Assembly: GCF_000300005.1 (NCBI RefSeq)
Contig: NC_018691.1
Coordinates: 1,426,001 to 1,490,000, forward strand
DNA from: Alloalcanivorax dieselolei B5
GTDB lineage: Bacteria; Pseudomonadota; Gammaproteobacteria; Pseudomonadales; Alcanivoracaceae
Length of the DNA: 64,000 nucleotides
Direction of reading: 5' to 3'
The position numbers were made by a program, and so were the translations under genes. Positions 1-64,000 of the stretch are shown here, in pieces (the first letter of the stretch is position 1; every line of letters starts with the position of its first letter). Below the pieces are notes generated by a model. The model was given only the letters and a program-made list of their open reading frames with translations. It was not told the origin of the DNA and made no database searches.

Positions 1-73
1 ATGATCAATTCCAATAATCTGTAATAATGACGCCACGGGGCGAATCCGCCCCAGACTGTGGCAAGGAACGGCA

Positions 74-910
74 ATGACGTCCACCAATTGGGTTGATCTG
101 TCCCGCGATCCGGAAACCGGGATCGAGAGTTTGCGCGCCCATTTCGAAGGCCACGCCTACGACCCGCATTGGCATGACACCTATGCCATCGGCCTCACCG
201 AACAGGGCGTGCAGCGGTTTCATCTGGGGCGCACCCGCCATGAGAGCACGCCGGGCAAAGTGATTCTGCTGGAACCCGGTGATGTCCATGACGGCCATGG
301 GCCGACGCCGGAAGGCTTTACCTACCGGCTACTGTACATCGATCCGCAATGGCTGCATCAGCGATTGGGCGGGCTGTTCGAACAACGCCCCGATCATTAT
401 CGCATGGCGTTTCAGGACGCCATGAGCAGCGACGTGCGGCTGGCCCACGCCATCGGTACCGCCTTTGATGTCATGCATCACGGCGATTTTCGCATCACCC
501 GGCAGGCGGCGTTGGATACGTTGTTGGAGCGGTTGACCTGCCATGTGCAATGGCGGCGACGCCCGCGGCCGAGCCCGGCGATGCCGTTGCTGGCGGCGAA
601 AACGCGGGAATTCCTGCACGCTCATATCGCCGATGACATCGGCATGGACGACGTGGGGCGGGCGCTCGGCTGCGACCGTTTCCGTATCACGCGGGCCTTT
701 AAAGCCGCGTTCGGTATGTCGCCGCACGCCTATCTGGTGCAACTGCGTCTGGTCGGCGCCCGCCGCCTGCTGGCCCGGGGCGAGACACCGGCGGAAGTGG
801 CGGCGGCCACCGGGTTCGCTGACCAAAGCCATCTCGGGCGCTGGTTCCGCCGCGCTTATGCGATGACGCCGGCCTATTACCGCAATCGCTGCTCAAAGCT
901 TCCAGACTGA
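74..910 (+). CDS. AraC-family transcriptional regulator
   Basis: A 278-residue regulator with an N-terminal cupin-like sensing domain (histidine-rich stretch HWHDTYAIGL near residue 33, typical of the AraC_binding fold) and a C-terminal double helix-turn-helix from about residue 172, including AAATGFADQSHLGRWFRR, the usual second recognition helix region. Such proteins bind a small ligand and activate a neighbouring gene. The ATG is preceded by AAGGAACGGCA, a fair ribosome site. The next gene, 51 bases downstream on the same strand, is a LysE-type exporter, so this protein probably controls amino-acid or metabolite export. The pairing is common; the ligand cannot be told from sequence. Confidence 0.9.
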   Translation: MTSTNWVDLSRDPETGIESLRAHFEGHAYDPHWHDTYAIGLTEQGVQRFHLGRTRHESTPGKVILLEPGDVHDGHGPTPEGFTYRLLYIDPQWLHQRLGGLFEQRPDHYRMAFQDAMSSDVRLAHAIGTAFDVMHHGDFRITRQAALDTLLERLTCHVQWRRRPRPSPAMPLLAAKTREFLHAHIADDIGMDDVGRALGCDRFRITRAFKAAFGMSPHAYLVQLRLVGARRLLARGETPAEVAAATGFADQSHLGRWFRRAYAMTPAYYRNRCSKLPD

Positions 911-961
911 CGGCGGCCGCCACGCGACGATAGCCCTCCCATCTGGTTAAGGGTTGGTGTC

Positions 962-1570
962 ATGGAATCCCTGGTCGCGTTTTTTCTGTTTGCCTTTGTC
1001 GCCTCGATCACGCCCGGTCCCACTAACGTGCTGGTGATGAGCAACGCTTCCCGCCATGGCTGGCCGGCGGCGCTGCCCATGGTGATCGGCGGCTGCGCCG
1101 CCGCCGCCACCATCGTGCTGCTGGTCGGCAGCGGCCTGACCCGCTCCCTGGCGGAGCACCCGCAGATCCAGCGGGCCATCGCCTGGATGGGTGTTGCCTG
1201 GCTGAGCTGGATGGCCTGGCGTCTGTTCCGCAGTGATTCCCTTGGTGACGACGAACGGGCGCTTGGCCGTGGCCGGGGATTTACCGTGGCCGCGACCTTG
1301 CAACTGGTGAATCCGAAAGTGTGGATGATGGCGCTGGCGGTCATGGGCGTGTTCGTCACCCCCGGCGCCGGGCAAGGCGGTCGCGTGGCCCTGTTGTCAC
1401 TGATCTTCTTTCTGGTGGCGCTGCCGTGCATGGCGACCTGGGCCTGGCTGGGCGTCAAAGCCGCGGCCTGGACTCGCTCGCCGGGGCGCCTGCGCTGGTT
1501 CAATCGCGCCATGGCGGTGCTGTTGCTGTTCACCGCCTGGTCCACGGTGGTGGATATGCCGCTGCTGTGA
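962..1570 (+). CDS. LysE/RhtB-family amino-acid exporter
   Basis: A 202-residue inner-membrane protein with about six hydrophobic segments and the family's N-terminal signature SITPGPTNVLVMSNASRHG near residues 15-33. LysE/RhtB members export amino acids or related small molecules by proton-motive force. The length is normal for the family (about 200-210). It follows an AraC regulator on the same strand by 51 bases, so the two probably form a regulator-effector pair. The substrate (homoserine, threonine, lysine or other) is not predictable here. Confidence 0.9.
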   Translation: MESLVAFFLFAFVASITPGPTNVLVMSNASRHGWPAALPMVIGGCAAAATIVLLVGSGLTRSLAEHPQIQRAIAWMGVAWLSWMAWRLFRSDSLGDDERALGRGRGFTVAATLQLVNPKVWMMALAVMGVFVTPGAGQGGRVALLSLIFFLVALPCMATWAWLGVKAAAWTRSPGRLRWFNRAMAVLLLFTAWSTVVDMPLL

Positions 1571-1682
1571 GAGCGCGCCGGAGGCCATTCGAGCCTGGCC
1601 GATCAGACCCCGGATGAGGCATACTTCGCGACGCTCCTCACGATAGACAGTGTCAAGTCATAGCCTGGAAATACTCCAAATG

Positions 1683-1814
1683 ATGGACTGGATCCCTATA
1701 GTCTTCCTTACGTTCAAGGTTGCCGTGTTCGGCACGGGCATGTTCTTCGCCATCAAGTGGCACTACGATAAAGGGAAGAAGAAAAAAGAAAATAACGAAA
1801 TCAGCCGGCGGTAA
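1683..1814 (+). CDS. small single-pass membrane protein (43 aa)
   Basis: A short open frame beginning MDWIPIVFLTFKVAVFGTG: one hydrophobic helix at about residues 4-25 followed by a strongly basic tail (DKGKKKK) that would lie in the cytoplasm by the positive-inside rule. An in-frame ATG lies one codon earlier, at 1680. The ribosome site is weak. The composition looks like a real small membrane protein and not chance, and I have the impression of similar proteins in marine Gammaproteobacteria, but no function is known to me. Confidence 0.6.
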   Translation: MDWIPIVFLTFKVAVFGTGMFFAIKWHYDKGKKKKENNEISRR

Positions 1815-1860
1815 GCGCCCGCCGATAAGGGCGGTGGACGCGGTTTTCCATCCTTTGGCG

Positions 1861-3300
1861 TCAGGCGTTATGCCCCAACCGCCGCAGCCGCTGCAACAGC
1901 ACGCAAGACACCAGCGCCGCCGTCAGGTTGTACAACATAGCAACGACGAACGCGTCCACATGGGCGGCGGCCGGATTCGCCGCCGGAGCGGCCCGCAAAG
2001 TGCCGAGGAACAGCATGCCCATGGCGCACACGCCGAGGGCGGCGCCTACCTGTTGCAGTGTGGAGATCACGCCGGAGGCCATACCCGCCTGTCGCTGCGG
2101 CACCACTCCCAGAACCAGATTCAACAACGGCGTCATTACCAGGCCCTGGCCAAAGCCCACCGCGATCAATACCGGAATCCACCAGGCCAGCAGGCCACCC
2201 TCCGCTGTCCACTTCACCTGCACGATCAGTAATCCCAGGGACACCGCGTAAAGACCACCGCCGGCCACCAGGGTGGCGGTGCCATAGCGCGATACCCAGC
2301 GTGACGCCAGCAGCGACGACGCCATGAAACCGGCGCTGGCCGGCGCGAACAGCGCCCCGGCCTGGAACGGATCCAGCCCCAGTCCGGTTTGCACCAGCAG
2401 CGCGAAGCACAGGAAGAAGGAACTGGAGGTGGAATAAATCAGCGTGACCAGCACACAGCCCAGCGCGAAAGCCGGTTGCCGCAGTAACGTCATATCCACC
2501 AGCGGCACAAGTCCCCGGCGTTGCCGACGACGTTGCTGAAGACTGAATTGCGCCAGCAGCAGGCCGGACAATGCCAGGGCGCCCCAACTCCACAGCGGCC
2601 AGTGCCGGGCCGGGCCTTCCAGCAGTGCCACCAGCAACAGCGTCAAACCGGCCGCCACCAGCAGTACGCCGGCACCATCCAGATCCGGCCGCTGCTCCAG
2701 GCGGGATTCGGCCACGCGCCCGCCGAACATCAGTGTCAGCAGACCAATGGGGAGATTGACCAGAAAGATGGTGCGCCAGCCCAGACCGGCCAGGTCCAGG
2801 TGCACCAGCCAGCCGCCCAGCACTTGCCCGGCAATGGCCGCCAACCCCAGTGTCATACCCAGCCAGGCAAACGCCCGGCGCTGAGTGTCGGCGTCGTAGA
2901 GCACGCGCAGGGACGTGTAGATTTGCGGAAAGAGCAGAGCGGCGGCACCGCCCTGAAACACCCGGGCGGCGATCAGCGTTTCCGCCGTGGGGGCGACGCC
3001 GCACAGCAGCGAGGCCAGGGTGAAAAGTGCCATCCCCCAGAGGTACAGACGCCGCCGCCCGAAGCGGTCGCCGAGACGGCCGCCGGTGATCAACAGCGCG
3101 CCGAAGGCCAATTCATAGCCGGCCAGCACGAAGCCGATTTGCGCGAAACTGGCGCCCAGGTCCCGCTGCATGCTGGGGATCGCCACGTTGACCACGAACA
3201 GATCGAAAATGGTGACAAAACCGCCGAGCAACAACACCGGCAGGCCGGGAATGCCCTTGCCATGGGAAAGGGACGAAGCAAGTGGGGAACGGGCCGCCAT
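1861..3300 (-). CDS. DHA2-family MFS multidrug transporter
   Basis: A 479-residue major-facilitator protein with roughly 14 hydrophobic segments, as in the EmrB/QacA (DHA2) drug:proton antiporters. The first helix carries FDLFVVNVAIPSMQRDLG (the usual D...NVALP motif), and motif A appears as GGRLGDRFGRRR near residues 73-84. It probably exports a toxic hydrophobic compound. The ATG at 3300 sits six bases after GAGGAG; an adjacent ATG at 3303 is too close to that site. It is divergent from an XRE-type regulator at 3395, with 94 bases between them, which suggests local control. Confidence 0.9.
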   Translation of the reverse strand: MAARSPLASSLSHGKGIPGLPVLLLGGFVTIFDLFVVNVAIPSMQRDLGASFAQIGFVLAGYELAFGALLITGGRLGDRFGRRRLYLWGMALFTLASLLCGVAPTAETLIAARVFQGGAAALLFPQIYTSLRVLYDADTQRRAFAWLGMTLGLAAIAGQVLGGWLVHLDLAGLGWRTIFLVNLPIGLLTLMFGGRVAESRLEQRPDLDGAGVLLVAAGLTLLLVALLEGPARHWPLWSWGALALSGLLLAQFSLQQRRRQRRGLVPLVDMTLLRQPAFALGCVLVTLIYSTSSSFFLCFALLVQTGLGLDPFQAGALFAPASAGFMASSLLASRWVSRYGTATLVAGGGLYAVSLGLLIVQVKWTAEGGLLAWWIPVLIAVGFGQGLVMTPLLNLVLGVVPQRQAGMASGVISTLQQVGAALGVCAMGMLFLGTLRAAPAANPAAAHVDAFVVAMLYNLTAALVSCVLLQRLRRLGHNA

Positions 3301-3352
3301 CATGGTCTCCTCTTATGGGTGAAGGGGAGGTATTCTGGCGGCCTTTTATCGC

Positions 3353-3382
3353 ATTACAATTTAGCTATTTATTCTATTACAA
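3353..3382. promoter_or_regulatory. ATTACAA direct repeats in divergent promoter
   Basis: Two copies of ATTACAA (3353-3359 and 3376-3382) start 23 bases apart in the AT-rich gap between the MFS pump and the XRE regulator. The spacing is about two helical turns, so they could be regulator binding sites or overlap the promoters. The assignment is tentative. Confidence 0.3.
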
Positions 3383-3394
3383 GAGGTAACCCCC

Positions 3395-4189
3395 ATGGCC
3401 ACGCCAAGGCTGCAACGCACACGCCGGGAACTGGCCGCCTTTCTGCGCGCCTGCCGGGAGGCGATCACTCCGGAGCAGGTGGGGCTGGCGGACAGTGGAC
3501 GCCGGCGCACGCCGGGGTTGCGCCGCGAGGAAGTGGCCACGCTCGCCGGGGTCGGGGTGACCTGGTACACCTGGCTGGAGCAGGGGCGGGAGATCGGAGT
3601 GTCCGCGCCGGTGCTGGAACGTATCGCCCGGGTGCTCAAACTGGACGGCGCCCAGCGCCGCCATCTGTTTTTGCTGGCGCAGAACCGGCCGCCGGTGGAG
3701 CCGGGCAAAACCTGGTGCTCGGTGCCGCCGCTGGTGCGGCGTTTGATGGACGACTGGCCCGACCATCCGGCTTACGTGCTCAATTTGCGTTGGGATGTGT
3801 TGGCCTGGAACGCGGCGGCCCAGACGTTGTTTGATTTCGAACAGCGACCGGCGGGGCAGCGCAATCTGCTGTGGCTGTTGTTCACCGCCGAGGATCTGCG
3901 CGGCGTGTTCGTGAACTGGGCCGAACAGGCGCCGCGCATGCTGGCCAGCTTCCGCCGTGATTTCGTGCGCGCCACCACCGATCCCAGCATCACCGATCTG
4001 GTCCGGCAACTGGAGCGGACCTCGCCGGAATTCCGCCAATGGTGGCCCTGCCAGGACGTGCAAGCGCCGTGCATGGGCAGCCGGGAATTGCTTTGCGATG
4101 GACAGGTCCGGCGTTACCAGCACACCACCCTGATCGTGGACGAGGATCGTCATCTGCGTCTGGTGGTGTACGCGCGGGACGAACAGTAG
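3395..4189 (+). CDS. XRE-family regulator with MmyB-like ligand domain
   Basis: A 264-residue transcription factor. The N-terminal helix-turn-helix (residues 8-75) contains RRTPGLRREEVATLAGVGVT and WYTWLEQGR, the hallmark of the MmyB-like group. The C-terminal part (about 100-260) matches the MmyB-like ligand-binding (PAS-related) domain, with LNLRWDVLAWNAAA near residue 128. In this group the second domain is thought to bind a hydrophobic ligand. It is divergent from the DHA2 exporter and is the obvious candidate to control it. The start follows AAGAGGT at a good distance. Confidence 0.9.
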   Translation: MATPRLQRTRRELAAFLRACREAITPEQVGLADSGRRRTPGLRREEVATLAGVGVTWYTWLEQGREIGVSAPVLERIARVLKLDGAQRRHLFLLAQNRPPVEPGKTWCSVPPLVRRLMDDWPDHPAYVLNLRWDVLAWNAAAQTLFDFEQRPAGQRNLLWLLFTAEDLRGVFVNWAEQAPRMLASFRRDFVRATTDPSITDLVRQLERTSPEFRQWWPCQDVQAPCMGSRELLCDGQVRRYQHTTLIVDEDRHLRLVVYARDEQ

Positions 4190-4194
4190 AAGGC

Positions 4195-5106
4195 TTAGCG
4201 CCGGGGCGCGGGGCGCAGGCGTTCGCCGATTACCGTTTCCAGCCAGTGGGAAAACACCTGGAAGCGGTGCGAAAGATGCAGGCGCTGTGGATACAGCAAG
4301 GTGATGTCCATGGGCTCCGCCCGCCACTCGGGCAGCACTTCGCGGAGCAGGCCGTTGTCCAGATCCTCGCGCACGTCGTAGGCCGGCACCTGGATCATAC
4401 CCAGCCCGGCCCGGCAGCAGGCGATATACAGTTCGGTGTTGTTCACCGCCACCGCGCCGGGTATCTCCACCTGGTGGTATTCGCCATCGCGCAGATACTC
4501 CCAGGGCTCGGGGCGGCCCTGGCTGGGCGCGATATAATGCACCGCCTGATGTGACCGGAGCTCTTCCACCGTACGTGGTGTACCGTTGCGCCGCAGGTAC
4601 GCCGGGCTGGCGCAATTGATCAGTTCCAATTGCCCCAGCGGCCGGGCGATCAACGAGGAATCGGCCAGCGGGCCGACGCGAATGACACAGTCCACCGCTT
4701 CCTGCACCAGGTCCACCTGGCGGTCGGCCACGCACAGATCCACCTTGATATCCGGATAGCGGTCAAGAAAGGCCGGTAGCGCCGGAGCCAGCACCAGCCG
4801 GCCAATACGTGCCGGCACATTGACGCGGATGCGCCCGGCCGGGGCCTTGCCGGGGCGGAACAGCTCCTCGGTTTCTTCGTAATCGGCAAGCAGCCGCACG
4901 CAACGATCGTAGAAACGATGCCCTTCCTCGGTGACGGTGACCTGGCGGGTAGTGCGATGCAGCAGCCGCGCGCCGACACGCTGTTCCAGCGTTTTGATCG
5001 CGCCGGACACCGACGAGCGCGGCAGCGGCAGAGTCTCCGCGGCACGGGTGAAGTTGCCGCAGTCCACCACGCGCACGAAGATCCTGAGTAGCTCCAACCG
5101 GTCCAT
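4195..5106 (-). CDS. LysR-family transcriptional regulator
   Basis: A 303-residue LysR regulator: winged helix-turn-helix at residues 1-62 (VVDCGNFTRAAETLPLPRSS then VSGAIKTLEQRVGARLLHRT) and an effector-binding periplasmic-protein-like domain from about residue 90. I chose the ATG at 5106 because GGAGG lies six bases upstream and the protein then begins at the usual MDRLELLRIFVRV; an in-frame start 81 bases earlier would add an unconserved tail. The sequence is of the CrgA/DsdC-like subgroup that often controls a neighbouring oxidoreductase or efflux gene. The next gene in the same direction upstream is a second DHA2 pump (ends at 5219). Confidence 0.9.
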   Translation of the reverse strand: MDRLELLRIFVRVVDCGNFTRAAETLPLPRSSVSGAIKTLEQRVGARLLHRTTRQVTVTEEGHRFYDRCVRLLADYEETEELFRPGKAPAGRIRVNVPARIGRLVLAPALPAFLDRYPDIKVDLCVADRQVDLVQEAVDCVIRVGPLADSSLIARPLGQLELINCASPAYLRRNGTPRTVEELRSHQAVHYIAPSQGRPEPWEYLRDGEYHQVEIPGAVAVNNTELYIACCRAGLGMIQVPAYDVREDLDNGLLREVLPEWRAEPMDITLLYPQRLHLSHRFQVFSHWLETVIGERLRPAPRR

Positions 5107-5218
5107 GGCATGCCTCCATTGTTCGTCTGATCTGACCGATAGAGAGGAATATACCGTGCTTGTGTCCTTGTTGACGATCAACGCCATGGGGGCGTGGCCC
5201 GGCTGGCAAGGTTTTCGG

Positions 5219-6691
5219 CTACACCGCCGGTTCCGGCACGGCGGCCATGCGGCGGGCCCCTATCAGTAACGCCGCCGTCAGCAGCCCGGCGGCGCCGGCC
5301 ACCGCCATGGCGAGATGAAAACCGCTGCCCAGGGCGGCGGTCAGTTGGGTGGCGATATCGTTCAGTTCCGGTGCCGGCGTGGCGCCGGTGACGGCCTGTC
5401 GTGCCAGCACCGGGTCGCCGCTGGCGGCGCTCAGATGACGAATTGCCTGTGTGCTCATCAGACTGCCCATCAGGGCGATCCCCACCGCCATGCCGGTTTG
5501 CCGCAGGGCGTTTATTACCGCCGAAGCGATGGCCGCCCGTTCCGGCGGCACGGCGTTCATCACAGCCAGTCCGGTACCCGGCACGGCCAGCCCCATGCCG
5601 GCGCCAAGCAGGGCGAACAACAGTCCCACCCACCTATAATCAGTGGTGGCGTCCAGCAACACCATTAATGTCATGGCGCCCCCCATCAGCAGGTAACCGG
5701 CGATCAACAGAGACGACAGGGTGAAACGTTGATGCAGCCGACCGAACAGTATCGACGCCAGACCGGACAGCACGAATTGCGGCATCATTCTCAGTCCGGC
5801 CTCGGCGGGACCATAGCCCTGGATGCGTTGCAGAAACAGCGAGAAGAAAAACAGGCTGCTGTAAGCGGAAAAGCCGAGCACGAAGGACGCCACATTGGCG
5901 CGGGAAAACTCCCCATGGCGGAACAGGGCCAGGGGCAATACCGGACGCGCCACTCGGCTTTCCACCCAGACAAAGGCGACCATACCCAGCAGGGCGGTGA
6001 GCAAGGCGTAGCGGGGCAAGGCATGCGTCCAGCCGTGTTCGCCAGCGGCGATCAGGCCGAAGGTCAGCGCGCCCAACGCCAGCACGGCCAGCAATTGACC
6101 GGCCGGGTCCAGGGCGGCGTGCCGCGGATGCCGCCGCTCCGGGATGCTGATCCCGCCCAGTACCAGCACCGCCACGCCCAGCGGCAGATTGAGCAGAAAA
6201 ATGCTCGGCCAGCCCACGGTATCCACCAGCACGCCGCCGAGCAGGGGGCCGATGATCAATGAAAGCGCGCTGAATGAGGACAGCCCGCCAATGGCGTGGG
6301 CCCGTGAGCGCGGATCGGGGAAGGCATGGGACAGGATTGACAGGGCGCCGGGAATCAGCAGCGCGCCGGCCATGCCCTGAGCAACCCGACCCACCAGCAA
6401 GACGGTCAGATTGGGAGCCAGGGCACACAGCCCTGAGCTGACGGTGAATAGCGCCACGCCGGCCAGCCAGCAGCGTTTGTAACCATAACGGTCACTAAAA
6501 GGACCGGCGGAGAGCATAAACGCGGAGAGGCACAGGGCATAGGCGTCGACAACCCATTGCAGACCGGCCAGATCGGTGTTCAGAGCGGTCTGCAGGGTAG
6601 GCAGTGCCATGTTGACGATACTGATGTCGAGTACGGCCATGAAGGTGGCCAGATAGACGGCGGTGACCAGGGCGAACCGGCGCGAAATCAT
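5219..6691 (-). CDS. DHA2-family MFS multidrug transporter
   Basis: A 490-residue, roughly 14-helix major-facilitator exporter of the EmrB/QacA type. Helix 1 holds MAVLDISIVNMALPTLQTAL; motif A is GPFSDRYGYKR near residue 63; the family motif C region reads PGALSILSHAF and GPLLGGVLVDTVGWPSIF. The ATG follows AAAAGGGAATTCCC. The gene is divergent from a TetR regulator, and a TGACC-N3-GGTCA palindrome lies just upstream, so the pump is probably repressed by that TetR and induced by its substrate. The substrate is unknown. Confidence 0.9.
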   Translation of the reverse strand: MISRRFALVTAVYLATFMAVLDISIVNMALPTLQTALNTDLAGLQWVVDAYALCLSAFMLSAGPFSDRYGYKRCWLAGVALFTVSSGLCALAPNLTVLLVGRVAQGMAGALLIPGALSILSHAFPDPRSRAHAIGGLSSFSALSLIIGPLLGGVLVDTVGWPSIFLLNLPLGVAVLVLGGISIPERRHPRHAALDPAGQLLAVLALGALTFGLIAAGEHGWTHALPRYALLTALLGMVAFVWVESRVARPVLPLALFRHGEFSRANVASFVLGFSAYSSLFFFSLFLQRIQGYGPAEAGLRMMPQFVLSGLASILFGRLHQRFTLSSLLIAGYLLMGGAMTLMVLLDATTDYRWVGLLFALLGAGMGLAVPGTGLAVMNAVPPERAAIASAVINALRQTGMAVGIALMGSLMSTQAIRHLSAASGDPVLARQAVTGATPAPELNDIATQLTAALGSGFHLAMAVAGAAGLLTAALLIGARRMAAVPEPAV

Positions 6692-6737
6692 GGGAATTCC
6701 CTTTTGAGAATGAATCTTGTTCGTGCAGTCTAGTGAT

Positions 6738-6757
6738 TGACTGACCGTCGGTCAATT
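6738..6757. promoter_or_regulatory. probable TetR operator
   Basis: The site reads TTGACTGACCGTCGGTCAAT. Its core is a perfect inverted repeat TGACC-GTC-GGTCA (6743-6755), and flanking TTGAC/GTCAA extends it. It lies 46 bases upstream of the MFS pump start and about 100 bases upstream of the preferred TetR start. The form resembles known operators of pump-linked TetR repressors. Confidence 0.6.
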
Positions 6758-6856
6758 GCCTGGCGCTGCGAATCCCTAGGTCCCGTGTTGACGACCCGGT
6801 ACACTGGCACCGTCGTCATCCGCAGATGGCGAATCGGATCGGAAGAAGGAAGTCTC

Positions 6857-7456
6857 TTGAACACCAAGCAACGGCAGCGGCAGGTGAAGCCCGCTGAAGT
6901 ACGTCTCGATGAGCTGGTAACCGCCGCCCAGGCATTGTTTCTCGACAAAGGCGTGGACGCCACCACGGTGGGGGACATCGTCGAGCGGGCCGGCGTGGCC
7001 AAGGGGACTTTCTATCATTATTTCAACGCCAAGACCGATCTGCTCCCGGCCCTGCGTGAGCGCTTCACGCATCGCTTCCTGGAGCGCGTGAGTGCCGCTG
7101 TGGAAGCCTGCGGTGTGGACGACTGGCCCGGTCGTCTGACCGCCTGGTTCACCAGCAGCCTGCACGCCTATCAGGTCGATTTCCAATTGCACGATCTGGT
7201 CTACGCCGGCCACCACCATGACCGGGACAACCCGGATCTGGACGCGGTGGTGGGCCAGGTGGAAGCGATTCTTCGCGACGGCGGCGACGCCGGCGCCTGG
7301 CCGGTATCCGACTGGCAGCGGTTGGCAACCATGGCCTACTGGAGCATGCATGGTCTTGCAGATGCCGCTATTGCCCGCGGTGGCGTGGACAGCGACGAAC
7401 TCGGCGCTTTTCTCAGCCGCCGCTTCCTGGCCATGCTCAGAGGCGTGGAGAACTGA
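6857..7456 (+). CDS. TetR-family repressor of the adjacent MFS pump
   Basis: A regulator of 199 residues with the TetR DNA-binding domain at the N terminus: TTVGDIVERAGVAKGTFYHY is the helix-turn-helix. The C-terminal part is the variable ligand-binding helical domain. A longer frame opens at 6737, but that ATG lies inside the candidate operator and its extra 40 residues are not TetR-like. The TTG at 6857 follows GGAAGAAGGAAG and gives the normal TetR start, so I prefer it. Divergent from the DHA2 pump; very likely its local repressor. Confidence 0.85.
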   Translation: MNTKQRQRQVKPAEVRLDELVTAAQALFLDKGVDATTVGDIVERAGVAKGTFYHYFNAKTDLLPALRERFTHRFLERVSAAVEACGVDDWPGRLTAWFTSSLHAYQVDFQLHDLVYAGHHHDRDNPDLDAVVGQVEAILRDGGDAGAWPVSDWQRLATMAYWSMHGLADAAIARGGVDSDELGAFLSRRFLAMLRGVEN

Positions 7457-7696
7457 CTAGCGCTGTTCGCCGAAAGGCCGGTACAACGGTCGGCGGCTGA
7501 GGACTTTCAAGCCGTCGGGACCGCTTTCCAGCAACCGGTATTCCTCGCTCGCCACCTGGACTGTCAACCGGTAGCCGGCGGCTTCGGAGAAGCAGCCATG
7601 CACTTGTTCCATGGCCGCCCGGGCGTCGGCGCCATCGGTTTCGAAATGGCCCAGCAGCCGGCCTCGGTGATGGATGGTCAAACGGTACTGCGTCAT
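7457..7696 (-). CDS. small conserved-looking protein coupled to GATase gene (79 aa)
   Basis: A 79-residue soluble protein starting MTQYRLTIHHRGRLLGHFET. Its ATG overlaps the stop of the amidotransferase gene by four bases (ATGA), so the two are translationally coupled. The pattern of alternating hydrophobic residues (YRLTIHH, YRLTVQV, YRLLES) suggests a small beta-rich fold. I do not recognise a family. Position as the third gene after yggS and the amidotransferase suggests a role linked to them. It ends next to the convergent TetR gene. Confidence 0.6.
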   Translation of the reverse strand: MTQYRLTIHHRGRLLGHFETDGADARAAMEQVHGCFSEAAGYRLTVQVASEEYRLLESGPDGLKVLSRRPLYRPFGEQR

Positions 7697-8403
7697 TGCT
7701 TTTGCTCCCACTGATCCCGCCACTGAGTCATCAGCCGTCGTGCCGCCCGAACCAGAGAGTGGCCGTGTTCCGCGGCGTCCCGGCGCAACTGTTCCAGATC
7801 AATGCCGGCCCCCGACAGTTCCAGGGTGTGGCCGATCAGCCAGCTCTCCAGCCGTGCCGGGTCCGCTTCGATGTGAAACTGCAGGCCCAGAGCGTGGTGG
7901 CCGACGGCGAACGCCTGGGTCGGGCAAGGCGTCGTCGTGGCCAGGCTGGGCACCGCGGCCGGCAATTGAATCCGGTCGCCGTGCCAGTGCAACACCGGCA
8001 CGTCTTCCAGAGCGGTCAGTGGCGAGGCCTGGCCGGCGTGGGCCAGTTGCACCGGCGCGAAGCCGATTTCCTTTTCCGGCATGGCGCTGACCCGGCCGCC
8101 CAGGGCCCGGGCCATCAATTGCGCGCCGAGACAGATGCCGAGCAACGGTTGCCGTTGTCGCAGACGTTCGCTGATCAGGGCCAGCTCGGATTGCAGATAC
8201 GGATAGAGACGGTCGTCGAAAGCGCCGATCGGACCGCCGAGTACGATCAGCAGGCCAGGCGGGGCATCGAATAAATCCTCGAGGGTATCCACGCCGATAT
8301 CGCGGTATTGGATTTGCCAACCCCATTCGCGCAGCAGCGGTTCGAGCGTGCCGAGATCCTCGAAAGCCAGATGGCGCAGGGCCACGGCGGTGTTCATCGT
8401 CAT
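7693..8403 (-). CDS. class I glutamine amidotransferase-like protein
   Basis: A 236-residue protein with the class I glutamine amidotransferase (GATase1) fold. The nucleophile elbow is GICLGAQ (Cys near residue 93), preceded by VLGGPIGAFDD, and the catalytic His-Glu pair is in LQFHIEADP near residue 178. It is a stand-alone GATase1 like the YfeJ/GuaA-type single-domain group, which releases ammonia from glutamine or hydrolyses gamma-glutamyl compounds. Its first codons overlap the stop of yggS (ATGA), and its stop overlaps the start of the 79-residue gene. The substrate is unknown; the neighbourhood hints at PLP-related or amino-acid homeostasis. Confidence 0.85.
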   Translation of the reverse strand: MTMNTAVALRHLAFEDLGTLEPLLREWGWQIQYRDIGVDTLEDLFDAPPGLLIVLGGPIGAFDDRLYPYLQSELALISERLRQRQPLLGICLGAQLMARALGGRVSAMPEKEIGFAPVQLAHAGQASPLTALEDVPVLHWHGDRIQLPAAVPSLATTTPCPTQAFAVGHHALGLQFHIEADPARLESWLIGHTLELSGAGIDLEQLRRDAAEHGHSLVRAARRLMTQWRDQWEQKQ

Positions 8404-9215
8404 GGGGTTTGCTCCGCTTGCGGTGTGGGAGAAGAAGCCGCGTCCGGCCAGTAGTGACTGTCGGGCAGGGGACGCGCGCCGAAGATGGCTTGACCGACCC
8501 GAACCACGGTGGCGCCTTCCTCGATGGCGGTTTCAAAGTCGCCGGACATGCCCATGGATAAGTGCGTCAGGTCGATCCGGTCCGGCGCGTTCTGGCGCAG
8601 CCGGTCCCGCAACTGGCGCAACCGCGCGAAGCAGGCGCGTACCCGGTCGGTGTCGGACGACCACAACGCCAGGGTCATCAGGCCTCTGACCCGCAGGCAG
8701 GAGAACGGCGTCAATGCCTTCAGAAATGGCGCCACCTGATTCGGCGCCAGGCCATATTTGCTGTCCTCGCCGGAGGTGTTCACTTGCACCATGACGTCCA
8801 GGGCACGGCCTTCCTGCTGCAACCGGCGTTCCAGTGCCTCGGCCACCCGTACGCTGTCCAGGGCCTGGAATTCACTGGCGAAACGGGCCACGTAGCGGGC
8901 CTTGTTGGTCTGCAGATGGCCGATCACCGACCAGCGCAGATCGGTCAGATCCGCCAGCGTCTGATGTTTATGGCGGGCTTCCTGAACCTTGTTCTCACCC
9001 AGTTCCCGGCAACCGGCGGCGTAAGCCAGCCGGAGCCGTTCCACCGCCACGGTCTTGCTCACCGGCAGCAGGCGCACCGTGGCCGGGTCCCGGCCGCACT
9101 GGTTACAGGCATCGTCGATGCGCCGGCGCACCGACGCCAGATTGGCGCGAATCTGCGCCACTGTTGCCGCCGGAGGGTAGGGCGAAGGGGGCGTGTGGGT
9201 TGGGTCTGGTGTCAT
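8400..9215 (-). CDS. yggS: YggS/PLPBP-family PLP homeostasis protein
   Basis: A 271-residue member of the YggS/PROSC family (usual length about 230), which binds pyridoxal phosphate without known catalysis and keeps PLP and 2-oxoacid/amino-acid pools in balance. The PLP lysine is in LLPVSKT near residue 54; GELGENKVQEA-like ELGENKVQEA, WSVIGHLQTNK and LSMGMSGDFETAIEEGAT are further hallmarks. The extra length is in a proline-rich N terminus and a short C-terminal tail. The ATG at 9215 follows GGGAG; a GTG lies one codon earlier. It heads a three-gene coupled unit and is divergent from ptsJ, the B6-sensing MocR regulator, which strengthens a vitamin B6 role. Confidence 0.93.
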   Translation of the reverse strand: MTPDPTHTPPSPYPPAATVAQIRANLASVRRRIDDACNQCGRDPATVRLLPVSKTVAVERLRLAYAAGCRELGENKVQEARHKHQTLADLTDLRWSVIGHLQTNKARYVARFASEFQALDSVRVAEALERRLQQEGRALDVMVQVNTSGEDSKYGLAPNQVAPFLKALTPFSCLRVRGLMTLALWSSDTDRVRACFARLRQLRDRLRQNAPDRIDLTHLSMGMSGDFETAIEEGATVVRVGQAIFGARPLPDSHYWPDAASSPTPQAEQTP

Positions 9216-9257
9216 CACCGGGCTCCCATGGGCACTTGGAGGGCGCTCAGTCTATAA

Positions 9258-9295
9258 TTGTCACAGGTCAAAATCCATATTGTCATAGGACAAAA
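9258..9295. promoter_or_regulatory. direct repeats between ptsJ and yggS (MocR operator candidate)
   Basis: Two direct repeats, TTGTCACAGGTCAAAA (9258-9273) and TTGTCATAGGACAAAA (9280-9295), match at 14 of 16 positions and start 22 bases apart, two helical turns. MocR/PdxR regulators typically bind tandem repeats in the divergent promoter. A TATAAT lies directly before the first repeat (9253-9258), which would suit autorepression of ptsJ. Confidence 0.6.
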
Positions 9296-9296
9296 A

Positions 9297-10595
9297 ATGG
9301 CGATTACAGGACAAAGCGCGGCGGAGATCGTCGACAGCGTGCGCGCCGAGGTGCGAAACGGTGCCCTGGAACCGGGCCAGGCGCTGCCGCCGGTGCGGGA
9401 ACTGGCGGCCCGGCTGGGTGTGAACCGCAACACCGTGGCCGCCGCCTACAAGCGGCTGGTGGTCATCGGCGTGGCGGAAACCCGGGGCCGGCTGGGGACG
9501 CTGATTCGCGAGTCGGCGGCGCCGGGCCCTCGGGAAGGCGCTGCGCCGGACTCGCCGTTGATCGATCTCGCCAGCGGTAATCCGGACCCGCGCTGGTTGC
9601 CGGACCCGCGCGCCCTGGCAGCGGCGCTGTCCGGGCAACCGCGCCTGTATGGTGAACCGCCGGTGTCGCCCCGCTTGGCGGCCCTGGCGAAGCCCTGGTT
9701 CCGGGACGTGCCCTGTCCAGACCCGGTCCTGACCGTGACCCACGGCGCGGTGGACGCCATCGAACGGTTGCTGACCGCCCATCTGGTGCCCGCCGATCCG
9801 GTGGCGGTGGAAGATCCCTGTTTCCTCAGCAGCATCCATACGCTGCGACTACTGGGTCTGCGTCCCATGGGAGTGCCGGTGGATGACGAAGGGATGACCG
9901 TGGACGGCTTGCGCCAGGCCCTCGCCAGCGGTGCCCGAGCCGTGCTGTGCACACCGCGTGCCCACAACCCCACCGGATGCAACCTCAGCACAGACCGGGC
10001 CGCGGCATTGCGCCAGGTGCTGGCCGAATATCCGGACGTGCTGGTGATCGAGGACGATCACTTCGCCCCGTTGTCACGGGCGGCTTATCAGCCACTGGCG
10101 TCGTCGCGGAGCCGGCATTGGGCGCTGGTACGCTCGGTATCAAAGTGTTTTGGACCGGATCTGCGTCTGGCGCTGGTGGTCAGCGATGAGGACAGCGCCC
10201 GCCGGCTTGGCCAGCGGCTGGCCTCCGGTACCGCCTGGGTCAGTCATTTGCTGCAGGATATGGTGGCCTCGTGCTTGGAGAGCAGCGCGGTAATGGCGCG
10301 GGTGACGGAAGCCGCCGCCGATTACCGGCGTCGCCGGGACACCCTGTCACAAGCCCTGCGGGACCAGGGACTGTGCCCGTGGGACGGTGATGGATTCAAT
10401 CTGTGGGTGCCATTGCCGGGGCCGGCGGCGGCGGTCACCGCGGCGCTGGCTCGGCGGGGTTGGCTGGTGCGCGATGACCGGCCTTTCCGTCTTGGCGCCG
10501 GCGCCGGCGCTTTGCGCGTCACAGTGACTGGACTGGAGCCGGAGGTGGCGCGCCATTTCAGTGCGGATCTGGCGCGGGTGCTGGCGGCCGGCTGA
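9297..10595 (+). CDS. ptsJ: MocR/GntR-type PLP-dependent regulator PtsJ
   Basis: A 432-residue chimera: GntR winged helix (residues 1-70, PPVRELAARLGVNRNTVAAA) joined to a fold-type I aminotransferase domain. It resembles remembered enterobacterial PtsJ very closely, for example in DLASGNPDPRWLPD, VAVEDPCFLSSIHTLR and TPRAHNPTGCNLS. The PLP lysine is Lys283 in RSVSKCFGPDLR. In Salmonella PtsJ represses the pyridoxal kinase gene pdxK in response to PLP. Here no kinase is next to it; its divergent partner is yggS. I chose the ATG at 9297; a TTG 39 bases earlier lies inside the operator repeats. Confidence 0.93.
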   Translation: MAITGQSAAEIVDSVRAEVRNGALEPGQALPPVRELAARLGVNRNTVAAAYKRLVVIGVAETRGRLGTLIRESAAPGPREGAAPDSPLIDLASGNPDPRWLPDPRALAAALSGQPRLYGEPPVSPRLAALAKPWFRDVPCPDPVLTVTHGAVDAIERLLTAHLVPADPVAVEDPCFLSSIHTLRLLGLRPMGVPVDDEGMTVDGLRQALASGARAVLCTPRAHNPTGCNLSTDRAAALRQVLAEYPDVLVIEDDHFAPLSRAAYQPLASSRSRHWALVRSVSKCFGPDLRLALVVSDEDSARRLGQRLASGTAWVSHLLQDMVASCLESSAVMARVTEAAADYRRRRDTLSQALRDQGLCPWDGDGFNLWVPLPGPAAAVTAALARRGWLVRDDRPFRLGAGAGALRVTVTGLEPEVARHFSADLARVLAAG

Positions 10596-10658
10596 TCAGG
10601 GCATCCCAGCCAGCCGTCCACCTCTGAGTTCGCCATGGACGGTGGCGCCAATATCTGA

Positions 10659-11300
10659 TCAGACGTAGCCCAGGGTAAAGCGCTGATCCCGGTGTTGTGG
10701 CTTTTCCAGTTCGTCGATCATGGCCACCGCGTAGTCCTGTACCGAGATGCGGCTGTGACCGTCCTGGTCGGTGATCAGCTGGTCGCCGCCGAGCTGAAAT
10801 TGGCCGGTGCGCTCGCCGGGGAAGATCTCCGCCGCCGGGGACAGCATGGTCCAGGTCTGTTCGCTCTGGCTGCGCAACAGCTCCAGAGCCGCTTTGGCGC
10901 CCTGGGCGGTGGCCTTGTACTGCTCCGGAAACTCCGGCGTGTCGAACAGCAGCTTGCCGGGGGCCACTTCCAGTGAAGCGGCCCCGCCGACGATCAGGAA
11001 GCGCTTGGCGTCGATGCTCTCCAGGGCGCGCAGGATCGATTCCACGCCCTTGATGTAGTAGCCGTAGACGTCGTCCTGGGCATGCCCGCTGAACGCACTG
11101 ATCACCGCGTCGTAGCCGGCCAGCACCTTGGCCAGGGCGTCGCTGTCCATCACGTCCGCTTTCGCCGGCGTCAGATTGTCGTGTTGCGGCAGCCGTTCCG
11201 GGTGGGTGACCACGGCGGTGACCCGATGGCCCCGTTCGAGGGCCTCGTTGAGCAGGGCGGAGCCGATGAAGCCACTGGCGCCAATCAATGCAATGTTCAT
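10659..11300 (-). CDS. NAD(P)-binding Rossmann-fold protein (atypical SDR/NmrA-like)
   Basis: A 213-residue protein with the dinucleotide-binding motif GASGFIG at residues 7-13 and the FLIVGGAASLEVAPG segment typical of the YwnB-like atypical short-chain dehydrogenases (SDR_a5). These bind NAD(P) and act as oxidoreductases, isomerases or redox sensors. The ATG at 11300 follows AAGGAG at ideal distance; a TTG two codons earlier is less likely. It is divergent from a LysR regulator at 11411, which probably controls it, a common arrangement. The substrate is unknown. Confidence 0.88.
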   Translation of the reverse strand: MNIALIGASGFIGSALLNEALERGHRVTAVVTHPERLPQHDNLTPAKADVMDSDALAKVLAGYDAVISAFSGHAQDDVYGYYIKGVESILRALESIDAKRFLIVGGAASLEVAPGKLLFDTPEFPEQYKATAQGAKAALELLRSQSEQTWTMLSPAAEIFPGERTGQFQLGGDQLITDQDGHSRISVQDYAVAMIDELEKPQHRDQRFTLGYV

Positions 11301-11361
11301 AACCAACTCCTTATGCGGAAGGGATTGCTGGAAAACAAAGCCATGGTGGCATCGGCGATTG

Positions 11362-11402
11362 ATTTGAAAAACAGCCCAATCAATAATTCAGTGTTTTCAA
11401 AT
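11362..11402. promoter_or_regulatory. inverted repeat, candidate LysR box
   Basis: ATTTGAAAAACA (11362-11373) and TGTTTTCAAAT (11392-11402) form an imperfect inverted repeat with an 18-base spacer in the divergent gap between the Rossmann protein and the LysR gene. It has the size expected for a LysR tetramer site. It ends eight bases before the LysR ATG, so it may also act as an autoregulatory site. Confidence 0.4.
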
Positions 11403-11410
11403 TGATAACA

Positions 11411-12364
11411 ATGGGGCTGGCCATGGCCGCCGTGGAAGATCTCGACTACAACAGCCTGCCGGTATTCATCGCCCTGGTGGAAGCGGGCAGTTTCACCGCC
11501 GCCGCCGAGCGCCTGGGGTGCACCAAGACCCGGGTCAGCTTGCAGATACGCCGCCTCGAAGAGCGCCTGGGGCAGACTCTGTTTCATCGTACTACCCGGC
11601 AGGTGCAGCCGACCCAGGCCGGTGAGGCGCTTTATCGGCGCTGCCGGCCGTTGTGGAGTGACCTGGAAGCGGCACTCGGCGATCTGGAAGAAGACCGGCG
11701 GGCCCTCACCGGCGAACTGCGAATCACGGCCCCCGAGGACTACGCCATGCAGGCCCTGGCGCCGGTGGTGGCGGCGTTCGGTGCCGAGCACCCGGAATTG
11801 CAGGTGGAATTGCGCGGCGGTGACCGGATCACCGACATGGTCCGGGAAGGCATTGATGTGGCCATCCGCCTGGGCTGGCTGCGGGATTCCACGTTGCGTT
11901 CCAGCCTGCTCGGTTATTTTCAACAATGGTTGATGGCGTCGCCGGACTATCTGCGGAGGAAGGGCACACCGACCTCGCCGGCGGAACTCAGTGGCCATGA
12001 CTGGGTTGCCTTCATGCCGCTGCGCTCGCCGTTGACCTGGACCTTCCGTAAAGGCGAACAGCAGTGCCGGGTACAAATGCAGGCCCGGCTGCGCACTAAC
12101 GCCACCGGTGTCCTGCGGGAAATGCTGGCGCGCGGCGCGGGTCTGTCGGTCATGGCGCAGCCCAGCGCGGAAGCGGAGATTAGCGCCGGCCGTCTGGTCC
12201 GGGTGCTGGCGGACTGGCAACTGCCGGACGGCGGCATTTACGCGGTCTATCCGCCGGGGCGCTACATTCCCGCCCGGGTACGGGCGTTCGTCGATGCCTT
12301 CCGAGCCTCCCGGCAGGATACGGCGGCGCGGCATCAGCAGCACAATCAGGAGAACCCGAAATGA
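11411..12364 (+). CDS. LysR-family transcriptional regulator
   Basis: A 317-residue LysR regulator. The winged helix spans about residues 14-72 (VEAGSFTAAAERLGCTKTRV), followed by the linker helix and effector domain with LRITAPEDYAMQALAPVV. It is of the CrgA-like subgroup. The ATG at 11411 or 11423 could be used; neither has a strong ribosome site. Its stop overlaps the ATG of the thioredoxin-like gene by four bases (ATGA), so regulator and thioredoxin are made together. The divergent oxidoreductase gene is the probable target. Confidence 0.88.
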   Translation: MGLAMAAVEDLDYNSLPVFIALVEAGSFTAAAERLGCTKTRVSLQIRRLEERLGQTLFHRTTRQVQPTQAGEALYRRCRPLWSDLEAALGDLEEDRRALTGELRITAPEDYAMQALAPVVAAFGAEHPELQVELRGGDRITDMVREGIDVAIRLGWLRDSTLRSSLLGYFQQWLMASPDYLRRKGTPTSPAELSGHDWVAFMPLRSPLTWTFRKGEQQCRVQMQARLRTNATGVLREMLARGAGLSVMAQPSAEAEISAGRLVRVLADWQLPDGGIYAVYPPGRYIPARVRAFVDAFRASRQDTAARHQQHNQENPK

Positions 12365-12690
12365 GTTACAACGAGAGCTTCGCGGCACCGGAACCGGAAC
12401 GCCGGGAAATCGATGCCGGCAGTGGCAATCTGGTGCTGGAATTCGGCACGCCCTGGTGTGGTCACTGCCGCGCCGCGCAACCGCTGATCCGCGAAATTCT
12501 GGAGCACGCCGACACCGACCATATCCGGGTGGAAGACGGCCGGGGCCGGCGGCTGGGCCGCTCGTTCCGGATCAAGCTGTGGCCGACGCTGATTTTCCTG
12601 CGCGACGGTGAGGAGATGGCGAGAGTGGTGCGCCCCACTGACACTGCCGTGATCCGCGAGGCGCTGGCGCGACTGGAAGGGAACGATTAA
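12361..12690 (+). CDS. thioredoxin-fold protein with CGHC active site
   Basis: A 109-residue cytoplasmic thioredoxin-like protein without signal peptide. The active site is TPWCGHCRAA with cysteines 33 and 36, and the cis-proline region reads LWPTLIFLRDGEEMARVVRP. The C-G-H-C dipeptide is that of protein disulfide isomerases and of a small thioredoxin group, not C-G-P-C of classical thioredoxin, so its redox potential is probably less reducing. Translational coupling to a LysR regulator and closeness to an oxidoreductase gene suggest a local redox stress function. Confidence 0.88.
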   Translation: MSYNESFAAPEPERREIDAGSGNLVLEFGTPWCGHCRAAQPLIREILEHADTDHIRVEDGRGRRLGRSFRIKLWPTLIFLRDGEEMARVVRPTDTAVIREALARLEGND

Positions 12691-12973
12691 TCGATGGTGT
12701 GGGCATCGTGACACTGGAGGGTGTGCTTTAAAGTAATGAACGTATGTTGTCTGCATTGTGGACGTATTCCGGTTTCTTAAATTGCCTCCAATTAAAGCTA
12801 AATACAAAGTAAACCTCGGCACGGAGCCGGTCGCGCTCCGTGATTATAAAGATGATAAGACGAGGTTGGCCGCGAAAGAAATAGACATTCCCTTCTGATC
12901 TCAAATTCCGAACCTTTCTTTCCTGCGTGTACTGACGCGCATGGGCTTCTTTGTGCAAAAAATAAGGTGATAA
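12691..12973. other. AT-rich intergenic region upstream of porin
   Basis: This 283-base gap has clearly lower GC than its surroundings (for example 12771-12850) and contains no frame I would defend. It presumably carries the porin promoter and leader. I could not pick a convincing -35/-10 pair, operator or terminator. Confidence 0.4.
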
Positions 12974-14041
12974 ATGAACATTCATAAAAGAACCGAAACG
13001 CTGATTCTTTCCAGTGTGATGCTGGGAGCCATGGGGTTTGCCAATGCGGCACAGGCGGATGAGCTGGATGCCGATTTTTATGGACTATTGGACCTTTGGG
13101 CTGGAAGCATACAAAAACCCGCTGATAATGGTGATACGTTGCAATTGGCGGGAGGTGGCATGTCCACCTCTTTTCTCGGGGTACGTATTGACTACCCTCT
13201 GAATCAAAAAGTCGCGGTTTTCGCCCAGGCGGAAATGTTTGTGCGCCCTGATACCGGTGAGGATGGCCGCTATAAAAATGATGAGTTCTTCGGCAGGCGG
13301 GCACTGATCGGTGCCAGTGGCGATTTCGGTATTATCAAGGCCGGTCGTACCAAATCGCCTTATTTTCTTTCCACGGTTTTCACCAACCCGCACAAGGACT
13401 CTTTCGCGTTTTCCCCCATTATACTGCATACCTATAACGCGGGTAATGGTGGCGCGCTAATGGGGGATACCACCTGGAATAATTCCCTGAACTATAAGTC
13501 GCCGACCTTGGCGGGTTTGAGCGCCAATGTTGTTTACGCCTTCGGTGAGCAGGAAGGCAAGGCCAGCGAAAACAAAGTGGGTGGCAATATTGTTTATCGG
13601 AATGGACCTGTCCTTGCCACGGTGGCCGCTCAACGTATTCGGGAAGGAGCGCTCAATAGTGGTGGCGGCGCTGGAGAGCGGGGGGCGTTACCGGACGCCA
13701 CCGACCAGGATGCCTGGATGGCTGGCCTGGCCTACGATTTCGGAGTTATGACGGTATTTGGTCAGTATCAGGCGCTTTCCACGGACACCTTGGCGGGGGA
13801 TGTGGATGTCGACAGTTACGCCGCGGGTGTTGCCGTGCCGGCGGGACCTGGTGCGCTGCTTGCTTCCTATGCCCACTCCGACTACCGCGGTGTCATGGAT
13901 GACGAGCGTGATACCTGGAGTGTCGGCTATGACTATATTGTCAATAAACAACTCGATCTCTACGCCATGTATCTGCATGACGATCAGCAGCGTGTGGGTA
14001 GTGGCAAGACCTATGGGGTCGGGGCGCGATTCAAGTTTTAA
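12974..14041 (+). CDS. outer-membrane general porin
   Basis: A 355-residue outer-membrane beta-barrel of the Gram-negative porin family. The signal peptide runs to about residue 28 (AAQADELDADFYG follows). The barrel shows the alternating pattern, the early KAGRTKSPY segment near the constriction, and ends in VGARFKF with the C-terminal phenylalanine needed for BAM assembly. It lets small hydrophilic solutes pass. The coding GC is lower than the neighbours'. It has no obvious partner; the next genes are on the other strand. Confidence 0.9.
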   Translation: MNIHKRTETLILSSVMLGAMGFANAAQADELDADFYGLLDLWAGSIQKPADNGDTLQLAGGGMSTSFLGVRIDYPLNQKVAVFAQAEMFVRPDTGEDGRYKNDEFFGRRALIGASGDFGIIKAGRTKSPYFLSTVFTNPHKDSFAFSPIILHTYNAGNGGALMGDTTWNNSLNYKSPTLAGLSANVVYAFGEQEGKASENKVGGNIVYRNGPVLATVAAQRIREGALNSGGGAGERGALPDATDQDAWMAGLAYDFGVMTVFGQYQALSTDTLAGDVDVDSYAAGVAVPAGPGALLASYAHSDYRGVMDDERDTWSVGYDYIVNKQLDLYAMYLHDDQQRVGSGKTYGVGARFKF

Positions 14042-14072
14042 TGCCGTCTGAATCCGATCGCCGATACCCTGC

Positions 14073-14096
14073 GGGACGTCACGGGAGTGACGGCCC
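14073..14096 (+). terminator. hairpin after porin gene
   Basis: CGTCAC-GGGA-GTGACG (14077-14092) forms a tight hairpin, extended after one mismatch by GGG/CCC. It lies 35 bases after the porin stop. There is no following T-run on this strand, so it may be a transcript-stabilising or weak terminator stem. Confidence 0.4.
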
Positions 14097-14126
14097 GAAG
14101 GGTGACTGCCATGGACGGCAGGGCAT

Positions 14127-14150
14127 AAAAAAAGCCCGGCATAGCCGGGC
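14127..14150 (-). terminator. Rho-independent terminator of the amidohydrolase unit
   Basis: Read on the minus strand: stem GCCCGGC, loop TAT, stem GCCGGGC, then seven T. It lies about 60 bases past the stop of the amidohydrolase gene and ends the leftward unit tctC-ridA-amidohydrolase. The A-run lies before the stem on the plus strand, so it is less suited to stop porin transcription. Confidence 0.8.
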
Positions 14151-14210
14151 AAAGTAAGGAGTTCTCACGGCATCGAGCGTCTCAAGGGAATGCCGAATCA
14201 GCGCGTGTCG

Positions 14211-15089
14211 TCAGTCGTTTTTGAAACCGAAAAGCTCGGCCGGATTGTCCACCAGGATACGCTGGCGCTCCTCGGCGTCCGGAGCGTAGCGATACAGCAA
14301 CTCCAGCAGTTCCGCGTCGTTGGGGGGCGGAGTCTTGGACAGCGGATGCGGCCAGTCGCTGGCCCAGATCACGCGATCCGGAGCCGCGTCGATGTAAGCA
14401 CGGGCGATCGGCAGGACATCATCCCAGGGCGCCCCTTGGTGGGATATCTTTTCACCCAGCGACAACATGACCCAGAAGTTGCCCTTTTTAAGCAGTTCAA
14501 TGGTTTTTATTACATTGGGATCGTCCACGCCGAGGGCGGCGTCGGCACGGCCCAGATGGTCGATGAGGACGGGGATGTCCAGGTTTTCGTACAGCGACAC
14601 ACTGTCCAGGATGCCGTCTTTCTCCGGCTGTATCTTGGCGTACCATCCCAGCTCCCGCAGCCGGTCGGTGGCACGCTGGAACTCCTGTGCGGACAAGCCC
14701 ACGCCCAACTCCTTACGGAAAGTGAAGCGAGCGCCACGCACTCCGGCATCATGCAGTTGCTCGATATAGCCGTCGTCCCGCTCCTTTAGTGCAATGGCGT
14801 TGGCGCAGCCACGGTAGTCAGGGCCGGCCTTCTTAAGTGCATCGATCACCACCTGGTGATCAGAACCGTAAGTGGTGGCTTGCACCACCACGCCGCGTTC
14901 GATGCCGAGGGCCCGATGCATTTTCAAGGCAGCGTCGATGGTGGCCGTGGGCATCTCAAAGCGGGCGCCGGGACGAATTGGGTAGGTCACCGGGTCCCCG
15001 AATACATGGAACTGCGAATCGCAGGTGTTGGCCGGTGGTGGCTCCGACGGTGCCCGCGGAGCGGGATTGAAAGGGTAATAATCAGGCAT
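14211..15089 (-). CDS. amidohydrolase (PDC-lactonase / galactarolactone isomerase-like)
   Basis: A 292-residue TIM-barrel protein of the amidohydrolase-2 group that includes 2-pyrone-4,6-dicarboxylate lactonase LigI and sugar-acid lactone enzymes. Recognisable features are VLIDHLGRAD near residue 175 and the C-terminal VIWASDWPHPLSK. The N-terminal metal motif, normally D-x-H-x-H, reads DSQFH: the first His is Gln. From memory, the D-galactarolactone isomerase group has a similar DxQxH. The protein probably acts on a lactone or pyrone of a di- or tricarboxylic acid. The ATG follows AAGGAACTTCC. It is the last gene of a leftward unit with RidA-like and TctC. Confidence 0.82.
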   Translation of the reverse strand: MPDYYPFNPAPRAPSEPPPANTCDSQFHVFGDPVTYPIRPGARFEMPTATIDAALKMHRALGIERGVVVQATTYGSDHQVVIDALKKAGPDYRGCANAIALKERDDGYIEQLHDAGVRGARFTFRKELGVGLSAQEFQRATDRLRELGWYAKIQPEKDGILDSVSLYENLDIPVLIDHLGRADAALGVDDPNVIKTIELLKKGNFWVMLSLGEKISHQGAPWDDVLPIARAYIDAAPDRVIWASDWPHPLSKTPPPNDAELLELLYRYAPDAEERQRILVDNPAELFGFKND

Positions 15090-15156
15090 GGAAGTTCCTT
15101 GATACACGGGTCAACGGGCCGTTAGGGGAACGGCCAAGAAGCAACACGGTCTGGTC

Positions 15157-15546
15157 TCAATCGTTACGGCTGATAACCGCCAGGACGTCGCACTGGATCA
15201 AGAACTTGGATGCGACGGGGTTCTGTATGGCATGACGGGCTGGCCGTGAGCGGGGATCCGGAAACATGTTCAGCCATTGCGCGTTGAGCACATCACGCTG
15301 GCTGCGATCTTGCATCCAGACCGTCATTTTCAGAATATCGTCGGTACTTCCACCAGCGGCTTCGACGATATTGCGAACGTGCGCGAACATGTACTCGCAT
15401 TGGGTTTCCAGGTCCGCCCCCAGCTCACCGGTTTGCGGGTCAGTGCCATTGATGACGCCGGTGGCTATCAGGTCACCGATGCGGCTGGCTGCCGGGATTG
15501 GATTACTATGCTGAAAGCCGGCGCTATGGACGCTCTGGCGTGACAT
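15157..15546 (-). CDS. RidA/YjgF-family protein
   Basis: A 129-residue Rid-fold protein (MSRQSVHSAGFQHSNPIPAA start). The conserved arginine that binds the carboxylate is present in SRPARHAI near residue 104. The C-terminal strand reads FLIQCDVLAV where archetypal RidA has a glutamate, so this is probably not the true enamine/imine deaminase RidA but another Rid subgroup, often found in catabolic clusters. It lies between the amidohydrolase and the transporter receptor, on the same strand, and likely acts on an unstable intermediate of the same pathway. Confidence 0.87.
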   Translation of the reverse strand: MSRQSVHSAGFQHSNPIPAASRIGDLIATGVINGTDPQTGELGADLETQCEYMFAHVRNIVEAAGGSTDDILKMTVWMQDRSQRDVLNAQWLNMFPDPRSRPARHAIQNPVASKFLIQCDVLAVISRND

Positions 15547-15587
15547 AAATTCTTTCTCCAATTAAGACGAGGGGTGAATCCACCGCT

Positions 15588-16553
15588 TCAGCGGTGGATA
15601 TCGTTCTCTTTGATCAACGTGCTCCAGCGCTCGTATTGCTGCTCCAGGAAATCCTGGAACGCCGGTACGGTCATCGCTCGTGCCTCGGTACCGGCGGTGT
15701 CGAACTTTTTGATCACATCCGGGTCGGCGAGAATTTTGTCGAGCGCCTGGTTGAGAGTGTCGACAATGCCTTCCGGGGTACCGGCGGGCGCGAATAAACC
15801 GGTGAAGGTTTCCGAGACTGCCTGTTCGTAGCCCAGTTCCTTCAAGGTGGGCACGTCCGGCAATGTGGGCAGCCGTTCGGGAGACGTTACCGCCAGCGCT
15901 TTCAGTTTTCCGCTGGTGATGTATTGCTTGGCGACACTAAGCTGATCGAAGTTGAAATCCACGCGACCGCCGAGCAGATCGGTGGTGGCCGGGGCATTGC
16001 CTTTGTAATGCACGGTGAGCCATTCGGTGCCCAGAAGGCGCTGCATCATTTCGCTGATCAGATGGTTCTGGGTGCCAGCGCCGGGCGAGGCCATGATCAA
16101 TTCACCAGGCTGGGCCTTGGCTTTTTCGAATAACGCTTTGGCGCTGTCCACTTTCAGTTCGGGATTGATTTGCAGCACCAGCGGCACGAATGAAATCGAG
16201 CCGATGGGGGAGAAATCATTGCGCCAGAAATAGGTATCTTTACGGAACAGCAGAGGACTGAAAAGTACCGGGCCATTGGGGGCCACGAACAGGGTGTAGC
16301 CGTCGGGCTTGGCTCTGGCCACATGAGAGGCCGCGATCATGCCGCCGGCGCCGGCGCGATTTTCCACCACGAACGGCTGGCCGAATTCCTTTTCCAGACT
16401 ATCGGAGATGATGCGGGCGGCCAGGTCCACATTACCGCCGGGCGGATAGGGCACCACCAGATGCACTGGTTTGCTGGGCCAGTCCGCGGCATGGGCGCCG
16501 ACGGTCAGGCATAACAGCACGAACAGTTCGGTCAGACGTTTAAACAAGCGCAT
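15588..16553 (-). CDS. tctC: tripartite tricarboxylate transporter substrate-binding protein (TctC/Bug)
   Basis: A 321-residue periplasmic receptor of the Bug family. The signal peptide ends at about residue 22 (VGAHA, then ADWPSKPVHLVVPYPPGGNV), and the family signature PYPPGGNVDLAAR and AGAGGMIAA segments are present. It captures a carboxylic acid for the TctA/TctB membrane components. Those are encoded 5 kb away in the divergent operon, so both arms of the locus cooperate. The start at 16553 has AAGGAG eight bases upstream; the longer frame adds an unconserved 33 residues before the signal peptide. Confidence 0.92.
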   Translation of the reverse strand: MRLFKRLTELFVLLCLTVGAHAADWPSKPVHLVVPYPPGGNVDLAARIISDSLEKEFGQPFVVENRAGAGGMIAASHVARAKPDGYTLFVAPNGPVLFSPLLFRKDTYFWRNDFSPIGSISFVPLVLQINPELKVDSAKALFEKAKAQPGELIMASPGAGTQNHLISEMMQRLLGTEWLTVHYKGNAPATTDLLGGRVDFNFDQLSVAKQYITSGKLKALAVTSPERLPTLPDVPTLKELGYEQAVSETFTGLFAPAGTPEGIVDTLNQALDKILADPDVIKKFDTAGTEARAMTVPAFQDFLEQQYERWSTLIKENDIHR

Positions 16554-16670
16554 ATTTTTATTCTCCTTTTTGAACCTGGCGCATTTCAGCGCGCTGGCGT
16601 CCAAGTCAAATGATGAGCCGTTACTTTCCGGAATTCGGCGCCGCGGCATCAACCGTTAAATAGCACATAT

Positions 16671-16685
16671 GTCCATATCGTGGAC
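16671..16685. promoter_or_regulatory. IclR-type operator, left copy
   Basis: GTCCATATCGTGGAC is a perfect 5-base inverted repeat GTCCA-N5-TGGAC. It lies about 118 bases upstream of the tctC start and matches the right copy at 16779. The 15-base length is typical of IclR-family binding sites, and an IclR gene is the second gene of the rightward operon. Confidence 0.65.
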
Positions 16686-16778
16686 TGTTGGCGTTCATCA
16701 AATGATCCGCGCCATGGTGAAAAAAACCGGTTATAGCCGCCGACGGAATTAGGCGGCGAATTCGCTTATACTGAAAAA

Positions 16779-16793
16779 GTCCACATAATGGAC
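16779..16793. promoter_or_regulatory. IclR-type operator, right copy
   Basis: GTCCACATAATGGAC is the second GTCCA-N5-TGGAC palindrome. It begins seven bases after the candidate -10 TATACT, a place where a bound regulator would block the rightward promoter. Flanking bases also resemble the left copy (T/A before, T after). Confidence 0.65.
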
Positions 16794-16883
16794 TCTGTGG
16801 TCCGCGCTCTGTTGACCGTTCAAGGGGATGTTCATAGCTTCGTGAAACCCGATCAACGGCCCGTCGACCGTCAGGAGAATAAT

Positions 16884-17513
16884 ATGCAAATCGACACGAG
16901 CTCCCTGTCACCACAGGAATGCTATCGTCTGATCAGTGGGATCGTCGTACCCAGGCCGATTGCCTGGATCACTTCCCAATCCCTTGAAGGGCTGGTCAAT
17001 CTTGCGCCTTTCAGCTGTTTTACCTTCGTTTCCAACAGTCCGCTGATGGTCGGCATCAATATTGGCCGCAAGGCCGGTCGGGAGAAGGATACGGCGCGCA
17101 ATATCCGCGCACTTGGTGAATTCGTCATCAACATCGCTGATTGGTCCATGGTGGAAGATGTGCACGCCAGCGCGGTGGAATACGAATCCCATGAGAGCGA
17201 AGTAGAGAGCCTCGGGCTCGCGGTGATGCCGTCGGAGACGATCGTGCCGCCGCGCCTGATGATGACGCCGATCAGCCTGGAGTGTCAGCTGCACAGTGTT
17301 ACCGCCTACGGCAATACCGGGGCCGAGTTTTTCGTGGGGGAGGTGGCCCGGGTGCACATTGATGATGCCCTCTACGAGAACGGCCGTATCGATACCCGCG
17401 TGCTACAGCCGGTGTGCCGTATCGCCGGCGCCAACTACGCCACTCTGGGTGAGATCCGTGAGCTGCAGCCGGTCTCGCAAACGCCCAAGACCATTATCGA
17501 GAGTCGGCCGTGA
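16884..17513 (+). CDS. flavin reductase-like (DIM6/NTAB) FMN-binding protein
   Basis: A 209-residue protein of the flavin reductase-like split-barrel family, with the start region SGIVVPRPIAWITSQSLEG, the flavin-binding NLAPFSCFTFVSNSPLM and the KDTARNIRALGEFVIN segment. Members bind FMN and reduce flavin with NAD(P)H or act as FMN-dependent accessory proteins. No oxygenase partner is encoded in the cluster, so its role here is open. The ATG follows CAGGAGAATAAT. Its stop overlaps the GTG start of the IclR gene (GTGA). It is the first gene of the rightward catabolic operon. Confidence 0.85.
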   Translation: MQIDTSSLSPQECYRLISGIVVPRPIAWITSQSLEGLVNLAPFSCFTFVSNSPLMVGINIGRKAGREKDTARNIRALGEFVINIADWSMVEDVHASAVEYESHESEVESLGLAVMPSETIVPPRLMMTPISLECQLHSVTAYGNTGAEFFVGEVARVHIDDALYENGRIDTRVLQPVCRIAGANYATLGEIRELQPVSQTPKTIIESRP

Positions 17514-18364
17514 ACGACAACGACGATACTCGTCCGCCGGTGCCTCCATTCGGTGATCCGGATAAGAGCAGCGGTGACGCCAGCGAGGAAGGAAAGACCC
17601 AGGGGGCGCGTAGTATCCGCCGGGCGGTATCGATTCTTCGCATCCTCGCCACCGGCCAGGAGCAAGGGGTCCGGATCACCGATATTGTTCATCAGACCGG
17701 CCTTAACCGGCCCACCGTGCATCGCATTCTGCGGGTACTGATCGAGGAAGAAGCGGTGGAGCAGGACCCCGGCACCCGTCGCTACATGGTGGGTCCGGAG
17801 GTCTCTCTGTTGGGTTTGTCGCGTACCGCGCGGGTACCGGTCAAATCCGTGGCGGAGCCGTATTTACGCCACATCGCCGAACAATGTGGCGACAGTGTCT
17901 TTCTTACCATCCGCAGTGGTTTCGACACCATCTGCGTGGATCGCAAGACCGGTAACTACCCGGTCAAAGTACTCTCCATCGAGGTTGGCGCACGGCGCCC
18001 GCTGGGTGTCAGCGTCTCCGGTCTGGTGCTGTTGGCATTCGCTGATGAAGACGATGCTGAGCAGGTCATGCTGGGAAATGAGCAGCGTCTTGCCGGCCAT
18101 CAACTGGATCTGGCGGAGGTGCGTCGTCGCGTCAGGGAAACACGTTCCCTCGGCTACGCCTATACCGACGTGGGGGTGGTGCCAGGAACCCGCGCTTTGG
18201 CGCTGCCGGTGTTCGGCGCCGACCACCAACCGGTGGCGTCGGTGGCGGTATCGGCAATGGCGGATCGACTTACCCCGGAACGCGTGGCGAGTCTGGTGCC
18301 GTTGGTGCGCCAGCAAACCGAGTTGATCGCCAAACGATTGACTGAACTGCAGAGCCGACGTTAA
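17510..18364 (+). CDS. IclR-family transcriptional regulator
   Basis: A 284-residue regulator starting with GTG. The winged helix lies at about residues 38-95 (RAVSILRILATGQEQGVRIT; QTGLNRPTVHRILRVL), followed by the IclR effector domain with GARRPLGVSVSGLVLLAF and LGYAYTDVGVVPGTRALALP. It is embedded in the operon it probably controls and is the best candidate to bind the two GTCCA-N5-TGGAC palindromes upstream. An acidic, low-complexity N-terminal stretch of about 30 residues precedes the DNA-binding domain. The effector is likely a pathway substrate or intermediate. Confidence 0.92.
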   Translation: MNDNDDTRPPVPPFGDPDKSSGDASEEGKTQGARSIRRAVSILRILATGQEQGVRITDIVHQTGLNRPTVHRILRVLIEEEAVEQDPGTRRYMVGPEVSLLGLSRTARVPVKSVAEPYLRHIAEQCGDSVFLTIRSGFDTICVDRKTGNYPVKVLSIEVGARRPLGVSVSGLVLLAFADEDDAEQVMLGNEQRLAGHQLDLAEVRRRVRETRSLGYAYTDVGVVPGTRALALPVFGADHQPVASVAVSAMADRLTPERVASLVPLVRQQTELIAKRLTELQSRR

Positions 18365-18395
18365 GCGCGGCGTCGAACCGAACCAGGAGTGAATC

Positions 18396-19178
18396 ATGAC
18401 CATCGCGACCATGCGCCCGCGCGGGCGCCCCTTGCTGCGCGCTTCGGTTGATCCAAGCGACAACACCGTGGACCTGGGCGTCGTCCGTCCGGCTTCCCGG
18501 TTGCAGTGGGACCGGCCCGTGACCGGTGCCGTCTACGGCTGCCTGCTGAATTTTCAATGTGAACTGGATCAACTTGGCGAGCGTATTCACCAACCCCCCT
18601 ACAACGGTCCGCCAACCGGGCCAGTGGTGTATGTGAAGACGCCAAATACCCATATTGCTTCCGGCGTACCGGTGCCGATTCCGGATGATGTGCGGCAGGT
18701 GCGCGTGGGGCCGGCTCTTGGTGTGTTGATCGGCGAGACGTTGTGTCGTGCCAACGCCGATCAGGCACGAAGCGCGATTGTCGGCTACACGGTGGTTAAC
18801 GATATCACCGTGCCCCACGACAGCCTGTTCCGGCAGCCGCTCAAGCACAAATGCCGTGATGGCTTCTGCCCGATCGGCCCCTGGCTGGTGGACGCGGACG
18901 ACCTGCCGGATCCCGCCACGCTGACCATGCGCGCCTATGTAAATGGTGAGTGCCGTCATGAAAGCCGCCTGGATCAACTGGTGCGTCCGGTGGCCACGTT
19001 GCTCGCCGACATCTCCGATTTCACCAGCCTTTACCCCGGTGATCTGGTACTTGCCGGCGTGCCCACCGGGACGCCACTGGCTGGCGCCGGTGACACGGTG
19101 GCGGTGGAGATCGACGGCATCGGCCGTTTGGAGAATCCCCTGGTAAGGGAAACGGACTGGCAGGAGAGCGCGTCATGA
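18396..19178 (+). CDS. hpaG1: HpaG N-terminal-half homologue (OPET decarboxylase / HHDD isomerase subunit)
   Basis: A 260-residue fumarylacetoacetate-hydrolase-fold protein that corresponds to the N-terminal half of enterobacterial HpaG, which acts on 5-oxopent-3-ene-1,2,5-tricarboxylate. Shared features remembered from HpaG include the KHKCRDGFCPIGPWL-like segment and NTADL-like spacing. The metal-binding E-x-E of the FAH family is missing: the region reads GPALGVLIG, which agrees with the N-terminal HpaG half. An extra 40 residues at the start are unexplained. The ATG follows AGGAGTGAATC, and the stop overlaps the start of hpaG2 by ATGA, so both are probably made in equal amounts. Confidence 0.85.
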   Translation: MTIATMRPRGRPLLRASVDPSDNTVDLGVVRPASRLQWDRPVTGAVYGCLLNFQCELDQLGERIHQPPYNGPPTGPVVYVKTPNTHIASGVPVPIPDDVRQVRVGPALGVLIGETLCRANADQARSAIVGYTVVNDITVPHDSLFRQPLKHKCRDGFCPIGPWLVDADDLPDPATLTMRAYVNGECRHESRLDQLVRPVATLLADISDFTSLYPGDLVLAGVPTGTPLAGAGDTVAVEIDGIGRLENPLVRETDWQESAS

Positions 19179-19936
19179 AACAGGCTCGCGTGGCCTTTGA
19201 AGGCAAGATTCAACAAGCCTGGGAAGACCAGGGCAGGGTGCGGCTGGCGGATGGCCGTCATGTGGATGAGAGCGAGGTGGTATGGCTGCCGCCGGTGGTG
19301 CCGGGCACGATCCTGGCGCTGGGATTGAATTACGCCGATCACGCCGCGGAAATCGCTTCCCAGACGCCGGAGGAGCCGATGGTGTTCCTCAAGGGCGCCA
19401 ACACCCTGGTCGGACATCGGGCGTTCACGCCGCGCCCCGCCGACGCCACCGTCATGCACTATGAGTGCGAACTGGCCATCGTCATTGGCAAACCGGCCAG
19501 GCGCGTGCCCAAGGCGAGTGCCTACGATTACATCGCCGGCTACACCGTGGCCAACGACTATGCGGTGCGTAATTATCTGGAAGGGTTCTACCGGCCTAAT
19601 TTCCGTATCAAAAGCCGTGACGACTGTACCCCCCTCGGGCCCTGGCTGGTGGACGTGGCCGACATCCCCGACCCGATGAACCTGCGGCTGACCACCCGTG
19701 TCAACGGTGAAACCACCCAGGAAGGCAATACCAGGGACATGATCTTCGACGTGCCTTTCCTGATCGAATATTTCAGTGCCTTCATGACCCTCCAGCCCGG
19801 TGACCTGATTCTGACCGGTACGCCCAAGGGCACGGTGGACGTGCGCCCCGGCGATGACGTGGTCACCGAGATCGAGGGCATCGGTGCTCTGCACAACACC
19901 ATTATCGAAGGCGCCAAGCGCGCCGGCGCGGTTTGA
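19175..19936 (+). CDS. hpaG2: HpaG C-terminal-half homologue (OPET decarboxylase / HHDD isomerase subunit)
   Basis: A 253-residue FAH-fold enzyme matching the C-terminal half of HpaG. It has [13 protein letters not shown], the metal ligands E-x-E in [13 protein letters not shown] (near residue 93), [14 protein letters not shown] with the metal Asp, [15 protein letters not shown] and [12 protein letters not shown]. In the homoprotocatechuate pathway the two halves decarboxylate and isomerise a tricarboxylic ring-cleavage product to 2-hydroxyhepta-2,4-dienedioate. Here it is coupled to hpaG1 and followed within 10 bases by hpaH. Confidence 0.88.
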
Positions 19937-19946
19937 GGAGAGAATA

Positions 19947-20750
19947 ATGCTTAGTCAGGACGCGATCCGGGATGCGGCTCAACGGCTGGATCAGGCGGAA
20001 GCCGAACGCGGTCAGATTGACCATCTGACCCTGCAGTACCCGGACATGGGTTTCGAGGACGCCTACGCCATCCAGCGTCAATGGGTGGACATGAAAGTCG
20101 CCCGTGGTCGCCGCGTGCTCGGCCATAAGATCGGTTTGACCTCGCGGGCCATGCAGCAATCGGCGCGTATCGATGAGCCGGACTACGGCGTGCTGCTCGA
20201 CGATATGTTTTTTGAAGACAACGGTGAAATCGCGGTGGACCGCTTCATCGTGCCGCGTCTGGAAGTGGAGTTGGCGTTTGTTCTTGCCCGGGACCTTTCC
20301 GGCCCGGACTGCACCGTGCTTGATGTGATGCGCGCCACCGAATACGTGGTGCCGGCACTGGAAATCATCGACGCCCGGGTGCGTCAGGTGGATCCCGGTT
20401 CCGGGGCGCCGCGCAAGGTGTTCGACACCATTTCCGACAACGCCGCCAATGCCGGCGTGGTGATGGGCGGGCGTACCGTGCGACCGTTCGATGTGGACCT
20501 GCGTTGGAGCGCGGCGGTGTGCAGCCGCAATGGCATGGTGGAAGAGACCGGTGTCGCCGCCGGTGTTCTTGGTCACCCGGCCAAGGGGATCGCCTGGCTG
20601 GCCAACAAGCTGGCGCCCCACGGCGTCACTCTGAAAGCCGGACAGATTGTGCTGGCGGGTTCCTTTACTCGCCCGGTGGCGGTGTCCAGCGGCGATACCT
20701 TCCATGTCGATTATGGGCCACTGGGCGCCATCGGACTTCGGTTCGTATAA
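19947..20750 (+). CDS. hpaH: 2-oxo-hept-4-ene-1,7-dioate hydratase HpaH
   Basis: A 267-residue hydratase that follows remembered HpaH over its whole length: [84 protein letters not shown] and [12 protein letters not shown]. It adds water to 2-oxohept-4-enedioate using Mg2+ (ligands in the EVELAF region), giving 4-hydroxy-2-oxoheptanedioate for HpaI. The ATG follows GAGGAGAG, ten bases after hpaG2. Confidence 0.93.
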
Positions 20751-20760
20751 GGAGGTGGCC

Positions 20761-21564
20761 GTGCAAATTCCCGTTAATGGTTTCAAGAAAGCGCTTGTTG
20801 AAGGCCAGTCACAGATTGGTCTGTGGTGTGCCCTGGCCGGTGGCTACGGCACGGAGATCAGCGCCGCCGCCGGTTTCGACTGGCTGCTGATCGATGGTGA
20901 ACACGGGCCTAACGACGTACGTTCCATCCTCGCCCAGTTGCAGGCGGTGGCACCGTATCCGGTGCATCCGGTGGTGCGGCCGCTCAATGGCGAGTCCGAT
21001 ACGCTCAAACCCTTGCTGGATGCCGGTGTGCAGACCCTGCTGATTCCGATGGTGGAAAGCGCCGATCAGGCACGCCGTGTCGTCGCCGCCACCCGCTATC
21101 CGTCCCTTGGCCATCGTGGCGTGGGCGCCGGCCTGGCAAGGGCGTCGCGCTGGGGGCGGGTGTCGGACTATGTCCATCAGTGCGAGCAGCAGCTGTGCGT
21201 TCTGGTGCAAGTGGAAAACCGCGCCGGTCTGGACAATCTGGAGGAGATCACGGCGGTGGAGGGCGTCGATGGCGTCTTTATCGGTGCCGCTGATCTGGCC
21301 GCGGACATGGGCTATCTCGGTCAGCCCGGCCATCCGCGAGTGAACGCCGCGGTGCTTGACGCCTTCGCGCGCATTCAGGCCGTGGGCAAACCCGCCGGAG
21401 CGCTCACCGTCAACGAGGAACTGGCGCACGCTCATTTGCGCGCCGGCTGCCGATTCCTTGCCGTGGGGGCGGACGCGACCCTGCTGGCACGGGCCACGGA
21501 TACGTTATTGCGACGCTTCAAATCACCGGATGGCACTTCGTCGTCCCAGGCTGGTGTTTACTGA
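20761..21564 (+). CDS. hpaI: 4-hydroxy-2-oxoheptanedioate aldolase HpaI
   Basis: A 267-residue class II pyruvate aldolase of the HpcH/HpaI family. Diagnostic segments: AAGFDWLLIDGEHGPNDVRS (catalytic His), YPVHPVVRPLNG (Arg), LLIPMVESADQAR, RGVGAGLARASRWGRV, VLVQVENRAGLDNL (metal Glu) and GVDGVFIGAADLAADMG. It splits 4-hydroxy-2-oxoheptanedioate into pyruvate and succinic semialdehyde. The closest alternative in the family is 2-dehydro-3-deoxyglucarate aldolase, but ALARASRW and the SQAGVY C terminus fit HpaI. The GTG start follows AAGGAGG by five bases. Confidence 0.92.
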   Translation: MQIPVNGFKKALVEGQSQIGLWCALAGGYGTEISAAAGFDWLLIDGEHGPNDVRSILAQLQAVAPYPVHPVVRPLNGESDTLKPLLDAGVQTLLIPMVESADQARRVVAATRYPSLGHRGVGAGLARASRWGRVSDYVHQCEQQLCVLVQVENRAGLDNLEEITAVEGVDGVFIGAADLAADMGYLGQPGHPRVNAAVLDAFARIQAVGKPAGALTVNEELAHAHLRAGCRFLAVGADATLLARATDTLLRRFKSPDGTSSSQAGVY

Positions 21565-21617
21565 TACGGTTATTGATAGCAGGCGCACAGGGCGCCATCG
21601 CAGGAGGAGAATAACAA

Positions 21618-22061
21618 ATGGCTCGTCCCTTTAACGGGTTGCAGATCGGTGCCGCCGCGCTGCTGGCGCTACTCGGTCTCTTCATCATCTGGCAAGGCAG
21701 CGATTATTCGATGGGGTCGTTGCGTCGTATGGGACCGGGATTTTTCCCGGTCATGATGGGTTCGGTGTTGTTGCTGTTCTCTCTGCTGGTGGTGTGGGAG
21801 GTGAGGCGCGAGGAGAAGCAGGAGAATCTCTGGGTGCCCCGTCCGATTCTGATGATCTGCGCCGGTTTCATCGCCTTTGCCGCCTTGCTGGAGAGCGTTG
21901 GCCTGGTGCCGGCTACTCTGGCGCTGGTGATCCTGGTATCGCTTGCCGAAAAACCGGTACGTCCTGTGGCGACGGTGGCCACGGCAGCGGGCTTGTGCGT
22001 GCTCGGTGTGCTGGTGTTTCTCTATGGCTTCGGCATTCCGGTTGCCGCGATTCAATGGTGA
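21618..22061 (+). CDS. tctB: tripartite tricarboxylate transporter small membrane subunit TctB
   Basis: A 147-residue protein with four hydrophobic helices and the family start LAL...YSMGSLRRMGPGFFPVMMG near residues 30-50, which is diagnostic for TctB. It pairs with TctA in the inner membrane to move the carboxylate delivered by the TctC receptor, using an ion gradient. The ATG follows AGGAGGAGAA. The gene lies 53 bases after hpaI and four bases before tctA. Confidence 0.92.
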   Translation: MARPFNGLQIGAAALLALLGLFIIWQGSDYSMGSLRRMGPGFFPVMMGSVLLLFSLLVVWEVRREEKQENLWVPRPILMICAGFIAFAALLESVGLVPATLALVILVSLAEKPVRPVATVATAAGLCVLGVLVFLYGFGIPVAAIQW

Positions 22062-22065
22062 GCTG

Positions 22066-23592
22066 ATGGATATTCTTCATAATCTGGCATTGGGCGCCGA
22101 GATCGCGTTTTCTCTTGAGGGCCTGCTGTTCTGTTTCGTGGGCGTGTTGGTGGGCACCTTCGTTGGTGTGCTCCCGGGCGTCGGCCCGTTGGCGGCGATC
22201 TCGCTGGCGTTGCCTTTGACCTACTATTTGTCGCCATCGATCGCCCTGATCATGTTGGCGGGGATTTTCTATGGCGCTCAATATGGCGGTTCCATCGCCG
22301 CCATCCTGTTGAATCTGCCCGGCACTGCCTCGGCGGCGGTGACCTGTCTGGATGGTAATCAGATGACCAAGCAGGGGCGAGCCGGGGTGGCCCTGTTCAC
22401 CGCCGCTATCTCCTCGTTCAGCGGCGGCATCATCGCTATCTTCATGGTGCTGGGCTTCACGCCGTTGATTGCCTCCTTCGCCATGGATTTTGGTGCGGCG
22501 GACTACTTTTCGATCATGCTGCTGGGGCTGGTGGCCGCGTCCACGCTGTCGGTGGGATCACCGCTCAAAGGTATGACCATGGTCGTTCTGGGTATTGCCC
22601 TGGGGTTGGTGGGTACCGACGAGACTTCCGGCGCGGAACGGTTCACCTTTGGCGTGCTGGCGTTGTCCGATGGTATCAGTCTGGTGGCGCTGGCCATGGG
22701 CCTGTTTGGCGTCGGCGAGATTCTGGCCAATCTGGGACAGGAGAGGCGCGCGCCGCTGAAGACCGGTGGTTTGACGTTCAAATCGATGTTACCCAGGCGT
22801 GACGAATGGCGTGGGCTTTGGAAAACCATCCTGCGCGGTTCCGGCATTGGTGCCTTCGTCGGCGCCTTGCCCGGCTCCGGTCCCGCCATCGCTGCCTTCA
22901 TGTCCTATGCCGCGGAGAAGAAACTGGCCAAAAATCCGGATGCGTTTGGCAAGGGGGAAGTGCGTGGCGTGGCGGCGCCGGAATCCGCCAATAACGCGGC
23001 GGTGCAGGCGGCCTTCATTCCCACCTTGAGTCTGGGTATTCCCGGTGATGCGGTGATGGCGGTGTTGTTGGGCGCCATGATTTTACACGGCATTTCCCCT
23101 GGCCCGATGCTGGTGACCAGCGAACCGGAGATGTTCTGGGGCTTGGTGGTGAGCTTCGGGGTTGGCAATATCATGCTGCTGCTGCTCAATTTACCCTTGA
23201 TCCGGGTATGGGTGCGGATGCTGTCGATTCCCTATCATGTGCTGTATCCGGCGATGCTGTTCTTCATTTGTATCGGGGTGTATTCGGTACGCTCAAGCGT
23301 ATTTGATATCTATACCACGCTGTTGTTTGGCGTGGTCGGCTATTTTCTGATTCGTCTGCGTTACCCGGCGGCCCCTCTGCTGTTGGGCTTTATTCTCGGG
23401 CCCATGATGGAAGTGCACTTCCGTCGCGCCTTGTTGTTGTCGCGAGGTGATTACATGGCTTTCCTGGAAAGCGTGCCGAGCACCGTGTTCCTGGTCCTTT
23501 CCCTGCTCTTCCTGGTGCTGCCGATCTGGTCGGCAGTGCGTAAGCGGGGTGCAGGCGTCGCCGTCGAAGGAGAACGATCCGATCATGCGTAA
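22066..23592 (+). CDS. tctA: tripartite tricarboxylate transporter large permease TctA
   Basis: A 508-residue permease with about 11-12 membrane helices. Family signatures are GTFVGVLPGVGPLAAISLAL near residue 30, AGIFYGAQYGGSIAAILLNL, the second inverted copy GAFVGALPGSGPAIAAFMSY near residue 265 and AAPESANNAAVQAAFIPTLS with GIPGDAVMAVLLGA. The two P-G-x-G-P repeats show the inverted-repeat fold. An in-frame upstream extension exists but falls inside tctB. Its last eight bases overlap the aldehyde dehydrogenase start. Confidence 0.94.
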   Translation: MDILHNLALGAEIAFSLEGLLFCFVGVLVGTFVGVLPGVGPLAAISLALPLTYYLSPSIALIMLAGIFYGAQYGGSIAAILLNLPGTASAAVTCLDGNQMTKQGRAGVALFTAAISSFSGGIIAIFMVLGFTPLIASFAMDFGAADYFSIMLLGLVAASTLSVGSPLKGMTMVVLGIALGLVGTDETSGAERFTFGVLALSDGISLVALAMGLFGVGEILANLGQERRAPLKTGGLTFKSMLPRRDEWRGLWKTILRGSGIGAFVGALPGSGPAIAAFMSYAAEKKLAKNPDAFGKGEVRGVAAPESANNAAVQAAFIPTLSLGIPGDAVMAVLLGAMILHGISPGPMLVTSEPEMFWGLVVSFGVGNIMLLLLNLPLIRVWVRMLSIPYHVLYPAMLFFICIGVYSVRSSVFDIYTTLLFGVVGYFLIRLRYPAAPLLLGFILGPMMEVHFRRALLLSRGDYMAFLESVPSTVFLVLSLLFLVLPIWSAVRKRGAGVAVEGERSDHA

Positions 23593-25015
23593 TAACTTTA
23601 TTGATGGCGTCTGGCTTCCTGGTTTCGACGGGCGGCGCAATATCAATCCATCGGACACCGCCGATGTCATTGACGAGTACGCCCAGGCGGACGAGGCCCA
23701 GACCCGTCAGGCGGTCAGCGCCGCCCGTCGTGCCTTTCCCGGCTGGAGCCGTTGCGGCATCCAGGCCCGCGCCGATGCGTTGGATTTCATCGGTTCGGAA
23801 CTGCGGGCGCGCCGGGAAGAACTGGGCCGGCTGCTGTCCCGGGAAGAGGGCAAGACACTGCCGGAAGGTATCGCCGAAGTGACCCGCGCCGCGCAGATTT
23901 TCCGCTTCTTCGCAGGCGAAGTGGTACGTTCCGGCGGCGAGACGCTGCCATCGGTGCGGCCCGGTCTGGATGTGCATGTCACCCGCGAACCGGTGGGTGT
24001 GGTGGGGATTATCACGCCTTGGAATTTTCCTATTGCCATTCCCGCCTGGAAGATCGCCCCGGCGCTGGCTTACGGCAATTGCGTGGTGTTCAAGCCCGCC
24101 GACCTGGTTCCGGGTTCCGCCTGGGCGCTGACGGAAATCATCAGCCGCAGCGGTTTACCCGAGGGGGTATTCAACCTGGTGATGGGGCGCGGCAGTGTGG
24201 TTGGCCAGACCCTGTTGGAAGAGACCGGAGTGGATGCCATCTCCTTTACTGGATCGGTGAATACGGGGCAGCGCGTGATGGCCACGGCCGGTGCCCGTTT
24301 CGCCAAACTGCAATTGGAGATGGGTGGCAAGAATCCGCTGGTGGTGCTTGCCGATGCCGACCTGGACCAGGCCGCGGAAGTGGCCGTGCAGGGGGCCTAT
24401 TTCTCCACCGGCCAGCGTTGCACCGCCTCCTCCCGATTCATTGTGGAGAAAGCAATCTACTCCCGTTTCGTGGATGCGGTACAGCAACGGTTGGCGGGCC
24501 TTAAGGTGGATCATGCGTTGGAATCGGGTACCGACATCGGCCCGGTGGTGGACCAAAGCCAGCTCGATCAGGATCTGGATTACGTCGCCATTGGCCGTGA
24601 CGAAGGCGCCCGCCTGGTCCATGGCGGCGAGCGCCTGAACCGCGCCAGCGAAGGTTTCTACATGGCTCCGGCGTTGTTCGCCGACACCGATCCCGCTATG
24701 CGTATTGCCCGTGAAGAAATTTTTGGGCCGGTGGCGTGCGCCATCCCGGCGGATAATTACGAGCATGCGCTGATGTTGGCCAACGACTCACCGTTCGGTT
24801 TGTCCGCCGGCATCTGCACCACTTCGCTCAAGTACGCCAGCCATTTTCGTCATCACGCCGAGGCCGGCATGGTGATGGTCAATGTGCCCACCGCGGGAGT
24901 GGATTACCATGTGCCTTTTGGCGGCCGCAAAGGTTCCAGCTACGGCTCGCGGGAGCAGGGCCGCTACGCGGTGGAGTTCTTCACCACCGTTAAGACCGCC
25001 TACGTCGCGCCTTGA
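23585..25015 (+). CDS. aldehyde dehydrogenase, 2-oxoglutarate-semialdehyde-dehydrogenase-like
   Basis: A 476-residue NAD(P)-dependent aldehyde dehydrogenase. The catalytic cysteine is Cys279 in TGQRCTASSR and the general base Glu245 in QLEMGGKNP; the cofactor region is TPWNFPIAIPAWK and FTGSVNTGQ. The C-terminal GVDYHVPFGGRKGSSYG and EQGRYAVEFFTTVKTAY resemble 2-oxoglutarate-semialdehyde dehydrogenases, which also accept succinic semialdehyde. It does not look like HpaE. As last gene after hpaI it probably oxidises succinic semialdehyde to succinate. A possible ribosome site (AAGGAGAAC) lies within tctA. Confidence 0.9.
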   Translation: MRNNFIDGVWLPGFDGRRNINPSDTADVIDEYAQADEAQTRQAVSAARRAFPGWSRCGIQARADALDFIGSELRARREELGRLLSREEGKTLPEGIAEVTRAAQIFRFFAGEVVRSGGETLPSVRPGLDVHVTREPVGVVGIITPWNFPIAIPAWKIAPALAYGNCVVFKPADLVPGSAWALTEIISRSGLPEGVFNLVMGRGSVVGQTLLEETGVDAISFTGSVNTGQRVMATAGARFAKLQLEMGGKNPLVVLADADLDQAAEVAVQGAYFSTGQRCTASSRFIVEKAIYSRFVDAVQQRLAGLKVDHALESGTDIGPVVDQSQLDQDLDYVAIGRDEGARLVHGGERLNRASEGFYMAPALFADTDPAMRIAREEIFGPVACAIPADNYEHALMLANDSPFGLSAGICTTSLKYASHFRHHAEAGMVMVNVPTAGVDYHVPFGGRKGSSYGSREQGRYAVEFFTTVKTAYVAP

Positions 25016-25055
25016 GCTGTTCTGATCCGGCGCTCTTGGGTAGATGAGCCTGCTA

Positions 25056-25619
25056 TCAGGGCCGGGTCGCCGTGTTTCGCCGAAGCCGTCGGGCCTGATC
25101 CTGATACTGCCGCGCTTGATGGCCGCGCCCCAGGGTTTGGTAGAGCGCGGCCAGGTTGTCGAGCACCAGCAAACGCTGCTCCAGCGGCGCCGAGGGTTCG
25201 GCCTTGAGCAGCGTGTTGGCTTGCAGGTACAAAGGTTCCGCCTGTCCGTAGCGGCGGCGCAAGTACAGCGCTGAAGCCAGACCATTCAATGCGTCTGCTT
25301 CGAGTAAGGTGTCATGGTGCCGTTCCAGCAGGGCGAGCACCTGTCTGTAGGTTTGCTCCGCCTCATCGTATTGCTGGCGGGCGAGTTGGGTATCGGCAAT
25401 GCTGGCCCGGATCTTTGCCTCCTCGATACTGCCCACGCCAAAGTGTTCTTCCAGCAGCGGTAACAGCTGACGATAGTGATCCTCTGCTTGCTGATAGTTT
25501 CCCTCGGAGTGTAAGGACAGGGCCTGGTCGTTAAGGCTTTGAACCCGTTGCGGGTTCACGGCCAATACCGGTGCGCTCAGCGTGAACACCAATATCAGTG
25601 ATAACGGTTTGAGGGTCAT
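25056..25619 (-). CDS. secreted tetratricopeptide-repeat protein
   Basis: A 187-residue protein with a signal peptide (MTLKPLSLILVFTLSAPVLA) and three or four tetratricopeptide repeats from about residue 25, for example EGNYQQAEDHYRQLLPLLEE, YDEAEQTYRQVLALLERH and YGQAEPLYLQANTLL. Such helical repeats mediate protein contacts, here in the periplasm. The start follows GAAGGAAACAGC. It lies 110 bases downstream of the PKD lipoprotein on the same strand and may be the last gene of the first receptor cassette; the second cassette has no counterpart. Confidence 0.85.
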   Translation of the reverse strand: MTLKPLSLILVFTLSAPVLAVNPQRVQSLNDQALSLHSEGNYQQAEDHYRQLLPLLEEHFGVGSIEEAKIRASIADTQLARQQYDEAEQTYRQVLALLERHHDTLLEADALNGLASALYLRRRYGQAEPLYLQANTLLKAEPSAPLEQRLLVLDNLAALYQTLGRGHQARQYQDQARRLRRNTATRP

Positions 25620-25729
25620 GCTGTTTCCTTCGATCAGGCCGTCGTTGTCGGTTGGATCCGGGCGGGAAGCACGGTCCGATAACCATGATTCCCGCACCTG
25701 GCGATCCGCGTCAATGATACCGTGAAGGA

Positions 25730-28267
25730 CTAGTAGCTGGCGGGAGCGTATTCGAAGGTCCAGCCCGGCTTCTCCGCGATCTCGAAGGTATAGGTCATAC
25801 CGATCAGGGCATTACCCGGGTCATAGGCACCCTCGGGAAGCTCCGGGTCGGGGCCGACGTCACGCATGACCTCGTCGGCGTTGGCCGGTGCGGTGAGGAT
25901 GAGACTGAAATCGATGCTTTCACCCCGCCTGATGACCTGCCCTTCGGTGAGTCCGGAGAATTTTCCGGAGAAGGCTTCGGTACCGCTTCTTCTCGGCGCG
26001 CTGGCGTGAACCTTGATGATGGTGTAATTCCCACCAAAGGCGGTCAGCCGGTAGTTCTTGATGGCATTGTCGCCCTCGACGAGTTGAAAGGCGGTTATCG
26101 GAAACGAATTGTCGGCGTGATCCCAATAGGGGAAGGCGCGTTGCCGTGGGGCATCGCCGGGCATTCCGGTAGCGAAACCGCTTTGTGTGACACGGTCCCA
26201 GCTGTTTATCTCACCGGCCGAGTGGTAATCCTCCAGTAAAAGACTGGGATAGTCAGCGCGTTGCACCGCGTTGAAGTTGAGGCTATGAGGCTCCGAAGTA
26301 TCGATGCCGTCGCTGACGATGGCGGTGGCGGTGTAGGTGCCGGCAACGAGGGGTTTGCCCGCTGTGAAAGTGGCATCGACGCTGGCATCGGGCAGTTCGC
26401 TGCCAGCCGGTTGTTGCAGCGTCCACAAGTAATAGAGCGTATCGAGATCCGGATCCACCGCGTTTTGTGTATAGAGCAGAACCGGCTCGCTGCCATCATC
26501 GATCACGTAGGGCTGATCAGCATCGTTGAAGTGGGTGTTGCGACGGCGATTCACCAGATGATCGTTGTCGTTGCTGATGCTATCGATCACTGGCGGGTTG
26601 TTTTGCGACTTGACCAGGATTCTTCCGTAATAGGTGGAAGTGAGGTTGCTGGTCACACCATGGCTGTCGGTAACGGCCAGAATAACGATATAAACACCGG
26701 CCTGGTCCGCGACGATGCCGGCGCGGGCGTTATTCAGCACCGTGCCGTCGGTTCGGGTCACGTTCTGGTACCGCAGTTGCGCGGTGCTGCCGTCGGGTTT
26801 GTCCAGCAGATGCCAATGGTAGGTCAGGGCGTTGTCATCGGGGTCGGTACTTCCGGAGCCGTCGAACCAGCCGGTCTGCCCCACCAGGATAGTTTGCGAG
26901 TCCACCGAGATACTTGGAGTGGGTGCGCGGTTGGCGCCGGTACGGGCGATGAAGGTACGGCGTACCGGCTCACTGTCGACCTCTCCGTCATTGACGGTCA
27001 TCTCCACCGTGTACTGGCCTTCCACGGTGGGTGTGAAACTGAATGAGCCTTTGCCGGTAAGGTCTTCCGCGTCGTAGCCCGCGGGGGTGCTGATCCATTG
27101 GTAGCGGCGATTGCTGCTGCCGATGTTGGTGCCATCGATGTCGTAGGAACTGCCGCTGGACCAGACCGTGCCGCCCAGCTCCACTTCATCGGTGGGCACC
27201 GGAGCAATAAAGCCGACACGGGGTTTGCTGTAGAAGGAAGCCACCGGTGGTGTATTTTCCGCACTTTCCGGTTTGGTGACGGTAATGCTGGCGGAACTGA
27301 GGTTGCTGATGGATGTGCCGTCGTGGACGACCAGGTAAGCGGTCCAGGTACCGGCGACATCCGGTGTCAAAGTGGGGCTTGCGGTATCGTGTCCCTGCAA
27401 GCCGTTGTCCAGCGTCAGCTCTGATCCATTGGGTATCCAGATGGCGGCGGGAGCGGCGTCATTACCCGGGCTCATCAGGTACCAGCGATAGCTGAGCTGG
27501 TCGTTGTCGGCATCGCTGCTGCCGGTGCCATCCAGGGTCAGGGTTTGGCCGCGCTCAATAGTGTAAGGGCCGCCGGCATCGGCCATCGGTTTGCTGTTGG
27601 CGTTTCCGGCGACAATGGTGACGGTCAGAGGCGCGCTGGTTTTTTCCTGGTAGCTGACCGTCAGGATGGCGGTGTAAGTACCGGCCACATCCGCGTAGAA
27701 GCTGGTCAGGCCGGTGCCGGTTTGTGCCAGTGATGCGGTACTGCCGGTGGGCAGATCCTGCAGATGCCAGTTGTAAATCAACTGAGCGGCGTCACCACCG
27801 GTAGGCGGTACACTGCTGTTGCCGTCCAGCATAACGGTGGTGCCGATCAGCACATGGTGCTCGGTTTCGGCGATGGCCACCGGGTCAGGATTGGTGGCGG
27901 TGATGATGACGGCGTCATGGCCGCTGTCGGCGGTGCCGTCGTTGACCACCAGATCCGCTTCGTAGGTACCGGGCAGATCGGTCACGAAGGTGGGTTGCGC
28001 CCCGGCCTCATCGGACAGCGCGGCGGTGCTGCCAACCGGTTTGCTGGCCAGGGACCAGGTGTAGCTGAGGGTGGCGCCGTCGGTGGGTGAGCTGCTTTGC
28101 GTGCCATCGAGGGTGACGGTGGTGCCCATTTCCACGGTCTGATCGGGGCCGGCGTTGGCGATGGGGCGGGGCGTGGAATCACCTCCTCCGCCACCACCTC
28201 CGCCGCCACAGGCGGCCAGCAGTAAAGAAGCGCACAACAGGGCGCAGAGTGTTTTCAGGCATTGCAT
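25730..28267 (-). CDS. PKD-repeat lipoprotein of receptor cassette 1
   Basis: An 845-residue lipoprotein: signal MQCLKTLCALLCASLLLAAC with a clear lipobox, then a poly-glycine linker (nine Gly). About six PKD/Ig-like beta domains follow, each with an aspartate/glycine-rich strand such as ANAGPDQTVEMGTTVTLDGT and SYTWSLASKP, then a C-terminal module of about 150 residues without PKD features (GGNYTIIKVHAS, LTEGQVIRRGESIDFS). That module recurs in the second cassette's lipoprotein. It lies 30 bases after the receptor gene. I infer a surface or periplasmic partner that hands ligand to the receptor; this is not an established family function. Confidence 0.85.
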   Translation of the reverse strand: MQCLKTLCALLCASLLLAACGGGGGGGGGDSTPRPIANAGPDQTVEMGTTVTLDGTQSSSPTDGATLSYTWSLASKPVGSTAALSDEAGAQPTFVTDLPGTYEADLVVNDGTADSGHDAVIITATNPDPVAIAETEHHVLIGTTVMLDGNSSVPPTGGDAAQLIYNWHLQDLPTGSTASLAQTGTGLTSFYADVAGTYTAILTVSYQEKTSAPLTVTIVAGNANSKPMADAGGPYTIERGQTLTLDGTGSSDADNDQLSYRWYLMSPGNDAAPAAIWIPNGSELTLDNGLQGHDTASPTLTPDVAGTWTAYLVVHDGTSISNLSSASITVTKPESAENTPPVASFYSKPRVGFIAPVPTDEVELGGTVWSSGSSYDIDGTNIGSSNRRYQWISTPAGYDAEDLTGKGSFSFTPTVEGQYTVEMTVNDGEVDSEPVRRTFIARTGANRAPTPSISVDSQTILVGQTGWFDGSGSTDPDDNALTYHWHLLDKPDGSTAQLRYQNVTRTDGTVLNNARAGIVADQAGVYIVILAVTDSHGVTSNLTSTYYGRILVKSQNNPPVIDSISNDNDHLVNRRRNTHFNDADQPYVIDDGSEPVLLYTQNAVDPDLDTLYYLWTLQQPAGSELPDASVDATFTAGKPLVAGTYTATAIVSDGIDTSEPHSLNFNAVQRADYPSLLLEDYHSAGEINSWDRVTQSGFATGMPGDAPRQRAFPYWDHADNSFPITAFQLVEGDNAIKNYRLTAFGGNYTIIKVHASAPRRSGTEAFSGKFSGLTEGQVIRRGESIDFSLILTAPANADEVMRDVGPDPELPEGAYDPGNALIGMTYTFEIAEKPGWTFEYAPASY

Positions 28268-28297
28268 GGATCGTTCTCCATTAAGTTGTGCAGATAA

Positions 28298-31051
28298 TCA
28301 GAATTTCATTGTCAGGCTCAGCCGCGCGGTGCGGCCCGGCGCCGGCACCAGGCCAAGACTCAGGGCGTCCAGGTAGTACTGGTCGGTAAGGTTGTCGATG
28401 TTGAAATCGATGATCAGTGACTCGTCGTATTGCCAACTCGCGTACACATCCACCAGGCGGTAGTCGTGCCAGGGCACCGGCTGGTTAAAGCCGCGCGAGG
28501 TGTCGTCGTTGAATGGCGGTGTGGGTGTGCGTTGGCCCATGAAGGTGACGCGGGAGCCGATGTCCAGACGTCTTTTGAACAAGCGCGCGCCGAGGGTGAC
28601 GCTGGCGTGCCACTTTGGCGGGATCATGTTGTTGAAATAGGAGTTGGCCACGCCGTAGTCATTGCAGCGTTCGCGCCGATAACTGCCGTAATGGCAGACC
28701 TCGATATGATCGTATTTGCTGCCGCCAAGTTTGGTATAGGCAAAGCCGGCATCGTACTCCAGGGCCAGCTCGGTGCCGTGCAGTGTCACGCTGTCAATGT
28801 TGCGCATGACGAAAATCTGGTTCCCTTCCTCCCAGAGATTCTGCGAAGTGCGCGTCAGATAGTCGTGGGTGACATTGCGGAAACGTGACAACTTCAGTGC
28901 CAGACGGTCATCGTTCAAGAACAGATCGCGGCGCAGAATGTTCATGCCAATCTCTTTGTTGACGGCGCGCTCGGGCTTTAACGGCACATCGAGCGCCGGT
29001 TGTACCGACCAGCCCTGAGTGGCCTCGAACAGGCTGGGCATTCGCAGGCCTTCGGCGTAGCGGGCGTAGAACTGCACGCCGTTCATCCAGGGCTCCCAGG
29101 TCAAGCTGGCCACCGGAGCGCTGCCGCTGTTACGGGTACGGTAACGAATCGGATCACAGGCGCCGTCGCCGTTGTTGTCCACGCAGAAGACGCTTTCCAC
29201 GTAAACGGTCTCGATGACGTTGCCGTCGTCGTCGTAGAGGTTCTCTTCCCGGCCTTGCGGTACCACCAGTTTGTGATCGTCGGTTTCCGCGCGCAGGTAA
29301 CGGATGCCCGCGTCCAGGGTCAGAGCGGGATGCGGTTGCCACTGCCAGTTGAAGAAGGCGCTCAGTTCAGTACGGTCGCCGATGCGGCCGAAACTGGCGT
29401 TACTGATCGGGGTGTCGTCGTCGCTGCTGGGAAGATCGGTATCGATTTCCTCTCTTTGCGCGGTGAAACCGTAGCTGAGGGTATGTTGCCCCCAGCGGTC
29501 GAACAGCGTCTCGTTGCCCAGATCGGCTCCCCAGCGGTCGTAGCGCTCCGGCCTGGGCGTGTCCGAAAAGCCCTCGTAAATGTCTTCGGAGTAACTGCGG
29601 TTTAGCGAGCGGGTGTGGGTGTGCCAGAGGTTGAAATCCAGATTCAGCCAATCCTGGTCCAGAGGGTTCAGGTTGTAGCGGCTGGTATAGGTATGGGCGG
29701 TGACGGTGCTGTTGTCGGTCTGTTTGATCTGCTCCAGCCAGATTAGCTGGGAGGGCATCAGCTCGCCGTATTCGCTGTCGTAGCGCTGGTAACCCAGTTC
29801 CCAGGTCTGATCGTCGCCAAGGTAGAGATTGCTTTTGAGCAGCAGGGTGTTGCTGCGATTGTTGCTGTTGACCACCCGTTCCTCGCCGCGAAAGCGTGCG
29901 ATGCCGTCGCGTACGGCGGTCACCTCGGTATAGAACGGCAGCTCGCGGTAACTCAGTTCCACTTCGGGTGTGGGGCCGTGGGCCCCGGTATAGTAGTTAC
30001 CCTGATTGCGTTGGGCGTAGGCGGCGATCAGATCGAAGTGCTCGAAGCGGCGCGCGGTGGCGATGCTGCCGGCCCAACCGCGCATGTCGAACAGCCCCGG
30101 CCGGTCCATGCCCTCCGGGGAACCGAATGAATCGGGCAGGGCGTGCTCGCCTTCACAAAGACTGGGTACCGCGCAATCCGTGCGATAAGTCCGGCCCGTG
30201 CCGTTCATGCCGGCGACGGTACCGGCCGGGGGCGGGGAGCTGCTGTTGCCCATGACGCTGCCACGAAGCCGGATGCCCCAGTCCTTGCCGGGCTTGATGA
30301 TGTCATTGGCACCGATGGTGCGCATGCTGACCACGCCACCGGTAGCGCCGGCGCCGTCGGCACTCATCACTGGCCCTTTTTGCACTTCTATTTCGGAGAT
30401 CAGGTCCGGGTCCAGATAGGTACGCGAGGAGACACCGGCATAGCCCCGGTAAACCGTGGTTTCCTGGCGGGCACCGTCGACCACCACCGGCACCCGCCCC
30501 TGACCCTGCATGCCGCGGATATTGATATCCAGGCCGCCGCTGTTACGGTTTTCGCCCACCAGTACGCCCGGGGTGCCCTGGAAAATATCGCCCACCGAAG
30601 TGCCGCGAAATCGCTCGATGTCTTTCTGCTCAATGACGTTGACCGAACCGGCGGTGCGGTAAACCTGATCGGCCTTGGCGGAATGCCCTTGCACCTGGAT
30701 TGGTTGCAAGGTGAAAGCATCGGAGGTGGCTTCCGGGATGGACTGGATGACCCAGGCGCCGTCGCCGACCGGAACAGCTCGCAACTTACTGCCACGCAAC
30801 AGCATCGACAGGGCTTCGGCGGGGCGGTAGTTCCCGGCAAGCGCGGAGACGTTGATACCCTGTACCAGACGGTCTTCGTAGGACACGGTGACGCCGGCCT
30901 GGCGCGAGTAAAGATCAAGAATATCCCCAAGATTCCCGGCGGGAAGACGGAACGCCACCACCTCGGAAGCCTGTGCCGTCGCCGGCATGGGCTGCCCCAG
31001 CCACAACAGCGTGGTGAGCAGAATCAGAAAGGACTTGAACGGTTGCGGCAT
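28298..31051 (-). CDS. TonB-dependent receptor with signalling domain, cassette 1
   Basis: A 917-residue outer-membrane receptor. After a signal peptide (ending near ATAQA) comes an STN signalling domain (VVAFRLPAGNLGDILDLYSR), then the plug (RFRGTSVGDIFQGTPGVLVG; NIRGMQGQGRVPVVVDGARQ) and a 22-strand barrel ending in LSLTMKF. The loop region EGLRMPSLFEATQGW...LKPERAVNKE resembles the FRAP/NPNL part of heme receptors but lacks the histidine usually found between these boxes. Three cysteine pairs lie in extracellular loops. The ATG at 31051 fits the signal peptide better than the one at 31078. Transducer type, controlled by the sigma/FecR pair upstream. Confidence 0.92.
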   Translation of the reverse strand: MPQPFKSFLILLTTLLWLGQPMPATAQASEVVAFRLPAGNLGDILDLYSRQAGVTVSYEDRLVQGINVSALAGNYRPAEALSMLLRGSKLRAVPVGDGAWVIQSIPEATSDAFTLQPIQVQGHSAKADQVYRTAGSVNVIEQKDIERFRGTSVGDIFQGTPGVLVGENRNSGGLDINIRGMQGQGRVPVVVDGARQETTVYRGYAGVSSRTYLDPDLISEIEVQKGPVMSADGAGATGGVVSMRTIGANDIIKPGKDWGIRLRGSVMGNSSSPPPAGTVAGMNGTGRTYRTDCAVPSLCEGEHALPDSFGSPEGMDRPGLFDMRGWAGSIATARRFEHFDLIAAYAQRNQGNYYTGAHGPTPEVELSYRELPFYTEVTAVRDGIARFRGEERVVNSNNRSNTLLLKSNLYLGDDQTWELGYQRYDSEYGELMPSQLIWLEQIKQTDNSTVTAHTYTSRYNLNPLDQDWLNLDFNLWHTHTRSLNRSYSEDIYEGFSDTPRPERYDRWGADLGNETLFDRWGQHTLSYGFTAQREEIDTDLPSSDDDTPISNASFGRIGDRTELSAFFNWQWQPHPALTLDAGIRYLRAETDDHKLVVPQGREENLYDDDGNVIETVYVESVFCVDNNGDGACDPIRYRTRNSGSAPVASLTWEPWMNGVQFYARYAEGLRMPSLFEATQGWSVQPALDVPLKPERAVNKEIGMNILRRDLFLNDDRLALKLSRFRNVTHDYLTRTSQNLWEEGNQIFVMRNIDSVTLHGTELALEYDAGFAYTKLGGSKYDHIEVCHYGSYRRERCNDYGVANSYFNNMIPPKWHASVTLGARLFKRRLDIGSRVTFMGQRTPTPPFNDDTSRGFNQPVPWHDYRLVDVYASWQYDESLIIDFNIDNLTDQYYLDALSLGLVPAPGRTARLSLTMKF

Positions 31052-31115
31052 CGAAACGGTTTCCTTTTCTCCGGCCATGTATTGTCTGAGCCGAACGAAA
31101 TCGAAAAACCCGTAA

Positions 31116-31136
31116 ACGAAAATGAGACTTTTTCGT
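31116..31136. promoter_or_regulatory. inverted repeat upstream of receptor 1
   Basis: ACGAAAA (31116-31122) and TTTTCGT (31130-31136) form a perfect seven-base inverted repeat around a seven-base centre, about 65 bases upstream of the receptor 1 start in the gap after fecR. It could be an operator, an ECF-sigma promoter element or an attenuating stem. The role is unknown. Confidence 0.35.
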
Positions 31137-31178
31137 GTGTAAGAGAAAAGGGATTATTACAAGGCCATAATGTTGTCG

Positions 31179-32192
31179 TCAGGCGTTCCCCAACGGCACG
31201 ATTTCGGCCCACCAGCGGGTGAAGTAGCGGACTTCCGCGTTGGCGGAGCGGGCCATGGCTTCCAGGGCGAGATCGGTGTCGCTGAGCTGGTATACGCCGG
31301 AAGCAAGGAAGTCTTCCAGACGGGAATCGCAGCGCAGGACGCCGGTGCGATAGCGCGACAGTTCCTCCAGCAGTTCCGCCATCGGCATGTTGCGAACGGA
31401 GAATATGCCGTCCACCCAGGCACTGTAATCGAAGCGCCGACCATCCACCGCGGTCAGACCGGTATCGCTGATGCGGAAAACCTGGCCACCTTTTACCTGC
31501 GCCGGTGAACCGGCCAGACGCGGCCGCACCGTGACGTCCCCTTCAATCACCTGCACCAGAGTATGTTGACGTTCCCGGCGCACCAGGAAGCGAGTGCCCA
31601 GCGTCGTCAAGGAACCCTGTGGGAAGTGCACTTGCAGCGGTCTCGCGTCCGTGGCGGTGTGCAGATGGATTTCGCCGCGGGACAAGTGCAGATGACGCTC
31701 GCTGTCATCGAAGCGTACTTTGATGGCGCTGTCGGTATTCAGCCAGAGACGGCTGTGATCCCGCAGAAGGTATTGATGACGCTCTCCGGTTCGTGTCGCA
31801 TAGTCGGCATCGAGACGTTGCACCAGGCCTTGGTCAACGGCCAGCCAGCCGAGGCTGGACAGGCCCAGCGCGGAACCGGTGATCACACTCAGAGCCTGAC
31901 GGCGGCTGAGCCGGCGCCTTTCCTCATCGGTCCGGTGTAAAGTGGTGCGCGCCAATGCCGGCGCCTTGCCGGCGGCATCGTGAAAGACGCTGTCCAGTTT
32001 GCCGAGACGTTGCCAGGCCAGTTCATGGGCGGGGTCGGCATCACGCCAGTGCCGGCAGGCTTCTTTATCCGATGTTTGCGCCAGGCCGGATTCCAGACGA
32101 ATGCGCCAGGCGATCGCGGTTTTGATCACTGACTCGGTCAGTGATGGCGCACTCTGGCCACCGTTTGACTGTTGATGGGTTCCGTCTCTCAT
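31179..32192 (-). CDS. FecR-family sigma regulator, cassette 1
   Basis: A 337-residue inner-membrane protein. The cytoplasmic N terminus has the FecR_N (DUF4880) features AIAWRIRLESGLAQTSD and CRHWRDADPAHELAWQRLG that bind the sigma factor. One membrane helix lies near residue 105-125 (ALSVITGSALGLSSLGWLAV). The periplasmic FecR domain has RDHSRLWLNTDSAIKV and GTRFLVRRERQHTLVQVIEG, then the C-terminal STN-like part. It relays receptor occupancy to the sigma factor. Its ATG overlaps the sigma stop (ATGA), so both are coupled. Confidence 0.92.
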   Translation of the reverse strand: MRDGTHQQSNGGQSAPSLTESVIKTAIAWRIRLESGLAQTSDKEACRHWRDADPAHELAWQRLGKLDSVFHDAAGKAPALARTTLHRTDEERRRLSRRQALSVITGSALGLSSLGWLAVDQGLVQRLDADYATRTGERHQYLLRDHSRLWLNTDSAIKVRFDDSERHLHLSRGEIHLHTATDARPLQVHFPQGSLTTLGTRFLVRRERQHTLVQVIEGDVTVRPRLAGSPAQVKGGQVFRISDTGLTAVDGRRFDYSAWVDGIFSVRNMPMAELLEELSRYRTGVLRCDSRLEDFLASGVYQLSDTDLALEAMARSANAEVRYFTRWWAEIVPLGNA

Positions 32193-32713
32193 AAATCCGG
32201 CCGCTCCACATAGGCGGCGGTGTAGCATTTGAGCATGGCCTTCGCCATGTACTTCTCCACCGACGACAGACTGATGCCGAGCCGCTCGGCGATCTTACGA
32301 TAGGGCAGACCGTCGAGGCGTGACATCAGGAAGGTTTTTTTCTCGATCGGCCTGAGGCCGTCGAGCAGATTGTCGATACGTTCCAGTAATTGCAACAATT
32401 CCCACTGGTCTTCGGGGGACGGTTGCTCCTGCTCGGGCAGGGCGGTCAGCAGGGCCAGGTAATTTCGTTCCAGTATCTGCCGCCGGGCCTGATCAACGAC
32501 CAGGTTGCTGGCGGTTTTCGCCAGCCAGGCGCGGGCGTTGCGGATGCCGTGCGGGAGTGCCGGACGATCCAGCAGACGCATGAACGTATCGTGCGCGAGA
32601 TCCTGGGCATTGTCGGCGCCCCGGGTGCGCCGCAGCAGCCAGCGGACCAGCCAGGCATGGTGGTCTTGATAGAGTTTGGAAAATCCCGCTTGTTCAGACG
32701 TGTCGCCATCCAC
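32189..32713 (-). CDS. FecI-like ECF sigma factor, cassette 1
   Basis: A 174-residue ECF sigma factor with region 2 (GADNAQDLAHDTFMRLL; NARAWLAKTASNLVVDQARR) and region 4 (GLPYRKIAERLGISLSSVEK then YMAKAMLKCY). It belongs to the iron-starvation FecI type. It starts with GTG after GGGGG. A Fur-like site lies about 60 bases upstream, so low iron should switch it on, and it should then transcribe the receptor gene when FecR signals ligand. Its sequence differs greatly from the sigma factor of cassette 2. Confidence 0.9.
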   Translation of the reverse strand: MDGDTSEQAGFSKLYQDHHAWLVRWLLRRTRGADNAQDLAHDTFMRLLDRPALPHGIRNARAWLAKTASNLVVDQARRQILERNYLALLTALPEQEQPSPEDQWELLQLLERIDNLLDGLRPIEKKTFLMSRLDGLPYRKIAERLGISLSSVEKYMAKAMLKCYTAAYVERPDL

Positions 32714-32771
32714 GGTCAGGTGCCCCCGGTTTTCCCAAGCCAGTACGAAGCAAAGAGCCCTACATTAGATG

Positions 32772-32790
32772 AAAGTGATTCTCATTACAA
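32772..32790 (-). promoter_or_regulatory. Fur-box-like site upstream of sigma 1
   Basis: On the minus strand the site reads TTGTAATGAGAATCACTTT, matching the core AATGAGAATCA of Fur-binding sites. It lies 60-80 bases upstream of the sigma gene's GTG, a normal promoter position. Confidence 0.65.
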
Positions 32791-32901
32791 TATGAAGGAT
32801 TGAGAACAACAAAGGGGGATAGCCGGTAGGGCAAGACGGGAGGACAGAAGTAGAGACGGACTGAAACCGGGAGCCGGGTGATTCCGGCTCCCGATGCTCT
32901 A

Positions 32902-35316
32902 TTACTCCATCTGTCCCGGTTCGCAGTCGGTCCACTGACTGAGAACGCCCCGGGAAGCTTCCACCCAGTTTTCGTAGACGAAGGTGGCCTGGGGGATTTC
33001 CTTGATCCGGAAGGAGAAATGGAAGCCTTCCGCCAGATCGTCGGTGCGGATGCAAGGGACCGGTGGCATCCAGGTGCTGAAGTTCAAGGTCTCGCCCTGT
33101 TTGATTACCTGACCTTCTCGCACTCCCTCGAACCAGGGAGTGAGACTCTCCAGGCCGCCGTTGATATGGCTGGCCGCCACATCCACCACGGTGTAGTCAC
33201 CGTCCACCGCGTCAATGGACCAGACTATCCTCCTGGGTTCCAGAACCGGACGCAGATGGAGGGTCGTGCCGTAGCCGTAAGGCGGGATGTTCTCGTAAGG
33301 CAACGGATGCAATAGCGCGTCTCCTTCGCTCCAGCTCTTCAGCAGAACCCCTCGGGCGTTTTCCATCGGCTCGATATCGACGTTGAAATCATAGGGCGCG
33401 GCGTCCTCGATGCCGTCGCTGGCGAGGTAACGGAACACATAGGTCCCGGGTTTGGTGAAAACGGCCCCACGGGTATTCGGGCAGTCGGCTTCACCGGGAT
33501 CGCTGGTGAAGTCGCCGCCTTCCGGTGCGCTGAGCATTTCCTCGTGGGTGTAGATCTTGTCGCCGTTGGCATCGACCACCAGCGGTGAAAAATGCAGGGA
33601 CATGCAAGGCAGCAACTGATAGAAACTTTCTCCTGGTGCCAAGCTGCCCCAGTTCCGTTTCCAAATGACGCGGCGGATTTCCGGCGGATTGTTGGCCAGT
33701 TTGGCGATACCGCTGGCCTCGGCCGGGCTGGCACCGGTCAAGCCGCGATCATCGCGGGCCACCACGCGAACGGTATAGGGGCCGGGCACATCAGTGAGTA
33801 CCCGGGCGCGACGATACTCCTGACTTTCCGGCTCCAGCACCGCTTCCACCACCGCCTGGCTGCCGTCCGGCCGGTCCGCCAGTTCCCATTCGAAGGTGAG
33901 CGGATCCAGGTTCGGATCACTGCTGCTGGCGTCGAAGATCAGCGCGTTGCCGACCAGCACGGATTGTGCCTGGGCGGTGACGCCGCCGGTGGCCGGACGG
34001 CCGTTGACGTTACCGATTTTCGCTTCCATGGTGGCTTCACGGGTGATGCTGTTGACGCCATCGGAAACCGTCATGCGCACGCGATAAAGGCCGACTTTGT
34101 CCAGCTTCTGGATTTTTTTACCGAGCGGTTCCCAGGCGCCGATGTCCACCAGCTCGGCGGTGCTGCCGGCGGGTTTTTCCAGTAGTTCGGCGTTGGTGAT
34201 CTGTAGCGGATCGCCTTCCGGGTCATAACCGATGAAGGTGAAATTGGCGCGCAGACCCACTTCCTGTTCGTTGTAGCTGTAGGAAGGGAAATAACCGGTG
34301 GCTTCGAGGTCGCCGATCGGCGGGTTATTGATGCTGCCGTCCTCCGGTCTTTCCACGGTGACGGTGACTTCCCGTTCCTCGCTCTTCCAGGTGCCGTCGA
34401 AAACAAAGAAGTCCAGTTTGTAAGTGCCAGCGGCTTCCGGAGTGAAGCGCACGATGTCGGTGGTGCGGCCCCGCAACGGCGGGATCGGTACACCGTCGGG
34501 CTCGGCGTCCGACCAGACCCACCGGTACTGCAGGGCGGCGCCGTCTGGGTCGTAGCTGTTACCGCCATCGAGCACCACCTCCTCGCCCAGGTTCACGGTG
34601 CGATCCTCGGCCACCGCCACCGGCGGTGCGTTACCCGCCGACACCGTGACCACCACATCGGCCGGTTCGCTGGCGACGCCGTCATGGCTGACCACCAGTT
34701 GCAGCAAGTAGTCGCCGGCGACGTCCAGATTCAGGGTGGCCAGGGCCTGGCCGGCGCCGGTGAGAAAACCGGCACTGCCATCGGGGACCTGTTTCAGCGT
34801 CCATTGGTAGGACAGTGTGCCGCTTTGTCCGGTCGGCGGCTGGCTGGCGCTGCCGTCCAGTCCCAGGGTTTCGGTGCCGAGCCGCACGCTGTGCCGGGGT
34901 GCGGTGATCGCCACCGGGTAGGGGCTGGTGGCGACCAGGGTGACGCGGGTCGGGGTGCTCTGGATGGTGCCATCATCGACCACCAGGCTGGCGACGTAGT
35001 CACCGGGAAGATCGGCGTTGAAGGAGGTGGTCGTGGCGGCGGCGCCGCTGAGACTGGCGCCGCTCTCGGCGGGTTGTGAGACCAGTTGCCACTGGTAGCT
35101 GAGCGTGCCGCTTCTGGGGCTGCTGCTGTTGCTGCCGTCCAGTTGCACTTCCACGGGGCCGTCGGCCAGCGAGAAGGTGGCTTGCGTCGGGGTCAGCACA
35201 TCAATATTGGCGGTGGGGCGGGCCGGGGCGTCGCTGCCACCTCCGCCGCCGCCTCCACAGGCGGTCAGCAGAAGTGCCACGACCAGCGTGCCGGGTCGGA
35301 GCAGAGAGGGTTTCAT
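32902..35316 (-). CDS. PKD-repeat lipoprotein of receptor cassette 2
   Basis: An 804-residue lipoprotein: signal with lipobox LLLTAC, a seven-glycine linker, then about five or six PKD/Ig-like beta domains (for example VEVQLDGSNSSSPRSGTLSY, GEEVVLDGGNSYDPDGAALQ). The C-terminal module carries GDYTVVDVAAS, VREGQVIKQGETLNFS and FRIKEIPQATFVYE, which align with the end of the cassette 1 lipoprotein. Cysteines at C-terminal loops (PCMSLHF, PCIRTDD, TDCEPGQ) may form disulfides. The ATG follows GGAG. It lies 30 bases after the receptor 2 gene. Function inferred as receptor partner. Confidence 0.85.
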   Translation of the reverse strand: MKPSLLRPGTLVVALLLTACGGGGGGGSDAPARPTANIDVLTPTQATFSLADGPVEVQLDGSNSSSPRSGTLSYQWQLVSQPAESGASLSGAAATTTSFNADLPGDYVASLVVDDGTIQSTPTRVTLVATSPYPVAITAPRHSVRLGTETLGLDGSASQPPTGQSGTLSYQWTLKQVPDGSAGFLTGAGQALATLNLDVAGDYLLQLVVSHDGVASEPADVVVTVSAGNAPPVAVAEDRTVNLGEEVVLDGGNSYDPDGAALQYRWVWSDAEPDGVPIPPLRGRTTDIVRFTPEAAGTYKLDFFVFDGTWKSEEREVTVTVERPEDGSINNPPIGDLEATGYFPSYSYNEQEVGLRANFTFIGYDPEGDPLQITNAELLEKPAGSTAELVDIGAWEPLGKKIQKLDKVGLYRVRMTVSDGVNSITREATMEAKIGNVNGRPATGGVTAQAQSVLVGNALIFDASSSDPNLDPLTFEWELADRPDGSQAVVEAVLEPESQEYRRARVLTDVPGPYTVRVVARDDRGLTGASPAEASGIAKLANNPPEIRRVIWKRNWGSLAPGESFYQLLPCMSLHFSPLVVDANGDKIYTHEEMLSAPEGGDFTSDPGEADCPNTRGAVFTKPGTYVFRYLASDGIEDAAPYDFNVDIEPMENARGVLLKSWSEGDALLHPLPYENIPPYGYGTTLHLRPVLEPRRIVWSIDAVDGDYTVVDVAASHINGGLESLTPWFEGVREGQVIKQGETLNFSTWMPPVPCIRTDDLAEGFHFSFRIKEIPQATFVYENWVEASRGVLSQWTDCEPGQME

Positions 35317-35346
35317 GAGCGGATCTCCGTGTCGGATGCGAAGCAA

Positions 35347-38046
35347 TCAGAATTGAAGGGTGAAACCGAGGCGGGCGGTGCGGCCGGGCGCCGGCACCAG
35401 GCCCAAACTCAGCGCGTCCAGGTAATAGCGGTCGGTGACGTTGTCGACGGTCAGATCCACCGACAGCGTTTCGTTGTGCCGGTAGTGAACAAACACATCG
35501 AGCAGGTTGTAGTGGTGCCAGAGCACCGGCGGGTTGAAGCCGGTGGGGGCGTTGTAGCGCGGGATGCGGTTGCGCTGGCCCATGAAAGTGCCGCGCGCGC
35601 CGAGCTCCAGCCGCCGTTGCAGCAGCCGTACTCCGAGCGTGGTGCTGGCGTGCCACTTGGGCGGGATCATGTTGTTGATATAGCTTTGCGGTAGCCCCCA
35701 GTCGCTGCAGTAATAGCGCACATAGCTGCCGACATTGCACACTTCGATATGGCTGTAACGGGTGCCGCTCAATTCGGCGAACCAGGCGCCGGCATCGTAG
35801 GCGAGATTGACCTCCCAACCGTGGAAGTCGGCACTGTCGATATTGCGCAGGCGGAAAAAGTCCAGGCCGTTACCGGTTTCCCAGGCGTTGGGCTGAGTCC
35901 GGGTCAGGTAGTCGTCCACATGGTTGCGAAAGTACGCGACTTTGAAACGCAGCTTGTCGTTGGCGGCGAACAGGCCGTCTTTCAGATAGTTGAGTCCGAA
36001 CTCGCGGTTGATGGCGTGCTCCGGTTTCAGCGGAATATCCAGCGCCGGACTCACCGACCAGCCGGACGTGCTTTCGAACAGACTGGGCATGCGCAGCGCT
36101 TCCGCGTGGCGGGCGTAAAGCTGCAGACCTTTTACCGGCTCCCAGGTGAGACTGGCGATCGGCGCGCTGCCGGAATGGTGATTGCGATAGTGAACCGGCG
36201 TGCAGCCGCCATCGCCGTCCGGTACACAGGCGGGATCGTTCGGCGTTAGCGGCAAGGGGTTGTTGTCCTTGGATTTGAAGCGGGTATAACGGGTTCCGGC
36301 TTCCAGCGTCCAAGCCGGCCAGGGTTGCCATCGCACCGAAGTGAAGGCGCTGAATTCATCCCGTTTGCCGCTGCGGGAGCCGTCGTAGAAACCGGTGGCT
36401 TCGGGGGTATCGGTGTCCATGTCCTCCCATTGCGCGGACACTCCGTAATCCAGTTGCAAGGTACCGAACGGATAGAACCGCATGCTGTTGCTCAGATCGG
36501 CACCGTAGCGCTGATAGTCGTCCGTGCGCGGGGTGTTGTCGGCGATATCCACGGAGCCTACCGCCGGCGTATTCAGGTGGGAGACGGTATCGGTATGCCA
36601 CAGATGCAGGCGCAGATCGGCCCAGTCGTGCGCCACCGGCTGCCAGTGGTACCGCAGGGCGTAAGTCTGATTGAGTACTTCGCTGTCCAGCCATTGCCGG
36701 GCCTGACCGAAGGAGCGGATCTGCGACGGCATCATCTCGCCGAAGGCACTGTCGTAGCGCAGATAACTCAGCTCCACGCTTTGCTCCCGGGGTAAAAAGA
36801 AGCGGCCCTTGAGCAGTACCGATTCGCTGCTGTATTGCGTGTTCGGGATCCGTTCACCGGCACGGAACGGGGAAACGCCCTCGCGGCTCACCGGCGTCTC
36901 GGTGTACCAGGGTAACTTCTCCGGTTCGCCCACGACGATGTAAGGGGTCGGTCCGTGTTTGCCGGCGTAGTAATTGCCCTGATCGCGCTCGGCGTAGGCG
37001 GCCACCAGGTCCCCCCATTCGAACCGTCGTGCCATCGCCAGACTGGCGGAATGGCCACGGAAATCCAGCAGGCCGGGACGGTCCATGCCGTGCTCCGGCG
37101 CGAAGCGGTCCGGCATCAGGTAGCGGTCTTCGCAGTAGGTGGGGAAGCGGCAATCGGAGCGGTAGCTGTTACGCGGCAGATAGTAACCGGCATGGGTGCC
37201 GGCGGCCGGCGCCGTGGAATTGTTGCCGATCAGGCTGCCGCGCAGGCGGATCCCGCTGACTTCGCCTGGGCGGACGACGTCGTCCGCGTTCAGCGTGCTG
37301 ACACTAACCACGCCGCCGGTGGCGCCGGTGCCTTCGGCGGTCATCACCGGGCCTTTGTCGATACGAATACTGCCGATCAGATCCGGGTCTATGTAGCTGC
37401 GGCTGGAGACGCCGGAATAGCCACGATACACAGTGGTTTCCTGGCGGCTGCCATCAATCAGCACCGGTACCCGGCCTTGTCCCTGCATACCACGGATATT
37501 GACATCGAGGCCGCCGGAATTGCGGTTCTCACTGACCAGAACCCCGGGCGTGCCACGAAAAATATCACCCACCGAGGTGCCGCGAAAACGCTCGATGTTA
37601 TCGCGCGTGATCACATTGGCGGAGCCGGCGGTCCGATAGGGCGTATCGCTGAGACGGGTGCTGCCCTGGACCTGGATCGGCTCCAGTACCAGAGCATCGC
37701 CGGTGGGGGCGGAGTAGATCACAGCGGCGTTGTGGCCGGTGCTGCGCCAGATCAGATCGGTGCCATCCAGCAGCCGGGTCAGCGCCTGTTCGGGCGAAAG
37801 ATTTCCGCTGACGTCGCGCGACCGGCGCTGGCTGGCGAGTTCGGACGCCACCGAAATCTGCCAGCCGGATTGGCGTGAAAACGCATTGATGGCGGAAGCC
37901 AGGGATTGCGCCGGAATATTGAACGGATGCCGATTCCGGTCGCCGGCTTCGACGCCGGAAACCGGCACCGATTGCGCCAGGACCGGCATTGGCAGGGCGG
38001 CGGCAATACTGGTAAGCAGCAGGCAGCGTGTCAGCAGCTGCATCAT
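35347..38046 (-). CDS. TonB-dependent receptor with signalling domain, cassette 2
   Basis: An 899-residue receptor clearly paralogous to receptor 1: signal peptide ending near PVLAQ, STN domain (FNIPAQSLASAINAFSRQSG), plug with RFRGTSVGDIFRGTPGVLVS and NIRGMQGQGRVPVLIDGSRQ, barrel ending RTARLGFTLQF. The plug and the last 250 residues are much more alike between the two than the middle loops, which suggests different ligands. The same three cysteine pairs occur in loops. The FRAP-like box reads ALRMPSLFESTSGW. The ATG follows AGGAG. A Fur-like site lies just upstream, so it may be transcribed by itself as well as through sigma 2. Confidence 0.92.
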   Translation of the reverse strand: MMQLLTRCLLLTSIAAALPMPVLAQSVPVSGVEAGDRNRHPFNIPAQSLASAINAFSRQSGWQISVASELASQRRSRDVSGNLSPEQALTRLLDGTDLIWRSTGHNAAVIYSAPTGDALVLEPIQVQGSTRLSDTPYRTAGSANVITRDNIERFRGTSVGDIFRGTPGVLVSENRNSGGLDVNIRGMQGQGRVPVLIDGSRQETTVYRGYSGVSSRSYIDPDLIGSIRIDKGPVMTAEGTGATGGVVSVSTLNADDVVRPGEVSGIRLRGSLIGNNSTAPAAGTHAGYYLPRNSYRSDCRFPTYCEDRYLMPDRFAPEHGMDRPGLLDFRGHSASLAMARRFEWGDLVAAYAERDQGNYYAGKHGPTPYIVVGEPEKLPWYTETPVSREGVSPFRAGERIPNTQYSSESVLLKGRFFLPREQSVELSYLRYDSAFGEMMPSQIRSFGQARQWLDSEVLNQTYALRYHWQPVAHDWADLRLHLWHTDTVSHLNTPAVGSVDIADNTPRTDDYQRYGADLSNSMRFYPFGTLQLDYGVSAQWEDMDTDTPEATGFYDGSRSGKRDEFSAFTSVRWQPWPAWTLEAGTRYTRFKSKDNNPLPLTPNDPACVPDGDGGCTPVHYRNHHSGSAPIASLTWEPVKGLQLYARHAEALRMPSLFESTSGWSVSPALDIPLKPEHAINREFGLNYLKDGLFAANDKLRFKVAYFRNHVDDYLTRTQPNAWETGNGLDFFRLRNIDSADFHGWEVNLAYDAGAWFAELSGTRYSHIEVCNVGSYVRYYCSDWGLPQSYINNMIPPKWHASTTLGVRLLQRRLELGARGTFMGQRNRIPRYNAPTGFNPPVLWHHYNLLDVFVHYRHNETLSVDLTVDNVTDRYYLDALSLGLVPAPGRTARLGFTLQF

Positions 38047-38068
38047 GTGAGGCTCCTGTCTTGAAATC

Positions 38069-38087
38069 GAGAATGAGATCGATTCTC
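38069..38087 (-). promoter_or_regulatory. Fur-box-like site upstream of receptor 2
   Basis: GAGAATGAGATCGATTCTC matches the 19-base Fur consensus at 13 positions by my count and is a near-palindrome (GAGAAT...ATTCTC). It lies 23-41 bases before the receptor start. This gives the receptor direct iron control in addition to its sigma factor. Confidence 0.65.
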
Positions 38088-38202
38088 TTAAAGTTCAAAG
38101 ACGGAGAGCCCGGCGGCTTTTCCCAACCGTTGGGAATTTTTTTAGAAAATAATCAGAAAAAGTAAGTCCCGGCGTGGACCGGGGCCACCGGCCGCTTTTC
38201 CA

Positions 38203-39168
38203 CTAATGGGTGACGATCCGCAACAACGGTGACAAGGACAGCAGGCGACCTTGATGGGCGGCGATCAGATTATCCAGAGCCTGATCAGGGACGGAAAGGT
38301 CATAGGCGCCGGTGACACGTTTTCGGGCGAGGGCCTCATCGGTCAGAAGAATATGGCCCTGATGGTAGCGCTGTAACGTGGCCGCCACGTCGGCGACGGT
38401 GGCGTCGTGCACGAACAGCCGGTTGTCGCGCCAGCTGGCCACGTCCTCGATGGCCACGGTCGACCGTTCCACGGTGCCGTCATGAAACAGGGACATTTGC
38501 TCACCGGGCTGCAACTGGCCGAGCAAACGCGGCGCCGATGAGCGGGCCTGTTCCAGCTTTACTTTGCCGCTGGCCACACTGACGGTGTCCGACAGGCCGC
38601 CGATGGCGACGTTGAAACGGGTACCCACAACCGTGACATCAAGATCCCGCGCATGGACCACGAAGGGACGCCCGGGGTCGGGGGTAACATCGAAGAAGGC
38701 TTCTCCGCGCAGCAAGGTCAGATCACGGGTGGCGGCGTCGAAGTCGGTGCTCAGGGCGCTGTCCGCGCCGAGATAAACGGTGCTGCCGTCGGTCAGAGTG
38801 ATGGTCTGGTTGGCCGCGGTACCGGTGATGTGGTCGGCCCGCCAATGCAGAATCGCCGAAGGCGCCACCGCGAGCAGCAGACAAGCGGCCACGGCCAGCG
38901 CGGCGATACGCAGCGGTAAACGTCGCCGCCGCGAAGCGGGCCTGGACGCCGGCGCTGCTTCCACGCTGGTCTCTGGCGCCGCCCGCAGCAGTTGCCAGGT
39001 GCGCCGTGCCTGCTTCCAGGCGTCGCCATGGTCCGGGCTGGTGTCCAGCCAGTGACGATGCCGTTGCTGCAGATCGCTATTGTCGGGGTCGTCCTGAAGC
39101 CGCAACAGCCAGTCCATCGCCTCGCTGATGTGCCGCTCCCGGTCCGTGCGCGGTGGCTCCGATGTCAT
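38203..39168 (-). CDS. FecR-family sigma regulator, cassette 2
   Basis: A 321-residue FecR protein with the N-terminal sigma-binding part (SEAMDWLLRLQDDPDNSD; HRHWLDTSPDHGDAWKQARR), one membrane helix near residue 85-105 (IAALAVAACLLLAVAPSAIL) and the periplasmic domain with LTDGSTVYLGADSALSTDF, GTRFNVAIG and the C-terminal QALDNLIAAHQG. I chose the ATG at 39168, after AGGAAAGGTTGG, since the longer frame adds 61 unconserved residues. It follows sigma 2 by 70 bases. It should pass the ligand signal from receptor 2 to sigma 2. Confidence 0.92.
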   Translation of the reverse strand: MTSEPPRTDRERHISEAMDWLLRLQDDPDNSDLQQRHRHWLDTSPDHGDAWKQARRTWQLLRAAPETSVEAAPASRPASRRRRLPLRIAALAVAACLLLAVAPSAILHWRADHITGTAANQTITLTDGSTVYLGADSALSTDFDAATRDLTLLRGEAFFDVTPDPGRPFVVHARDLDVTVVGTRFNVAIGGLSDTVSVASGKVKLEQARSSAPRLLGQLQPGEQMSLFHDGTVERSTVAIEDVASWRDNRLFVHDATVADVAATLQRYHQGHILLTDEALARKRVTGAYDLSVPDQALDNLIAAHQGRLLSLSPLLRIVTH

Positions 39169-39238
39169 CCAACCTTTCCTGCTGTGTAATGCGCCGTAGG
39201 GCCTGTTCACATTGTACATGACGAATGAGGGGCGGGTT

Positions 39239-39781
39239 TTAATCATCATCGGTGGTGTCGTCGCTGGCGGACCGGTTGGCCCGGTCGAGATGAAGCGCGA
39301 TCCTGACCAGCCCCTGGTGCACCAGACGCTGTGCCGTGGAGGTAGAGACATTCAGTGTCCTGGCGATATCGTGCAACCGGGCCTCGCCCAGGCGATGCAT
39401 CTCCAGTGCCTTGCGAGTGGTTTCGGGGAGCGCCTCCAGAGCCTTGCGCACTTCATCGAGTTGTTGCGTGTTGAGCAGGCTGCGTTCCGGCTCGGGCAGG
39501 GGGCCTGGCGCCATCCAGGCGTGCGCGGGCTCGTCGTCATCGTTGTGGTGATAGCGGTTTTCCAGGCTCAGCCGACGGGTCAGATCGGTGGCCAGATTAC
39601 GGACGATACGATAGAGGTATTGTGCTGGTTGCCGGGGAGTGGAGGCGCTGGCGAATCGCAGCCAGGCATCCTGCACCACTTCCTCGGCGGTGGCCCGGCT
39701 GCCGGTGAGCGGTGTGGCGTAGTTGATCAAGGCCGCGCGATGCTCCAGGTAGACCTTGAGTTTGTCGTTGTCGCCATGCAT
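39239..39781 (-). CDS. ECF sigma factor, cassette 2
   Basis: A 180-residue ECF sigma factor with region 2 (ATAEEVVQDAWLRFASAS; QYLYRIVRNLATDLTRRLS) and region 4 (LGEARLHDIARTLNVSTSTA; QRLVHQGLVRIALHL). It is of the FecI/PvdS iron-starvation type and ends in an acidic tail (SDDTTDDD). A strong Fur-like site lies 61 bases upstream. The start may be the ATG at 39781 or the one at 39775. It presumably drives receptor 2 together with its FecR. Confidence 0.9.
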   Translation of the reverse strand: MHGDNDKLKVYLEHRAALINYATPLTGSRATAEEVVQDAWLRFASASTPRQPAQYLYRIVRNLATDLTRRLSLENRYHHNDDDEPAHAWMAPGPLPEPERSLLNTQQLDEVRKALEALPETTRKALEMHRLGEARLHDIARTLNVSTSTAQRLVHQGLVRIALHLDRANRSASDDTTDDD

Positions 39782-39841
39782 GGACGATGCCCCGGGCCCT
39801 GAAAAACGCGCTGAAGGTGTTCAGTGTGGCTGCACTTTATT

Positions 39842-39860
39842 TTTAATGAGAATCATTGTC
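39842..39860 (-). promoter_or_regulatory. Fur-box-like site upstream of sigma 2
   Basis: TTTAATGAGAATCATTGTC matches the Fur consensus at 15 of 19 positions, with the hallmark AATGAGAATCATT. This is the best Fur site in the window and sits 61 bases upstream of the sigma 2 start. Confidence 0.8.
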
Positions 39861-39878
39861 AATTGAGTCTGAAGGGAA

Positions 39879-39989
39879 ATGTTCTCTGCTCTCGTTCAGC
39901 GCATCAATGCCGCCAACCTCAAGGAGGCCCACCGGCGCATCGAGTCCGGCAAGACCATCGGCAAGCTGGTGCTCGCCGGCTGGGAGTAG
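39879..39989 (+). pseudogene. C-terminal remnant of a quinone oxidoreductase / zinc-type alcohol dehydrogenase
   Basis: A 36-residue frame reading MFSALVQRINAANLKEAHRR then IESGKTIGKLVLAGWE. The ending HRRIESGKTIGKLVLAG is the typical C terminus of medium-chain NADPH:quinone oxidoreductases. The other 280 or more residues of such an enzyme are absent, replaced upstream by the Fur site and sigma 2 promoter. It is best read as a gene fragment left by a deletion or by insertion of the receptor cassettes. An intact product is very unlikely. Confidence 0.75.
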
Positions 39990-40029
39990 CGGCGCGCTTT
40001 CTCCAGGAAAAATTGGGCAAGGCGGACCA

Positions 40030-40515
40030 TCAGGCCGTTTGCTTTTTCTTGACCGACACCCACATGGTAATCACCATCCGCGCCACAACCTCACCATGGA
40101 TATTTTGAACCTCCACCCGGGTGCTGAAATCGCCTGAATCCGGCCACTGCCCGGGAAGCTCGGCCCGGGCCACGGCGATCAGATCGGTTTCCGCCTTTTT
40201 CAGGTACTCCACCTCCATCCCCTTGGGAATCCAGCGGTGGGTGGCGGGTACGCTGATCTCGGTCATGGTGCCGCTGGCCAGTTCCGCCATGTTGCACATG
40301 GCGATGGCGTGGACGGTCCCCAAGTGGTTCTGGACCGAGCGGCGCTTCCTGATTTTCACCTCCCCATATCCTGGCCGCAGCCCGGTGATCAAAGGCCGAA
40401 TGGTAGCGAAGTAGGGTGCCTTGAAGCAGACCCCCCGGGTGAACAGGATCTTGCCCATGGGCAGATCACTCAGCTTGTTATAGAGGACCAGAGTCGGGTG
40501 GATGCTTTCATTCAT
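40030..40515 (-). CDS. DUF4442 hotdog-fold protein, probable thioesterase
   Basis: A 161-residue protein with the hotdog-fold DUF4442 pattern: YFATIRPLITGLRPGYGEVK, the central helix HLGTVHAIAMCNMAELASGT and the final strands RVEVQNIHGEVVARMVITMW. Hotdog proteins of this type probably hydrolyse acyl-CoA. The start follows AGGAG by eight bases. It is divergent from a TetR regulator with a perfect palindrome between them, so fatty-acid or acyl-CoA related control is likely. The exact substrate is unknown. Confidence 0.82.
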   Translation of the reverse strand: MNESIHPTLVLYNKLSDLPMGKILFTRGVCFKAPYFATIRPLITGLRPGYGEVKIRKRRSVQNHLGTVHAIAMCNMAELASGTMTEISVPATHRWIPKGMEVEYLKKAETDLIAVARAELPGQWPDSGDFSTRVEVQNIHGEVVARMVITMWVSVKKKQTA

Positions 40516-40583
40516 GGCACAGGCTCCTGTGAGATCGGATACGGGCGAACCTTGGCGATCTGTTAGAATGAATAGAATCCTAA

Positions 40584-40602
40584 TCTAGAAAAATATTCTA
40601 GA
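40584..40602. promoter_or_regulatory. probable TetR operator
   Basis: TCTAGAA-AAATA-TTCTAGA is a perfect seven-base inverted repeat in the 120-base gap between the DUF4442 gene and the TetR gene. It lies 34 bases before the TetR start and is likely bound by that regulator. Confidence 0.65.
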
Positions 40603-40635
40603 ACAATATTCCAACCAGGCCAAAAGGCAGTACCT

Positions 40636-41244
40636 ATGGAATCGGCATTTGAACGGGTTGAGCCCGGTGCTCGCAGAGCCAACAAGCGGCATATTCTTAA
40701 TTGCGCACTCGAATGCTTTGACGAACAGGGCCTGGAAGCGACCACCATCGATACCATCCGTCGGCGTTCGCAGAGCAGCATTGGCACCATCTATCACCAT
40801 TTCGGCAACAAGGAAGGCCTGGTGGCGGCGATCTTCCTGGCCGCACTGGACGACCAACTGGCGCAGATCGAACCGGCAATGCAAGAGGCCGGGAACCCCC
40901 GGGGGGCCATAGCGGCGCTGGTTACCACCTATATGGCCTGGGTTACCGAGCAGCCCAAGCTTGCCCGTTTCATGTTCCAGGCGCGCGCTCTGGTGGCGGC
41001 CGGTGGCTTCAAGAGCGAGCTGGACGCCCGCAATAAGCGGCGTTTTGGCAGCTTGCTGACTTACCTGGTCGAGGGGGTGGAAAAGGGGGACATTCGGGCC
41101 TTACCGAGGGAAACCTATGCCTCTCTGTTGATCGGCCAGTCCGAAAACTATTGCCGGGCCTGGCTGTCCGGGCGAGTCAAGGGGGCGCCGGTGGAGCACG
41201 CAGAGGTGTTTGCCGAAGCGGCCTGGCGGGCGGTGTCGACCTGA
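40636..41244 (+). CDS. TetR-family transcriptional regulator
   Basis: A 202-residue regulator. The N-terminal TetR domain reads ANKRHILNCALECFDEQGLE and IRRRSQSSIGTIYHHFGNKE (helix-turn-helix), followed by a helical ligand-binding domain in which FMFQARALVAAGGFKSELDA is typical of fatty-acid-linked TetR proteins. It is divergent from the DUF4442 thioesterase-like gene and likely controls it and itself. No strong ribosome site is seen. The next gene, hemO, is 247 bases away and probably separate. Confidence 0.9.
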   Translation: MESAFERVEPGARRANKRHILNCALECFDEQGLEATTIDTIRRRSQSSIGTIYHHFGNKEGLVAAIFLAALDDQLAQIEPAMQEAGNPRGAIAALVTTYMAWVTEQPKLARFMFQARALVAAGGFKSELDARNKRRFGSLLTYLVEGVEKGDIRALPRETYASLLIGQSENYCRAWLSGRVKGAPVEHAEVFAEAAWRAVST

Positions 41245-41491
41245 GAGAGGAATGAGTTTGGGTTTCATTTGTATTGACGCAGATCACAGGCACACACTAA
41301 CGTCGAGGACCACGGCCCTGGCGATCACTCCGCCGCGGTCGAGCCCCGTCTTCCTGGCATGGCATTCCGCAGTGAAAATAAAAGTAAGATAAATTCCAAT
41401 CTCGTTCGTCTTGATAGTACAGGACGGTTCAGCCGGGGTGCCGCGCGCCGCCGGGAACCGCCATCCGATCCATCAGACAGGACGAACGAGC

Positions 41492-42100
41492 ATGTCCAAC
41501 GCCCTCTTATCCACCTTCCTCAAAGACGGTACTAGCCAGGAGCATGAACGGCTCGACAGACGCATCATGACGCTGGCGCCGTTCGCGGACCGTGAGCGCT
41601 ACACGCTGTTCGTGCGCACCCAGACCCGGCTGCAGCGGGTCGCCTCTCCGCTATATCAATCGGAACGCCTGGCCCGGTGGCTGCCCGGCCTCGCCGCGCG
41701 TGACCGGCTGTCGGCGGCGCTGTCCGATTGCGCGGACCTGGGCGTTTCGGTGGGAGCGCTGGAAGACGACAGGCGCGCCGCCGAAGGGGTCGGTGCCGGC
41801 GATGATTACGCCGCTCTTGGCTGGCTTTATACCGTGGAGGGTTCCAACCTGGGCGCCGCTTTCCTGCTCAAACACGCAAAAAGCGAGCTGGGGTTGTCCG
41901 AGACGTTCGGTGCCCGTCACCTGGCCGGCCATGACGACGGCCGCGGACTGCACTGGCGCCGGTTCAAGGAGGTCCTGGATGCGCTGATGCTTTCCCACGA
42001 TGAGCGGCGACAGGCGCTGCAAGGCGCGCTCGACGCCTTCGGCTTTGCCCGCGAAGGCGTCGAGGTGCTGCTGGCCGGTGCCGTGGTGGACGTGCAGTGA
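41492..42100 (+). CDS. hemO: bacterial heme oxygenase, biliverdin-producing
   Basis: A 202-residue heme oxygenase of the HemO/PigA kind. The proximal heme-ligand histidine is in GTSQEHERLDRRIM near residue 17, and the distal helix is YTVEGSNLGAAFLLKHA near residue 110. It opens heme to biliverdin, CO and Fe2+ in the cytoplasm, releasing iron. It starts a rightward block with exbB, exbD, tonB and the heme ABC transporter, so it completes a heme-iron pathway. The start at 41492 follows AGGACGAACGAG; the 27-residue upstream extension is not conserved-looking. Confidence 0.92.
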   Translation: MSNALLSTFLKDGTSQEHERLDRRIMTLAPFADRERYTLFVRTQTRLQRVASPLYQSERLARWLPGLAARDRLSAALSDCADLGVSVGALEDDRRAAEGVGAGDDYAALGWLYTVEGSNLGAAFLLKHAKSELGLSETFGARHLAGHDDGRGLHWRRFKEVLDALMLSHDERRQALQGALDAFGFAREGVEVLLAGAVVDVQ

Positions 42101-42108
42101 CGGGGGCG

Positions 42109-43083
42109 ATGATGAACACCAAGGTCCTTTTCGTCGCTGCCTTTTGCATCGCCGGTTTGCTGGGTGTCGGGCAGGTCCATGCGCAGGAAGACGCGCGGCC
42201 GGCGGTGCCGCCGGAAACCGCTGCCTCGGAGGCGCCGCTCCTGGAATCCACTGAGGAGGAGACCGCGGCTGGCGAGACTCCGGATGCCGCCGCGCCGGCC
42301 GTGGAGTCGGTGACGGAAACCCATAATGATGGGCCGGTGCTGCCCCATGATTTGTCGCCGTGGGGCATGTATCAGGCCGCTGACCCGATCGTCAAAGCGG
42401 TGATGATCAGTTTGCTGCTGGCGTCCCTGCTGACATGGACGGTCTGGGTTTTCAAACTGGCGCAACTGTTTCGCGCGCGCCGGCGCGCCGGCCGGGTGCT
42501 GGCGGCCCTGGTGGAGGCACCGGATTTTGCCGGCGGTGCCCGCCATGCGGCTACCCGTAAGGGCGATGGCGCGACCCTGGTGCGCGCCGCCGAACACGAA
42601 CTGGTGCTGTCCTCGGGCGGGCCGGTCACCGACGAGGGGCTCAAGGAACGGGTGGCGGCGCGGCTCGACCGAGTGCAGGTGGCCGCCGGCTCTCACATGA
42701 ACAAGGGTACCGGTATCCTGGCGACCATTGGCGCGGTGGCGCCGTTCGTCGGCTTGTTCGGCACGGTATGGGGCATCATGAACAGTTTCATCGGCATCGC
42801 CCGCACCCAGACCACCAACCTGGCGGTGGTGGCGCCGGGCATCGCCGAGGCGCTCCTGGCCACCGGCATCGGGCTGGTGGCGGCGATCCCCGCGGTGATC
42901 ATCTACAACCATTTCGCTCGCTCCATCACCCGCTACCGCGCCCTGCTGGGCGATATCACCACTGCTCTGATGACGCTGATCAGCCGGGATCTGGATCGCC
43001 ACCATCCCCAGGCCCGCGCGTTGGCGGCGGCCGATAAGGAGGCCGTGCCGGGCGTGGTGCCGTTGCAGCGGAGCGGCGGCTGA
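42109..43083 (+). CDS. exbB: TonB-system proton channel protein ExbB
   Basis: A 324-residue MotA/TolQ/ExbB-family protein with a signal peptide (ending near VHAQE) and an acidic, alanine/proline-rich periplasmic stretch of about 65 residues before the first membrane helix, as in the longer ExbB type. The channel part contains GTGILATIGAVAPFVGLFGT and the helix NLAVVAPGIAEALLATGIGL. With ExbD it uses the proton gradient to energise TonB. The ATG at 42109 is preceded by GGGGGCG; an upstream GTG overlaps the hemO end. It is eight bases after hemO. Confidence 0.93.
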   Translation: MMNTKVLFVAAFCIAGLLGVGQVHAQEDARPAVPPETAASEAPLLESTEEETAAGETPDAAAPAVESVTETHNDGPVLPHDLSPWGMYQAADPIVKAVMISLLLASLLTWTVWVFKLAQLFRARRRAGRVLAALVEAPDFAGGARHAATRKGDGATLVRAAEHELVLSSGGPVTDEGLKERVAARLDRVQVAAGSHMNKGTGILATIGAVAPFVGLFGTVWGIMNSFIGIARTQTTNLAVVAPGIAEALLATGIGLVAAIPAVIIYNHFARSITRYRALLGDITTALMTLISRDLDRHHPQARALAAADKEAVPGVVPLQRSGG

Positions 43084-43517
43084 TGGCTTTCAAACCGCAG
43101 GGCGACGACGCTTCCGAATTGCCGGACAACCATGACATCAACGTCACGCCGTTCATCGATGTGATGCTGGTGTTGTTGATCATCTTCATGGTGGCGGCGC
43201 CGCTGGCCACGGTCAGCGTACCGGTGGATCTGCCGGCGGCGGTGGCCGAGCCGCGCCCGGCGGAGCCGAAACCGCTTTACCTCAGTGTGCAATCCGATCT
43301 CACGCTGACCCTGGGGCAGGATCAGGTGGTGACGCTGGAGACCCTGATCCCGGCCTTGCGGGATGCGCTGCCGGATCAGGAGCAGCGCATTCTGCTGCGC
43401 GCCGACAAAAGCGTGCCCTATGGTGAGTTGATGCGGGTGATGAACCGGCTCAGCGAAGCTGGATACCTGAAAATCGCCCTGATCGGCGCGGACAAGCCGG
43501 CGGATTCCAGGCCATGA
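43083..43517 (+). CDS. exbD: TonB-system proton channel protein ExbD
   Basis: A 144-residue protein with one N-terminal membrane helix holding the essential aspartate in INVTPFIDVMLVLLIIFMVA (Asp near residue 26) and a periplasmic domain (VVTLETLIPALRDALPD; ILLRADKSVPYGELMRVMNR). It is the partner of ExbB. Its ATG shares one base with the exbB stop, and its own stop overlaps the tonB start (ATGA). Confidence 0.95.
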   Translation: MAFKPQGDDASELPDNHDINVTPFIDVMLVLLIIFMVAAPLATVSVPVDLPAAVAEPRPAEPKPLYLSVQSDLTLTLGQDQVVTLETLIPALRDALPDQEQRILLRADKSVPYGELMRVMNRLSEAGYLKIALIGADKPADSRP

Positions 43518-44320
43518 CGTTGTTGGCGGGACCCGACATGGAATCCGGCAGGCGGCAATGGCCGGCATGGGGGCTGGCGCTGCTGGTGGCGGCGATGGCC
43601 CATGGGCTGGTGGTGTGGGGATGGCTGTGGCATCCCCGTCAGGAGGCGTCGGTATTGCCGGCCGCGGCGCCACAGGTGGTGGAGGTGACGTTGATCGCGG
43701 CACCGGAGACACCGGAGGCGTTACCGCCTGGCCCGAAGCAGGTGGAGGCGGCACCTTCGGAGCCGGAACCGGTGGTGGAGCCGGAACCCGAACCGCCGCC
43801 ACCGGTACCGAAGGTCAAAGCGGAAGTGGCGTTGCGGGAGAAATCCGAGCCGCCGAGGGAAAAACCGGAGCCGGAAAAAAAACAGACCCGACCGCAGCGA
43901 AAGGTCTCACGGCAGTCATCCGAGCAGGCCGCGCCGCAAACCACGGCCCCGGCGGCGGTGCCCGACGCGCAACCGGGTGAGGTGGCCGGCGCGCCGGCCG
44001 TTGGCGCGCCCAGTCAAAGCGAGATCAATGCCCGCCAGCGCTGGCAGAGCCTGCTGCGGGCCCATCTGGACCGGCGCAAGCGGTATCCGCGGCAAGCGCG
44101 GATGCGCCAGCAGCAGGGCGTGCCCTGGGTGTCGTTCACCATGAACCGGGAGGGCAAGGTGCTGAGCGTTTCGCTGTCCCGCTCCAGCGGCGTGGAAGCG
44201 CTGGATAAGGAGACCCTTGCCCTGGTGCATCGCGCGGAGCCTCTGCCGATACCGCCGGCGGAGGTGAAAGGGGAGCGGCTCAGCCTGACGGTGCCAGTGG
44301 AGTTCTTCATAGATCGCTGA
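43514..44320 (+). CDS. tonB: energy-transducing protein TonB
   Basis: A 268-residue TonB: N-terminal membrane anchor (WGLALLVAAMAHGLVVWGWL), a long proline/glutamate then lysine-rich spacer (EPEPVVEPEPEPPPPVPK, REKPEPEKKQTRPQRK) and the C-terminal TonB domain (RRKRYPRQARMRQQQGVPWV; SRSSGVEALDKETLALVHRA). The YPxxAR motif that contacts the receptor's TonB box is present. It spans the periplasm and should power the two receptors of this window. A second ATG at codon 9 is possible. Confidence 0.94.
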   Translation: MTLLAGPDMESGRRQWPAWGLALLVAAMAHGLVVWGWLWHPRQEASVLPAAAPQVVEVTLIAAPETPEALPPGPKQVEAAPSEPEPVVEPEPEPPPPVPKVKAEVALREKSEPPREKPEPEKKQTRPQRKVSRQSSEQAAPQTTAPAAVPDAQPGEVAGAPAVGAPSQSEINARQRWQSLLRAHLDRRKRYPRQARMRQQQGVPWVSFTMNREGKVLSVSLSRSSGVEALDKETLALVHRAEPLPIPPAEVKGERLSLTVPVEFFIDR

Positions 44321-44352
44321 TTATCGGTACTGGCCGGGCGGTTTTTAATATT

Positions 44353-44371
44353 GAGAATTGTTATCATTCAT
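44353..44371 (+). promoter_or_regulatory. Fur-box-like site upstream of hmuTUV
   Basis: GAGAATTGTTATCATTCAT contains the half-sites GAGAAT and ATCATT of the Fur consensus (12 of 19 by my count) and lies 77-95 bases before hmuT, in the gap after tonB. It suggests a separate iron-controlled promoter for the heme transporter. Confidence 0.55.
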
Positions 44372-44447
44372 GCCGAGTGGGCCCGCTGAGGCCGCGCTCG
44401 CTGATTCGTCTTATTCCAGGGATGCCGATTAACGGATAGGTGGAAAC

Positions 44448-45299
44448 ATGATGAGAAAAGTTTGCTTGAGCCTGGCGCTGTGCGCGGCGTGCTGGGTTCA
44501 TGCCGGAGCCCCTCCGCGGGATAGCGCCACGGCGCCAAAGAGAGTGGTGGCCGCGGGCGGGGAAATCACCGAAATCGTCTATGCGCTGGAGGCTGGGGAT
44601 CGGCTGGTGGGCGTGGACACCACCAGCAATTACCCCGCCGAGGTCGCGGCACTGCCAAAGGTCGGTTACGTCCGTGCCTTGCCGGTGGAAGGCATCATGA
44701 GCCTGCGGCCGGATGTGATTCTGCTGGCCGGTGAGGCGGGCCCGCCGCAGGCGGTGTCGCAACTGCAAGGGCTGACCCAGGTGGAGTCCATCGATTCGCG
44801 ATGGAGCCGGGCGGGGCTGTTCGCGCGCGTTGACCGGATCGGTGAAGTGCTGGATCACACCGACCGGGCCGCGTCTCTGAAACAGTCGCTGCAACACCGT
44901 TTTGATCAGGTGGATCAGAGGCTGCCGCTGGCGGCACCGCCACGCACCTTGTTTCTGCTGTCCGCCGGCCGGCGCGGCACTCAGGTAGCGGGAGCGGACA
45001 CCCAGGCGCAAGCGCTACTGGATGATCTTGGCCTGCCCAATGCCGCCGCCGGCTCCGGTTTCAAGCCGGTCAGTGCCGAGGCGCTGGTCGCACTGGACCC
45101 GGAACTGATCATCGTCGCCGAAACCGTGCCGGGCAGTTTCCACCGGGAGGACTGGCCGCTGCTGGAACAAACCCGGGCGGCACGATCCGGTCGCGTTCTG
45201 GTGGCCGATGCCATGCTGCTGCTGGGCTTTGGCCCGCGTATGCCGCAAGCGCTGAATCGGGTGTTGGACGTGGTGCAAGGCAAGGGCGGCGGGCAGTGA
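44448..45299 (+). CDS. hmuT: periplasmic heme-binding protein HmuT
   Basis: A 283-residue class III solute-binding protein with signal peptide (ending near VHAGA) and the HmuT pattern: RVVAAGGEITEIVYALEAGD, GVDTTSNYPAE, VGYVRALPVEGIMSLRPDVI, with the tyrosine of VGYVRAL the expected heme ligand. It carries heme to HmuUV. The start follows AGGTGGAAAC. Downstream, the hmuU ATG overlaps its stop by one base. No HmuS-like heme chaperone gene is in the cluster. Confidence 0.92.
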   Translation: MMRKVCLSLALCAACWVHAGAPPRDSATAPKRVVAAGGEITEIVYALEAGDRLVGVDTTSNYPAEVAALPKVGYVRALPVEGIMSLRPDVILLAGEAGPPQAVSQLQGLTQVESIDSRWSRAGLFARVDRIGEVLDHTDRAASLKQSLQHRFDQVDQRLPLAAPPRTLFLLSAGRRGTQVAGADTQAQALLDDLGLPNAAAGSGFKPVSAEALVALDPELIIVAETVPGSFHREDWPLLEQTRAARSGRVLVADAMLLLGFGPRMPQALNRVLDVVQGKGGGQ

Positions 45300-46327
45300 T
45301 GGACCCGGATCCCCGGCGCTGGCCGGTGGCGCCGACGCTGACCGGCCTGGCGCTGCTGCTGCTGAGCGGCATGGTGCTGGCGATGCTGACCGGGCCGATG
45401 ACGGTGTCCGTGGAACAGCTGTGGCGGGGGCTGTGGTCCTCTTCCATGGAACCGGGCTATCTGGTGATCCGCGATCTGCGGCTGCCGCGTATCGTCATGG
45501 GCGCTCTGGTCGGGGGCGCGCTGGCGTCCACCGGCGCGGTGCTTCAGGGCCTGTTCCGTAACCCGCTGGCGGATCCCGGCTTGATCGGCATCTCCGCCGG
45601 GGCCGCCCTTGGCGCGGTGGCGGTGATCGTGCTCGGCGCCAGCCTGGCGGCCGCGTGGGAGATCCGTTTGCCGACCCAGGCGATCCCGGTCGCTGCTTTT
45701 CTGGGGGCGCTGGTGACCACCATGCTGATCTGGCGGGTGGCCAGCCGGGGCGGTGTCACCCAGGTGTCGATGCTGCTGCTGGCGGGCATCGCCATCGGCG
45801 CCATCGCCATGGCCCTGACCGGCCTGCTCACCTTCATGGCCGACGATCACCAACTGCGCACGCTGACGTTCTGGAGCATGGGCTCCCTGGCGCACAGCCG
45901 CTGGCGGGATGTGGCGCTGGCGGCGCCCTGGTTGTTGTCGGGGATTGTGCTGCTGCCGCTGTTGGCACGGCCGCTGAACGCGCTGATTCTGGGGGAGGAA
46001 GCCGCCGTTCATCTGGGCTTCTCGGTGCCCTGGGTAAAGCGGGCGGCGATCCTGTTGAGCGCGGTGTCGGTGGGTGCGGCGGTGGCCGCCGCCGGGCAGA
46101 TCAGTTTCGTCGGTCTGATGGCGCCGCATCTGGTGCGCTTGTTGCTGGGGGTGGATCACCGCTGTCTGATTCCCGGTTCCGCCGCCATGGGCGCCTTGCT
46201 GATGGTGTTCGCCGATGTGCTGGCGCGCACCCTGGTGGTGCCGGCGGAGCTGCCCATCGGTCTGGTGATGGCGCTGCTCGGCGGTCCTTTCTTCCTGTTT
46301 TTGTTGTTGCGGCAACGGCCGCTGTGA
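45299..46327 (+). CDS. hmuU: heme ABC transporter permease HmuU
   Basis: A 342-residue FecCD-family permease with about nine or ten helices. Family segments: VIRDLRLPRIVMGALVGGAL, GLFRNPLADPGLIGISAGAA, EEAAVHLGF and AAAGQISFVGLMAPHLVRLL. It forms the membrane channel for heme as a dimer with HmuV. Its ATG shares one base with the hmuT stop. Length is normal. Confidence 0.94.
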   Translation: MDPDPRRWPVAPTLTGLALLLLSGMVLAMLTGPMTVSVEQLWRGLWSSSMEPGYLVIRDLRLPRIVMGALVGGALASTGAVLQGLFRNPLADPGLIGISAGAALGAVAVIVLGASLAAAWEIRLPTQAIPVAAFLGALVTTMLIWRVASRGGVTQVSMLLLAGIAIGAIAMALTGLLTFMADDHQLRTLTFWSMGSLAHSRWRDVALAAPWLLSGIVLLPLLARPLNALILGEEAAVHLGFSVPWVKRAAILLSAVSVGAAVAAAGQISFVGLMAPHLVRLLLGVDHRCLIPGSAAMGALLMVFADVLARTLVVPAELPIGLVMALLGGPFFLFLLLRQRPL

Positions 46328-46337
46328 GGGGGTGGCA

Positions 46338-47165
46338 ATGAGCGAACCGCTGCTGCGGATCCGGAATCTGTCCGTGCAGGCCGGCGCAAGAGCATTGTTG
46401 CGTGACGTCAGTTTCAGTGCGCGGGCCGGTGAGTGCGTGGCCCTGCTCGGGCCCAATGGCGCCGGCAAATCGACGTTGTTGCGCGCTTTGTCCGGCGTCG
46501 CGCCGGTGGCTCGCGACACGGTGCGACTGCGGGGCCGGCCGCTGGAACACTGGTCCGCCGCCGAACTGGCGCGGTTCCGCGCGGTGATGTCGCAACAGGC
46601 CGCCGTGGCGTTTCCGATTCGCGCCGATGAAGTGGTGGCGTTGGGGTTGCCCGGTCGGCGGGCCGGCAACATTCACGACCCGCTGGTGGGCGAGCTGCTG
46701 GAATGGTTGGAAGTGGCACCCTTGCGGGCGCGCGCCTATCCGTCACTGTCCGGCGGCGAACAGCAGCGGGTGCAACTGGCGCGGGTGCTGGCCCAGATCT
46801 GGGATGCCGAGGGCCCGCGACTGTTGTTACTGGATGAGAGCACCTCGGCGCTGGATCCGGCCCAGCAGTATCTGACCGTGGAGAAGCTCTCCGCGCTGGC
46901 CGCCGGCGGCGACTGCCTGGTGGTTCTGGTTTGTCACGATCTGGCGCTGGCGGGCGCTTTCGCGTCCCGGGTCTTGATGCTGCGGGACGGAGCTTTGGTG
47001 GCGGACGGTACGCCGTCCAGCGTGCTTTCGCCGCAACGTCTGGCCGAGGTGTACGGACTGGACAGTTGCCGCGTCGATCTGGGTACCGGCACCTCGCTGC
47101 ATATCCACGGCGCGCTGCGGCGCGCTCCGCGGCCACCAGGCCGGTCGCCGGGAAGGAATTGCTGA
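46338..47165 (+). CDS. hmuV: heme ABC transporter ATP-binding protein HmuV
   Basis: A 275-residue ATPase with Walker A GPNGAGKST (near residue 38), signature LSGGEQQRVQLARVL, Walker B LLLLDESTSALD and the H-loop LVCHDLALA. FRAVMSQQAAVAFPIRADEV is the typical HmuV Q-loop region. It energises heme import by HmuTU. The ATG at 46338 follows GAGGGGG; a GTG two codons upstream is less likely. The basic C-terminal tail after residue 255 is not conserved-looking. Confidence 0.94.
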   Translation: MSEPLLRIRNLSVQAGARALLRDVSFSARAGECVALLGPNGAGKSTLLRALSGVAPVARDTVRLRGRPLEHWSAAELARFRAVMSQQAAVAFPIRADEVVALGLPGRRAGNIHDPLVGELLEWLEVAPLRARAYPSLSGGEQQRVQLARVLAQIWDAEGPRLLLLDESTSALDPAQQYLTVEKLSALAAGGDCLVVLVCHDLALAGAFASRVLMLRDGALVADGTPSSVLSPQRLAEVYGLDSCRVDLGTGTSLHIHGALRRAPRPPGRSPGRNC

Positions 47166-47177
47166 CCATTCTTGTTT

Positions 47178-47196
47178 GCAAATAAATCTCAATTGC
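47178..47196 (+). promoter_or_regulatory. possible Fur/Mur-type site before sitA
   Basis: GCAAATAAATCTCAATTGC sits in the 89-base AT-richer gap between hmuV and the Mn/Fe transporter. It has outer GCAA/TTGC arms and matches the Fur consensus only moderately (11 of 19 on the minus strand by my count). Metal control is expected for this operon but the site is tentative. Confidence 0.35.
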
Positions 47197-47254
47197 GTTC
47201 ATTATAGGAGGACGATCCGGACGGGCCCGGCGTGGGTCATTGGAGGAGTGAGTG

Positions 47255-48163
47255 ATGCTTGGGAAGGCGATTCGGCCGGTTCTGATTCTGGGGGCCGGCG
47301 CGGCGCTGATCATGCTGTCGGCGATGACACCGGCAATGGCCGGGGACAAGTTCAAGGTGGTCACCACCTTCACGGTGATCGCCGACATTGCCCGCAACGT
47401 GGCCGGAGAGGCCGCCACGGTGGAGTCCATCGTCAAGCCGGGGGCGGAGATCCACAACTATCAGCCCACCCCTGGTGATATCAAACGCGCCCAGGGTGCG
47501 CGTCTGATCCTCTGGAACGGCTTGAATCTGGAGTCGTGGTTCGAACGCTTCTTCCGCCATTTGCGGGACGTGCCCGGGGTGGTGGTGTCGGACGGGATCG
47601 AGCCGCTGGGTATCGGCGAGGGGCCCTACAGCGGCAAGCCCAATCCCCATGCCTGGATGTCCCCCGTTTCCGCGTTGATCTACGTGGATAACATTCGTGA
47701 TGCACTGGTGCGTTACGACCCGGGCAACGCGGACACCTACCGACGCAACGCCGAGCAATACAAAGCCCGCATCCGGGCGCTGGTCGAACCAATTCGCCAG
47801 GAACTGGCGGCGGTGCCCGAGGCGCGGCGCTGGCTGGTGACCAGCGAGGGCGCCTTCTCTTATCTGGCCCGTGATTTTGATCTGAAGGAACGGTATCTGT
47901 GGCCGATCAACGCGGACCAGCAAGGCACGCCCCAGCAGGTCCGCGAAGTGATTGATACGGTCAGGGCGGAAAACATCCGTGTGGTGTTTTCCGAAAGCAC
48001 TGTGTCCGCTTCCCCGGCCCGTCAGGTGGCGCGGGAAACCGGTGCTGCTTACGGCGGCGTGCTCTATGTGGATTCCCTCACCGGCCCGGACGGCCCGGTG
48101 CCCACCTATCTGGATCTGCTGCGGGTCACCGCCGCCACCATCGCCAAAGGTCTGACTCAATGA
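47255..48163 (+). CDS. sitA: Mn/Fe ABC transporter substrate-binding protein (SitA/YfeA-like)
   Basis: A 302-residue cluster A-I metal-binding protein with signal peptide (ending TPAMAG). The four expected ligands are His in EIHNYQPTP, His in NPHAWMSP, Glu in [10 protein letters not shown] and Asp in [11 protein letters not shown]. The H-H-E-D set points to Mn2+/Fe2+, in contrast to the H-H-H-D set of zinc carriers, and no His-rich loop is present. It follows hmuV and starts a coupled four-gene transporter. The ATG at 47255 follows GGAGGAG. Confidence 0.92.
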
Positions 48164-49059
48164 ACGCCGTTGCCGCCCGCCTTGCCGAATGTGTCGCCCG
48201 CCAGCACGGAGAGGGGATCGCCGTGCAACAGGCCACGGTGACCTACCGCAACGGCCATACCGCGTTGCGCGACGCCAGCTTTTGCATTCCGCGCGGCACC
48301 ATCGCGGCGCTGGTTGGTGTCAACGGCTCGGGCAAGTCCACGCTGTTCAAGTCGATCATGGGATTCGTGCGTTTGGCCCGGGGCGACATTCGCGTGCTCG
48401 GCATGCCGATCCGGCAAGCCCTGCGGCGCAATCTGGTGGCCTATGTGCCGCAGGCGGAAGAGGTGGACTGGAATTTCCCGGTGCTGGTGGAAGACGTGGT
48501 GATGATGGGACGCTACGGCCATATGGGCCTGTTGCGCCGGGCCCGGGCCGCCGATCACCGGGCGGTGGAGACGGCGTTGGCGCGGGTGAATATGAGCGAC
48601 TTCCGCAAACGGCAGATCGGCGAGCTGTCCGGCGGACAGAAAAAACGGGTGTTCCTCGCTCGCGCGCTGGCCCAGGACGGCCAGGTGATTCTGCTCGACG
48701 AGCCGTTCACTGGTGTCGACGTGAAAACCGAGGAGCAGATCATGGCGCTGTTGCGGGAGCTGCGCGAGGAGGGCCGGGTGATGCTGGTTTCGACGCATAA
48801 TCTCGGCAGTGTGCCGGAGTTCTGTGATCGCACCATTCTGATCAAGCGTACCGTTCTCGCCCATGGCCTCACCAGCGAGGTGTTTACCCAGCGGAATCTG
48901 GAGCAGGCGTTTGGCGGTGTGCTGCGGCACTTCGTCGTCAATGAGGCGGGCAGCGGCATGCCGATCCCGATTGGCGTGTTCACCGACGACGAGCGGCCGC
49001 TGATTCTCAGGGGCGGCCGGGCCTCGGCCCGCGCGGCAGGGAATGGCGATAACCTATGA
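48160..49059 (+). CDS. sitB: Mn/Fe ABC transporter ATP-binding protein (SitB-like)
   Basis: A 299-residue ATPase: Walker [10 protein letters not shown] near residue 53, [20 protein letters not shown] (the Q-loop sequence typical of Mn/Zn importers), signature [15 protein letters not shown], Walker [13 protein letters not shown] and H-loop VSTHNLGSV. Its ATG overlaps the sitA stop (ATGA), and its stop overlaps the first permease. A 50-residue C-terminal extension is usual for SitB/YfeB. Confidence 0.94.
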
Positions 49060-49916
49060 GCGCCTTGCTGCTGGAACCGTTCGGCTACCACTACATGGTC
49101 AACGCCATGTGGGTATCCGCGCTGGTCGGCGGCGTCTGCGCGTTTCTGTCCTGTTTCCTGATGCTCAAAGGCTGGTCGCTGATCGGTGACGCCTTGTCGC
49201 ATTCCATCGTGCCCGGTGTGGCGGGGGCCTACCTGTTCGGACTGCCCATGTTTATCGGTGCGTTCTTCTCCGGTGGCCTGGCGGCGGCCGCCATGCTGTT
49301 TCTCAATCAGCGCACCAAACTGCGGGAGGACGCGGTGATCGGCCTGATCTTTTCCGCGTTCTTCGGGTTGGGTCTGTTCATGGTTTCCCTGTCGCCCACT
49401 TCGGTGAACATCCAGACCATCGTGCTGGGCAACATTCTCGCCATCACGCCGGCGGACACGCTGCAACTGGCGGTGATCGGCCTGGTCTCCCTGGCCGTGC
49501 TGCTGATCAAATGGAAGGACCTGATGGTGACTTTCTTTGACGAGAGTCACGCGCGCTCCATCGGTCTCAATCCGACCCGGCTCAAGATCCTGTTCTTCAC
49601 CTTATTGTCGGCGTCGACGGTGGCGGCGTTGCAGACCGTGGGCGCGTTTCTGGTGATCTGCATGGTGGTGACCCCCGGCGCCACGGCTTATCTGCTCACC
49701 GACCGCTTTCCCCGGCTGCTGCTGATCGCCGTGGCGATCGGTTCGCTCACCAGCCTGACCGGCGCCTACGCCAGTTATTTTCTCGACGGCGCCACCGGCG
49801 GCGTGATCGTGGTGCTGCAGACGCTGATCTTTCTGCTGGTGTTTCTGCTGGCGCCGAAGCACGGTTTGCTGGCCGCGCGCAAAAGGGCGGCACGGGCCTG
49901 CGCGGAGCCGGTATGA
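49056..49916 (+). CDS. sitC: Mn/Fe ABC transporter permease (SitC-like)
   Basis: A 286-residue ABC-3 family permease with about eight helices. Typical parts are [56 protein letters not shown] and [20 protein letters not shown]-like [20 protein letters not shown]. It overlaps its neighbours by four bases on both sides. It pairs with the next permease, a two-permease arrangement as in SitABCD/YfeABCD. Confidence 0.93.
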
Positions 49917-50833
49917 CGTTGATCGATACGCTGCTGGCGCCGTTTCAGTTCGAGTTCATGGTCAATGCCCTGATCGTCGCCATGCTGGTGGCGGTACCCA
50001 TGGCGCTGCTGTCCTGCTTTCTGGTGCTCAAGGGCTGGTCGCTGATGGGCGACGCCATGTCCCATGCGGTGTTTCCCGGGGTGGTGGTGTCCTACCTGAT
50101 CGGTATTCCTTACGCGGTGGGCGCGTTCATCGCCGGCATGCTGTGCGCCGTGGCCACCGGCTTCCTCAACCATCACAGCCGGGTCAAACAGGACACGGTG
50201 ATGGGGGTGGTGTTCGCCGGCATGTTCGGACTGGGTCTGGTGCTGTACGTGAAGATCCAGTCGGAAGTCCACCTCGACCATATCCTGTTCGGCGACCTGC
50301 TCGGTGTCGCCGGCCCGGACCTGCTGGCCGCGGCACTGATCGCGCTGATCACCGCCGGTGTCATCGGGCTTAAATGGAAGGACCTGTTACTGCACGCCTT
50401 CGATCCGGCCCAGGCCCGGGCGGTGGGTCTGAAAACCGGCTGGCTGCATTACGGACTGCTGGCGTTGATCTCGATGACCATTGTCGGGGCGCTGCAGGCG
50501 GTGGGGGTGGTTCTCGCCATCGCTCTGCTGATCGCGCCCGGCGCCATCGTTTTCCTGCTGACTCGCACTTTCGGCGCGATGTTGCTGCTGTCGGTGCTGG
50601 TGGCGGTGTTCGGTGCTTTCAGTGGTGTCTATCTGTCTTTCTTTATCGACAGCGCGCCGGCGCCCACCATCGTACTGATTCTGTCGGCGCTGTTCGTCGT
50701 TGCCTTCGTGCACGCCGGCCGCAAGACCAGACGCCGGCAATCGGCGGAATGGACCGGGGTGCGGACCAGGGAGGCACGCCGTCGGGCGGCCGCGGAGTGT
50801 TGCCCGCTGATTCAGAATCGACAGGGCTCCTGA
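49913..50833 (+). CDS. sitD: Mn/Fe ABC transporter permease (SitD-like)
   Basis: A 306-residue ABC-3 permease paralogous to the preceding one (FLVLKGWSLMGDAMSHAVFP, GVVFAGMFGLGLVLYVKIQS, AVGVVLAIALLIAPGAIVFL). The HLDHILFGDLLGVAGPDL segment is typical of SitD/YfeD. A basic C-terminal tail of about 35 residues follows the last helix. It ends the iron/manganese block; the gap to the nuclease gene is about 90 bases. Confidence 0.93.
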   Translation: MTLIDTLLAPFQFEFMVNALIVAMLVAVPMALLSCFLVLKGWSLMGDAMSHAVFPGVVVSYLIGIPYAVGAFIAGMLCAVATGFLNHHSRVKQDTVMGVVFAGMFGLGLVLYVKIQSEVHLDHILFGDLLGVAGPDLLAAALIALITAGVIGLKWKDLLLHAFDPAQARAVGLKTGWLHYGLLALISMTIVGALQAVGVVLAIALLIAPGAIVFLLTRTFGAMLLLSVLVAVFGAFSGVYLSFFIDSAPAPTIVLILSALFVVAFVHAGRKTRRRQSAEWTGVRTREARRRAAAECCPLIQNRQGS

Positions 50834-50920
50834 ACAGCGTGTCGGTTTTTAGATGACTTTCCTGGGTGGGCTGGTGCGGGGTGGATGGTGTCCACCACTG
50901 TCCATTGGTATGCTAACCAG

Positions 50921-52603
50921 ATGACCAGTACATATCGCCCACTTACTGCCGATCTCGCCGAGCCGCTCTACTACCTGCGCAACTTCCAGACCGTGCTGGA
51001 TTGGGTGGGGGAGCGCCACGGCGATCTGTTGGCGCCGGAGGAAATGGCATTCCTGGATGCCTTTCGTGCTTTGCCGGAGCCCAGCCGTGCCTTGCTGGCT
51101 CGGATGGTGATGCGCAAGGGCGAGTATTTCCGCCGGGACCGGCTGGGCTACCGCGAAGTTGGCGATACGGCTGACGCCATGGCGCCGCTGATCAGCGCGG
51201 GCTGGGTTGATGGCGACCCGCTGCTGACCTTGGAGACGCTGTTTGCCCTGTGTACCCGTGATGAGTTGAAGTCGGCTCTGCGCCAGCGTCTGGCGGAGCG
51301 AGGCCTGGCGCTGTCGGCGCGCAAGACGGTTTGGCTGGAGGCGCTGCGGGAAGACGATGAGCAGGCCCGGGCCGCGAAGGCGTGGGGCTGGGACGGTGTG
51401 ACGGTCTATCAGTTGCGCATCCGGCCTTTATGCGATCGCCTGCGTCTGATGTTCTTCGGCAATCTGCACCAGGACTGGTCCGAGTTCGTACTCGCCGAAC
51501 AGGGCACCTTCCTGTACGAAACCGTGCCCTTGCCCCGTGCCTCGCGTCCCTTTCAGAGTCGTGAGGAAGTGGATGCCTATCTCGACCTGGCCGCCTGCCG
51601 GGAACAGTTCGATGGTGATGGCGAAGGGGACCTGGAAACACTGGAACAGGCGCTCCTGCCGCGCCTGGAAGCGTTGCCGGACAATCCGTGGTTGCGCGAG
51701 CGTGGCCACAAGTTGTTGTTCAAGGTGGCGCGGGAGAGGGAACGGCGTGGCGAGGAACAGGCTGCCCTGGATCTGTATCAGCGATGCCATTACGCCGAGG
51801 CCCGTGCTCGTGAGCTGCGGGTCCTGGAAAAAACCGGCCGCTACGCCGAGGCTTACCAATTGGCCCGGACCGCGGAGGCGGAGCCCCGCAACGAAGCGGA
51901 GTGGCAGCAGGTGCAGCGGGTGCTGCCCCGTCTGCAACGTAAACTCGGACATCCGGTGCGGAGTGCCGGGGCGATGCCGACGCATCATGAGTTCGAACTG
52001 ACGCTGCCTTATTATCCGTGGGTGGAACTGGCGGTGAGGAACCATATGCGGACCGCGTCGGAGCCGGTCTACTACGTGGAAAACACCCTGATCAACAGTC
52101 TGTTCGGGCTGCTGTGCTGGGAAGCGCTGTTCGCGCCCCTGCCTGGCGCCTTTTTCCATCCGTTTCAAAGCGGGCCGGCGGACCTCTATCGGGACGATTT
52201 TGTCAGCCGCCGCCGGGATCTGTTCGCGCGGGCTCTGGCGTGCCTGAACGATGGCAGCTATCGCACCGTGATCCTGCAACGTTTTGAGGAAAAATACGGG
52301 TACTCGTCGCCGTTCCTGTTTTGGGACGCGCTCGATTCGGAACTGCTGACTCAGGCCTTGGACTGCATTCCCGCCGAGCATCTGCGCCTCTGCTTTGAGC
52401 GACTGCTGGCCGATCCGCGCGCCAACCGCTCGGGATTGCCGGATCTGATTCAGTTATGGCCGCGACAGCGCCGTTATCGAATGGTGGAAGTGAAGGGGCC
52501 CGGCGATCGCCTGCAGGATAATCAGCGGCGCTGGCTCGACTATTTTCAGCAGCACGATATTCCGGTGGCGGTGTGTCATGTGCGTTGGCGGGAGACGGAG
52601 TGA
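50921..52603 (+). CDS. FAN1-like VRR-NUC structure-specific nuclease
   Basis: A 560-residue protein with the architecture of bacterial FAN1: an N-terminal SAP-like and helical region (YYLRNFQTVLDWVGERHGDL; GWVDGDPLLTLETLFAL), a TPR-like middle (EEQAALDLYQRCHYAEARAR) and the C-terminal VRR-NUC nuclease with the PD-(D/E)XK residues in GLPDLIQLWPRQRR and MVEVKGPGDRLQDNQ. FAN1 cuts branched DNA near interstrand crosslinks. The ATG at 50921 removes a 12-residue extension without conservation. Its stop overlaps the helicase start (GTGA), so both proteins likely act together. Confidence 0.88.
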   Translation: MTSTYRPLTADLAEPLYYLRNFQTVLDWVGERHGDLLAPEEMAFLDAFRALPEPSRALLARMVMRKGEYFRRDRLGYREVGDTADAMAPLISAGWVDGDPLLTLETLFALCTRDELKSALRQRLAERGLALSARKTVWLEALREDDEQARAAKAWGWDGVTVYQLRIRPLCDRLRLMFFGNLHQDWSEFVLAEQGTFLYETVPLPRASRPFQSREEVDAYLDLAACREQFDGDGEGDLETLEQALLPRLEALPDNPWLRERGHKLLFKVARERERRGEEQAALDLYQRCHYAEARARELRVLEKTGRYAEAYQLARTAEAEPRNEAEWQQVQRVLPRLQRKLGHPVRSAGAMPTHHEFELTLPYYPWVELAVRNHMRTASEPVYYVENTLINSLFGLLCWEALFAPLPGAFFHPFQSGPADLYRDDFVSRRRDLFARALACLNDGSYRTVILQRFEEKYGYSSPFLFWDALDSELLTQALDCIPAEHLRLCFERLLADPRANRSGLPDLIQLWPRQRRYRMVEVKGPGDRLQDNQRRWLDYFQQHDIPVAVCHVRWRETE

Positions 52604-54873
52604 GCCGCTATACCGTGGCGGTGCGCGCCCTGGCGGAATTCACCGCCAAAAGCGGCGACCTGGATTTGCGTTTCACCCCTTCGCCCACCGCGCAGGAGGG
52701 CATTGCCGGACACACCACCGTCACCGGCCGTCGCGGTGAGCATTATCAGCGGGAAGTGCCCTTGGCCGGTGACTACCGCCACTTGCATGTGCGTGGCCGG
52801 GCCGACGGTTACGATCCCCGCCGTAACCGCTTGGAAGAAATCAAAACCTTTCGTGGTGATCTGGAACGGCAGCCCGCCAACCATCGGGCGTTGCATTGGG
52901 CACAGTTGAAGCTATACGGCGCTTTGCTGTGCCGTGAGCGCGGCCTGGACCAGGTGGAACTGGCGCTGGTTTATTTCGATGTGGTCAAGCAGAAGGAAAC
53001 ACCGCTGCGGGAAACCTGTGAGGCGGCGTCCCTCAACGCGTTTTTTGATGAACACTGTGAACGTTTCCTGCAATGGGCGGACCGTGAGCTGATCCATCGT
53101 CAGGCGCGGGATCAGGCCTTGACCGCGTTGGCGTTTCCGCATGCCCGGTTCCGTTCCGGCCAGCGTGAACTGGCGGAGTCGGTGTATCAAAGCGCTTGCA
53201 CCGGCCGCCCGTTGTTGGCTCAGGCTCCAACGGGTATCGGCAAAACCCTGGGGACTTTGTTTCCGCTGTTAAAGGCGACGCCGCGGCAGGCGCTGGACAA
53301 GGTGTTTTTCCTCAGCGCCAAAACGCCGGGACGCAAGCTGGCGCTGGACGCGGTGCGCACGCTCACCGGCGACGGCACGATCCCGTTGCGTACCGTGGAA
53401 ATGATCGCCCGGGAAAAAAGTTGCGAGCATCCGGACAAGGCTTGTCATGGGGAATCCTGTCCGCTGGCGGCGGGCTTTTATGATCGTCTGCCCGCCGCCA
53501 GGGAAGCGGCGGTCGAGTGGCCGATACTGGATCGGCGACAGCTCCGTGAAGTGGCTCTGCGGCACGATATCTGCCCCTATTATCTGAGCCAGGAAATGGC
53601 GCGTTGGAGTGATCTGGTGGTGGGGGACTACAACTACTACTTCGATCTTTCCGCGCTGTTGCACGGGCTCACCACGGAAAACCAGTGGCGCGTGGCGGTG
53701 CTGGCGGACGAAGCCCACAACCTGGTGGACCGCGCCCGGGGCATGTACTCCGCCGAACTGGATCAGATCGCCTTTCGCCGCGTGAAAAAACAGGTGCCGA
53801 AATCCCTGAAAGGCGCGTTCGAACGCATCCACCGGCACTGGAACGCGCTCAACAAGGAGATCGAGGAGGCCCAGCCCGACACCGACTATCGTGTCCATGA
53901 TGACCCGCCCCAGGGATTCCTGTTCGCCTTGCAGCAGGGCGTGGCGGCGATCACCGATTACCTGGCCGAACAACCGGAAGCCCTGGACAGCGATCTGATC
54001 CGTTTCTATTTCGATGCGCTGCATTTCAATCGGGTGGCGGAACGGTTTGATAGCGATGCCTTTCTGTTTGACAGCCACTGGCGTGCACCGTCCCGTGGCC
54101 GGCCCGGTTCGTGTTTGTGTTTGCGTAACGTGGTGCCGGCGGCCTTGCTGGCGCCGCGTTTTGAAACCGCGTCGGCGTCGGTGTTGTTTTCCGCCACGCT
54201 CAGCCCGTCCCGTTACTATGCCGACCTGCTTGGGCTGCCGGACACCACCGCCTGGGTGGATGTGCCGTCGCCGTTCCGGGCGGAGCAATTGCAGGTGCGC
54301 ATCGGCCATCGCATCTCCACCCGTTACCGCGACCGTCAGGCCTCTCTGGCGCCGATCGCCGCGTTGATTGGTGATCAGTTCCAGCAGCGCCGTGGCAATT
54401 ACCTGGCGTTCTTCAGTAGCTATGAGTACCTGGACGGCGTGCTCTCGGTGTTCCGTCAGACGCATCCGGACGTGCCGGTCTGGTCCCAGGAAAGGCGCAT
54501 GGATGAAGAGGCCCGCCAGGCGTTTCTGGATCGTTTCGAAGAAGGTGGGGAAGGGATCGGGTTCGCGGTGCTCGGCGGCGCCTTCGCCGAAGGCATCGAT
54601 CTGCCCGGCCGGCGCCTGATTGGCGCCTTCGTGGCGACGCTGGGGCTGCCGCAGATGAACCCGGTGAATGAACAATTCAAGACGCGTTTGGCGGCGCTGT
54701 TCGGTGACGGTTACGACTACACCTACCTGTATCCGGGATTGCGCAAAGTGGTCCAGGCGGCGGGCCGGGTGATCCGAACCGGTGATGATCAGGGCGTGGT
54801 GCATCTGATCGACGATCGTTTTTCCTCGCCCCGGGTGCGTGCCCTGCTGCCGCAATGGTGGTGCTGCAACTGA
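52600..54873 (+). CDS. XPD/DinG-like Fe-S helicase with N-terminal nuclease-like domain
   Basis: A 757-residue protein starting with GTG. The first 170 residues look like a PD-(D/E)XK nuclease domain, with GRADGYDPRRNRLEEIKTF carrying the D...E-x-K core. Then comes a superfamily 2 helicase: Walker A QAPTGIGKTLGTL near residue 210, four cysteines of the likely 4Fe-4S cluster (KSCEHPDKACHGESCP and HDICPYYLS), DEAH box VLADEAHNLVDRARG, and motif VI in GRVIRTGDDQGVVHLIDDRF. It presumably unwinds damaged DNA in step with the FAN1-like nuclease to which it is translationally coupled. Confidence 0.87.
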   Translation: MSRYTVAVRALAEFTAKSGDLDLRFTPSPTAQEGIAGHTTVTGRRGEHYQREVPLAGDYRHLHVRGRADGYDPRRNRLEEIKTFRGDLERQPANHRALHWAQLKLYGALLCRERGLDQVELALVYFDVVKQKETPLRETCEAASLNAFFDEHCERFLQWADRELIHRQARDQALTALAFPHARFRSGQRELAESVYQSACTGRPLLAQAPTGIGKTLGTLFPLLKATPRQALDKVFFLSAKTPGRKLALDAVRTLTGDGTIPLRTVEMIAREKSCEHPDKACHGESCPLAAGFYDRLPAAREAAVEWPILDRRQLREVALRHDICPYYLSQEMARWSDLVVGDYNYYFDLSALLHGLTTENQWRVAVLADEAHNLVDRARGMYSAELDQIAFRRVKKQVPKSLKGAFERIHRHWNALNKEIEEAQPDTDYRVHDDPPQGFLFALQQGVAAITDYLAEQPEALDSDLIRFYFDALHFNRVAERFDSDAFLFDSHWRAPSRGRPGSCLCLRNVVPAALLAPRFETASASVLFSATLSPSRYYADLLGLPDTTAWVDVPSPFRAEQLQVRIGHRISTRYRDRQASLAPIAALIGDQFQQRRGNYLAFFSSYEYLDGVLSVFRQTHPDVPVWSQERRMDEEARQAFLDRFEEGGEGIGFAVLGGAFAEGIDLPGRRLIGAFVATLGLPQMNPVNEQFKTRLAALFGDGYDYTYLYPGLRKVVQAAGRVIRTGDDQGVVHLIDDRFSSPRVRALLPQWWCCN

Positions 54874-54907
54874 GCTGCCGCAACTGAGCTGCCGGAACTG
54901 AGCTGGA
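54866..54907. repeat. three tandem 14-base repeats at helicase stop codon
   Basis: GCAACTGAGCTGCC occurs twice without change (54866-54879, 54880-54893) and a third time as GGAACTGAGCTGGA (54894-54907). The first copy holds the helicase stop codon. The unit is not a multiple of three and lies mostly outside the gene; it looks like recent slippage. Confidence 0.8.
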
Positions 54908-55044
54908 GGGAAGCGCCGTGGACAGAGCAGGGCGTGACTATCGCCGGTGTTCCGGCTGTGCTGAAATGTCTCCCTGATGATCAATCGTGGGCAATAACTG
55001 TAACAAAAAGCGCGTCGACGACGCTCGAAACCGGGAGCCACGCT

Positions 55045-55833
55045 ATGTCCGCCTCACCCGTCCTTGTCCGCACCGACGGTGCGATTCGTACCATCACGAT
55101 TAACCGCCCTGATAAGCGCAACGCCGTGGACCGCCCCACCGCCACCGCCCTGCGGCTGGCTTTTGAAGCGTTCGAACGGGATGACACCGTCAAAGTGGCG
55201 GTACTGGCCGGCGAAGGCGGGAACTTCTGCGCCGGCGCGGACCTTTCCGCCTTGGGCGATGAAGAGCGCCGCAACGAGATGGAGGCGGAAGGCACTGGTC
55301 CCGGCCCCATGGGGCCGTCCCGCATGCTGTTGAGCAAGCCGGTGATCGCGGCGGTATCCGGCTACGCCGTGGCCGGGGGGCTCGAACTGGCCCTGTTTTG
55401 CGATCTGAGGGTGGCGGAGGCGTCGGCGGTGTTCGGCGTGTTCTGCCGCCGCTGGGGGGTGCCCCTGGTGGACGGTGGCACCGTGCGGCTGGCTCGCATC
55501 ATTGGTCAGGGGCAGGCCCTGGACATGATTCTCACCGGCCGTCCGGTGCAGGCCGACGAGGCATTGCGCATGGGGTTGGCCAACCGGGTGGTGGCGGACG
55601 GCGACGCCCTGGCCGAGGCTCAGGCTCTGGCCCGGGAGATCGCCGCATTCCCGCAACGGTGCCTGCGCGCGGATCGCCTTTCCACCTATCAGCAGTGGGA
55701 TCACGATCTGACGGAAGCCCTGCGCCGTGAAGGCGCTGGCGGTTACCCGGTGGTATTCGCCGAGGCGCTTGCCGGGGCGGCGCGTTTCGCCAAGGGCGCC
55801 GGGCGCCACGGCCGCTTCGACGATCACGGCTAG
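55045..55833 (+). CDS. crotonase / enoyl-CoA hydratase family protein
   Basis: A 262-residue crotonase-fold protein. The oxyanion-hole segments are GNFCAGADLSALGDEE (near residue 65) and SGYAVAGGLELALFCDLR (near 105). The usual second catalytic region, with P-G-A-G-G in true hydratases, reads RRWGVPLVDGGTVRLARIIG here, so the standard glutamate pair is not clear and the reaction could be isomerisation, hydrolysis or hydration of an acyl-CoA. The ATG at 55045 follows GGGAG. It lies alone on this strand, convergent with a thiolase gene. Confidence 0.87.
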   Translation: MSASPVLVRTDGAIRTITINRPDKRNAVDRPTATALRLAFEAFERDDTVKVAVLAGEGGNFCAGADLSALGDEERRNEMEAEGTGPGPMGPSRMLLSKPVIAAVSGYAVAGGLELALFCDLRVAEASAVFGVFCRRWGVPLVDGGTVRLARIIGQGQALDMILTGRPVQADEALRMGLANRVVADGDALAEAQALAREIAAFPQRCLRADRLSTYQQWDHDLTEALRREGAGGYPVVFAEALAGAARFAKGAGRHGRFDDHG

Positions 55834-56052
55834 CGGCCGACGGCGGTGTTTTACCCGATACATGCCAGTTGGGGCGAAGGTCCTGACCGCAAAATCCGGC
55901 CATAAAAAGCCCCCGGCGAACCCGGTGCCACGGCCGTGGAGAGGACGATGGCGGAGCCATCACCGTGGCGTCGCCCCTGGCGCGTAGTGGGAACGCCAGG
56001 GACGCCGGGTCGTCGGAGTAACAGAAAAACGGTGGGGCCCGTGAATAGGCTG

Positions 56053-57189
56053 TTACAGGGCCTCCAGGATGGTGGCGATGCCCTGGCCGCCGCCGATGCA
56101 TTGGGTGGCAAGGGCGTAGTGGGCCTTTTCCCGCCGCAGCAGGGTAGCGGCTTTGCCGGTAATGCGCGCGCCGGTGGCGCCCAGGGGGTGGCCAAGAGCG
56201 AGCGCGCCGCCGTCCAGGTTCACGGTGTCCGGGTTCAGTCCCAGATCGCGGATGCAGGCCAGGGCCTGGGACGAGAACGCTTCGTTGATTTCCACCACGT
56301 CCAGTTGCTCCACATCGAGACCGGCCCGTTGCAGCGCCTTGCGGGTGGCGGGAATCGGGCCGAGCCCCATCACCGCCGGGTCGCAGCCGGCGGTGGCCAC
56401 GGCACGGATCCGGGCGCTGGCCGGCAGATTGTGGCGCTGGGCGAAGTCGTCACTGGTAACCAGCACGGCGCTGGCGCCATCGGTGAGCGGTGAGGAGGTG
56501 CCGGCGGTGACCACGCCGTTCTCGTCAAACGCCGGCGGCAGTTTCGCCAGGGCTTCCAGAGAGGTGCCGGGACGGATGCAGCCGTCGTCCTCGATCCGGT
56601 TTGCGCCCGTTCCCGTATCGATGGCGATGATCTCATCGCGCAGCAGGCCACCTTCCCGCGCGGTGGTGGCCTTGCGGTGGGAGACCAGGGCCAGTTCCTC
56701 CTGTTGCGGCCGGCCGATTTCATAGCGTTGCGCCACGTTCTCGGCGGTGCGTCCCATGGACAGGTAAGCGTCGGTGTGTTCCCGCAGCCAGGGGTTGGGG
56801 GAGAAGTTGAAACCGCCCTGGGGCACCATGGTCATGCTTTCCACGCCCACGCACAGGTAAGCGTCACCGATACCCGCTTCGATCTGGGCGGCGGCGATAT
56901 GGATGGCGGACATGGACGAGCCGCAAAAACGGTTGATGGTCATGCCGCCGACCTCTTGGGGCAGCCCTGACAACAGTCCGACGATGCGCGCCAGGTTGTT
57001 GCCCTGGGCGGCCTCCGGGTAAGCGCAGCCGAGAATCACGTCCTCCAGCAGCGACGGATCCAGATCGGTACGGGCGAGCAAGCCCTTCACCACCTGGGCG
57101 GCGAGATCATCCGGGCGCACTTCGGCGAGCGCCCCTTTGCGGGCGAAGTGGAACGGGGAACGGGCGTAGCCCGCGATAACGGCTTTCAT
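56053..57189 (-). CDS. thiolase (acetyl-CoA C-acyltransferase)
   Basis: A 378-residue thiolase. The acylated nucleophile is Cys89 in NRFCGSSMSA; EINEAFSSQ near residue 312, GGALALGHPLGATG near 343 and the second cysteine in ATQCIGGGQG complete the active site. It condenses or cleaves 3-ketoacyl-CoA. Length is a little shorter than the usual 390-400. The ATG follows CAGGAG and is three bases after the MATE stop; it is the last gene of a four-gene operon with TetR, a thioesterase and a MATE pump. A longer upstream frame is only the shadow of the MATE gene. Confidence 0.93.
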   Translation of the reverse strand: MKAVIAGYARSPFHFARKGALAEVRPDDLAAQVVKGLLARTDLDPSLLEDVILGCAYPEAAQGNNLARIVGLLSGLPQEVGGMTINRFCGSSMSAIHIAAAQIEAGIGDAYLCVGVESMTMVPQGGFNFSPNPWLREHTDAYLSMGRTAENVAQRYEIGRPQQEELALVSHRKATTAREGGLLRDEIIAIDTGTGANRIEDDGCIRPGTSLEALAKLPPAFDENGVVTAGTSSPLTDGASAVLVTSDDFAQRHNLPASARIRAVATAGCDPAVMGLGPIPATRKALQRAGLDVEQLDVVEINEAFSSQALACIRDLGLNPDTVNLDGGALALGHPLGATGARITGKAATLLRREKAHYALATQCIGGGQGIATILEAL

Positions 57190-57191
57190 GA

Positions 57192-58574
57192 TTATCTCCT
57201 GATCAGCCAGGGAATACTGTTGACCGCGGCCAGTGCCACCAGGGAGGCAGCCATGACCGCGCACAGGGCGACGAGGTCGCCGGGGAACAGCGTTGTCATC
57301 AGGGCACCGCCGACGCCAAGAACGGCAAGGCGGGTCAGACTGGCGGCAATCGGCCACTGCATGCGGCCGACGCCCTGGGAAGCGAAGTACAGCGCCATGC
57401 CGACGCCGAAGAAGCCATACACCGGCGCCACCGTGCGCAGATAAATGGCGCCGGTGGCGATCGCCTCGGCATCGTCGGTGAACAGGCCGAGCCAGGCGTT
57501 GGGGAAGGCGGCGGCGAGCAGTCCCACGGTGCCGGTGGTGGCGGCGGTGAGGGCGGCGCCGATCCAGGCGATCCGGCGGGCACGCTGGATCTGGCCAGCG
57601 CCCATGTTCATGCCGACCATGGCCACCAGGGCGGTGCCGAAACCGAAGCTGAGCGGGATCTGCAGGTACTCGATACGAATGCCCAGGCCGAATCCGGCCA
57701 GCGCCGTCATCCCGGTGCGGGCGACGAAGAACGTGGCCACCACCACGGACAAATTGGAGAACACGGTGTTCAGGGCGGACCACAGGCCGACGCCGAGGAT
57801 CTCCGCGAACAGGGCTTTGCGCAGCGGCGCCCGCGGGTCCAGCCGGACGCCGCCATGGCCGCGCATCAGGGCCGCCGCCAGAATTACCGTGGCGATCAGA
57901 TAGTAGGCCGCCAGCGCCAGCCCGGCGCCGGTAATGCCCATGCCCGGCAGCGGACCGATACCGAAGATCAGCAGCGGCGACAGCACCAGCAGTAGCAGCA
58001 CGCCACCGGTGAGCACCAGCGCCGGCATCAGCATATTGCCGGCGCCGCGCATTACCGCCGACAGGCCGTTCATCAGCCATAGAAAGGTGACCCCGGCGAA
58101 CAGCGCATTGGAATAGGCGAGGGCGGCGTCCAGGGCCTGGTCGCGGCCGCCGAGCAGTGCGTAGAGAGCAGGGCCGGAGCCGATCACCACCAGTGAGCAG
58201 AGCAGGCCGAGCACGCCGGTGATGACCACCGCGTGCAGTGCCAGGGCGTTGGCCTTGTCGGTATCGCCGGCGCCGAGGGCGCGCGCCACCGCCGAGGAAA
58301 TGCCGCCGCCGATGCCACCGCCGGACATCATCATCATGAGCATTACCAGCGGGAACACCAGTGCCGCCCCGGCCAGAGCGTCCACGCCGATCAGGCCGAC
58401 GTAGTAGCTCTCCAGAAAGTTGGCCAGGGCCTGGGCCAGCATCACCACCAGATTGGGCAGCGCCAGTTTCAGCAACGTAGGCAGTACCGGCGCGTGCAGG
58501 ATTCTGCGTGCCCGCTCTCCGGCATTCGAAGGGGGAGGGGACAGGGGGACGGTGGCGACAGCGGCGCGATTCAT
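57192..58574 (-). CDS. MATE-family efflux transporter
   Basis: A 460-residue membrane protein with about 12 helices and two homologous halves, as in MATE sodium- or proton-driven exporters: LALPNLVVMLAQALANFLES near the start, DALAGAALVFPLVMLMM, and GTALVAMVGMNMGAGQIQRA in the second half. It sits between a hotdog thioesterase and a thiolase, with gaps of six and two bases, an unusual place for a pump. The substrate could be a fatty-acid-derived or aromatic compound. Confidence 0.92.
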   Translation of the reverse strand: MNRAAVATVPLSPPPSNAGERARRILHAPVLPTLLKLALPNLVVMLAQALANFLESYYVGLIGVDALAGAALVFPLVMLMMMMSGGGIGGGISSAVARALGAGDTDKANALALHAVVITGVLGLLCSLVVIGSGPALYALLGGRDQALDAALAYSNALFAGVTFLWLMNGLSAVMRGAGNMLMPALVLTGGVLLLLVLSPLLIFGIGPLPGMGITGAGLALAAYYLIATVILAAALMRGHGGVRLDPRAPLRKALFAEILGVGLWSALNTVFSNLSVVVATFFVARTGMTALAGFGLGIRIEYLQIPLSFGFGTALVAMVGMNMGAGQIQRARRIAWIGAALTAATTGTVGLLAAAFPNAWLGLFTDDAEAIATGAIYLRTVAPVYGFFGVGMALYFASQGVGRMQWPIAASLTRLAVLGVGGALMTTLFPGDLVALCAVMAASLVALAAVNSIPWLIRR

Positions 58575-58580
58575 CGGCGT

Positions 58581-59030
58581 TTACCGTTGCATCACCAGCA
58601 ACGTCGAGGTGGCGCTGGCATAAAGGCGACCCTCGCTGTCGGTGAGGCGGGCCTCGGCGAAGGCCAGGCGGCGGCCCATGGTGATGATCTTGCCTTCCGC
58701 GCGTACCGGACCGGTGTCCCTGGTCATGGCCTTGTGATAGGCCACTTTCAGTTCCGCGGTGGTATAAGCCTGATCCGCCTCCAGGTTGGAATGCACGGCA
58801 CAGCCGCAGGCGGAATCCAGCAAGGTGGCGGCGTAACCGCCGTGGACGGTGCCGATCGGGTTGTAGACTTTTTCACTGGGCGAGCCTTCGAACACGACCC
58901 GCCCTCTCTCCACTTCCACCAGAGTGAAGTCCATGGTTTGGCCGATGCCGGCACGGAGGTCCTTCTCCATCATCATTTGCAGTGTTTCCAGGCCGGTCAT
59001 GGCTTTCATGGCGGTATTGGACTGACTCAC
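58581..59030 (-). CDS. PaaI-family hotdog thioesterase
   Basis: A 149-residue hotdog protein with the PaaI signature NPIGTVHGGYAATLLDSACG near residue 57, where the His-Gly-Gly and the following Asp form the active site, and the final strands AYHKAMTRDTGPVRAEGKII and LYASATSTLLVM. It hydrolyses acyl- or aryl-CoA thioesters. It is the second gene of the TetR - thioesterase - MATE - thiolase operon (three bases after TetR). Confidence 0.92.
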   Translation of the reverse strand: MSQSNTAMKAMTGLETLQMMMEKDLRAGIGQTMDFTLVEVERGRVVFEGSPSEKVYNPIGTVHGGYAATLLDSACGCAVHSNLEADQAYTTAELKVAYHKAMTRDTGPVRAEGKIITMGRRLAFAEARLTDSEGRLYASATSTLLVMQR

Positions 59031-59033
59031 GGT

Positions 59034-59642
59034 TTACTCCTTGGCGGGCTTCCCGGAGGAAGCCGGGGTTGTGGAAGCGGTGGTGCCGAGCAGTTGCTGG
59101 CGCACCGCGTCGAGAATTTCAGCGGACAGTTCCGGGTCGTCCACGGCGCGGGACAGCACCAGGGCGCCGACCAGACTGGACGCCGTGGCCAGGGCCCGGC
59201 GCCGGCGGTTGGCGCGGCGGCCGGGGAGCCAGTCGGCGATCATGTCGGCGAACTTGCGGAAGGTGCCGGTGTAGGCGTGGCGTACTTCCGGGGCCTGCCG
59301 GGCGGTATCCACAGAGAGCGCGGCGAACAGGCAACCGTGGCCGGGCTGATCGCGGTGACGCCGGCTCAGGTATTGCTCCACCAGCACCTGAAAAGGCGGT
59401 TGCTGGCGTTTGGCCGTGAGGCGCTCCCATTTTGTACGGATATCGCCGGAGGACGCGCAGGTTTCCGCCATCAGCGCTTCCTTGGACTCGAAGTGCCCGT
59501 AGAAGCCGCCGTGGGTGAGGCCGGCGCTTTTCATCAGGTCCGCCACGGCCACGCCGTCGTACCCTTTTTCCCGAAACAGTCGGGAAGCCTCGGTGACGAT
59601 TCGGCGCCGATTGGCGGCGGCTTGCTCTCGGCTGACGCGCAT
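59034..59642 (-). CDS. TetR-family transcriptional regulator
   Basis: A 202-residue TetR regulator. The DNA-binding domain (RRRIVTEASRLFREKGYDGV; VADLMKSAGLTHGGFYGHFE) has the THGGFYGHF recognition helix of a large subgroup often linked to efflux or fatty-acid genes. The start follows AAAGGAGGGCGGCC. It heads the four-gene operon and probably represses it through the palindrome 42 bases upstream, relieved by an acyl or toxic ligand. Confidence 0.92.
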   Translation of the reverse strand: MRVSREQAAANRRRIVTEASRLFREKGYDGVAVADLMKSAGLTHGGFYGHFESKEALMAETCASSGDIRTKWERLTAKRQQPPFQVLVEQYLSRRHRDQPGHGCLFAALSVDTARQAPEVRHAYTGTFRKFADMIADWLPGRRANRRRRALATASSLVGALVLSRAVDDPELSAEILDAVRQQLLGTTASTTPASSGKPAKE

Positions 59643-59683
59643 GGCCGCCCTCCTTTTTTGATGATGGCTATAATTTATAAATG

Positions 59684-59699
59684 CATGATGGGTATCATG
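59684..59699. promoter_or_regulatory. probable TetR operator
   Basis: CATGAT-GGGT-ATCATG is a perfect six-base inverted repeat in the gap between the TetR operon and doxX. An AT-rich segment with a TATAAT (59669-59674, plus strand) adjoins it. Position suits control of the leftward operon, and perhaps of doxX as well. Confidence 0.6.
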
Positions 59700-59827
59700 T
59701 AAATGTTTTTTTATCGGAAACCTGGCGGTCGGTGGTCCCGGTTTGTGTCAAGAGTGCCTTTCCTTCGTCGCGGGAAACCCGTTCAATATCGGTAAATCAT
59801 CGACCAACAGAGAACGAGGAGAACGCC

Positions 59828-60211
59828 ATGAACCATCCGGATCTGGGGAAACTGATCCTGCGCTTGAGCCTGGGCGGCATGTTGCTCTTGCACGGGATCT
59901 CGAAAATGCTGCATGGCGTGGGCTGGATCGCCGGCTCGCTGCAAAGCATGGGAATGCCCGGCTTTTTTGCCTATGGGGTGTTTATCGGCGAGGTGATCGC
60001 GCCGCTTATGATCATCGTCGGTTATTACACCCGGGTAGGGGCGGCGTTGATCGTCGGCAACATGCTGGTGGCGTTGGTGCTGGTGCACATGAACGAGCTG
60101 TTCGCGATCAACGACACCGGTGGCTGGGCGATTGAGCTGCAGGGGTTCTATCTGTTTACCGCGGCGGCGCTGTTCTTCCTGGGTGCCGGCAAGTACGCGA
60201 TGAGGAATTGA
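59828..60211 (+). CDS. DoxX-family membrane protein
   Basis: A 127-residue protein with four membrane helices and the DoxX pattern: LILRLSLGGMLLLHGISKML near residue 8, FIGEVIAPLMIIVGYYTRVG in the middle and YLFTAAALFFLGAGKYAM at the end. DoxX-like proteins are inner-membrane proteins tied in some bacteria to redox or thiosulfate metabolism; most members have no assigned reaction. It is divergent from the TetR operon with 185 bases between. The ATG follows AGGAGAACGCC. Confidence 0.9.
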   Translation: MNHPDLGKLILRLSLGGMLLLHGISKMLHGVGWIAGSLQSMGMPGFFAYGVFIGEVIAPLMIIVGYYTRVGAALIVGNMLVALVLVHMNELFAINDTGGWAIELQGFYLFTAAALFFLGAGKYAMRN

Positions 60212-60311
60212 TGGGCTGCGCCTGACAATACGCTTACACGCAACCGCTGTTCGCTGGCCGGCAAGCCCGCGGCGGCATCGTAGTCCCTTCTGGTAGTCCC
60301 CTCTTTAAGAA

Positions 60312-60343
60312 GCGAGCCGGGCGGCGGAGTGCCGCCGGCTCGC
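60312..60343. terminator. strong GC-rich hairpin between doxX and lipoprotein gene
   Basis: GCGAGCCGG(G)CGGC, loop GGAGT, GCCGCCGGCTCGC: a 13-pair stem with one bulged G, about 100 bases past the doxX stop. It lacks a T-run on the plus strand, so it may be a transcript end or barrier rather than a classical terminator. The surrounding 295-base gap shows no gene. Confidence 0.5.
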
Positions 60344-60506
60344 AATACATGCCTGCATATTTCTGCCTGTCCCCCCCTAAATAGGGAAGGGTATGGGATG
60401 GAGGGGTGGTATATCCTCGCACGAAAAGCACACAGACCTTGTTGGAAAAAAATCAACTTCAGGGCTGTTGATGATTCGAACAACCCACCGGCTGGAGGCC
60501 AGTGCC

Positions 60507-62498
60507 GTGCGATTATCCTTCCGACGTTTTCCATTGAGAATAAAATCGGCAAGTCAGGTCGGGTTGCTCATGTTGTGCCCGTTGGTACTGGTGAATTGCA
60601 GTTGCAATGAGCAACCCGAAATCGCTTGCAGCTTATCCGGTTGCTTGGCTGATGACGGCAACTGTCAGCTCAAGGTGTGGGTGTGGGAAGGTTATCCCAT
60701 TGTCAAGGCGCTGCCGATGGGGCCCGATGCTCTGGAGTATAAAGGGAAAGATAAGATAAAAGAGTCGGGGATATCTTTTCAGGAGCAATTCAGAGTGGTG
60801 GACTACTACACCTATTCGTATGCTCCCGTTGATGCCTCTGACGGGGCGTACAGTTATCTTTTGCAAACTCGGGATGTAAACGGCCATTATCACGAATGTG
60901 CTGCCACGCTACCGGTAAGCAGGCAGAGAGGGAAAAGTTTGAACGTGGCTCTTCTCGAGCCCGCCCTGGTTTTGGATAAAGAAAGCGGGCCGGTACCATT
61001 GCCCGAATATTTGGTTGGGGGCCCGGGTTCCGGGGTGGCGGAGGGCTCATGGTCCGCCAATGAACCGGATTGGGTCATCATTGAGGAAGACGGTGAGCAA
61101 TACCTGCGGTACGCGGGGGTAGCAAGGGAGGCCAGCAGCCCCAGTGCCGCGACTTTGACGGTGTCCGCCACCGGCTCCGATGGTACGCAGGAATCCGCAT
61201 CGGTGGCGCTGGCCGCCCATTACGTTGATCCGAGCCTGGAACTCAATCAGGAATACGCACTGCCCGGAGACAACATCGTTGTCACTTATCGGAGTGGTTT
61301 GGATGACGATGGAGAAACCGGTGGCAACGGCGCAACCTGGGAATTGCTGCTGACACCGGAAGACGGAGAAACGGTGGACAAATCCACCGACCTGCTGACC
61401 ACAGCGTCGCCCGATGAACGACACTTTGTCGCCGAGGAAGTCGGTCGCTATACCGTTAAACGAACCCGCGCGGGCGCCGATGGGGAGGCAGGTTCCGCCA
61501 GCGCCCTGAGCGAGGCGGTCACGGTGCTCGAGCCGGTGGTGAATGTGGTATTCAGCCCTCTGCCGGAAGACATCGATATGGATGAGCCGGTGCTGTTTGA
61601 CGCCAGTGGCTCGACGATTCCACCGGGGGCGGAAGTCTGGTGGGCGGTCACGAAACGCCCCGAAGGAAGCAGCGCGGAGATGGTGCTCGACGACGTTATC
61701 GGCAAGAGAGCGATCCTGACTCCGGACGTAGTGGAAGGGACTTATACCGTCGAAGCCCGGTTGATGTTGCCGTCCCGGCCGGACCCGATAACCCGCAGCC
61801 AGTCGTTTTCCTTTGTTTCCACGCCCGTGGCCGGTCCGGTGACCGATGAGACGGAGCACTGGGTCGGTGACGAGGTGTCCTTCGATCTGGACCGCTCATC
61901 CTATCCCAGTGGCTCTTCCTTCAAGTACACGCTGAGCGCCGTGCCGGAGGGGAGCAACGCGGAACTGGTGATTTCAGCGGACGGTACGCAGGCCATCCTG
62001 GTGGCGGACATGGCGGGGGGCTACGAGGTCGAACTGACCATCACCAATGCCGAGGGGGAAACGTCCAGCCATGTCACCTCGATCACCGCGGAAGAATCCA
62101 GTGCCGTTCCTCTGACTTTGAACAGCACCTTGCCGGTGGTCGACGACGATGGCGACCAGAGCGTTATCGTCATCGACATCGATGGGGACAATCGTTTGAC
62201 GGCCACCGCCGCACAGCCCGCCGTGGGACCGGACACCGCGCTGTTCCTGTATGGCTATTGGTCCGGGGAAAACTCGGCCAATCTGTACGACAGCAGTGGC
62301 GAGCCCTTTGCACTGGTGAACCCCGAGAATGGCGCGGTACTCGAGACCGGTGTCGGCCATACCATTCAACTGAAGCGGGATAACGGCGCTTACTATCAAC
62401 TCCAAGTGACCTTCGAGACCGGCGACCAGGAAGGTGACGCGACCGTCACCGCGCTGAGCGGCTATTACTGCGGTGAATCATTGAGTGATTGCCCCTGA
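60507..62498 (+). CDS. large secreted beta-domain lipoprotein, unknown function
   Basis: A 663-residue protein. I chose the GTG at 60507, because GGAGG lies eight bases before it, and the protein then starts with a basic region, a hydrophobic stretch (VGLLMLCPLVLVNCSC) and a cysteine that could be lipidated, though asparagine before it is atypical for a lipobox. The body consists of Ig/PKD-like beta domains of about 85 residues (DEPVLFDASGSTIPPGAEVW; GDEVSFDLDRSSYPSGSSFK) rich in Asp, Glu and Ser. Cysteines near both ends (CSLSGC; YYCGESLSDC) may pair. It resembles the two PKD lipoproteins in style but not clearly in its C-terminal module. No family recognised. Confidence 0.75.
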   Translation: MRLSFRRFPLRIKSASQVGLLMLCPLVLVNCSCNEQPEIACSLSGCLADDGNCQLKVWVWEGYPIVKALPMGPDALEYKGKDKIKESGISFQEQFRVVDYYTYSYAPVDASDGAYSYLLQTRDVNGHYHECAATLPVSRQRGKSLNVALLEPALVLDKESGPVPLPEYLVGGPGSGVAEGSWSANEPDWVIIEEDGEQYLRYAGVAREASSPSAATLTVSATGSDGTQESASVALAAHYVDPSLELNQEYALPGDNIVVTYRSGLDDDGETGGNGATWELLLTPEDGETVDKSTDLLTTASPDERHFVAEEVGRYTVKRTRAGADGEAGSASALSEAVTVLEPVVNVVFSPLPEDIDMDEPVLFDASGSTIPPGAEVWWAVTKRPEGSSAEMVLDDVIGKRAILTPDVVEGTYTVEARLMLPSRPDPITRSQSFSFVSTPVAGPVTDETEHWVGDEVSFDLDRSSYPSGSSFKYTLSAVPEGSNAELVISADGTQAILVADMAGGYEVELTITNAEGETSSHVTSITAEESSAVPLTLNSTLPVVDDDGDQSVIVIDIDGDNRLTATAAQPAVGPDTALFLYGYWSGENSANLYDSSGEPFALVNPENGAVLETGVGHTIQLKRDNGAYYQLQVTFETGDQEGDATVTALSGYYCGESLSDCP

Positions 62499-62531
62499 CG
62501 GGGTATCGATGAACGGAATCGGGTGGACAAA

Positions 62532-63407
62532 ATGAACTACATCAAATTGGCATTATCGATCACCTTGTTGCTCCCTCTTCTGTGGGGGTGTGGCAGTGAT
62601 AGTCGCAGCAACGCCGGAGGTGGGGATGTTGTGCAACCTGAGCCGGAGCCCGGACTGGATATTTCCGATGTGGAATTGACGGCGGAAGAGAAGGCGCTGT
62701 TGGCAACCATCGAAGACAATATCCAGGCCCACCGCTACGCGGCGGCGACGACGGACATCGTGGCACTGCTTGAGGCCCACCCCGGCAGCGAGCAGATCAA
62801 GAGGCTTTATTCGGATGTCCTTGCCATGCAGTCGGGCATGGCGCCATCCGACTTCGCCGTCAAGGTGGGCGCGGTGCCCATTCAGGTGGCCGATGAGAAC
62901 GGCGATATGATTGAGGTTTTTGCCTCCACCGCTTTGAAGGACATCCTTATTGAGCAGGCGGCGGTGGAGGACAGTGATGACTATCAGGTGCGTTTTCTGA
63001 ATGGACGCCAGGCCTTGCGGCTGCGCCTGGAAGGCAAGACGGTCTCGGAATTGCCCACCCGGGAGCAGGCCGATATCGGTGTCATGGCATCGATTCACGC
63101 TACCCGTCTTGCTTATGCGGCGGTCGGTGGCGCGGCGGAATTGGAATACCTGGAAGAACACCCGGAAGAGCTGGAAAGTACGGTAGCCGGGCATCTGCCC
63201 GAGGTCGAGCAGGAACTGGTGGAGACCCTGAAGGTGGTTGTCGAGACCTCGGAAGCCGTTCATCAGCACTATCCGATACGGGAACTGGATGAAAACCCGG
63301 TAGGCATGTCGATGGCAAAGAATGCGTTCGCCAATACCATGCTGGATGACGGCGCGCTTTCCACCGAAGAAATGGTGGACCTCTACGATTTCGCCTACGG
63401 GAGGTAG
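62532..63407 (+). CDS. lipoprotein of unknown function
   Basis: A 291-residue lipoprotein with signal MNYIKLALSITLLLPLLWGC and lipobox LWGC, a glycine/proline/glutamate linker (NAGGGDVVQPEPEPG), then a mostly helical, very acidic domain. KALLATIEDNIQAHRYAAAT and VALLEAHPGSEQIKRLYSDV recall a TPR-like helix pair; the rest (EYLEEHPEELESTVAGHLPE) is helical without a known motif. It lies 33 bases after the large lipoprotein on the same strand, so both are probably co-transcribed and form an envelope complex. No function assigned. An upstream GTG (62523) is possible. Confidence 0.75.
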   Translation: MNYIKLALSITLLLPLLWGCGSDSRSNAGGGDVVQPEPEPGLDISDVELTAEEKALLATIEDNIQAHRYAAATTDIVALLEAHPGSEQIKRLYSDVLAMQSGMAPSDFAVKVGAVPIQVADENGDMIEVFASTALKDILIEQAAVEDSDDYQVRFLNGRQALRLRLEGKTVSELPTREQADIGVMASIHATRLAYAAVGGAAELEYLEEHPEELESTVAGHLPEVEQELVETLKVVVETSEAVHQHYPIRELDENPVGMSMAKNAFANTMLDDGALSTEEMVDLYDFAYGR

Positions 63408-63442
63408 TGGTTTCAGGGAGAAAGGAGGAAGACCATATCCGC

Positions 63443-63853
63443 TCAGGTCCAGCGCTTGCGGCTGTTGGCGGTGGCGATTTGCTCGTTGAGAGTGAGGAAG
63501 TCGTAGAGAATCCCCAGCCCGAACAAACCCAGGGTCAGCAGGTAAATCAGCCCGGTCACCCATTTGCCCATATAAAAACGGTGCAGGCCGAAGATGCCGA
63601 GAAAGGTCAGCAGCAGCCAGGTGATGTTGTAATCCACCGGGCCGGAGACATAGCGATGGTCGGCATCGCGGTCCATGGACGGGATCAGGAACAGATCGAC
63701 GATCCAGCCGATGAAGAACAGTCCCAGGGTGAAGAACCAGATCACGCCGGTAATTTGCCGGCCATAGTAGAACCGGTGTGACCCCATGAAGCCAAAGATC
63801 CAGAGGGCGTAGCCAATGATCTTGCTGTGGGTATCGTCAATCCGCGTGTTCAT
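63443..63853 (-). CDS. TM2-domain membrane protein with two TM2 units
   Basis: A 136-residue protein with two TM2 domains in tandem: [20 protein letters not shown] then [12 protein letters not shown], and [20 protein letters not shown] then [12 protein letters not shown]. Each has the G-x-H-R-F-Y-x-G motif and two membrane helices. TM2 proteins are widespread, and their bacterial role is unclear. Its ATG overlaps the purT stop (ATGA), so it is made after PurT on the same message. Convergent with the lipoprotein gene. Confidence 0.88.
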
Positions 63854-64000
63854 AGATCTACCTCGATATTGGTAATCACGGTGTTGGCTTTGACTCTCGC
63901 GCTTTCGATGCTATCCGCTTTGGCCAGAGCGACGCCGAGGCGGCGGCTGCCATGCACTTCCGGCTTGCCGAACAGGCGCAGATCGGTGTCCGGCTCCGCC
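63850..64000 (-). CDS. purT: formate-dependent phosphoribosylglycinamide formyltransferase PurT, 3' end (partial)
   Basis: Only the last 49 residues are in the window; the gene continues past its right edge. They read [20 protein letters not shown] and [20 protein letters not shown], closely matching the C terminus of PurT, an ATP-grasp ligase that formylates GAR with formate and ATP in purine synthesis. The LRLFGKPE[12 protein letters not shown] motif is diagnostic. Its stop overlaps the TM2 gene start. Confidence 0.85.

Follow-up and report, generated by a model that had tools for sequence, protein, structure and literature searches.

Two neighbouring gene sets in the marine-type bacterium Alloalcanivorax dieselolei B5 raise the question of why a TonB-dependent receptor, encoded together with its own signalling proteins, should be followed so closely by the gene of a large lipoprotein, and whether the two proteins work as a pair. 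We examined a window of 64,000 nt (NC_018691.1, positions 1,426,001-1,490,000), and all coordinates below are those of the window.

Two cassettes beside heme genes

The two cassettes, A and B, each consist of an ECF sigma factor, a FecR-type anti-sigma factor, an STN-type TonB receptor and a Gly-linked PKD lipoprotein. The genes and domains claimed by the first-pass annotation were recovered with Pfam (sigma-70 r2/r4, FecR with DUF4880, STN with plug and barrel, and PKD), with all eight genes on the minus strand. The hemO, tonB and hmuTUV genes that it had placed nearby were also found, at 41411-47165, with ExbB and ExbD included.

25056..25697, minus strand: secreted TPR protein, 3' of lipoprotein A (Pfam TPR)
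25730..28267, minus strand: cassette A PKD/Ig-array lipoprotein (PKD_4; AlphaFold model)
28298..31078, minus strand: cassette A receptor with STN, plug and barrel (Pfam; TIGR01785 326.8 bits, cut-off 316.85)
31179..32228, minus strand: cassette A FecR-type anti-sigma factor (Pfam FecR and DUF4880)
32189..32713, minus strand: cassette A ECF sigma factor, FecI-like (Pfam; FecI model 160.6 bits, below the cut-off of 260)
32771..32789: Fur-like box upstream of sigma A (14/19 matches)
32902..35316, minus strand: cassette B PKD/Ig-array lipoprotein (lipobox and Gly run in the translation; PKD)
35347..38046, minus strand: cassette B receptor with STN, plug and barrel (Pfam; TIGR01785 344.6 bits, cut-off 316.85)
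38069..38087: weaker Fur-like site upstream of receptor B (13/19 matches)
38203..39351 (ORF bounds), minus strand: cassette B FecR-type anti-sigma factor (Pfam FecR and DUF4880); the real start is probably downstream of the part of the ORF that overlaps sigma
39239..39781, minus strand: cassette B ECF sigma factor (Pfam Sigma70_r2/r4_2; best NCBIfam PRK07037, under its cut-off)
39842..39860: Fur-like box upstream of sigma B (15/19 matches)
41411..42100, plus strand: heme oxygenase, hemO (PF01126, 80 bits)
42097..44320, plus strand: ExbB, ExbD and TonB genes (Pfam)
44347..44365: Fur-like box upstream of the HmuT-type gene (14/19 matches)
44448..47165, plus strand: HmuTUV-type binding protein, FecCD permease and ABC ATPase (Pfam Peripla_BP_2, FecCD, ABC_tran)

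For lipoprotein B we chose the ATG at 35316 as the start, while the mechanical ORF extends to a TTG at 35346; given this choice, the spacing between receptor and lipoprotein is 30 bases in both cassettes, as first reported. The top three Fur-like sites within the 64 kb are those upstream of sigma B, hmuT and sigma A. The cassettes resemble the FecI-FecR-FecA signalling system in that a FecI-like sigma factor, FecR and an STN receptor are encoded together, but they add a lipoprotein, and the receptor is of the heme type.

The cassettes had been described as paralogous, a term to be used with caution: the receptors are 54% identical and the lipoproteins 31%, but the FecR proteins (26%) and the sigma factors (25%) are distant relatives only. 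In the receptor tree the A receptor clusters with Solimonas and the B receptor with Pseudoalteromonas, and therefore the two cassettes are not a recent tandem copy.

Receptor and lipoprotein across genomes

That the adjacency of receptor and lipoprotein is conserved in other genomes, a point on which the first-pass annotation had made its idea depend, was borne out. The lipoprotein gene lies downstream on the same strand in 33 of the 34 receptors of one clade of the HasR superfamily, and the 34th receptor sits at a contig end, while in its genome the lipoprotein gene was located at the end of a second contig. This lipoprotein was found at none of the 61 non-clade loci, which carry related receptors. 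The clade forms a single branch with an SH-aLRT support of 100, in a quick tree made without bootstrap. Its record titles include Alcanivorax, Alloalcanivorax, Pseudoalteromonas, Microbulbifer, Comamonas, Pigmentiphaga, Hydrogenophaga and Solimonas, among others, and the pairing occurs in many Gamma- and Betaproteobacteria. Since the adjacency is both conserved and specific, it is very likely that the receptor and the lipoprotein are a functional pair. Open PMC searches found no published description of such a pairing, which is apparently undescribed so far.

The two proteins have also diversified together. Over 33 loci, the distances between receptors correlate with those between lipoproteins at r=0.90, as compared to 0.60 for FecR and 0.40 for sigma, and trimming the lipoprotein to 174 columns left the receptor-lipoprotein value at 0.80 or more. 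This bears on the idea that the lipoprotein is an adhesin, or a binder of glycans or matrix, that is only co-regulated with the receptor and for instance holds the cells on heme-rich debris. Co-regulation alone would not predict a correlation so far above those of FecR and sigma, nor the absence of the lipoprotein beside the 61 related receptors, and we consider the adhesin unlikely.

Before counting, the duplicate loci L069, L070, L072, L087 and L124 were removed, as was the duplicate of a receptor that the overlapping loci L055 and L056 share; a second Corticibacter pair was seen and is not counted among the 34. The context tallies (33 clade and 61 non-clade) are per locus, and L053-L056 are neighbours in one genome. 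TPR matches were observed at 13 of the 33 clade loci and at 1 of the 61 non-clade loci.

Cargo and relation to the Has and Hph systems

Known heme receptors of the HasR superfamily pair with soluble hemophores, HasA or HphA. The Has system shares with the cassettes the order of sigma, FecR, STN receptor and then a partner gene, and HasR (solved structures 3csl and 3ddr) is the best solved relative of the cassette A receptor. In Has the partner is HasA, whereas the cassettes have a large lipoprotein, and Pfam found no HasA among the cassette proteins. The sole HasA match in the B5 genome is at genome positions 3187871-3188248, 1.7 Mb away and beside its own HasR, whose plug contains SGHG and whose loop contains GAHIG. 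As a true Has operon is thus present elsewhere in the genome, the cassettes are not the Has system of B5.

Both window receptors lack the two heme-ligand His of HasR, which we take to be H189 and H603: the plug His aligns with Tyr213, and the loop is free of His in A and B. The first-pass annotation was correct that His is absent between the FRAP-like and NPNL-like boxes, and had concluded from this that another iron carrier was possible. That conclusion is weakened by the comparison with other receptors. A His is present in this stretch in 5 of the 34 clade receptors, but it is also missing in 58 of the 61 related receptors outside the clade, including all 13 that have HphA and/or Slam next to them; one of these 13 barely covers the stretch. 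Furthermore, both window receptors exceed the curated cut-off of the heme/hemoglobin receptor model TIGR01785, the hemO-tonB-hmuTUV genes adjoin the cassettes, and HphA and Slam lie beside other clade members. A siderophore or other non-heme carrier as cargo, for which the missing His would speak, is therefore very improbable. To say that heme is suggested only by the nearby genes was too cautious, and the evidence points to heme as the cargo.

At the clade loci hemO occurs in 12 of 33 and TonB/ExbB in 14 of 33, and under several record names there are loci where HphA and Slam adjoin the pair. HphA is present in 11 of 24 clade genomes, as compared to 2 of 369 genomes of the class. In 3 of these 11 (G114, G115 and G145) it is at a separate locus with its own receptor, and L055 and L056 share one HphA, so that the 8 HphA loci represent 7 genes. 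For L061, HphA was seen where a different contig begins (L163). Outside the clade, HphA occurs at 12 of the 61 loci, although 5 of the 12 had been retrieved on account of their HphA, and hemO at 17. Both genes are thus common beside non-clade receptors, and this context is superfamily-wide and has little bearing on the lipoprotein.

The Hph system of Acinetobacter baumannii consists of the receptor HphR, the hemophore HphA and the Slam HsmA (PMC8560813). Like the cassettes, it has a receptor of the heme-receptor superfamily and a locus that includes hemO and TonB genes (PMC8560813), and several clade loci also carry HphA and Slam. The branch adjoining the clade holds five receptors from HphA-Slam loci together with L136 (support 99, with a warning from the tool about long branches), while other HphA-linked receptors (L096, L099, L102, L105, L106, L110 and L122) are on a different branch; the tree was made without A. 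baumannii HphR itself. On the other hand, none of the 12 non-clade HphA loci has the PKD lipoprotein, and the word PKD is absent from the main text of the Hph paper (PMC8560813).

The lipoprotein

The lipobox and Gly run, AACGGGGGGGGG in lipoprotein A and TACGGGGGGGS in lipoprotein B, and the PKD domain agree with the earlier description of a poly-Gly-linked PKD lipoprotein in both cassettes. The lipobox Cys is kept in all 34 aligned lipoproteins, and the residue after it is Gly or Ser, never Asp, in the 29 that were inspected. The AlphaFold model of lipoprotein A has a mean pLDDT of 85.3 and an all-beta domain pattern. The lipoprotein is predicted to form a chain of some six Ig/PKD-like domains and a C-terminal beta domain on a Gly linker, which suggests a rod shape. 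In fold searches the full model matched generic Ig-type arrays only, and the C-terminal domain gave no significant match. For three orphan PKD lipoproteins whose C-terminal domain is related, one of them in the B5 genome, the fetched stretch held no receptor (L174 and L176 out of 11 weak matches to the domain, and L175 from a separate search). Membership of this C-terminal domain family alone thus does not imply a link to heme.

It had been suggested that the pair might be a new ligand-capture system, with the lipoprotein in the place that HasA takes in Has systems. A true tethered hemophore, binding heme itself and replacing HasA or HphA, would fit the position of the gene, which equals that of the partner in Has and Hph loci, and the B5 genome (G000) has no match to HphA_N or SlipAM (Slam) at E<=0.001. 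However, no conserved His was found across the 34 aligned lipoproteins, HphA is also present beside the pair at several loci, and B5 has its own HasA. HasA occurs in 3 clade genomes (G000, G008 and G116), and in Pseudoalteromonas lipolytica (L065) the cassette is immediately preceded by a Has set, made up of the end of a receptor, HasA, ABC and HlyD. A lipoprotein that replaces the hemophore is thus quite improbable.

The TbpB/HpuA-type proteins of Neisseria are surface lipoprotein co-receptors of a TonB receptor, and in many of them the lipid-bearing Cys is followed by a run of Gly. The cassettes are similar in that a lipoprotein is the partner of a TonB receptor, but their lipoproteins have a predicted Ig-like array; the two lipoproteins, P0001 and P0005, gave no Pfam match to the eight-stranded TbpB_B_D-type barrel at E<=0.001. 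A further difference is that Slam, a known flippase, was not found in B5. By default, a lipoprotein of the outer membrane faces the periplasm, and in 10 of 25 clade genomes, B5 included, Slam is either missing or scores under the cut-off. Both points would favour a periplasm-facing scaffold or signalling bridge between the receptor, TonB and FecR. Against this, the co-diversification of the lipoprotein with FecR is weaker (0.52), and the feature that distinguishes the clade receptors, a longer and Cys-bearing segment between the first barrel strands, is in what we took as the first outer loop. The very distant second receptor of L068 is in the tree but was left out of this loop comparison. A periplasmic bridge seems a rather remote explanation; the lipoprotein, whose lipobox and Gly linker are the features that bear on this, may be exposed on the surface, and the longer loop, at Cys302-Cys308, is a candidate docking site for it.

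Our preferred reading, with a probability slightly better than even (about 0.55), is that each cassette encodes a heme-uptake unit that is repressed by iron, induces itself and has its own outer-membrane lipoprotein as a co-receptor. Fur would control the pair of ECF sigma and FecR, and the STN receptor would signal to FecR and import heme with TonB. Each receptor would have one dedicated lipoprotein, which on its flexible Gly linker would reach outward from the cell surface, hold a source of heme, either a hemoprotein or, at loci that have it, HphA, and present it to the receptor. The lipoprotein probably aids the receptor in catching heme, capture and hand-over being its conceivable share, and the heme sources of the two cassettes may differ. 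It is conceivable, as a tentative extension that we hold somewhat less probable than not, that these proteins are a further class of HasR-superfamily partners, in addition to HasA and HphA. Such an Ig-rod lipoprotein would then dock on the clade-specific, Cys-bearing first outer loop, extend past the lipopolysaccharide, seize hemoproteins and feed the receptor, alone or with HphA as a relay, with different rods for different hemoproteins.

In environmental Gamma- and Betaproteobacteria, a conserved lipid-anchored partner that is specific to its receptor would be another way to feed heme receptors, and would assign a function to large PKD lipoproteins that so far are named by domain only. Genomes with a true Has operon and two cassettes, B5 among them, permit a comparison of the strategies within one cell.

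The cassettes and their gene neighbours

In both cassettes the order given by the first-pass annotation was confirmed, with all genes and domains: first the genes for an ECF sigma factor and for FecR, then the receptor gene, whose product has STN, plug and barrel domains, and last the gene of a lipoprotein that has a lipobox, a run of Gly and PKD domains. The 30 bases between receptor and lipoprotein also hold, for cassette B given the ATG start at 35316. Both receptors score above the NCBIfam heme/hemoglobin receptor cut-off, and the adjoining plus strand encodes a heme oxygenase, ExbB, ExbD, TonB, a heme-type binding protein, a permease and an ATPase. A scan with the Fur consensus placed its top three sites in the whole 64 kb as follows:

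39842, Fur-like site 5' of sigma B
44347, Fur-like site 5' of hmuT
32771, Fur-like site 5' of sigma A

In the scan 9 positions scored at least 13 of 19, with an overlap between two of them, as compared to 0–3 in five mononucleotide shuffles.

Conservation of the receptor-lipoprotein pair

The first-pass annotation had asked whether receptor and lipoprotein are neighbours in other genomes. Among 114 relatives there were 14 receptor matches at E<=1e-80, in 8 genomes, and for all 14 a lipoprotein match was no more than about 3 kb away. For a wider comparison, genome contigs were scanned with receptor B and the best 80 of 145 confirmed loci were taken; duplicates were removed, and the relatives' stretches and the receptor of G284, a genome from the class-wide sample, were added. 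In a tree of the resulting 96 receptors (quick maximum-likelihood, LG+G4, no bootstrap, midpoint root), 34 formed one branch with an SH-aLRT of 100, in a set built on the best 80 of 145 loci. Within this clade, and with the same limit on the set, the lipoprotein is encoded downstream on the same strand in 33 of 34 cases, whereas the lipoprotein profile matched at none of the 61 loci of related receptors outside it, a few of which are short. The adjacency is thus conserved. In five clade loci (L058–L061 and L081) a convergent tonB-exbD-exbB set separates the two genes. The 34th receptor, from Catenovulum (L080), is followed by only 195 bases of contig, and in the same genome a lipoprotein, with hemO after it, runs off the end of another contig. 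The clade is rare: in a sample of 369 genomes of the class, 2 had it, and the window's genome was one of these. One island, in genome G008, holds four receptors, each with its own lipoprotein.

The lipoprotein tracks the receptor more closely than FecR or sigma do. In the 33 loci where all four genes are present, the correlation of distances was r=0.90 between receptor and lipoprotein, as compared to 0.60 between receptor and FecR and 0.40 between receptor and sigma (FecR and sigma, 0.70); with the lipoprotein reduced to 174 random columns, r was still at least 0.80 across 20 draws, mean 0.85.

Some further features of the loci were seen. Genes for secreted-looking TPR proteins recur beside the pairs, at 13 of 33 clade loci (window 25056-25697; L053, L057, L062, L073-L078, L082, L083, L101) as compared to 1 of 61 others. 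Corticibacter has a second tandem cassette (L177:66-11776) with sigma, FecR, receptor and lipoprotein, then Slam and hemO. The receptor of L082, a locus whose record is titled Pantoea sp. 18069, clusters with Comamonas; this record may be misnamed, or the cassette may have been acquired by transfer.

The receptor-lipoprotein pair in heme-uptake islands is real and conserved, and it has apparently not been described before; we found no description of it in the open-access PMC literature. For Kerstersia gyiorum, a table in PMC6461280 gives two runs of fecI-fecR-receptor-'PKD domain protein', on which the passages concerned make no comment. The word PKD is absent from the main text of the Hph paper (PMC8560813) and of the type XI secretion paper (PMC8406197).

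The lipoprotein and a candidate docking site

An AlphaFold model of the lipoprotein, built with 34 aligned relatives, has a mean pLDDT of 85.3 and a pTM of 0.64, an all-beta strand pattern, and low confidence in residues 1–30. From the modelled strands and the PKD matches we read it as some six Ig-like domains followed by a beta domain at the C-terminus, a chain that may form a stretched rod, the pTM leaving the relative placement of the domains loose. Folded alone, the C-terminal domain gave pLDDT 83 and pTM 0.81, and a fold search with it returned no significant match.

Among the relatives, 16 of 17 strong lipoprotein-profile matches (E<1e-30) lie inside receptor islands. The 17th (G060; L173:7220-8720) is an apparent remnant, a sigma gene with no more than the C-terminal part of a lipoprotein directly after it, without FecR or receptor and adjoining hemO-exbB-tonB. 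One weaker match, in L177, is receptor-linked; three others examined are orphan PKD lipoproteins whose C-terminal domain is related, which shows that the pairing with a receptor does not extend to the whole domain family. One orphan is in the window's genome (L174:7263-10202, near 3561803) among phage-like or mobile genes (RadC, YqaJ recombinase, Gp3-like), and is perhaps on a mobile element. In the window, an ORF at 60381-62498 on the plus strand, otherwise unlike the lipoprotein, has a weak profile match of 64 bits.

Of 25 clade genomes, 15 have a Slam match above cut-off, and the window's genome has no match, so the lipoprotein, if surface-located there, seems to reach the surface without Slam. 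Clade receptors have 74–92 residues between the first barrel strands, in what we take to be the first outer loop, as compared to 42–85 in the others, and the two Cys of this loop occur together in only 1 of 61 non-clade receptors. This Cys-bearing loop is a candidate docking site for the lipoprotein.

Cargo, the Has system and a proposed mechanism

Of the 33 clade loci, 12 have hemO, 14 ExbB and TonB, 8 HphA (7 genes, two loci overlapping) and 9 Slam. Loci of the Alloalcanivorax, Microbulbifer and Comamonas type run receptor, lipoprotein, HphA, Slam, in some with hemO next; a Pfam check of these confirmed HphA in three and Slam in two. HphA_N was found in 11 of 24 clade genomes as compared to 2 of the 369 genomes sampled across the class; the genomes are not independent of each other, and the two sets were drawn in different ways. 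In 3 of the 11, HphA is at a separate locus with its own receptor. Outside the clade hemO is present at 17 of 61 loci and HphA at 12 of 61, five of these fetched because of HphA. The heme context is therefore a mark of the superfamily and not of the lipoprotein.

The first-pass annotation had noted that a His is missing between the FRAP-like and NPNL-like boxes, and took another iron carrier to be possible. The His is indeed missing, but the argument is weakened, since 58 of 61 non-clade receptors also lack it, among them every one of the 13 whose neighbours include HphA and/or Slam (one of the 13 hardly covers the stretch). Within the clade the stretch contains a His in 5 of 34 receptors, in four of these immediately ahead of the NPNL-like box. 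At the position of the HasR plug His, the window cassette receptor P0002 has a Tyr (Tyr213 by alignment), invariant in 31 clade receptors and in 61 of 61 others.

The cassettes could be ruled out as the Has system of the organism. A true Has operon lies 1.7 Mb away (L178, 3179000-3197500), with sigma, FecR, HasR, HasA and an ABC, HlyD and TolC set; its HasR aligns along its length with the solved HasR (370 bits) and has both plug and loop His, its HasA is above the Pfam cut-off, and P0002 is only 25% identical to this HasR. In Pseudoalteromonas lipolytica (L065) the cassette directly follows a Has set that includes HasA, the genes being separate. In both Has loci HasA is flanked on either side by a large protein:

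L178:9656-11389, no Pfam match
L178:6798-8771, no Pfam match
L065:505-2508, no Pfam match
L065:3272-5203, no Pfam match

The two L178 proteins look secreted, and each has a C-terminus made up of Gly-rich and hydrophobic segments and Arg residues, which we take to be GlyGly-CTERM-like.

The most likely scheme for the cassettes is that iron shortage would lift Fur, giving sigma and FecR, and that the loaded receptor would signal through its STN domain to induce receptor and lipoprotein. The lipoprotein would keep a heme source close to the receptor, and the receptor would import heme by TonB, with the ABC transporter and HemO completing the uptake. We infer the topology of the lipoprotein, its ligand capture and the hand-over to the receptor, and capture is our best guess at its role.
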